A stretch of DNA of 23,500 nt. It comes from Pseudorhodobacter antarcticus (GTDB taxonomy: Bacteria > Pseudomonadota > Alphaproteobacteria > Rhodobacterales > Rhodobacteraceae). Below, piece after piece: positions 1-23,500 of this stretch. The notes beneath the pieces are model-generated. The model ran no database searches. It was not told the origin of the DNA and saw nothing but the letters and a program-made list of their open reading frames with translations. Location: positions 1 to 23,500 of the forward strand of contig CAMAQR010000054.1 of NCBI GenBank assembly GCA_945860375.1, given 5' to 3'. The translations under genes were made by a program, and so were the position numbers. Position 1 is the first letter of the stretch. Each line of letters starts with the position of its first letter.

Positions 1-316
1 GGGCTTCGAAGATCTGGCCGGGCGGGCCCTTTTCGATCAACTGGCCCTGATGCAGGAAGACGACGCTGGGTGCCACGTCGCGGGCGAAGCGCATCTCATG
101 TGTTGCCAGAAGCATCGTCATGCCGCCCAAGGCGAGGTCCTTCAGGATCTCCAGCACCTCGCCCACCAGTTCGGGGTCAAGGGCCGAGGTAACCTCGTCC
201 AACAGCAGAACCTCCGGCTCCATCGCAATGCAGCGGATGATGGCGACGCGCTGCTGCTGGCCGCCGCTGAGTTGGTCTGGCATGTAGTCGGCCCGCTCTG
301 GCGAGGTCGGCCCGCG
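1..316 (-). pseudogene. 5'-truncated amino-acid-type ABC transporter ATP-binding protein (also cut by window edge)
   Basis: The frame reads as the second half of a GlnQ/HisP-type ATPase. It shows an ABC signature ([15 protein letters not shown]), a Walker B stretch ([14 protein letters not shown]), an H-loop (ATHEM) and the usual tail ([16 protein letters not shown]). In complete members these are preceded by about 125 residues carrying Walker A and the Q-loop. Here the frame instead opens directly after the stop codon of the Rid-family gene at 317-319, in the same frame, so no nucleotide-binding P-loop is encoded. The first in-frame ATG, at 281-283, lies just before the signature, so any product would be inactive. 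The most likely cause is a deletion that fused the end of the Rid gene region to the middle of a polar amino-acid transporter gene. The last few codons lie beyond position 1. The identity is very clear; calling it a pseudogene assumes the assembly is correct here. Confidence 0.85.
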
Positions 317-769
317 TCAGCGCAAGACCGGCAGGCAGGCCGTCGCCTCAACCTCGATGAGGATCTCGTCCGATGGCATCATCGCCGATACTTCTACCAC
401 GGTCGAAACCGGCGGTGTGCCGGGAAAGAACATCCGGCGCACCGTGTTGTAGCGGGGGAAATCGGCTAGGTTGCGGAAATACTGCACCAGCTTGAACACG
501 TCTTCCATCGTCCCGCCCGCTTCGGCCATCGTGGCGCGCAAGCGATCAAAGACGAACCAGCTTTGCGCCAGGATCGGGCCATCCTTGGCATCGACAGAAA
601 ACTCGCCGGTCTGGCCGATTGTCGGGCCGATGCCGGGGGGCAGGTCGGCAAAGCCGCGGATGATCTTGCCCGCCTCAGTATTAACGGCAATGATTCCGGA
701 CAGGAAAATGAAATCCCCCCTTCGATGCCAGGCCGAGTAACGGGCGAGCGGTTTGGCGATATCGGTCAT
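317..769 (-). CDS. Rid (YjgF/YER057c/UK114) family protein, atypical subgroup
   Basis: A 150-residue protein with the Rid fold signature: FIFLSGIIAVN near residue 20, a central helix region (VFDRLRATMAEAGGTMEDVFKL), and a C-terminal block PPVSTVVEVSAMMPSDEILIEVEA. Classical RidA enamine/imine deaminases carry a conserved arginine in the PAR-S-VEV motif, where it binds the carboxylate of the imine. The equivalent position here is valine, so 2-aminoacrylate deaminase activity should not be assumed. It probably belongs to a Rid subgroup that acts on other imines or on a pathway intermediate. The ATG at 767-769 has AGGA seven bases upstream. The gene starts 9 bp after the flavoprotein gene ends, so it is the last intact gene of the minus-strand cluster. 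Placement beside amidohydrolases and a FAD enzyme would suit removal of a reactive nitrogen compound (inference). Confidence 0.85.
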   Translation of the reverse strand: MTDIAKPLARYSAWHRRGDFIFLSGIIAVNTEAGKIIRGFADLPPGIGPTIGQTGEFSVDAKDGPILAQSWFVFDRLRATMAEAGGTMEDVFKLVQYFRNLADFPRYNTVRRMFFPGTPPVSTVVEVSAMMPSDEILIEVEATACLPVLR

Positions 770-778
770 GCAACTATC

Positions 779-1372
779 CTACAGAGTCTTGAGCCTGCGT
801 TCCACCTTTGCCAGAAACCCGGCGCGGTCTGCATCCGTCGTGTGGTTCATGTTGTAAAGCTGCTGCCAGACTAGCTTGCAGCGCATGTTGAACAAGGGTC
901 GCAGCCCGCGCGTCCACAGGCTTCGGCCCGGATCACGGATCAGCCGGATCCACCACCACGGGCTTCCCGAAGTGGTGATGCCGACAAAGAGCCTGATATT
1001 CTGCAGCTTGGGCTTTGGCCGGCGTTCCCTGCCGTCGGACACTTCGAACGTGATGCCCGGCAGCCAGACCCGTTCCAGCCAGCCTTTCAGGATGGCCGGG
1101 GCCCCATAATACCAGGTCGGATAGATCACCACCAGACCCTCGGCCCATTGCAGGTCGGCGACGTGGTCAGGGTGCTTGGCGATGATCGTATCGGTGCGGG
1201 TCAGATAGTTCTGCCACTCTTCAGTCGACAGAACCGGATCAAACCCCTCCCGGTAAAGATCATGGCAGCGCAGGTCGTGGCCTGACGCAAGCAGGGTGCG
1301 GCAGGCCAGATCATAGAGGGTCGCACCGTAGCTTTCGCGACTTGGATGCGCGAAGATTACCAGAAGGCGCAT
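779..1372 (-). CDS. NAD(P)H-dependent flavin oxidoreductase, NQO1/MdaB/KefF-type flavodoxin fold
   Basis: A 197-residue flavodoxin-like protein. The N-terminus, MRLLVIFAHPSRESYG, is the family's phosphate-binding loop. Residues about 80-105 contain IYPTWYYGAPAILKGWLERV, which matches the FP-x-W/Y-x(3)-PAILKGW-x-DRV signature of NAD(P)H:quinone oxidoreductases, followed by LPGITFEV. Family members move two electrons from NAD(P)H to quinones or other acceptors through FMN or FAD in the cytosol. AAGGAG lies seven bases before the ATG at 1370-1372. The gene is separated from the FAD oxidoreductase gene by 203 bp but has the same direction and may share its transcript. In this context it could reduce a quinone-like product. 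It could also feed electrons to a partner, because no classical ferredoxin reductase is seen for the Rieske protein. Both roles are inferences. Confidence 0.85.
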   Translation of the reverse strand: MRLLVIFAHPSRESYGATLYDLACRTLLASGHDLRCHDLYREGFDPVLSTEEWQNYLTRTDTIIAKHPDHVADLQWAEGLVVIYPTWYYGAPAILKGWLERVWLPGITFEVSDGRERRPKPKLQNIRLFVGITTSGSPWWWIRLIRDPGRSLWTRGLRPLFNMRCKLVWQQLYNMNHTTDADRAGFLAKVERRLKTL

Positions 1373-1575
1373 GGCCCGCTCCTTGTCTGAACGAGTACCT
1401 TCCGGCCGCTCTGCGGCGAAGACATTATTCGCCAGCTTGATTCTACCGACCGCGCCATGCTCATCTCGACGGCACGGATGCCGGCCCCGGGCAGCCCAAG
1501 GCCGCCCTGGCTTTCGTGGACGGGACGGTTGCAGTCCATAGAACGGATGTCTTCATTTCTGCCTCCGGTGTCGTG
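1373..1575. other. 203-bp intergenic stretch with no clear gene
   Basis: This gap lies between the flavoprotein and FAD-oxidoreductase genes. Open frames cross it on both strands, but none resembles a known family. The only clear signal is the Shine-Dalgarno sequence for the flavoprotein gene at its left edge. I saw no convincing terminator or promoter. It is one of the widest breaks in the minus-strand cluster and could hold an internal promoter. Confidence 0.5.
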
Positions 1576-2943
1576 TCAGATCTTTGCCATCTCGGGCGTC
1601 CAGCCCCGGGTTTTCCCCGGGTTCATCAGGCCATGGGGATCAGCCTGTTTCTTGAAATTGATCTGTGTGCTGTCGATTTCCTTCATCCCGCCATCCTCGA
1701 TGGTGATGACATGGGGATCAAAGATCGTGCAGCCGTCGAGGCTTTCCATCTCGCGGATGATCTCGTAGGTGCGCTCGCGACTGCTCCACCGCAGAATCGG
1801 CAGGGCAACAATCTGGATGTTGCCGTCTATCCGCGCCATTTCGTGATGAAAGTAGACTTCCTCTCCGTAACGCTGTTGCTGGCGCAGCACGAGCGCCGGA
1901 TCGAAGGGGCGCGGGTAGGCTACTTGCAGGTAGGTCCAGATCCCGGGCTCATGCTTCAGCGCCTGCAGCGTGGTGTGGTTCCAGCCGCACTCCCAGGCCG
2001 GAGGCAGATTGGCCGCCTCCATGTCATGCAGAGATTTCGACAGGCTGATCTGCCCGCCATGCGCCGCGACCCGAGCGGTAAAAGCCTTGGCCTCTCCGGG
2101 GGCCACCATGGAAAACACCGCGTCACGGTCCTGCGGGAAATGTGCAGCCAACCGCTTGTAGAACCGGGCAAATCGCCGTTCGACCACGGTCATCAGATAG
2201 GCATCGACGCCCTCTGCCTGCGCCTCTACGGCAAAATCCAGCGCCCGGTCATAGCCATCGAACAAGGCAATCGTGTGCAGCCAGTCGGTTGCAGGCGTCA
2301 GAGCGTAATCCATCGCGGTGATGATGCCGTTGGTGCCGTAGGCGTGCTGCACTTTCAGGATATCGCGCCGGTGCAACTCGATGATCTTCGGCTCTTCTTC
2401 GACGGTCACAATGCGGATGTACGTGATATTCGTGCCGTCACGGAGCATTCCATTGCGCAAACTGCCGATCCCTCCCGAGCCGCCCGCGACAAACCCGCCA
2501 ATGGTGGCGAGCCGCTTGGTTGACGGGAACATCGACAGCATCTGCCCGGTTTCAGCCACGGCCTTTTCCACACGCTCGACCCGCGCGCCCGCTTCGCAGA
2601 TGACGCGGCCCGGGCTGATCTCCAGAATGCGGTCCAGCTTGGTGGTCTCGAGGATCACCCCACCTTCCATCGGCACGCATTGGCCATAGTTGCCAGTGCC
2701 GCCGCCGCGCAGGGTCAGCGGGATGCGCAACTTGGCCACGGCGGCGGCGACGGCAATCACCTCGGCTTCGTTGCGCGGCAGGACAATCAATTGGCCGACA
2801 TGGTTATCAAGCTGGGCCTTCAGGATGGGCGAATACCAGTAGTAGTCCTTGGATTTCGCATCCAGCAGCTTCGGGTCGTCATGGCAGGGAATATCCCCGA
2901 TCGCGGCGCGAAACAGGGCAAGTTTTTCTGCAGAAACTGTCAT
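1576..2943 (-). CDS. FAD-binding oxidoreductase, PCMH type (GlcD/D-lactate dehydrogenase-like)
   Basis: A 455-residue cytosolic flavoprotein of the vanillyl-alcohol-oxidase/PCMH superfamily. The FAD-binding domain shows LTLRGGGTGNYGQCVP at residues 77-92 and TIGGFVAGGSGGIGSLRNG at about 147-165, which contact the FAD pyrophosphate. The C-terminus DPHGLMNPGKTRGW matches the DPxGLLNPGK end of the GlcD/DLD family. Such enzymes oxidise a hydroxy acid, an alcohol or an amine-bearing carbon. The substrate cannot be told from sequence. The ATG at 2941-2943 overlaps the stop of the upstream amidohydrolase in an ATGA arrangement, so the two are translationally coupled and probably act in sequence. The length is normal and nothing looks broken. 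There is no sign of a separate iron-sulfur (GlcF-like) subunit gene nearby. Confidence 0.9.
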   Translation of the reverse strand: MTVSAEKLALFRAAIGDIPCHDDPKLLDAKSKDYYWYSPILKAQLDNHVGQLIVLPRNEAEVIAVAAAVAKLRIPLTLRGGGTGNYGQCVPMEGGVILETTKLDRILEISPGRVICEAGARVERVEKAVAETGQMLSMFPSTKRLATIGGFVAGGSGGIGSLRNGMLRDGTNITYIRIVTVEEEPKIIELHRRDILKVQHAYGTNGIITAMDYALTPATDWLHTIALFDGYDRALDFAVEAQAEGVDAYLMTVVERRFARFYKRLAAHFPQDRDAVFSMVAPGEAKAFTARVAAHGGQISLSKSLHDMEAANLPPAWECGWNHTTLQALKHEPGIWTYLQVAYPRPFDPALVLRQQQRYGEEVYFHHEMARIDGNIQIVALPILRWSSRERTYEIIREMESLDGCTIFDPHVITIEDGGMKEIDSTQINFKKQADPHGLMNPGKTRGWTPEMAKI

Positions 2944-4163
2944 ACGGCTACCCTTCCTAGGTTTTGGTCAATGCCAGAGCGGATGATCTGGCGCGGGGCG
3001 CGGGGCGAGCGCAGTGCCGCGTCCCAATCTGTCCCTTCGATCAGGATGAAATCGGCAGGCTGGCCTACGTCCAGAACGGGCACGGAAAGACCCATGGCGC
3101 GGGCCGGTGCGGAGGTAATGGCCTCCAGCCAGTCAGCCGGGTTCAGATGTGCCGCAAGGCAGGCCAGCCTCAGCACCTCGATCTGGTCATAACTGCCGTG
3201 CGGATAGAAGGGATCGGCGACATTGTCGGCCCCCAATAGCACCGGCACGCCGGCCGCACGCAATTCCTGCATCGGGGCCAGCCCGCGCTGCCGGGGGCTG
3301 CGCCCCGGTGCCATGTCCTGCAGATAAAGGTTGGTGGTGGGCATGACCGTCAGCGCAAGGCCTGCTGCAGCGGCTGCGTCGAGAAGGCGGGCCACCTCTG
3401 CCTCGGGGCGGGTCGACAGCGCACAGGCATGACCGCACAGCACCCTTCCGGCCATACCGTGCCGCGCAGTCAGCGCGACGATGCTGTCAAAGCCGCTCAA
3501 GCCGGGGTCCAGCCCCTCATCCACGTGGAAGTCAAGCAACAGGCCACGATGTTCGGCCAGCGCAAAGACCCGCGCAAGTTTCGCATCAAGATCTGCATTG
3601 GCATAGATAAAGCAACCCAGAACGGCATTGTCTTTCGCCACCCGCGCCGCGATTGCCGGGCCAAGCTCGGCATCTCCCAAAAGGTCCAGCGGCACCAATG
3701 CCGCCCGTTGCAAATGCAAGATCGACTGCCAGTCCTGCGCCAATTCGCTCAGGACCGACCAAGCCAGCGGAGCCTCGGGCTGCCCCCAGTCGACGTGGCT
3801 GCGTAGCGCCCGGATGCCGTTATTCCGCGCCTCGGCCAACGCGAGGCCCGCACGGTTGCGGATGTCGTCCGCGCTCCAGCGCAGGACATCGGCGGCCATC
3901 GCTTCGATAGCGCCGAAAAGCCCGGGCTTGTCGGCGCGGGCGCGCCCGATGGTAAAGGTCTTGTCCAGATGCACATGCGGATCGACCGGCAGCGGCATGA
4001 TCACCGCCCGCGCGGGGCCGACCACCGGAGTGATTGCTCCGATCAACCCGTCGCGAAGGGTCAAGGCAACTGTCCGGCCATTCCAGTGCAGGGTGGAAAG
4101 ATCAAGGTTCACGTCATATCTCGCTTTCTTGCTAATCTCCGGAACCCGGGGGAGTTCAGACAA
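2940..4163 (-). CDS. amidohydrolase-superfamily protein, cytosine deaminase (CodA)-like
   Basis: A protein of up to 407 residues with every metal and catalytic position of the CodA family: HVHLDK at 63-68, HVDE at 213-216, CGHACAL around His245, and GADNVAD with Asp313. These match E. coli CodA ligands (His61/His63, His214, Glu217, His246, Asp313) almost number for number, so a hydrolytic enzyme acting on a cyclic amide, amidine or aminopyrimidine-like group is expected. The exact substrate is unknown, because the family also includes isoguanine, creatinine and other heterocycle deaminases. The longest frame begins with TTG at 4161-4163 without a strong ribosome site. A GTG at about 4110-4112 (residue 18) is an alternative start close to where the conserved domain begins. 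Its stop overlaps the ATG of the FAD oxidoreductase. Confidence 0.88.
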   Translation of the reverse strand: MSELPRVPEISKKARYDVNLDLSTLHWNGRTVALTLRDGLIGAITPVVGPARAVIMPLPVDPHVHLDKTFTIGRARADKPGLFGAIEAMAADVLRWSADDIRNRAGLALAEARNNGIRALRSHVDWGQPEAPLAWSVLSELAQDWQSILHLQRAALVPLDLLGDAELGPAIAARVAKDNAVLGCFIYANADLDAKLARVFALAEHRGLLLDFHVDEGLDPGLSGFDSIVALTARHGMAGRVLCGHACALSTRPEAEVARLLDAAAAAGLALTVMPTTNLYLQDMAPGRSPRQRGLAPMQELRAAGVPVLLGADNVADPFYPHGSYDQIEVLRLACLAAHLNPADWLEAITSAPARAMGLSVPVLDVGQPADFILIEGTDWDAALRSPRAPRQIIRSGIDQNLGRVAV

Positions 4164-4245
4164 GAAATCGCCGCCCCCGGCCGCGAGACCACACCAGGAC
4201 CGGGGTCAGCGACTAACCTGTATGCCATACCGGCGCGCGGCGCGG
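4164..4245. other. 82-bp gap between the two amidohydrolase genes
   Basis: A short GC-rich spacer with no recognisable gene. The weak ribosome site for the TTG start at 4163 and the 82-bp gap leave the exact start of the CodA-like gene uncertain. Confidence 0.4.
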
Positions 4246-5061
4246 TCATGCGCAGGCCTCCGGATCGGCTTTGGTGTCGAGGTGGGAAAGCGGCATGCGG
4301 TGCACCTCATGCAACAGGGTCACGATCTGGGCCGCAGCGTGTGCGATAAAGGCACGGCCCTTGTCAGCGGTGGCTTTCGTGGCATCGCCACAGGCCCCGG
4401 CGGGGTTCATGTCCTGCGCCTGCCAGCCCAGCTTGCCCGCAATGGACAGGCCAAGATGGCGGTTGTCGCGGGCGATGTCGGCAATCCTGGGGTAAAAATT
4501 GCGGGCATGCTGCATCTGCACATGATCCGGGTCGAGCGCCAGCATGACCGAGGTTTCAAGATCGCCGGCATGAATGCCGAAACGGTCTTCGTCCGGGGTC
4601 AACAACCCCTCAGGCGTGCCCATGGCAAACCAGCTTGCGGCCACCGTCAGCATCCTGTGCTTGACCCGAAGGTCGCGCGCCACGATGTCCATCGGCGCGA
4701 TCTGCCCGCCGTGGGAGTTCAGAAGCACCAGCTTCTTCACCCCAGCGGCAGCGACACAGTCGCCAATCTCCATCCACATCGCCATCAAGGTCTGGGCCGA
4801 AAAGGTCAGCGTGCCGAGCCATTCAGAATGCTCGTTCGATTTTCCAACCGGCAGCGTTGGCAGGAACAGCGCCGGGCAGTCATCCGGAATTAACGGTACC
4901 GTGGCGGCGATGATGCCATCCAGAATGGCCTGATCCACCGACAAGGGCAGATGCGGCCCATGCTGTTCGATGGCCCCCACCGGCAGAACCGCGATCAGGC
5001 TGGACCGGTCCAACCGGGCAAAATCCCGCGCGGTGTAATTGGCCCAGAACCGATGCTGCAT
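4246..5061 (-). CDS. creatininase-family amidohydrolase
   Basis: A protein of about 271 residues carrying the metal-binding pattern of the creatininase/MftE/ArfB family: GAIEQHGPHLPL with Glu32 and His34, then Asp43, LLNSHGG with His117, and HAGDLETS with His164 and Glu169. Members hydrolyse cyclic or linear amides; known examples act on creatinine, on a formamide in flavin biosynthesis, and in mycofactocin maturation. The substrate here is not known. I chose the ATG at 5059-5061 (protein begins MQHRFW) rather than an upstream in-frame start. It lies 1 bp after the transketolase stop, is preceded by GGGGGA, and fits where the family normally begins. Coupling to the transketolase and closeness to the CodA-like gene suggest the cluster opens at least two C-N bonds (inference). 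Confidence 0.9.
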   Translation of the reverse strand: MQHRFWANYTARDFARLDRSSLIAVLPVGAIEQHGPHLPLSVDQAILDGIIAATVPLIPDDCPALFLPTLPVGKSNEHSEWLGTLTFSAQTLMAMWMEIGDCVAAAGVKKLVLLNSHGGQIAPMDIVARDLRVKHRMLTVAASWFAMGTPEGLLTPDEDRFGIHAGDLETSVMLALDPDHVQMQHARNFYPRIADIARDNRHLGLSIAGKLGWQAQDMNPAGACGDATKATADKGRAFIAHAAAQIVTLLHEVHRMPLSHLDTKADPEACA

Positions 5062-5062
5062 G

Positions 5063-7444
5063 TCAAAGTCCCCCGACGGCGCGCAAGGGCCTGCCGGGTG
5101 CCAGCCCCGCAATCACCTTGAGGATGGAATTCCGGTCGATGCCGAAATGGCGGTAAAGATCGGCCACCGTGCCGGTCTGGCCGAAATGCTCTACCCCGAG
5201 CCCGGCCACCCGGTGACCATGGACCGAACCAAGCCAGGACAAGGTGGCCGGATGCCCGTCGATCACCGTGACCAGCAGGCAATCGCGCGGCAAAGGGGCG
5301 AGCAGCTGCTCGACATGGCTTTGGGCGCTGCGCCCGTTGATCCGCGCGGTCTGGGCAGCCTGCCAGCCTGCATTCAAGCGGTCAGCAGAGGTCACCGCAA
5401 GGATGCCGACATTGCGCCGCCCTTCGGCCAATGATCCCGCCGCCGCAATGGCTTCGGTCGCCACCGTGCCCTGATAGGCAATGACCACTTCGCAATCCGG
5501 CCCCGGCGCACGCAGCCAATAGGCGCCGTCGATCACCCCCTGCCGAATAGTGTCCAGCTTGCGGCGCGGTTGCTCCAGCGCGCGCGTGGACAGGCGCAGA
5601 TAGACCGACCCGCCCCCCGCCTCGCGTTGCCAGTCGGCGGTTTCGGCCTTGGCCGCATCGCGCTGCATATAGGCAAAGGCCCATTCCATAATGCAGGCCA
5701 GTTCATCGGCGAAGGCCGGTTCGAAACTGGCCAGCCCGTCCTGCGACATGCCGATCAGCGGCGTGGCGATGGACTGATGTGCCCCGCCTTCTGGCGCCAG
5801 CGACACGCCCGAGGGCGTGGCCACCAGAAGGAACCTCGCCTCCTGATAGCAGGCATAGTTCAGCGCATCTAATCCGCGCGAAATGAAGGGATCGTATAGC
5901 GTGCCGATCGGCAAAAGCCGCTCGCCGAACAAGGAATGCGACAGGCCCGCCGCCCCCAACATCAGCATCAGGTTCATCTCGGCGATACCAAGTTCGATGT
6001 GCTGACCTTCGGGTGAGAACTGCCACTTCTGCGCCGACACCACCTTTTCGTCGCGGAACGTATCGGCGCGCTCCTGCCGGGCGAACAACCCGCGCCGGTT
6101 AACCCAGGGCCCAAGGTTGGTGGACACCGTCACATCGGGCGAAGTGGTGACGATATGCGCAGCCATGGGGTGATCTGACTTGGCAATCGCATCCAGAATC
6201 TTGCCAAAGGCCATCTGGGTCGAGATTTCCTCGTCCTCGGGCGCGTCGATCACCGGGACTGCAATTTGCGGCGCGGTCATTTGCCGCGGTCCCGCTGACA
6301 GGAACGGGCTGCGGGTCAGCAGGCCGTCAAGGGCGGCCTCGGAAATGCCCAGACCCTCAGTGCGGTCCCATTCATGGCCGGGGCGGATTCTCATGCCCGC
6401 GCGAAACTCTTCCATCTGCGCAAGTGTCATCAGCCCGGCATGGTTGTCCTTGTGCCCGGCCAGAGGCGTGCCCCAGCCCTTGATCGTATACGCGATAAAG
6501 ACGGTCGGGCGGTCATGGGTGCCCGCCTTGTCAAAGGCCTCGCTGACCGAAGCCAGACAATGGCCGCCAAGGTTCTCCATCAACGCGGCCAGTTCACTGT
6601 CATTGCGGCTGTTCAGCAGGGCTGTCACGACCCCCTGATCGCCGATCTTGTCCATCAGCCGCTTGCGCCAGGCCGCCCCGCCTTGAAAGGTCAGCGCCGA
6701 GTAAAGCTGGTTCGGGCAAGCGTCGATCCAGTCGCGCAGCGCTTCGCCACCAGGTTCGGCAAAGGCCGCGCGTTGCAGCGCGCCATGCTTCAGCGTGACC
6801 ACATCCCAGCCAAAGGCGGTAAAGATGCCGCCGATCCTCTCGGACAGCCCCTCGCGCACAACGCCGTCAAGGCTTTGCCGGTTATAGTCGATGATCCACC
6901 AGCAATTGCGCAGATCGTGCTTCCAGCCCTCTTGCAGGCATTCGTAAATATTGCCCTCGTCCAGTTCGGCATCCCCGACCAGCGCCACCATGCGGCCTTC
7001 GGGCAGACTGCCCCAGTTGCGTGCCTTGACATAGTCCTGCACCAGTGAGGCAAAGGCCGTGATCGCGACGCCCAGGCCCACCGACCCGGTCGAGAAATCG
7101 ACATCTGCCCTGTCCTTGGTGCGCGACGGATAGGATTGTACCCCGCCAAACCCCCGGAAGTTCTGCATCTTGGCAAGCGTCTGCTGGCCAGCCAGATATT
7201 GCAGCGCATGAAACACCGGACCGGCATGCGGCTTGACCGCCACCCGGTCTTGCGGGCGCAAGGCGCGGCCATAAAGGGCTGTCATCAGCGTGGCCATCGA
7301 CGCGCAAGAGGCCTGATGCCCGCCGACTTTCATGCCATCGGTCTTCGGGCGCAAATGGTTGGCGTTGTGGATCATCCAGGCCGAAAGCCACAGCGCCTTA
7401 TCTTGCAGAACCCGCAATTCCGGCGGTCCAAGTTGAGTCGTCAT
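5063..7444 (-). CDS. AceE-like transketolase-family thiamine diphosphate enzyme
   Basis: A 793-residue single-chain thiamine-diphosphate enzyme. The cofactor motif GDAELDEGN...IIDYN spans about residues 157-188 and resembles the homodimeric pyruvate dehydrogenase E1 (AceE) form rather than classical TktA. Other landmarks are GGHQASCAS at 41-49, DFSTGSVGLG at 116-125, the pyrimidine-domain stretch with GIAEMNLML, and the C-terminal HFGQTGTVADLYRHFGID. Relatives in alphaproteobacteria are usually called transketolase. They could move a two-carbon unit between sugars or decarboxylate a 2-oxo acid. No E2 or E3 subunit gene is present, so a free-standing ketol-transfer or cleavage role is more likely than a PDH complex. 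AGGAGA precedes the ATG at 7442-7444. A 116-bp gap upstream may hold an internal promoter. The end is separated by 1 bp from the creatininase-family start. Confidence 0.9.
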   Translation of the reverse strand: MTTQLGPPELRVLQDKALWLSAWMIHNANHLRPKTDGMKVGGHQASCASMATLMTALYGRALRPQDRVAVKPHAGPVFHALQYLAGQQTLAKMQNFRGFGGVQSYPSRTKDRADVDFSTGSVGLGVAITAFASLVQDYVKARNWGSLPEGRMVALVGDAELDEGNIYECLQEGWKHDLRNCWWIIDYNRQSLDGVVREGLSERIGGIFTAFGWDVVTLKHGALQRAAFAEPGGEALRDWIDACPNQLYSALTFQGGAAWRKRLMDKIGDQGVVTALLNSRNDSELAALMENLGGHCLASVSEAFDKAGTHDRPTVFIAYTIKGWGTPLAGHKDNHAGLMTLAQMEEFRAGMRIRPGHEWDRTEGLGISEAALDGLLTRSPFLSAGPRQMTAPQIAVPVIDAPEDEEISTQMAFGKILDAIAKSDHPMAAHIVTTSPDVTVSTNLGPWVNRRGLFARQERADTFRDEKVVSAQKWQFSPEGQHIELGIAEMNLMLMLGAAGLSHSLFGERLLPIGTLYDPFISRGLDALNYACYQEARFLLVATPSGVSLAPEGGAHQSIATPLIGMSQDGLASFEPAFADELACIMEWAFAYMQRDAAKAETADWQREAGGGSVYLRLSTRALEQPRRKLDTIRQGVIDGAYWLRAPGPDCEVVIAYQGTVATEAIAAAGSLAEGRRNVGILAVTSADRLNAGWQAAQTARINGRSAQSHVEQLLAPLPRDCLLVTVIDGHPATLSWLGSVHGHRVAGLGVEHFGQTGTVADLYRHFGIDRNSILKVIAGLAPGRPLRAVGGL

Positions 7445-7560
7445 GGCAAGTCTCCTGTGGTCCGTTGATCCAGCAATGAATGTCCAGGCAAATCGTCAAA
7501 CCAAATGGTGTGACCAGAAAGATGGCAACGCTCATTCCCCTGTGCCACAAACGCGATCCG
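7445..7560. other. 116-bp gap upstream of the transketolase gene, possible internal promoter
   Basis: On the minus strand this gap contains TTGACG followed by a weak -10 candidate, then AGGAGA before the transketolase ATG. It holds no gene. The wider spacing than at most neighbouring junctions suggests, without proving, a separate start of transcription. Confidence 0.3.
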
Positions 7561-8661
7561 TCAGATTTCGCGGCGGCGCACAGCGCCCGGGCGCTGAGAG
7601 GCACCACTGCGGGCGGCCTCCAACCCGGCAAAGCAGTTGGCAAGTGAAAGTAGATTGCCCGCCGCGCCGTTTTCCGGTTCGCGATCTTCTTCGATGGCCA
7701 AGAGCAGCTCACCCATTGCTCCGGCAAAACCGTCGTTGAACCATTTACCGGTCAAGCGGGGGCGGGCGACACCCGCTTCGGTGAAAAGCTCGACCGTTTG
7801 CTGGCCAAGGTCCGGACCGCGCGACACGAGGCTGCCCTTCGTGCCCGCGATATAGGTCGTGTCAGAGGCGCCAAAAGGTGTGGCGGCATCGAAGATCAGG
7901 CTGGCCTGCGCCGGGCCGAAATCCATCAGAACCGACGCCAGCATCGCCGGCCGGATTCCGGTTGACGGCGCACGCAAGGCCTGCGCCTGCACCCTGTCTG
8001 CCAGCCGGCCGGTGATCGAGGTAACAAAATCGAACCAGTGCACGCCGAAGTCGAAAAGGACGAGGTCGGCCACCTCCTCGAACGGCGTGCCCTTGACCCA
8101 CATGTGGCTCCAATGCAACGCGCAATGAACGCCCGTGACCTCGCCGATCAGCCCGGCCCGAACGGCGGCGCGCATCCAGGCCATGTGCGGTGACCAGCGG
8201 CCGTTCTGGTTGACGGCCAGCTTGACGCCCTGTGCTTGGGCCAGGGCAACCAGCCGCTCACCCTCATGCAGATCGGTGACGAAGGGCTTTTGGCTAAGGA
8301 CATGCTTGCCCGCCTTGAGCGCCGCCTCAATCAGCGGCCCGCGGTCCTCGGGGTGGGGGGTAAGGTCAAGGACGGAGATGTCATCCCGGGCCAGAAGGGC
8401 CGCGTAATCCGTCATCACCTCGGCTTCCGGGCAGAACTCGGCCGCGCGCGCCTCGGCCTTGGCGCGGTCGCGCGACAGGATGGCGGCCACCTCAATTCCA
8501 TGCGCCTGGTAGGCATCCAGATGGGCAAATGAGATGCCGCCCGCACCCACCAGCGCGATGCGGTGGCGGCCTTTCGGCCGGGACGGCAGATAGGGCAGGT
8601 CTGGCGCTGCCGTTTCGGCAGCGGTCTTCGAGACAAGGGCGTAATCGTCGCGGTCAGCCAT
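7561..8661 (-). CDS. Gfo/Idh/MocA-family oxidoreductase (copy A)
   Basis: A 366-residue NAD(P)-dependent dehydrogenase. After a 30-residue N-terminal extension comes the Rossmann loop IALVGAGGISFAH at about 35-47. SQKPF at 123-127 replaces the usual EKP motif, so the catalytic lysine is kept but the preceding acid is lost. The second domain contains LVLFDFGVHWFDF, equivalent to the family's GG-x-LLD-x-G-x-H substrate-site helix. Family members oxidise a hydroxyl of a sugar, sugar acid or cyclitol, often at C-1 or C-3. The ATG at 8659-8661 lies 3 bp past the stop of the preceding family member, so the two are probably cotranslated. The substrate is unknown. Confidence 0.9.
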   Translation of the reverse strand: MADRDDYALVSKTAAETAAPDLPYLPSRPKGRHRIALVGAGGISFAHLDAYQAHGIEVAAILSRDRAKAEARAAEFCPEAEVMTDYAALLARDDISVLDLTPHPEDRGPLIEAALKAGKHVLSQKPFVTDLHEGERLVALAQAQGVKLAVNQNGRWSPHMAWMRAAVRAGLIGEVTGVHCALHWSHMWVKGTPFEEVADLVLFDFGVHWFDFVTSITGRLADRVQAQALRAPSTGIRPAMLASVLMDFGPAQASLIFDAATPFGASDTTYIAGTKGSLVSRGPDLGQQTVELFTEAGVARPRLTGKWFNDGFAGAMGELLLAIEEDREPENGAAGNLLSLANCFAGLEAARSGASQRPGAVRRREI

Positions 8662-8664
8662 GGT

Positions 8665-9741
8665 TTATCCCATCAGTGGCAAAGTGCGCCCGGCCCTGGC
8701 CGAGGCGAAAGCAGTATCGACGATCTGCTGGCCCACCCGGGCGATGGAAGGGTCAAGTGGCCCGCGCAACGGCCCGCCAGTGGCGAAGGCCTGAAGAACA
8801 TGTTCGATCGGGCCTCGGTCGGGGGCAATGACAGGGTCGTTGGCAATCTGGCATGGTTCGGGATGGTCCAGCGTCTGCAGCGTTACATGGGGTTCGAAAT
8901 CGTAAGACGAGATGGTGCCCCGTTCTCCGACAACCACAAAGCCGCATTTGGGTTGCGGCTGCAGAACCCAAGGGTCGCTGAAGGTGCCCCAGCGTGTCTC
9001 CATCTTGCCCATGCCGCGGGCATAGCGCAGCACGGTGATCGAATGCTCGTCCACTTCCAGCCCCGGGGCAGCCCAGGTGGTGGAGGTCACGTCGATCGGC
9101 GCCTCGCCATTCAGGAACCAAGTGCCAAGCGTCGCGCCATAACCAAGGTAATCCAGCAGCGCCCCGCCCCCTGACGCGGCCTTGTACCACCATGAACCGG
9201 GCTTCTGCCGCTCGACCTCCTCGGCCGTCACCTCGACCTTGTCGGCAAGATGGTAAAGCGGCCCGCGGTTGCCATCGTAGAAATGCACCTCTCGCACTGC
9301 GCCGATCATATCCGCATCAATCATGCGCTTGAGCGTGACATGACACGGATACCAGGCCAGCGGCCAGTTGACCGCCAGCCGCACCCCCGAGGCCGCGCAG
9401 GCCGAGATCATCCGGTCGGCATCGGCAAGGCTGGCCGCAAAGGGCTTTTCCACCACGATGTTGCACCCAAAGGGCGCCACCATCTCGACATAGGCGGCAT
9501 GGTCGGCGGTGGCCGGGCAAAGGATCACCAGATCGGGTTTTGTCGCCATGCAGGCAGCGACATCGCTGAAAACCCGGTCGGCGGGCAGGTTGAAATTGGC
9601 GATGGCCTGCTTCATGCGCGCGGGGTCGCGGTCGCAGATGCCGGTGATCTCGGCCTCGGGGTGGTCATGCACCTGGCGCAACAGATCGCCCATATGCATG
9701 TGATCAAAGTTGATGCCGACGACGCGGAACTTGGCGGGCAT
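8665..9741 (-). CDS. Gfo/Idh/MocA-family oxidoreductase (copy B), altered nucleotide-binding loop
   Basis: A 358-residue protein from the ATG at 9739-9741, chosen because AAGGAG lies upstream and the family begins here (MPAKFRVVGI). The fold is that of Gfo/Idh/MocA: ICDRDPARM at the end of the second strand, VVEKPFA around 97-102, and GGGALLDYLGYGATLG for the substrate-site helix. The usual glycine-rich loop GxGxxG is replaced by VGINFDHMHMGDL at 8-20, so dinucleotide binding may differ or be lost. Copy A follows after 3 bp, which suggests a paired function such as a heteromeric enzyme or consecutive steps. The mutarotase-like gene ends 10 bp upstream. The substrate is unknown. Confidence 0.88.
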   Translation of the reverse strand: MPAKFRVVGINFDHMHMGDLLRQVHDHPEAEITGICDRDPARMKQAIANFNLPADRVFSDVAACMATKPDLVILCPATADHAAYVEMVAPFGCNIVVEKPFAASLADADRMISACAASGVRLAVNWPLAWYPCHVTLKRMIDADMIGAVREVHFYDGNRGPLYHLADKVEVTAEEVERQKPGSWWYKAASGGGALLDYLGYGATLGTWFLNGEAPIDVTSTTWAAPGLEVDEHSITVLRYARGMGKMETRWGTFSDPWVLQPQPKCGFVVVGERGTISSYDFEPHVTLQTLDHPEPCQIANDPVIAPDRGPIEHVLQAFATGGPLRGPLDPSIARVGQQIVDTAFASARAGRTLPLMG

Positions 9742-9751
9742 AGCGGTCTCC

Positions 9752-10789
9752 TTAGGGAAAAAGGTGAGCCAGATCGAAAGCAACGGTGCGGACAAGGCCG
9801 GAGTCGGCAGTGACGGTCAGGCTGTCTCGCGTGGCGGAAACCCCGGTCACCCGCGCCTCGGAGGGCCAGGCGATGCAGCCGATGGCGTGGCGGACATCCA
9901 GCACGCCACCCAAGGCAAGCCCCCCCGGTTGCCCCAGCATATGGGGGGCAAAGCCCTCTTCCACCCCCAGGCAGGCGCGGTGGCGCCCCGACCAAGGGGC
10001 ATAGTCGCGCCCCCCGTCCGAGTGCCAGAGCATGGTCATCGGCAGTTGCAGCGGATTGCGCAGCGATAGATAAAGGTCGCCCTGACCCAGCCGCACCACC
10101 GCCGCCCAACCCAGAGGGCTACCTTCGGCTTCGGTGGCGATGACGAAATCCTCGTGCCCGGCGCAAAAGGGATAGCGCGTCAGGTCGAGCGTCCCGCCAT
10201 CCGCCGCCGGGAAATGGTGCGGGTCGGTGCTTTCAGCCGGATAGGCCAGGGCCGAGCGGCCACGGGCCGGGTCGGTCTCCAGCGGTGCAGCGATGGTGGC
10301 AAACCTGCGCTTGGGCGACAGGCTGATGAGCCCGCCCCGAGGCAGCGTGACCATGGCATGGTTCGCGACCGAGATCGTGCCGGTGCCGCCGTCAAAGCGG
10401 TGCGACTGGTAGACAAAGGGATGGCCGTCGCGCAGCGTGATGCGCTTTGTCACATCGGCACCTTGAACCATGTGCGGCATGTGCGCCTCCAGCCGGTCGG
10501 CCTGATGATTGCTCACCGCCCAGGCGGCGTTGGCGGGCCAGCCATGAAAGATCGGCGCATCGCCCCCGCCATCGCAAAACGGCGCGCAGAAGAAATCGCC
10601 CTGCATCTGCCCCAGATGCGGCGCGGTATCGGCGGGCATCGGCTCGCCGATCCAGGGAGCGCGGTGCATCGGCCGCAGCTGCCGTCCGCCATCGGTCACG
10701 GTCAAATCGCACAGAAAGCCGCAATCTGGCGCAAAGCGTAGGGAAATACCCCCGGTGCTCAGGGTGTGGCGGCTGCCGCTGGCTGTCAT
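9752..10789 (-). CDS. uncharacterised protein, probable galactose-mutarotase-like fold
   Basis: A 345-residue protein I cannot name with certainty. MQGDFFCAPFCDGGGDAPIF followed by HGWPANAAW (about residues 62-90) resembles the substrate-site block of aldose 1-epimerases (GxHGFARNxxW). Further on, LSLRNPLQLPMTMLWHSDGG and HRACLGVEEG have the look of the later beta strands of that fold. The length equals that of a typical epimerase. A role as a mutarotase, or as a binding or lyase enzyme on a sugar, is plausible. The standard catalytic Glu/His pair cannot be assigned by eye. Its ATG overlaps the stop of the PanB-like gene (ATGA), so it is translated as part of the same message. There is no signal peptide. 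Confidence 0.6.
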   Translation of the reverse strand: MTASGSRHTLSTGGISLRFAPDCGFLCDLTVTDGGRQLRPMHRAPWIGEPMPADTAPHLGQMQGDFFCAPFCDGGGDAPIFHGWPANAAWAVSNHQADRLEAHMPHMVQGADVTKRITLRDGHPFVYQSHRFDGGTGTISVANHAMVTLPRGGLISLSPKRRFATIAAPLETDPARGRSALAYPAESTDPHHFPAADGGTLDLTRYPFCAGHEDFVIATEAEGSPLGWAAVVRLGQGDLYLSLRNPLQLPMTMLWHSDGGRDYAPWSGRHRACLGVEEGFAPHMLGQPGGLALGGVLDVRHAIGCIAWPSEARVTGVSATRDSLTVTADSGLVRTVAFDLAHLFP

Positions 10790-11592
10790 TCTTCCACCGG
10801 CAACCGTGCCCTGAAGGCGGCAAGCTCGGCTTCCTCCATCTTCACCAAATACTGATCGCTTGGAAATGCACCGGTTTGAACATCGGCCACGAATTCGCGG
10901 AAGGCGGCCGTGCGTTCGGCCTGCAACCGGTCATAATCCGCAGCAAAGTTGCGATAGACCTTTGAATGCCGCGGCATATGGTCTTTGTGTTCACCAAGAA
11001 TGTCCATTGCGAAAAGGTATTGCGCATCGCATCCCGCGCCCGCGCCCATTGACCACAGCGACAACCGCTTCATCCGCCGGCTGATTTCGGCGGCGACCTG
11101 CGGCGGCACCACTTCTACTTCGACTGCAATCGCCCCGGCGCGCTCATAGGCCAGGCATTCGTGATACATGGCCAACGCAGTTTCTGCCGTCTTGCCGACA
11201 GCCTTGTAGCCCCCGGTCCAACCGACCCGCGCCGGCACCAGGCCGACATGGCCCACGACCGGGATCCATTCGCGGGCAAGAAATTCCACAGTGGTCATCG
11301 AGCCGGAACAATAGACCGCGTCAGCTCCCCGGTTCAGCATATCGCCGGACCAGCGCAGGTAATCTTCCTTGGTGCCCGCCTCCAGATGCGTGGCGCCGGT
11401 CATCGAAAACAGAGATGGCGCAACTTCGCGATAGCGCGGATGGGTGACGAGTTCGGGCGGCAGCGACACCACGTCGATCCCGGCAGCCTCGGCGGCAGCG
11501 GCCTCGTCCAGGCTGAAAATGCGCAGCATGGTCAGCTGGCGCTTGCCCTTCAGGGCGGCGATATCGGCAACGGTCAGGCGTTTGCGGGCCAA
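10786..11592 (-). CDS. divergent PanB (ketopantoate hydroxymethyltransferase)-like TIM-barrel protein
   Basis: A 268-residue relative of PanB, which normally transfers a hydroxymethyl group from methylene-tetrahydrofolate to 2-oxoisovalerate. Similarity is clear in VVGHVGLVPARVGWTGGYK (112-130), VEVVPPQVA (159-167, Glu160 aligning with the catalytic Glu of the LECVP motif) and SMGAGAGCDAQ (181-191). The segment holding the first Mg ligand of PanB (GDSLGM) is replaced by SLPPELVTH, and the second ligand block (ADLPF) is not seen, so the chemistry is probably altered. I prefer the TTG start at 11590-11592, which has GAGG six bases upstream and lies 1 bp past the Rieske stop. The frame also opens from a GTG at 11628 inside the Rieske gene. 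Its place right after the oxygenase-ferredoxin pair suggests handling of a one-carbon product or an aldol-type cleavage (inference). Confidence 0.8.
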   Translation of the reverse strand: MARKRLTVADIAALKGKRQLTMLRIFSLDEAAAAEAAGIDVVSLPPELVTHPRYREVAPSLFSMTGATHLEAGTKEDYLRWSGDMLNRGADAVYCSGSMTTVEFLAREWIPVVGHVGLVPARVGWTGGYKAVGKTAETALAMYHECLAYERAGAIAVEVEVVPPQVAAEISRRMKRLSLWSMGAGAGCDAQYLFAMDILGEHKDHMPRHSKVYRNFAADYDRLQAERTAAFREFVADVQTGAFPSDQYLVKMEEAELAAFRARLPVEE

Positions 11593-11593
11593 G

Positions 11594-11905
11594 TCACACC
11601 TCGATTTCGATATGGCCGTCCACCACACGGGCGGGCCAGGTCTTCAGGTTGATACAGACCGGCGCGCGCAGGGCCTGCCCGGTCTTGATGTTGAAGCGCC
11701 CGTTGTGCTTGGGGCACTCGATCTGGTCGCCCATCACCAGACCATCGGCCAGATGCACGTTTTCATGGGTGCACAGCCCGTCGGTGGCAAAGGCCGTGCC
11801 ATCTTCGGCCCGGTAGACCGCATAGGTGCGACCAGCATGGTCAAAGCGGATGACGTCTTCGGGGTCAATGTCATCGACCGGGCAAACTCGGGTCCATTCA
11901 GCCAT
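11594..11905 (-). CDS. mocE: MocE-like Rieske-type 2Fe-2S ferredoxin
   Basis: A 103-residue soluble Rieske ferredoxin. The cluster ligands are visible as CTHENVH (Cys45, His47) and CPKHNGRF (Cys64, His67), with the standard surrounding strands and DGLCTH. It has no membrane anchor or extra domain, which fits the short MocE/CarAc-type electron carriers. It overlaps the end of the di-iron oxygenase gene by 8 bp, with AAGGAG six bases before its ATG, so the two are almost certainly made together and it likely passes electrons to that enzyme. In Rhizobium leguminosarum rhizopine catabolism, mocD and mocE have this arrangement with a reductase gene, mocF. No mocF-like gene is present here, so the reductase must come from elsewhere. 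The symbol is given by family likeness and does not prove the same substrate. Confidence 0.9.
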   Translation of the reverse strand: MAEWTRVCPVDDIDPEDVIRFDHAGRTYAVYRAEDGTAFATDGLCTHENVHLADGLVMGDQIECPKHNGRFNIKTGQALRAPVCINLKTWPARVVDGHIEIEV

Positions 11906-12971
11906 TCGTGGCTCCTTCCTGATAGGGCCTCGCAGTGGGCGGCAAGGGTTTGCGGACGGCGTAGTTCAGGTCCCTTGCCTGACGCAGAACGGCAGGGATG
12001 GCCTCGCGGTAGGCATCCCAGATCGACGAATTCGGGACCGGCAAGTCGTGTTTCAGAACCTCATGCAGGCGCGGCAATGCGTGATACGGCACCATCGGGA
12101 ACATGTGATGTTCGACGTGGTAATTCATGTTCCAGTAAAGCCAGCGGCTGACCGGGTTCATGTAAACGGTCCGGCTGTTCAGCCGGTGGTCGGTCACGTT
12201 TTCGGCCAGGCCGCAATGCTGGATCAGCCCGGTCATGATCATGTGCCAGGCGCCATAGATGCGCGGCCCGCCGATCAGCATCAGCGGAATCCAGCTTTGC
12301 CAGGCGACGGCGGCGACAAGAGTCGCGGCATAGACCGCCATGTGGAGACGGGCCGCGAGGATCGCCTTGGCCCATTCCGTCTGCGGGATATAGTCCTTTT
12401 CGCCGTCCGTCAGCTGGCCCAAGGCGTTCTTGACCAGTCCAACCAGCGATTCCCACATGCCATAGACGCCGGCATAGGCCGCCAGCAGCTTGACCACATT
12501 CGGCGGGCGCATGCAGGCAATCTCGGGGTCGCGACCGACGATGATCGTATCGGTGTGGTGGCGCGCATGGCTCCAGCGCCAGGAAACGGGATTGCGCACC
12601 ACCTGGAACGAGGCGATGTGATAGACCAAGTCATTCATCCATTGGGTGCGGAAGGCCGTGCCGTGACCGCATTCGTGCCAGCGGCTGTCGCAGGCCGAAC
12701 CGTAAAGAACGCCATAGGCGAACCAGAAGGGCACACATGACCAGCTGCCCCAAAAAGCAACCCCGCCCCAGGCCGTCAGGCCAAGCAGCGCGAACCACAA
12801 GGCCGTGTCGCGGATCGCCGGGCCGTCGCGGCGCTGCATCAGCTCTTTCATCACCTTACGCGGAACGTCGGTGTGATACCAATCCGCATTGGCAAGCCCC
12901 TCGGCCTTTGCACGTTCAGTATCGACCCCGGTCAATGAGTAGTCTCGTGCGCTATCTGCGGTTACCGTCAT
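11898..12971 (-). CDS. mocD: fatty-acid-desaturase-type di-iron membrane oxygenase, MocD-like
   Basis: A 357-residue integral membrane enzyme with the histidine boxes of the desaturase/hydroxylase superfamily: HECGH at 99-103, HARHH at 135-139, His252 and His262, and HVEHH at 285-289. Hydrophobic stretches near 56-92, 160-182 and 210-250 supply the membrane spans. The boxes bind two irons that activate O2 for desaturation, hydroxylation or oxidative O-demethylation. The overlapping Rieske ferredoxin gene and the surrounding MocA-type and isomerase-like genes favour a MocD-like role, in which an O-methyl cyclitol loses its methyl group as formaldehyde. A desaturase acting on lipid, or a hydroxylase on another substrate, remains possible. 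The ATG at 12969-12971 follows GAAAGG. A terminator-like hairpin lies just upstream at 13003-13036. Confidence 0.88.
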   Translation of the reverse strand: MTVTADSARDYSLTGVDTERAKAEGLANADWYHTDVPRKVMKELMQRRDGPAIRDTALWFALLGLTAWGGVAFWGSWSCVPFWFAYGVLYGSACDSRWHECGHGTAFRTQWMNDLVYHIASFQVVRNPVSWRWSHARHHTDTIIVGRDPEIACMRPPNVVKLLAAYAGVYGMWESLVGLVKNALGQLTDGEKDYIPQTEWAKAILAARLHMAVYAATLVAAVAWQSWIPLMLIGGPRIYGAWHMIMTGLIQHCGLAENVTDHRLNSRTVYMNPVSRWLYWNMNYHVEHHMFPMVPYHALPRLHEVLKHDLPVPNSSIWDAYREAIPAVLRQARDLNYAVRKPLPPTARPYQEGATNG

Positions 12972-13002
12972 GGCTTCAGCCTTTCAGAAAGGACTTCCGT
13001 AT

Positions 13003-13036
13003 CGACAAAACAAGCCCGGCGATCGTTCACCCGGGC
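13003..13036 (-). terminator. Rho-independent terminator-like hairpin between dehydrogenase C and the MocD-like gene
   Basis: On the minus strand GCCCGG (13036-13031) pairs with CCGGGC (13019-13014) across an 11-base loop and is followed by TTGTTTTGTCG. The stem is short but GC-only, and the T-rich tail is in the right place and direction. It lies after the stop of dehydrogenase C at 13057 and before the MocD-like ATG at 12971. It could end or thin out the upstream transcript. I saw no strong promoter between it and the next gene, so partial readthrough is likely. Confidence 0.5.
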
Positions 13037-13056
13037 GTCAAAGCCGCCCTCCCCCG

Positions 13057-14139
13057 TCACCGGTTCACAGTCACCGACTGGCCGGTTTCTGCCACCTGAT
13101 AGATTGCGGCAATGGTGGCAAAGTTGAAGCGGATGCCGACCTCGTCCAGCGAGACCGAATCCTGTCCGGCAATCCGGCGCACGAGACCGAGCAACGGCGC
13201 GTGGTGGAAATGCGGGTGCTCGCCCATCGGCAGGGTTTCGACCTCGGCCTCCACCTTTCCGCCAAGATCGACATAGCGGGTAACCTTGGTCTGCTCGTCC
13301 CCATAAGGAGGCAGCCATTGCCAGGACAATCCGCCCTTGGTGCCCTCGACCGACAGCTCGTAGAGTGCGGGCCCGTTCACCCCATTGGCGCGCTCGTACA
13401 GCAGCGGCAGTCTCGCACCGTCCGGCAGGGTCAGTTCCAGCATCGCGGCCGCGTGGCTTTCCACCTCGACCGGGAATTCCGGCGGATCGTCGCGACCCTC
13501 GACACCGCCAATCCAGGCAGATTTGACCGTGACGGACACCGGGCGCAGCACGTCAAACAGCATGCCAAGATCATAGACCGCCCAATCCAGCAGCACCCCG
13601 CCCCCGGCCTTTTCACGGTCAAGGAACCAGCGACTGACAGGCTGATATTCGATCCCGGGCCGCATGCGCGGGGTGCGGTTGATCATGCGGGCAAGGTTCA
13701 GCCGGCCAAGTTCCTGCGCCGCGAGGATTTCGCGGACGCGAGCAGCAGCCGGCTGGCCATTGAACCGCACAGCGCAGTCTCCGACCATCCGGCCCGCCCG
13801 GGCTGCCGCGGCAAGGATCGCGTCCACCTCCGCCAGATCGCGGCCAAGCGGCTTTTCGCACAGGATGTGGAACCCGGCCGCCAGCGCCAGGCCTGCCATC
13901 GGCGCGTGCAGCCAGGGCGGCACCGCGACGACGACGATGTCCGCCTGGCCGGCCGGTGCCTCTGCCAGCATGGCCTCGGGAGCCTCGAAAAGCCGCGCCT
14001 CGGGGAAGGCCTCGGCAAACTTGGCGCGGGCAGCTTCTGACGGATCAGCGGAAAGGATCTGCGCGCCGGGGATCAGCCGGGCGGCGTTGGCGTGGTGGTG
14101 CGCGATGGCACCGGCGCCGATGATCAGGATGCGGGTCAT
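13057..14139 (-). CDS. Gfo/Idh/MocA-family oxidoreductase (copy C)
   Basis: A 360-residue NAD(P)-dependent dehydrogenase with a standard Rossmann loop (ILIIGAGAIAHHH at 4-16), VAVPPWLH at 71-78 and CEKPLGRDL at 94-102. The substrate-site helix is GGGVLLDWAVYDLGML. I chose the ATG at 14137-14139, because GAGGATAAG precedes it and the protein then begins right at the first beta strand. It follows the isomerase-like gene by 7 bp and is probably cotranslated with it. Pairs of a Gfo/Idh/MocA dehydrogenase and a xylose-isomerase-like protein occur in inositol, rhizopine (MocA/MocC), levoglucosan and C-glycoside pathways, where a hydroxyl is oxidised and the keto product is isomerised, eliminated or dehydrated. 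Which chemistry applies here is unknown. Confidence 0.9.
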   Translation of the reverse strand: MTRILIIGAGAIAHHHANAARLIPGAQILSADPSEAARAKFAEAFPEARLFEAPEAMLAEAPAGQADIVVVAVPPWLHAPMAGLALAAGFHILCEKPLGRDLAEVDAILAAAARAGRMVGDCAVRFNGQPAAARVREILAAQELGRLNLARMINRTPRMRPGIEYQPVSRWFLDREKAGGGVLLDWAVYDLGMLFDVLRPVSVTVKSAWIGGVEGRDDPPEFPVEVESHAAAMLELTLPDGARLPLLYERANGVNGPALYELSVEGTKGGLSWQWLPPYGDEQTKVTRYVDLGGKVEAEVETLPMGEHPHFHHAPLLGLVRRIAGQDSVSLDEVGIRFNFATIAAIYQVAETGQSVTVNR

Positions 14140-14146
14140 CTTATCC

Positions 14147-14968
14147 TCACGCTGCGATGGCGCCAAAGACGCGCTTGACATAGTCGGTCGATGCCGCGTG
14201 GGCGGCCACCGGGTTGAGGGTCATGGTGGTTGCCTCTTCATAGGCATGCTCGATCACCAAAAGCGGCTTTGCACCCTTGGCCTTCAGCATCTCGGCCATC
14301 TTGGCCATGTCGATATCGCCCTCTCCGACCGTCTCGTGCCAGATGCCGTTTTGGGACTGCCGGATGTGCAGTTCCGAAACCCTGTCGCCGTAAAGCCGGA
14401 TGATGTCCTCCAGCGCGACTTGAGAGTTCTCGGCGCCGCGCCAGATCCAGTGCAGATCAAGGCAAAGCCGCACCGACAGTGGGTCGGTTGCCACAAGCAT
14501 ATGGTGAAACTCACGCGCTGAGGCGCGCATTTCAGGGGAATGGGTGTGAAACAGAAGCTCCGCCCCCCGGGCGCGCAGTGAAGCCCCCAGCCGTTCAAGC
14601 TCCCCAGCCTGCACCCGCAATTCGGCGTCAGACTTCAAGGCGCCGCCCGGCAGCGGGTTTGGGTTCGAGATGAAGCGCGTCACGCCATGCGGCATCAGCG
14701 CGTCGCAGACCTTCAGCGCATGGTCATGGCTGAGCGCGGCCGCTTCGGCAGTGTGGAAAGTGCCAAAGACATAGGCCGAACGCATGGCCAGACCGGCGGC
14801 TTTGGCTTCGGCCGCCACGCCGGCCGGGTCCGAGGTTTCGCCGAAGGCGTCTTCCCAACCCGTCAGGCCGGCGGCACGCGCGTCGGCCATGGCGCGCGGC
14901 CGGTCGTAGGCGCGACCCTCGCGTGCGGCGATCTGGGTCCAACCGTAGCAATTGGTGGCGATGAACAT
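14147..14968 (-). CDS. sugar-phosphate isomerase/epimerase (xylose-isomerase-like TIM barrel)
   Basis: A 273-residue AP-endonuclease-2-type TIM barrel. Barrel-strand motifs with likely metal ligands are visible: ELLFHTH near 135-141, RLCLDLHW near 165-172, VSELHIRQ near 193-200, GEGDID near 212-217 and LLVIEHAYE near 234-242. The spaced Glu/Asp/His pattern is that of IolE, IolI, MocC and related isomerases, epimerases, dehydratases and C-deglycosidases. The substrate cannot be assigned. GGGAGA precedes the ATG at 14966-14968. The gene lies 79 bp after the large fusion gene and 7 bp before dehydrogenase C, which probably supplies or uses its keto-sugar substrate. MocC-like function is suggested by the nearby MocD/E-like pair (inference). 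Confidence 0.88.
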   Translation of the reverse strand: MFIATNCYGWTQIAAREGRAYDRPRAMADARAAGLTGWEDAFGETSDPAGVAAEAKAAGLAMRSAYVFGTFHTAEAAALSHDHALKVCDALMPHGVTRFISNPNPLPGGALKSDAELRVQAGELERLGASLRARGAELLFHTHSPEMRASAREFHHMLVATDPLSVRLCLDLHWIWRGAENSQVALEDIIRLYGDRVSELHIRQSQNGIWHETVGEGDIDMAKMAEMLKAKGAKPLLVIEHAYEEATTMTLNPVAAHAASTDYVKRVFGAIAA

Positions 14969-15047
14969 GGGGGTCTCCCTGATGCGGCGTCAGCGGCCTC
15001 GGCCCTGCGCCAGAGGTTGAATCAAGCGGCGATATCGAAGGGACGGA

Positions 15048-17069
15048 TCACTTTGAAGACACCGAGTCGCATTCCAGATTGAGCCAGGCGCATTCCTCGG
15101 GCGAAAGCTTCGCGTTCAGCGCGGCAAGAGTTGACGCCAGCTCACCTGGGCTTCGGGGCCCGATCAGTGCGAACGACGGGAAGGCCTGGGTCAGCACCCA
15201 GGCAGCGGCGATGGCATGCGGGGTCAGACCCTTCATCGCGGCCAGCTCTTCGGCTCGGCGACGCCGCTCGGCATTCCGGTCGCTGCCAAAGCAGTTTTCC
15301 GGCCCGATATCGGCAGGCAGGCGGTCGCGCAGCTCGGCTGGCAGGAAATAGCCCCGGGCCTGGCTGGACCAGGACAGATGCACGACCTGCCGGTCCGCCA
15401 TGAATTTCAGCGTTTCGGGCGTGTTAGACGTCAGGCAACCAAACCAGATCGGCTTTTCCATGACCGCCAGCGACAGGTTGTTGTTCAGGATTTGCGGCGC
15501 AAGCTTGCCCGCAGCGCGGGCCGCATCTTGCGCAGCACCCAGACGCTCGATGGTCCAGTTCGAGCCGCCCCAGATCCCAACCTTTCCGGCCTTGTTTAAC
15601 CGGGTGAAGAGATCGACAAACTCATCCACCGGCACATCCGGATTGTCCCGGTGCATGATGTAGATCGGCGCGTGGTCCAACCCCAGCCGGTCAAGCGAGA
15701 TGTTCAGTTGCGCTTCAATCGCGTCAGGCGTGCAATAGGGCGGCACACCGCCCTTGACGACCACGACCGTCTCCTTCTGGACGCCGCGTGACTTGAGCCA
15801 TTGGCCCAGCACCCCTTCATGCACCCCGCCGCCGTAGACAAAGGCGGTGTCAAAACTGTTGCCGCCAGCTTCCATCCACGCATCCCAGATCACTGCGCCT
15901 TCGGCCGGGGTGTTGCGGTTGTCACAGCCCATGACAAAGCTGGTCATCGGCAGATCGACACCTTCGACCTTGATCCTGGGAATGGCCGGCAGGCCCTTGG
16001 GCAGGCTGCGCGGCAGCTTGCGGATGACACCGGGCACCTCGGCAAAAGTCTTGTAGCCGGCCTCGGCCCGCCAGGCGTCCAGCGCCGCAGCCGTGGCGAT
16101 GCTGTCGGCATGACTGACGGCCGGGAAGGGCGGTTCTTTCAGGCCTGCGGCGATGGCACGGCTTGCCAGATCTGCCTCGAAGCCGAAAAGCTGCCAGGGA
16201 TGGCGGATCACCTCTTCGCTGGTCTTGTCACCCTTGGTGATCCGGATCGTAGTGTCCGACGGCCCAACATTGCGGCCCGGCATCCACGGATTTGTCAGCA
16301 GGATCGACCCATCCGACCCGTCGATGCGCATCTGGTTGTCCATCTGGCGGCTGGTGGCACAGGCCAGTTCCGCCGTGATGCCCGAAGCGTAGATCGCGCT
16401 GGCGTAGGACACTTCGTCGACGCCGGTCGCGCCGAGGATGCCGGTCGCCTTGATCTTGCTTGGCGTCTGGTAGGTGCCGCCCGCCGCCAGACCCGCGACC
16501 AGCCCGGCACCGGTCAGCGCATAGCCGCCCACATCGATGATGCCACCGCCGGCGAGTTCGTACTTGTACACCCGAGATGTCGGCCATTTCCGCGCGTCAA
16601 ATCCGAAGGTGGCGTGGATGTGATGCACCTTGCCGATCACGCCGTCCCGGATCAGTTCAGCCAGCCGCGCAATCTGCGGATGGCAACGGTACATATAGGC
16701 TTCCATGAAGAAGACGTTTTCCTGCCGTGCTGCCTCGACAAGCAGGGTTACCTCGGCCTCGTTCAGACCGGCAGGTTTTTCGACCAGAACCGCCTTTCCG
16801 GCTCGGATGGCCAGAAGAGCATGCTCGGCATGAAAGGGATGCGGGGTTGACACATAGATCGCGTCCACCTCCGGGTCGGCGACCAAAGCCTCATAGCTGG
16901 CATAGCGCTTGCCGGCGGCCACGCCGAACTTGTCACCAAAGGCGCGGCGCCGGTCGGCATCCCGGCTTGCGATGGCCGAAAGCCGGCCCGTGTCGGTTTG
17001 CGCAAGGCCGGTCGCGAAATTATCCGCAATGGTGCCGGGCCCGATGATGCCCCAATTCACAATCTTCAT
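15048..17069 (-). CDS. fusion protein: Gfo/Idh/MocA dehydrogenase + aldo/keto reductase
   Basis: A 673-residue two-domain enzyme. Residues 1-340 form a Gfo/Idh/MocA domain, with WGIIGPGTIADNF at 6-18, VEKPAGLNE at 96-104 and ELAGGGIIDVGGYAL at 171-185; this resembles the dimeric dihydrodiol dehydrogenase branch. Residues about 365-673 form an aldo/keto reductase with the complete catalytic tetrad: Asp407 and Tyr412 in FDTAFVYGGG, Lys439 in VVVVKGG and His473 in IYIMHRDNP. Both halves look active, so two NAD(P)-linked redox steps may run on one chain, for example oxidation at one carbon and reduction at another (inference). I chose the ATG at 17067-17069, which has AGGA eight bases further upstream; a start eight codons earlier is also open. 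It is the first enzyme gene after the AraC regulator, 49 bp downstream. Confidence 0.92.
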   Translation of the reverse strand: MKIVNWGIIGPGTIADNFATGLAQTDTGRLSAIASRDADRRRAFGDKFGVAAGKRYASYEALVADPEVDAIYVSTPHPFHAEHALLAIRAGKAVLVEKPAGLNEAEVTLLVEAARQENVFFMEAYMYRCHPQIARLAELIRDGVIGKVHHIHATFGFDARKWPTSRVYKYELAGGGIIDVGGYALTGAGLVAGLAAGGTYQTPSKIKATGILGATGVDEVSYASAIYASGITAELACATSRQMDNQMRIDGSDGSILLTNPWMPGRNVGPSDTTIRITKGDKTSEEVIRHPWQLFGFEADLASRAIAAGLKEPPFPAVSHADSIATAAALDAWRAEAGYKTFAEVPGVIRKLPRSLPKGLPAIPRIKVEGVDLPMTSFVMGCDNRNTPAEGAVIWDAWMEAGGNSFDTAFVYGGGVHEGVLGQWLKSRGVQKETVVVVKGGVPPYCTPDAIEAQLNISLDRLGLDHAPIYIMHRDNPDVPVDEFVDLFTRLNKAGKVGIWGGSNWTIERLGAAQDAARAAGKLAPQILNNNLSLAVMEKPIWFGCLTSNTPETLKFMADRQVVHLSWSSQARGYFLPAELRDRLPADIGPENCFGSDRNAERRRRAEELAAMKGLTPHAIAAAWVLTQAFPSFALIGPRSPGELASTLAALNAKLSPEECAWLNLECDSVSSK

Positions 17070-17118
17070 TCCTGTATTCCTGATCTTGCCCAAGGCCGAA
17101 AAGCCGACGGTTGGGCGG

Positions 17119-18000
17119 TTAGAGGGTCATGTCGGTGTCCCGCGGGTCTTGCGAGTGGCGACGACGATAGCTGCTGGGCGAAAGCCCAAACTGTTTGCGA
17201 AAACGTGTCGAAAAGTAGAACACATTGGCAAAGCCATGTGCCGCCGCGACCTGCCCGATCGTCCATCGTGGCGAGCGCAGCATCTGACTTGCCCGCTCCA
17301 ACTTGAGCTTTTCGACATAGGCTTGCGGACCGATCCGCATCTGCCGGGTGAACAACGCCGTGAACTGCGACCTCGACAGGCCGGAAGCGCGGCTGAGGTC
17401 ACCCACACTGACCGGCCGCGAGATCCACTCGCCGACAAGGTTCAATGCCCTGAGGATGCGCGGATCCATGTCTGGCCTGCCGAATTTCGGGTTGAAGTGA
17501 TCGGCAAGGATGAGGACCCGCTCCAGAGCATTCATCGCGCCATCCGAACGCAGGCGGCTTGCGCCATTGGCCACGTCATGCAAGCGGTTGAGTTCAACCT
17601 CGATAGGTTCGAAATCCTCGCCCGCCTTCAGGATCGAAACCCCGCGGTCCACTTCCGGCCAGCCCAGCCATTCGATCCAGCTCGGCCGGGGCCGGAAATG
17701 GATCCAAGTGTTGAACCAGGTATCGGTCGTGTCGGCAAATCCGTAGTCCTGCGGCGCGCCGGGCCGGAACAGTAACAGATCACCCCGGCCCAGCATCCGC
17801 GCATCGCCGTCCGAACAGGTCACACGCCCGCGCCCTGACGTGGTGGCAACCAAAAGCCAATCATCCGTTCCTTCCGGTCGAAGGGCGAAACTGCGCCAGT
17901 TGGTTTGGGGTTGGCGACCCGAAAGCACAGGCAACCAGTTCGGAACAATTGCCGCCGGGCGGGTGTTCGCAGGGGTCGATGAATCGGCACGCAACGTCAC
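17119..18000 (-). CDS. AraC/XylS-family transcriptional regulator
   Basis: A 293-residue regulator. The N-terminal half has a cupin-like sensing domain with RVTCSDGDARMLGRGDLLLFRPG at about 59-81. The C-terminal 100 residues hold the two helix-turn-helix motifs: SVGDLSRASGLSRSQFTALF at about 198-217, and IGQVAAAHGFANVFYFSTRF at about 248-267, followed by the usual F-x-x-P-x-x-YR end (FGLSPSSYRR). It starts with GTG at 17998-18000 after a strong GGGGGAGG site. It is divergent to the sugar ABC transporter and precedes the catabolic genes, the classic position for a substrate-responsive activator of both units. The ligand is unknown. A sugar or cyclitol-derived inducer is likely from context. 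Confidence 0.93.
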   Translation of the reverse strand: MTLRADSSTPANTRPAAIVPNWLPVLSGRQPQTNWRSFALRPEGTDDWLLVATTSGRGRVTCSDGDARMLGRGDLLLFRPGAPQDYGFADTTDTWFNTWIHFRPRPSWIEWLGWPEVDRGVSILKAGEDFEPIEVELNRLHDVANGASRLRSDGAMNALERVLILADHFNPKFGRPDMDPRILRALNLVGEWISRPVSVGDLSRASGLSRSQFTALFTRQMRIGPQAYVEKLKLERASQMLRSPRWTIGQVAAAHGFANVFYFSTRFRKQFGLSPSSYRRRHSQDPRDTDMTL

Positions 18001-18117
18001 TTTACTTGCCTCCCCCTACGCTCACTTGGGCCATGCCAGATACCGGTTTGCCACTCCGCTGAACCCCTGTCTTAGGTCGGCTGGTAATGGCATCGATGAC
18101 CCATTCACAATCACCGG

Positions 18118-18144
18118 AAAATAACGCGTTACAACCTTGGTCAA
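18118..18144 (-). promoter_or_regulatory. candidate sigma-70 promoter for the AraC gene, overlapping a 10-bp palindrome
   Basis: On the minus strand TTGACC (18144-18139) and TATTTT (18123-18118) are separated by 15 bp, a little short of ideal. The perfect palindrome TAACGCGTTA (18122-18131) lies within the spacer and the -10 edge, where a bound protein would block polymerase. Transcription would start near 18110, giving a leader of about 110 bases before the GTG at 18000. Eye-only prediction. Confidence 0.33.
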
Positions 18145-18189
18145 TGTCGGTCACACCCGCACCAAACTAGCGTCTGCTCATTCATCAGG

Positions 18190-18372
18190 TCAATTCGAAT
18201 TTCCCCTATATATATATGATATTGTCTTGTAGTGTGATCCCGACTGCGACGAATCATCCATCTTGTAGACACGAAGGTTCTCGCCCGAGTTCTGCTGATT
18301 TTGCAGAAGCGAAAGAAATTCTGCACCCGCATCAGGCATTTTACGCGCAAAAACCACGAATTTCGACGGCAT
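18190..18372 (-). CDS. possible small protein of 60 residues, unknown function
   Basis: An open frame that starts with ATG at 18370-18372, five bases after a strong GGAGG ribosome site, and ends with TGA at 18190-18192. The protein is hydrophilic, with a basic start (MPSKFVVFARKMPD) and a Ser/Gln/Asn-rich middle (LLQNQQNSGENLRVYKMDDS). I recognise no family, signal peptide or membrane segment. The good ribosome site and ordinary amino-acid mix argue for a gene; the short length and lack of relatives that I know argue against. It could also be the remnant of a longer gene. It points the same way as the AraC gene and lies between it and the transporter. Confidence 0.27.
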   Translation of the reverse strand: MPSKFVVFARKMPDAGAEFLSLLQNQQNSGENLRVYKMDDSSQSGSHYKTISYIYRGNSN

Positions 18373-18584
18373 GGCCGCCTCCGATCAAATAATTCTTTCG
18401 CTAAGCCTGGGGCATCGACCTTTGTTTTTGCTTGATCTCGGCCTTCGATTTTCGATTGGCGAGGTCGAGGGGAATTGGCCCGTCAACGGTTTAGCGGAGG
18501 CTGACAAGTCCTGTTGGGCTGAAGCATTCGTTTTTGTCCGGTTGTTTCGCCGTGCGAGCCTCCCGCAGCGCAAGGATCAGGTGG

Positions 18585-18620
18585 TTGACACACGCGGTCT
18601 TTGGTGGCCTGTTTTGCATT
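18585..18620 (+). promoter_or_regulatory. candidate promoter of the ABC transporter genes
   Basis: A consensus -35 box TTGACA lies at 18585-18590. The -10 region 17-21 bp further on is poor (around TGTTTTGCAT), as often seen for promoters that need an activator such as an AraC protein. The distance to the GTG at 18647 fits a leader of about 25-30 bases. Confidence 0.4.
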
Positions 18621-18646
18621 CTTCAAAATCTGAAGGGAGGAAAGAC

Positions 18647-19924
18647 GTGGCTTCGAAAACAAAAACGTTTACCCGTGCGCTCTTTGCCGCAACGGCGATT
18701 CACCTGTTTGCTGCCCCTGCGGTTCTTGCCGGTGAGGTGACTGTCTGGTTCTGGGACACGAAGTTCAACGGCGCGGCGATGCAAGAGGCGGCCAACCGCT
18801 ACAAAGCCGTTGCTCCGGACACCACGATCACACTTGTCGATCTTGCCAAGGCCGATCTTGAGACCAAGCTACAGACGCAGTTTGCCTCGGGTGTGACCGA
18901 TGGTCTGCCCGACATCGTCCTGATCGACGACCTGCGCGCCCAGCTTTACCTGCAATCCTTCACCGGCTCGTTCGAGCCGCTGAACGGTGCCATCGACCAC
19001 AGCCAGTTCGCCCCCTACAAGGTCGCCGTGGCAACCGTGGGCGAGAATATCTATTCCCTACCCTTCGACTCGGGCGTGGCGGGCTTTTACTATCGCTCGG
19101 ACATCCTGGCCGAGGCCGGTTACGCGGCGGCCGATATGACCGACATCACCTGGGACCGGTTCATCGAGATCGGGATCGACGTGAAGGCCAAGACGGGCCA
19201 CCCGCTGCTGTCCATCGACATGGCCAATGCGGCACCTTTCCGGATGATGCTGCAATCGGCCGGAAGCTGGTACTTCACGCCCGAGGGTGAACTGAATCTT
19301 GTGGGCAACGCGGCGTTCAAGAAGGCGATCGAGACCTATTCCAAGATGCTGCAGGCCGGTGACACACTGTGGAAGCCGGTTTCGGGCTGGGCGGAATATA
19401 CCGGGGCCTTCACAGGTGGCGAAGTGGCCGCCGTGCCGATGACCGGAGTCTGGATCACCGGAACCGTGAAATCGGCCGCCGACCAGGCCGGCAAATGGGC
19501 GGTTGCCCCGGTCCCGCGTCTTGACATCGAAGGGTCGGTCAACGCAACGAACCACGGCGGCTCCAGCTGGTATGTACTGTCGTCTTCCGCCGAAAAGACC
19601 GAAGCGATCGACTTCTTGGCCCAGGTCTGGGCAAAGGATGCGGACTTCTACCAGAAGATCTTGGTAGATCAGGGTGCCTTCGCCACCTTCCTTCCGGCGC
19701 GCGAAGGGGCTGCCTACTCCTCGGCCGATGATTTCTTCGGTGGCCAGACGGTCTGGAAGGATTTCTCGACCTGGGTGCAACAGATCCGGCCGGTAAACTA
19801 TGGGATATTTGCCGGCGAAGTTGATGCCGCCATTCTGGCCCAACTCCCCGCCATGGCGGCCGGCGAGAATGTTGACACCATCATCGAAAACATCGCCGCT
19901 CAAGCCAAATCGGCGATGCAGTAA
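18647..19924 (+). CDS. sugar ABC transporter substrate-binding protein (extracellular solute-binding family 1)
   Basis: A 425-residue periplasmic protein that captures a carbohydrate for the membrane complex. It begins with GTG at 18647-18649, after GGGAGG six bases upstream; the open frame continues further left but without protein likeness. Residues 1-28 form a Sec signal peptide with basic residues, a hydrophobic core (ALFAATAIHLFAAPAVLA) and a likely cut after VLA. The mature part starts EVTVWFWDTKFN and continues as typical family-1 binding proteins do: LPDIVLIDDL, YSLPFDSGVAGFYYRSDIL, then GGSSWYVLSSSAEKTEAIDFL near the C-terminus. There is no lipobox. The family usually binds oligosaccharides, polyols or sugar derivatives; the ligand here is unknown. 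The permease genes follow after a strong hairpin. Confidence 0.95.
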   Translation: MASKTKTFTRALFAATAIHLFAAPAVLAGEVTVWFWDTKFNGAAMQEAANRYKAVAPDTTITLVDLAKADLETKLQTQFASGVTDGLPDIVLIDDLRAQLYLQSFTGSFEPLNGAIDHSQFAPYKVAVATVGENIYSLPFDSGVAGFYYRSDILAEAGYAAADMTDITWDRFIEIGIDVKAKTGHPLLSIDMANAAPFRMMLQSAGSWYFTPEGELNLVGNAAFKKAIETYSKMLQAGDTLWKPVSGWAEYTGAFTGGEVAAVPMTGVWITGTVKSAADQAGKWAVAPVPRLDIEGSVNATNHGGSSWYVLSSSAEKTEAIDFLAQVWAKDADFYQKILVDQGAFATFLPAREGAAYSSADDFFGGQTVWKDFSTWVQQIRPVNYGIFAGEVDAAILAQLPAMAAGENVDTIIENIAAQAKSAMQ

Positions 19925-19936
19925 ACATCGAGTTCT

Positions 19937-19965
19937 GGTTCGGCGGGGCAACGCCTCGCCGAACC
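19937..19965 (+). repeat. strong intercistronic hairpin after the binding-protein gene
   Basis: GGTTCGGCG (19937-19945) pairs perfectly with CGCCGAACC (19957-19965). The intervening bases add a G-U pair and GGC/GCC around an AAC loop, for up to 13 pairs. It begins 12 bases after the stop codon and has no U-run behind it, so it is more likely an RNA-stabilising or partial-stop element than a full terminator. Such hairpins commonly keep binding-protein mRNA more abundant than permease mRNA, as between malE and malF. Confidence 0.65.
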
Positions 19966-19981
19966 CGCTTGCGTTATGAAA

Positions 19982-20005
19982 GCCAGACGGACCGTCTGGC
20001 CAGAC
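19982..20005. repeat. overlapping perfect palindromes upstream of the first permease gene
   Basis: GCCAGACGG (19982-19990) and CCGTCTGGC (19992-20000) are exact inverted repeats around one base. GTCTGGCCAGAC (19994-20005) is a second perfect palindrome that shares the middle arm. The 7-mer GCCAGAC or its complement thus occurs three times in 24 bases. It could be an operator or, in RNA, a second hairpin alternative to the one before it. No gene spans it if the permease starts at 20038. Confidence 0.5.
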
Positions 20006-20037
20006 CTCGGTCCGGGCGCACCATGGGGGAAACGGCG

Positions 20038-20904
20038 ATGCAATCTAGGCGGACCGACATCTGGGGCTGGTCTTTGATCATGCCAGCGCTCGTGCTGCTT
20101 GGTATTTTCATGATCTACCCGATCCTCTCCTCGCTCTGGCTCAGCCTGCACACCGGAAAAGGGATGAACCTGTCCTTCGGGGGGGCGGCGAACATTCTGC
20201 GACTGGCAGAAGACCCGGTCTTTCTGCGCGCACTGTTCAACACCCTGCTGTTTCTGGTCGTGCAGGTACCGATCATGATCGCGCTGGCACTGGTATTCGC
20301 CGTCGCGCTGGATGATCGCACGCTTTGGGGTCGCGCTTGGTTTCGTACCGCGATCTTTCTGCCCTGCGTAACGTCCCTTGTCACTTATTCGGTGCTGTTC
20401 AAGTCGATGTTTGCCCATGACGGTGTTGTGAACGACACCTTGATGTTTCTGAACTTCGTCGATCAACCCATCCCCTGGCTGACGGATCCGGGCTGGGCGC
20501 GGGTTGTCATCATCATCGCAATCACCTGGCGCTGGACCGGATACAACATGATCTTCTTTCTGGCCGCCCTGCAAAACATCGATCGCTCAATCTATGAACA
20601 GGCGCGAATCGATGGCGTCCCCGCCCATGCACGGCTTTTGCGGCTGACAGTTCCGATGCTGAAGCCGATCATCCTTTTCCTGTTCATCATGTCGACGATC
20701 GGGACCCTTCAGCTCTTCGACGAGGTCATGAACATCACCGAGGGCGGTCCGGCCGACGCCACGTTGACCCTTTCGCTATACATTTACAACCTGACCTTCA
20801 AGTTCATGCCAAGCTATGGCTATGCCTCGACGGTCTCATATGTGATTGTCGTCCTGGTTGCGATCCTTTCGTGGTTGCAGTTCCGTTTGGCGAGGGACAA
20901 ATAG
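20038..20904 (+). CDS. CUT1-type sugar ABC transporter permease (MalF/UgpA-like)
   Basis: A 288-residue inner-membrane protein with about six hydrophobic spans: near 12-35, 66-92, 101-122, 153-178, about 207-226 and about 260-282. The cytoplasmic loop EQARIDGVPAHARLLRLTVPML at about 187-208 is the EAA motif that contacts the ATPase, in the form typical of MalF/UgpA. I prefer the ATG at 20038-20040, preceded by GGGGGA at a good distance. An ATG at 20023 and a TTG at 19969 are in the same frame, but the latter would run through the palindromes. It is 1 bp from the second permease gene and is part of the plus-strand transporter operon that is divergent from the catabolic cluster. Confidence 0.93.
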   Translation: MQSRRTDIWGWSLIMPALVLLGIFMIYPILSSLWLSLHTGKGMNLSFGGAANILRLAEDPVFLRALFNTLLFLVVQVPIMIALALVFAVALDDRTLWGRAWFRTAIFLPCVTSLVTYSVLFKSMFAHDGVVNDTLMFLNFVDQPIPWLTDPGWARVVIIIAITWRWTGYNMIFFLAALQNIDRSIYEQARIDGVPAHARLLRLTVPMLKPIILFLFIMSTIGTLQLFDEVMNITEGGPADATLTLSLYIYNLTFKFMPSYGYASTVSYVIVVLVAILSWLQFRLARDK

Positions 20905-20905
20905 G

Positions 20906-21721
20906 ATGAGCCCCGTCTCCCGTATCCTGCGATCTGCAACCTATCTGGGTCTTGGGCTTGCGGCTCTGATCTCGGTCTTTCCCTTCTACTGGATGCTGGT
21001 CAGCATGACCAATTCCGCCGTCGAGGTCGCCAATGGCAAACTGACCTTCGGGGATCAGTTGATTGCGAACTTTCAGTCCCTGCTGACCGAAGTGGACATG
21101 GTTCGCGTCCTCTTCAACTCGACTGTTATCACGCTCTTCGGCACCATTCTGACTGTCGCGCTGTCGTCGGCTGCGGGCTATGGCTTTGAAATCTTTCGCT
21201 CTCGCTTCAAGGACCATCTTTTTTCCCTGCTTCTGCTGATGCTATCGATTCCCTTTGGCGCCATGATGATTCCGCTGTTCGTGATGTTCGCCAAGGCCGG
21301 CCTGCTGAACAGTTTTGCGGCAATTCTGCTGCCTGGCATCGCGTCGATCTTCATCGTATTCTACTTTCGCCAGGCGACCAAAGCCTTCCCGCACGAATTG
21401 CGCGATGCGGCACGAATCGACGGGCTGAACGAGCTGCAGATATTCCTGCGCATTTACTTGCCGGTAATGCGGTCCACCTATGCAGCGGCCACCGTCATCG
21501 TGTTCATGGCCAACTGGAACGCCTATTTGTGGCCCTTGATCGTGCTGCAGACCAACGACATGAAAACGATCACGCTGGTCGTGTCGTCGCTGGTATCGGC
21601 CTACAACCCCAATTACGGCGTTGTCAGCGTTGCCGCTGTCATTGCCACTCTTCCAACCTGTCTTGTGTTCTTCATTCTGCAACGCAGTTTTGTCGAAGGA
21701 CTGACGGGCGGGGTCAAATAG
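20906..21721 (+). CDS. CUT1-type sugar ABC transporter permease (MalG/UgpE-like)
   Basis: A 271-residue inner-membrane partner of the preceding permease. The first span, YLGLGLAALISVFPFYWMLV at about 13-32, has the PFYWM signature of the MalG/LacG/UgpE group. The EAA loop, ELRDAARIDGLNELQIFLRI at about 164-183, agrees well with the family consensus. The C-terminus IATLPTCLVFFILQRSFVEG followed by LTGGVK is the expected G-x-VKG-like end. The ATG at 20906-20908 lies 1 bp past the upstream stop with AGGGA before it; a longer frame starting at 20846 overlaps the first permease and is unlikely. The ATPase gene follows after 24 bp. Confidence 0.94.
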   Translation: MSPVSRILRSATYLGLGLAALISVFPFYWMLVSMTNSAVEVANGKLTFGDQLIANFQSLLTEVDMVRVLFNSTVITLFGTILTVALSSAAGYGFEIFRSRFKDHLFSLLLLMLSIPFGAMMIPLFVMFAKAGLLNSFAAILLPGIASIFIVFYFRQATKAFPHELRDAARIDGLNELQIFLRIYLPVMRSTYAAATVIVFMANWNAYLWPLIVLQTNDMKTITLVVSSLVSAYNPNYGVVSVAAVIATLPTCLVFFILQRSFVEGLTGGVK

Positions 21722-21745
21722 ACCCTGAATCGCAAAGGAGATGCC

Positions 21746-22816
21746 ATGACCAGCCTTACACTGCGAAACCTCAGCAAGTCCTTCGGCGCGGTTGACGTCG
21801 TCAAAGGCGTTGATCTTGATGTTGTCGAAGGCGAGTTCGTTGTTTTCGTTGGTCCGTCCGGCTGCGGAAAATCCACCCTTCTGCGCATGATCGCTGGGCT
21901 GGAAGGGATTTCCGGCGGCGAATTGCGCATCGGGGACACGCGTATGAACGAGGTGGATGCCAGCAAGCGCGGCATCGCAATGGTGTTTCAGTCCTATGCG
22001 CTCTACCCACACCTTTCAGTGCGAGAGAATATGGGTTTTGCACTGCGCTATGCGGGCATGCCTGCAGGACAGATCGCAAAGCGGGTCGCAGATGCCGCCG
22101 CGACGCTTGAGTTGACCAAGCTTATGGACCGCAAACCCAAAGAACTTTCGGGCGGCCAACGTCAGCGGGTCGCCATTGGCCGGGCAATCGTCAGGGAACC
22201 CGGTGTGTTTCTGTTCGACGAACCGCTGTCCAACCTCGACGCCGAATTGCGCGTGCATATGCGTGTCGAAATTGCCAAGCTTCACAAGGCTTTGGGTGCC
22301 ACGATCATCTATGTCACCCATGACCAGGTCGAAGCGATGACCCTGGCCGACAAGATCGTGGTGCTTCGCGATGGCCGCATCGAACAATCCGGCAGCCCAC
22401 TGAAGCTGTTTGACGACCCCGACAACCTTTTCGTTGCGGGCTTCATTGGCAGTCCGAAGATGAACTTCCTTGCCGGCCACCGTCAAGGCAACCGTCTGGT
22501 CATACCGGAATGTGGTGGTCACCAAATCGCCATGCCCGATGTCAAGAACCTTCCCGCCGAAGGCGAGCCGCTGACGATTGGCCTGCGCCCGCAAGTCATT
22601 GGCCGGGGCGGGGGCGAGATGCTGCCCTTGACCATCGAGATCGTCGAGCATCTTGGCACCGAAACCCTGGTTCACGCCCGCCCCGCAGAATCGGCGCGGA
22701 ATCTGATTGCTTCCATCGAAGGCGGAAGGGACTTGCGCACCGGTCAAACCTTCGAGGCCCATTTCGCGGCCGACAGCATCTTTCTTTTTGGCCGCGACGG
22801 ATTGCGCCTGCGCTGA
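21746..22816 (+). CDS. sugar ABC transporter ATP-binding protein (MalK/UgpC type)
   Basis: A 356-residue ATPase that powers the two permeases. All nucleotide-site motifs are intact: Walker [10 protein letters not shown] at 36-44, Q-loop Gln82 in FQSYALYPH, signature LSGGQ at 134-138, Walker B VFLFDEP at 154-160, D-loop SNLDAELR and H-loop His192 in [13 protein letters not shown]. Residues from about 240 form the regulatory OB-fold domain of the MalK/UgpC group ([33 protein letters not shown]). AAAGGAG lies seven bases before the ATG. This gene completes a full importer, so the operon can work alone. Downstream the sequence changes to decayed mobile DNA, and I saw no clear terminator. Confidence 0.96.
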
Positions 22817-23066
22817 CCAAAGGCGGAAGGAATAGTGCCGGATCATTCGGAAATACCATGCTCGCCGTGCAACAGAAAGTTATCCAAGGTCTTTCTGGTT
22901 TCATTTCGTCCACTCCGGTCGGAGCCAGCAACGATCCCAGTTGTCGCGTTGCCCTTAAAATGGTTCTGCTGCGTTTTCGGCGCAAATTCTGTGCAGTTGA
23001 AGGCTTGCGTGCAACGCGCCATTTTGCGGGATGGAAAAGTTTTCAAGCTGTGCGCCAGCCCCGGGA
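22817..23066. other. 250-bp non-coding stretch next to the transposase remnant
   Basis: No frame here has recognisable protein likeness. Its position just before a transposase-like start, and its slightly lower GC content, suggest that part of it is the end of an insertion sequence. I could not identify a terminal inverted repeat because the other end of the element is missing. No clear terminator for the transporter operon is visible. Confidence 0.4.
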
Positions 23067-23162
23067 ATGAAAATCCATCTTGTTGAGCAAAATGGATCCG
23101 GCTTGACTGTTTTGCTGAGTGGAAAAGACAGTGGCTGTTGTCCCTCTTGCGGGACGCGATCA
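23067..23162 (+). pseudogene. N-terminal fragment of an ISL3-like transposase
   Basis: The frame from ATG 23067 reads MKIHLVEQNGSGLTVLLSG and then GCCPSCGTRS. That is the pattern of the short strand-rich start and CPxCG zinc-binding motif found in ISL3-family transposases, where it is normally followed by RxHSRYxRRLxDLP. Here the likeness stops after the CGTRS residues, so more than 350 residues, including the catalytic domain, are missing. The fragment continues in frame into an unrelated amidase segment. The assignment rests on a motif of about 30 residues. Confidence 0.5.
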
Positions 23163-23399
23163 CCTCCCGCCATAGCAGTTATTCCCGGCACCTTAGGGAT
23201 CTGCCTGCTCGGTGGCTACGGGGCCTCGGCCGACGATCTGTTCGCAAAGAACTTCACAGCCGCGCAGGCTGCGGCCGCCAAGCGGTTGATCGCGGAGATC
23301 AAAGGGCGGACGGCGATCCAGAAGGTGTCGGGACACAACGACTATGCGGCGAAGGCATGTCCGGGGTTCAGGGTGGGAAGACCGGGGCTGGCATTGTGA
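23163..23399 (+). pseudogene. C-terminal half of a phage-type N-acetylmuramoyl-L-alanine amidase
   Basis: From GTLGICLLGGYGAS (starting at about 23187) to SGHNDYAAKACPGFRV the frame reads as the second half of an amidase_2/PGRP-type endolysin of the kind found in alphaproteobacterial prophages. The late zinc-site block (KACPGF) is present. The N-terminal half with the first zinc histidine is missing, replaced by the transposase fragment in the same frame. The protein would therefore be inactive. After KACPGF the frame reaches a stop at 23397-23399. It marks prophage-derived DNA at the right edge. Confidence 0.7.
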
Positions 23400-23500
23400 C
23401 GCGCCGCTGGCGGCTGACCTCGGCGGCGGTTTTGGATTCGGCGGCCGAGCAGCATATCAAGGAGGGCAAATACGCCTTCCACTGGACGCGGCTGTCCTGC
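23396..23500 (+). CDS. possible start of a further phage-derived gene, cut by window edge
   Basis: A frame opens with GTG at 23396-23398, overlapping the amidase stop (GTGA), and stays open to the window end for 35 codons (VTRRWRLTSAAVLDSAAEQH onward). I do not recognise a family. The ribosome site is weak. It may be the next gene of a decayed lysis cassette or chance open frame. Confidence 0.25.
   Translation, partial: MTRRWRLTSAAVLDSAAEQHIKEGKYAFHWTRLSC

Follow-up and report, generated by a model that had tools for sequence, protein, structure and literature searches.

A PanB-like gene that recurs beside oxygenases, and its possible part in oxidative O-demethylation

The locus in Pseudorhodobacter antarcticus

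The window analysed here is a stretch of 23,500 nucleotides from Pseudorhodobacter antarcticus (contig CAMAQR010000054.1, positions 1 to 23,500). Within it lie three closely packed genes, all on the minus strand and at the coordinates first claimed for them. The first (12971-11898) encodes a 357 aa protein of the FA_desaturase family (PF00487, 126.7 bits against a cut-off of 29.7), and direct reading of its sequence gives three histidine boxes, HECGH, HARHH and HVEHH; on these two grounds we class it as a MocD-type di-iron oxygenase. The second (11905-11594) overlaps the first by 8 bp (11898-11905) and encodes a 103 aa Rieske ferredoxin of the MocE family (TIGR02377, 163.3 bits, cut-off 136.15). 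The third (11592-10786) most likely begins at TTG 11592, one base past the MocE stop; GAGGTG lies immediately upstream of this codon, and the alignments of relatives begin near it. Its 268 aa product has PF02548 as its sole Pfam match (129.5 bits, cut-off 28.7) and a predicted model that folds as PanB, in a structure comparison restricted to Foldseek's own candidates. The original prediction, which had read these genes as a di-iron enzyme with full histidine boxes, a Rieske ferredoxin overlapping it by 8 bp and a PanB relative starting 1 bp later, is borne out on all three points, and the fold that it had offered as a check agrees.

The genes that flank the trio are on the minus strand too. 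The PanB-like gene overlaps by 4 bp a gene for a 345 aa protein (9752..10789) without a match in Pfam or NCBIfam, whose BLAST relatives adjoin or neighbour a PanB-like gene at three other loci (L042, L044 and L057). Gfo/Idh/MocA oxidoreductases (PF01408) are encoded at 8665..9795 (65.8 bits), at 7561..8661 (70.1 bits) and, upstream of the oxygenase, at 13057..14181 (67.9 bits). These are accompanied by a xylose isomerase-like TIM barrel (14147..14968; PF01261, 45.0 bits) with weak IolE likeness (36.3 bits for TIGR04379, far under its cut-off of 290), a 681 aa fusion of Gfo/Idh/MocA and aldo/keto reductase domains (15048..17093; PF01408 and PF00248) and an AraC-type regulator (17119..18000; PF12833, PF02311). 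Divergently, on the plus strand, lies a sugar-type ABC transporter (18371..22816) consisting of a binding protein, two permeases and an ATPase (PF01547, PF00528 twice, PF00005). No ferredoxin reductase domain was found among the 20 window proteins scanned, and tblastn of two reductases against the window gave no match at E 1e-3, so that neither search turned up a MocF-type gene. The window likewise holds no relative of PurU, FolD, IolB, IolC or IolD; in the source genome, which is 80% complete, FolD is present and PurU is absent above the cut-off.

Recurrence beside oxygenases of several families

Relatives of the PanB-like gene are widespread. Matches at E <=1e-32 occur in 21 of 385 and in 57 of 248 genomes, and at E <=0.001, where true PanB is included, in 66 of 101. 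The source genome itself carries two further copies, on contigs C25 and C175, each after a desaturase, with a MocE gene between the two on C175. Of the best 80 of at least 503 loci, 70 have a same-strand MocD-type desaturase no more than 4 kb away. Since both extra copies follow desaturases and so many of these loci have one, the grouping exceeds chance.

We then counted neighbours for 197 PanB-like genes, which are not a random sample: they comprise the best 80 of at least 503, 112 hand-picked from the survey genomes, with a preference for divergent members, three from plasmids and two from the source genome. Genes were called with a small codon-score caller, tried on the window alone, where some of its starts were off, and neighbours were labelled by BLAST against chosen references. 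An oxygenase lies in the same-strand run at 143 of the 197 loci (VanA and Ring_hydroxyl_A matches below 35% identity having been dropped), and MocE alone at 12 more. Nine of the 197 duplicate a protein that is in the count anyway, mostly through a contig that two collections share; without repeats the figure is 134/188, and by cluster it is 64/99, with MocE only at a further 8. For relatives with at least 55% identity to the window protein it is 80/96, repeats included. The remaining 42 of 197 genes have neither partner in the run, and at six Actinomycetota loci (67-69% identity) the gene sits amid unrelated genes. A neighbourhood survey had been set beforehand as a test that could overturn the idea of a conserved pairing; it found the PanB-like gene strongly conserved with an oxygenase.

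The association is wider than the MocDE pair to which the original prediction had tied it. The oxygenase family switches (FA_desaturase, FA_hydroxylase, Ring_hydroxyl_A, VanA_C) while the PanB-like protein remains; two of the partners are VanA-type oxygenases, and at L134 a PhyH gene overlaps the PanB-like gene. That the PanB-like protein stays constant as its oxygenase neighbour varies points to a product, more than a substrate, as what these loci have in common. The reverse dependence is looser, as MocD-type genes often stand without a PanB-like gene: 9 of 13 desaturases with at least 50% identity (some on short contigs) had no such match within 3 kb, so the oxygenase can do without the PanB-like protein. 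Ferredoxin reductases lie within 8 kb at 17 of the 197 loci, in a tally for which one extra desaturase reference had been cut at wrong coordinates (23 stops).

Genes of folate metabolism are found at 9/197 loci (6/99 clusters), four of the nine being close Mesorhizobium relatives. PurU occurs at seven, FolD at one of those seven, and DmdA-type folate demethylase relatives at two others. In the same runs PurU is counted seven times, against zero for GlyA, MetF, PanC and FrmB; widening the search to 8 kb gave 0/197 for GlyA, MetF and FrmB as well. The gene order at locus L148 is MocE, TIM barrel, ferredoxin reductase, PanB-like, FolD, PurU, Gfo, and L132 joins MocE, PanB-like and PurU to the inositol genes IolC, IolD and IolB. 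Weak FrmA-like matches at five loci (24-38% identity) and a GcvT-bearing FAD oxidoreductase on the opposite strand at L221 were not counted as C1 genes.

What the PanB-like protein may do

In PanB, we take D45, D84 and E114 to be the magnesium ligands, with D84, E114 and K112 holding the metal and the keto acid. At positions D45, D84, E114 and K112 the window protein has P, G, S and Y, and D84, E114 and K112 are missing from nearly all of the 197 (D84 and K112 are each present in two). Other positions are tightly kept: H136 and E181 persist in 196/197, and a new glutamate stands at position 179 in 196/197; in the numbering of the window protein, E158, E160, H115 and H209 are nearly invariant. 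With the metal ligands and K112 lost, this is not working PanB chemistry.

From gene order, its conservation, the protein families, the predicted fold and these residue losses, we infer an oxidative O-demethylation cassette in which the PanB-like protein handles the released one-carbon unit, a reading to which we give an even chance. The operon would serve a methylated sugar or cyclitol taken up by the cell. A ferredoxin reductase whose gene lies beyond the window would supply electrons, and MocE would hand them on to the MocD-type oxygenase. This enzyme would hydroxylate a methyl ether, and the resulting hemiacetal would break down to formaldehyde and the free hydroxyl. The PanB-like protein, a PanB barrel that has lost the keto-acid/magnesium site, would then deal with the one-carbon unit, most likely by speeding the condensation of formaldehyde with tetrahydrofolate, or alternatively by taking the unit from the hemiacetal. 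The folate pool could be drained by FolD and PurU, or by biosynthesis. In short, the oxygenase of this operon probably removes methyl groups from sugar-like molecules, and the altered PanB relative, paired with an oxygenase in many bacteria, may catch the formaldehyde. As a tentative proposal, the family may be dedicated to tetrahydrofolate-dependent capture of formaldehyde, as a counterpart of Fae that uses folate; it would have been recruited next to several unrelated demethylating oxygenases and would pass O-methyl carbon of methylated sugars and inositols directly to the folate pool. The link to C1 metabolism in the original prediction gains circumstantial support from VanA-type, PurU/FolD, DmdA-type and inositol operon partners, but not in the form of PanB's own chemistry. 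In Escherichia coli, deleting both panB and ltaE is reported to leave formaldehyde-dependent growth unchanged, so canonical PanB showed no such activity there.

The PanB-like protein might instead work on the carbon skeleton of an oxidised sugar or cyclitol, as a lyase, isomerase or aldolase. We consider this doubtful: the family has oxygenases of several unrelated kinds as partners, VanA-type included, as well as folate genes, and its PanB metal site is gone. Less probable still is a non-enzymatic role, as a chaperone-like helper of a membrane oxygenase or as a formaldehyde sponge. Close gene adjacency and the lost ligands fit such a role, but the near-invariance of E158, E160, H115 and H209 does not, nor does the position of Y94, H115 and E158 on barrel strands of the predicted model, a placement like that of an active site. 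Members also adjoin Rieske oxygenases (VanA, Ring_hydroxyl_A), which are soluble as a class. Joining formaldehyde to a 2-keto acid would be an aldol reaction akin to PanB's folate-independent side reaction, and certain PanB variants are described as condensing formaldehyde with 3-methyl-2-oxobutanoate; the near-universal loss of D84, E114 and K112 makes such joining very improbable here. An ordinary second PanB for pantothenate, as the PF02548 score and the annotation of named relatives would have it, is scarcely credible and was rejected: the protein fails the panB equivalog (TIGR00222, 97.8 bits, cut-off 207.55), a true PanB lies on C77 of the same genome, the ligands are lost, PanC is within 8 kb at 0/197 loci, and the family stands apart from five canonical PanB on a tree (a quick build with long branches, coarser partner labels and 36 of 101 inner branches open).

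The capture of formaldehyde by tetrahydrofolate matters beyond this locus. He et al. describe the existence of an enzyme for this reaction as an open question, and a widespread PanB derivative adjoining putative demethylating oxygenases makes it directly testable. It would also bear on many annotations: among the matches listed, the relatives named by their sources carry the name 3-methyl-2-oxobutanoate hydroxymethyltransferase.

Comparison with known systems

The job proposed for the PanB-like protein resembles that of Fae and Gfa, described as formaldehyde-activating enzymes that catch formaldehyde for a C1 carrier; here the proposed carrier is tetrahydrofolate. For Fae the likeness is not one of family, since the protein matches PF02548 only and not the Fae family PF08714, and a PF08714 search of the source genome gave no match. 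Canonical PanB differs from the window protein in gene context as well as in residues: D84, E114 and K112 are lost from the window protein, which has the new glutamate at position 179 and a histidine at its residue 209.

In the rhizopine catabolism of Sinorhizobium meliloti L5-30 and Rhizobium leguminosarum, MocDEF is described as forming a ferredoxin oxygenase complex that supplies the inositol pathway. It shares with the window a di-iron oxygenase and a MocE ferredoxin; the window lacks a ferredoxin reductase relative and adds the PanB-like gene. The rhizopine units named in the descriptions consulted (mocDEF, mocR, mocBA, mocC) include no PanB, nor does panB appear in the text of a source listing mocDEF. 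The Gfo/Idh/MocA, IolE-like and ABC genes of the window are assigned by domain family rather than by comparison with moc sequences, and no rhizopine-specific gene was identified.

The original prediction knew of no described case of the trio. The same cassette is already annotated on plasmid pA of Rhizobium etli CIAT 652, as mocD, mocEa, mocFa and, last, a probable ketopantoate hydroxymethyltransferase, without a stated function; nor did we find one described in the open-licence PMC literature. R. etli CFN 42 and S. meliloti have similar cassettes. Unlike the window, the R. etli type lies beside a LacI regulator, includes a reductase gene and has no surrounding sugar operon. For Rhizobium mesoamericanum, a rise of mocDEF homologues and of iol genes is reported with a root exudate in which pinitol, an O-methyl inositol, has the highest concentration of all components; that paper itself reads the rise as rhizopine catabolism. 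The widespread PanB derivative beside putative demethylating oxygenases suggests that rhizobial MocDEF-like cassettes may be used for O-methyl inositols of plants, pinitol among them, in addition to rhizopine.

Organization of the trio and its operon

The original prediction of a di-iron oxygenase, a Rieske ferredoxin and a PanB relative in close array was borne out, with all histidine boxes found, on the window's minus strand (12971-10786). The 357 aa oxygenase of the FA_desaturase family (12971-11898; boxes HECGH, HARHH and HVEHH), the MocE-family ferredoxin (11905-11594) and the PanB-like protein (11592-10786), which has the predicted PanB fold and has lost the PanB metal ligands, are encoded by overlapping or abutting genes. 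The PanB-like gene in turn overlaps by 4 bp a minus-strand gene for a 345 aa protein without a family match (9752-10789), relatives of which, in other genomes, adjoin the PanB-like gene or lie close to it (for example at loci L042, L044, L057 and L237).

On either side of these genes, the same strand carries an AraC regulator, a Gfo/Idh/MocA-aldo/keto reductase fusion (15048-17093, one 681 aa protein), three additional Gfo/Idh/MocA proteins, an IolE-like TIM barrel, a thiamine-diphosphate E1-like protein, a creatininase-family protein, an amidohydrolase and a FAD-binding oxidase-like protein. An ABC transporter of sugar type is divergent from the operon. As a whole, the gene set would let the cell break down an imported sugar, glycoside or cyclitol. 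No relatives of PurU, FolD, IolB, IolC or IolD were found in the window. The thiamine-diphosphate protein (5063-7444, 793 aa) falls between the transketolase and aceE families and scores far under the cut-offs of its matching equivalog models. The amidohydrolase is cytosine-deaminase-like and adjoins the creatininase-family protein, itself weakly like IolN and MftE. This pair (2940-5112), together with a RidA-type protein (317-769), may suggest that an intermediate carries nitrogen or is a lactone.

Conservation of the cassette

The same genome (80% complete) encodes one true PanB (contig C77, 352 bits) and three PanB-like proteins. The two PanB-like genes outside the window also come after a desaturase, one with MocE in between. 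A scan of species genomes confirmed at least 503 loci, of which the best 80 were examined. That the PanB-like gene goes with the MocDE genes held up in these best 80: a same-strand MocD-type desaturase lies within 4 kb in 70 and a same-strand MocE within 4 kb in 61. Immediately upstream stands MocE at 43 of the 80 loci, a desaturase at 24 (one of them partial) and a ferredoxin reductase at six.

On Sinorhizobium meliloti pSymB and Rhizobium etli plasmids, the cassette runs LacI, oxygenase, MocE, ferredoxin reductase, PanB-like. A network paper lists S. meliloti 1021 SM_b20817-20820 as LacI, mocD, mocE and mocF. A LacI-family regulator adjoins the rhizobial cassette at L120 and L121, and a Mesorhizobium loti paper links the regulators next to mocDEF clusters with FixV, which activates nifA2.

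Partners and neighbours across the wider family

Neighbourhoods from the relatives, class and family surveys were taken and gene-called, giving a non-random set of 197 PanB-like genes, which group into 99 clusters at 80% identity. An oxygenase lies in the same-strand run of 143, MocE without an oxygenase in 12, and neither in 42. Removing nine genes whose protein had been counted before brings the oxygenase figure to 134 of 188 and leaves the other two unchanged. By cluster, the values are 64, 8 and 27 of 99. The oxygenase share is 80 of 96 at 55% identity or more to the window protein, 43 of 66 at 40-55% and 20 of 35 below (repeats included).

The partners among the 143 are a desaturase (113), FA_hydroxylase (23), FA_hydroxylase with Ring_hydroxyl_A (4), a VanA-type oxygenase (2) and desaturase with FA_hydroxylase (1). 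A quick tree places the PanB-like proteins apart from five canonical PanB proteins (SH-aLRT 99) and needs 30 changes of partner label; these counts and changes indicate that a constant PanB-like protein goes with changing oxygenases. At L134 (4938-6643) a PhyH-type dioxygenase gene overlaps the PanB-like gene. At L162 and L181 the overlapping oxygenase is VanA-type and the PanB-like gene retains part of the PanB metal loop, possibly an early form. Tandem PanB-like genes occur at L139 (8232-9922) and L229.

PurU lies near the PanB-like gene at seven of the 197 loci, and is counted in seven runs: directly or within 174 bp after it at four Mesorhizobium loci, and also at L132, L148 and L191 (7.7 kb away). 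All three PurU tested exceed the cut-off (325.6, 328.9 and 337.7 vs 285.95). FolD (458.8 vs a cut-off of 396) sits between PanB-like and PurU at L148, while the DmdA-type GCV_T proteins of L181 and L232 (374.7 and 344.3) fall below the family cut-off of 410. In all, folate genes of these three kinds mark nine of 197 loci and six of 99 clusters; GlyA, MetF, PanC and FrmB occur in the same run of none of the 197. A 16 kb stretch makes up 0.4% of a 4 Mb genome, which by a rough estimate predicts about one chance PurU among the 197 for each genomic copy; the excess comes from few independent cases, as four of the seven loci are closely related. The L132 locus is an inositol operon in which IolC and IolD score above their cut-offs and IolB is present as well; at 45% identity or more, IolB occurs in three runs, and IolC and IolD in four each, of 197.

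Other observations speak against the gene link. The class survey found a PanB-like gene (E up to 1e-32) in 21 of 385 genomes. Together with the three of the window's genome, this gives 26 genes, 11 of which have a MocD-type desaturase match no more than 3 kb away; several others sit at contig ends or amid unrelated genes. Conversely, nine of 13 class-survey desaturases at 50% identity or more, some on short contigs, lack any PanB-like match within 3 kb. On an R. leguminosarum plasmid a desaturase lies with a sterol desaturase, iolE and iolD, and on plasmids of Fuscovulum and Paracoccus yeei MocE accompanies an oxygenase of sterol-desaturase type; no PanB relative was found in these stretches or in a Paenibacillus desaturase stretch. 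Six Actinomycetota loci among the best 80 of at least 503 hold PanB-like genes (67-69% identity) amid AMP-binding, peptidase and other genes; a seventh, L053, has an upstream desaturase, Gfo/Idh/MocA, TIM barrel and sugar kinase.

A possible role in handling released carbon

Rieske ferredoxins supply oxygenases, and a methyl ether, once hydroxylated, becomes a hemiacetal that releases formaldehyde. The simplest reading would be that the PanB-like protein handles the carbon released by the oxygenase, because unrelated oxygenases share it and folate enzymes or inositol operons recur beside some copies. We consider the case for such a formaldehyde-handling partner evenly balanced. Loss of the keto-acid metal site of PanB makes a keto acid an unlikely acceptor of the hydroxymethyl group; the remaining options would be that the carbon condenses with tetrahydrofolate or is taken over directly from the hemiacetal. 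The stricter reading, tetrahydrofolate-dependent capture of formaldehyde, is tentative and we lean against it. Recounting without repeated proteins left the strength of both readings unchanged. The data themselves establish the order of the genes, their conservation and family membership, the predicted fold and the changed residues; O-demethylation, formaldehyde release, the use of folate and the nature of the substrate are inferences drawn from them.

According to He et al. (2020), uncatalysed condensation of formaldehyde with tetrahydrofolate is too slow, a folate-type activating enzyme is left open, and deletion of panB and ltaE in Escherichia coli is without effect; the step is termed spontaneous in a 2022 review. 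Pinitol and other O-methyl inositols are the leading candidate substrates of the rhizobial cassettes, because in R. mesoamericanum a pinitol-rich exudate is reported to induce mocDEF homologues together with iol genes, a response read in that study as rhizopine catabolism.
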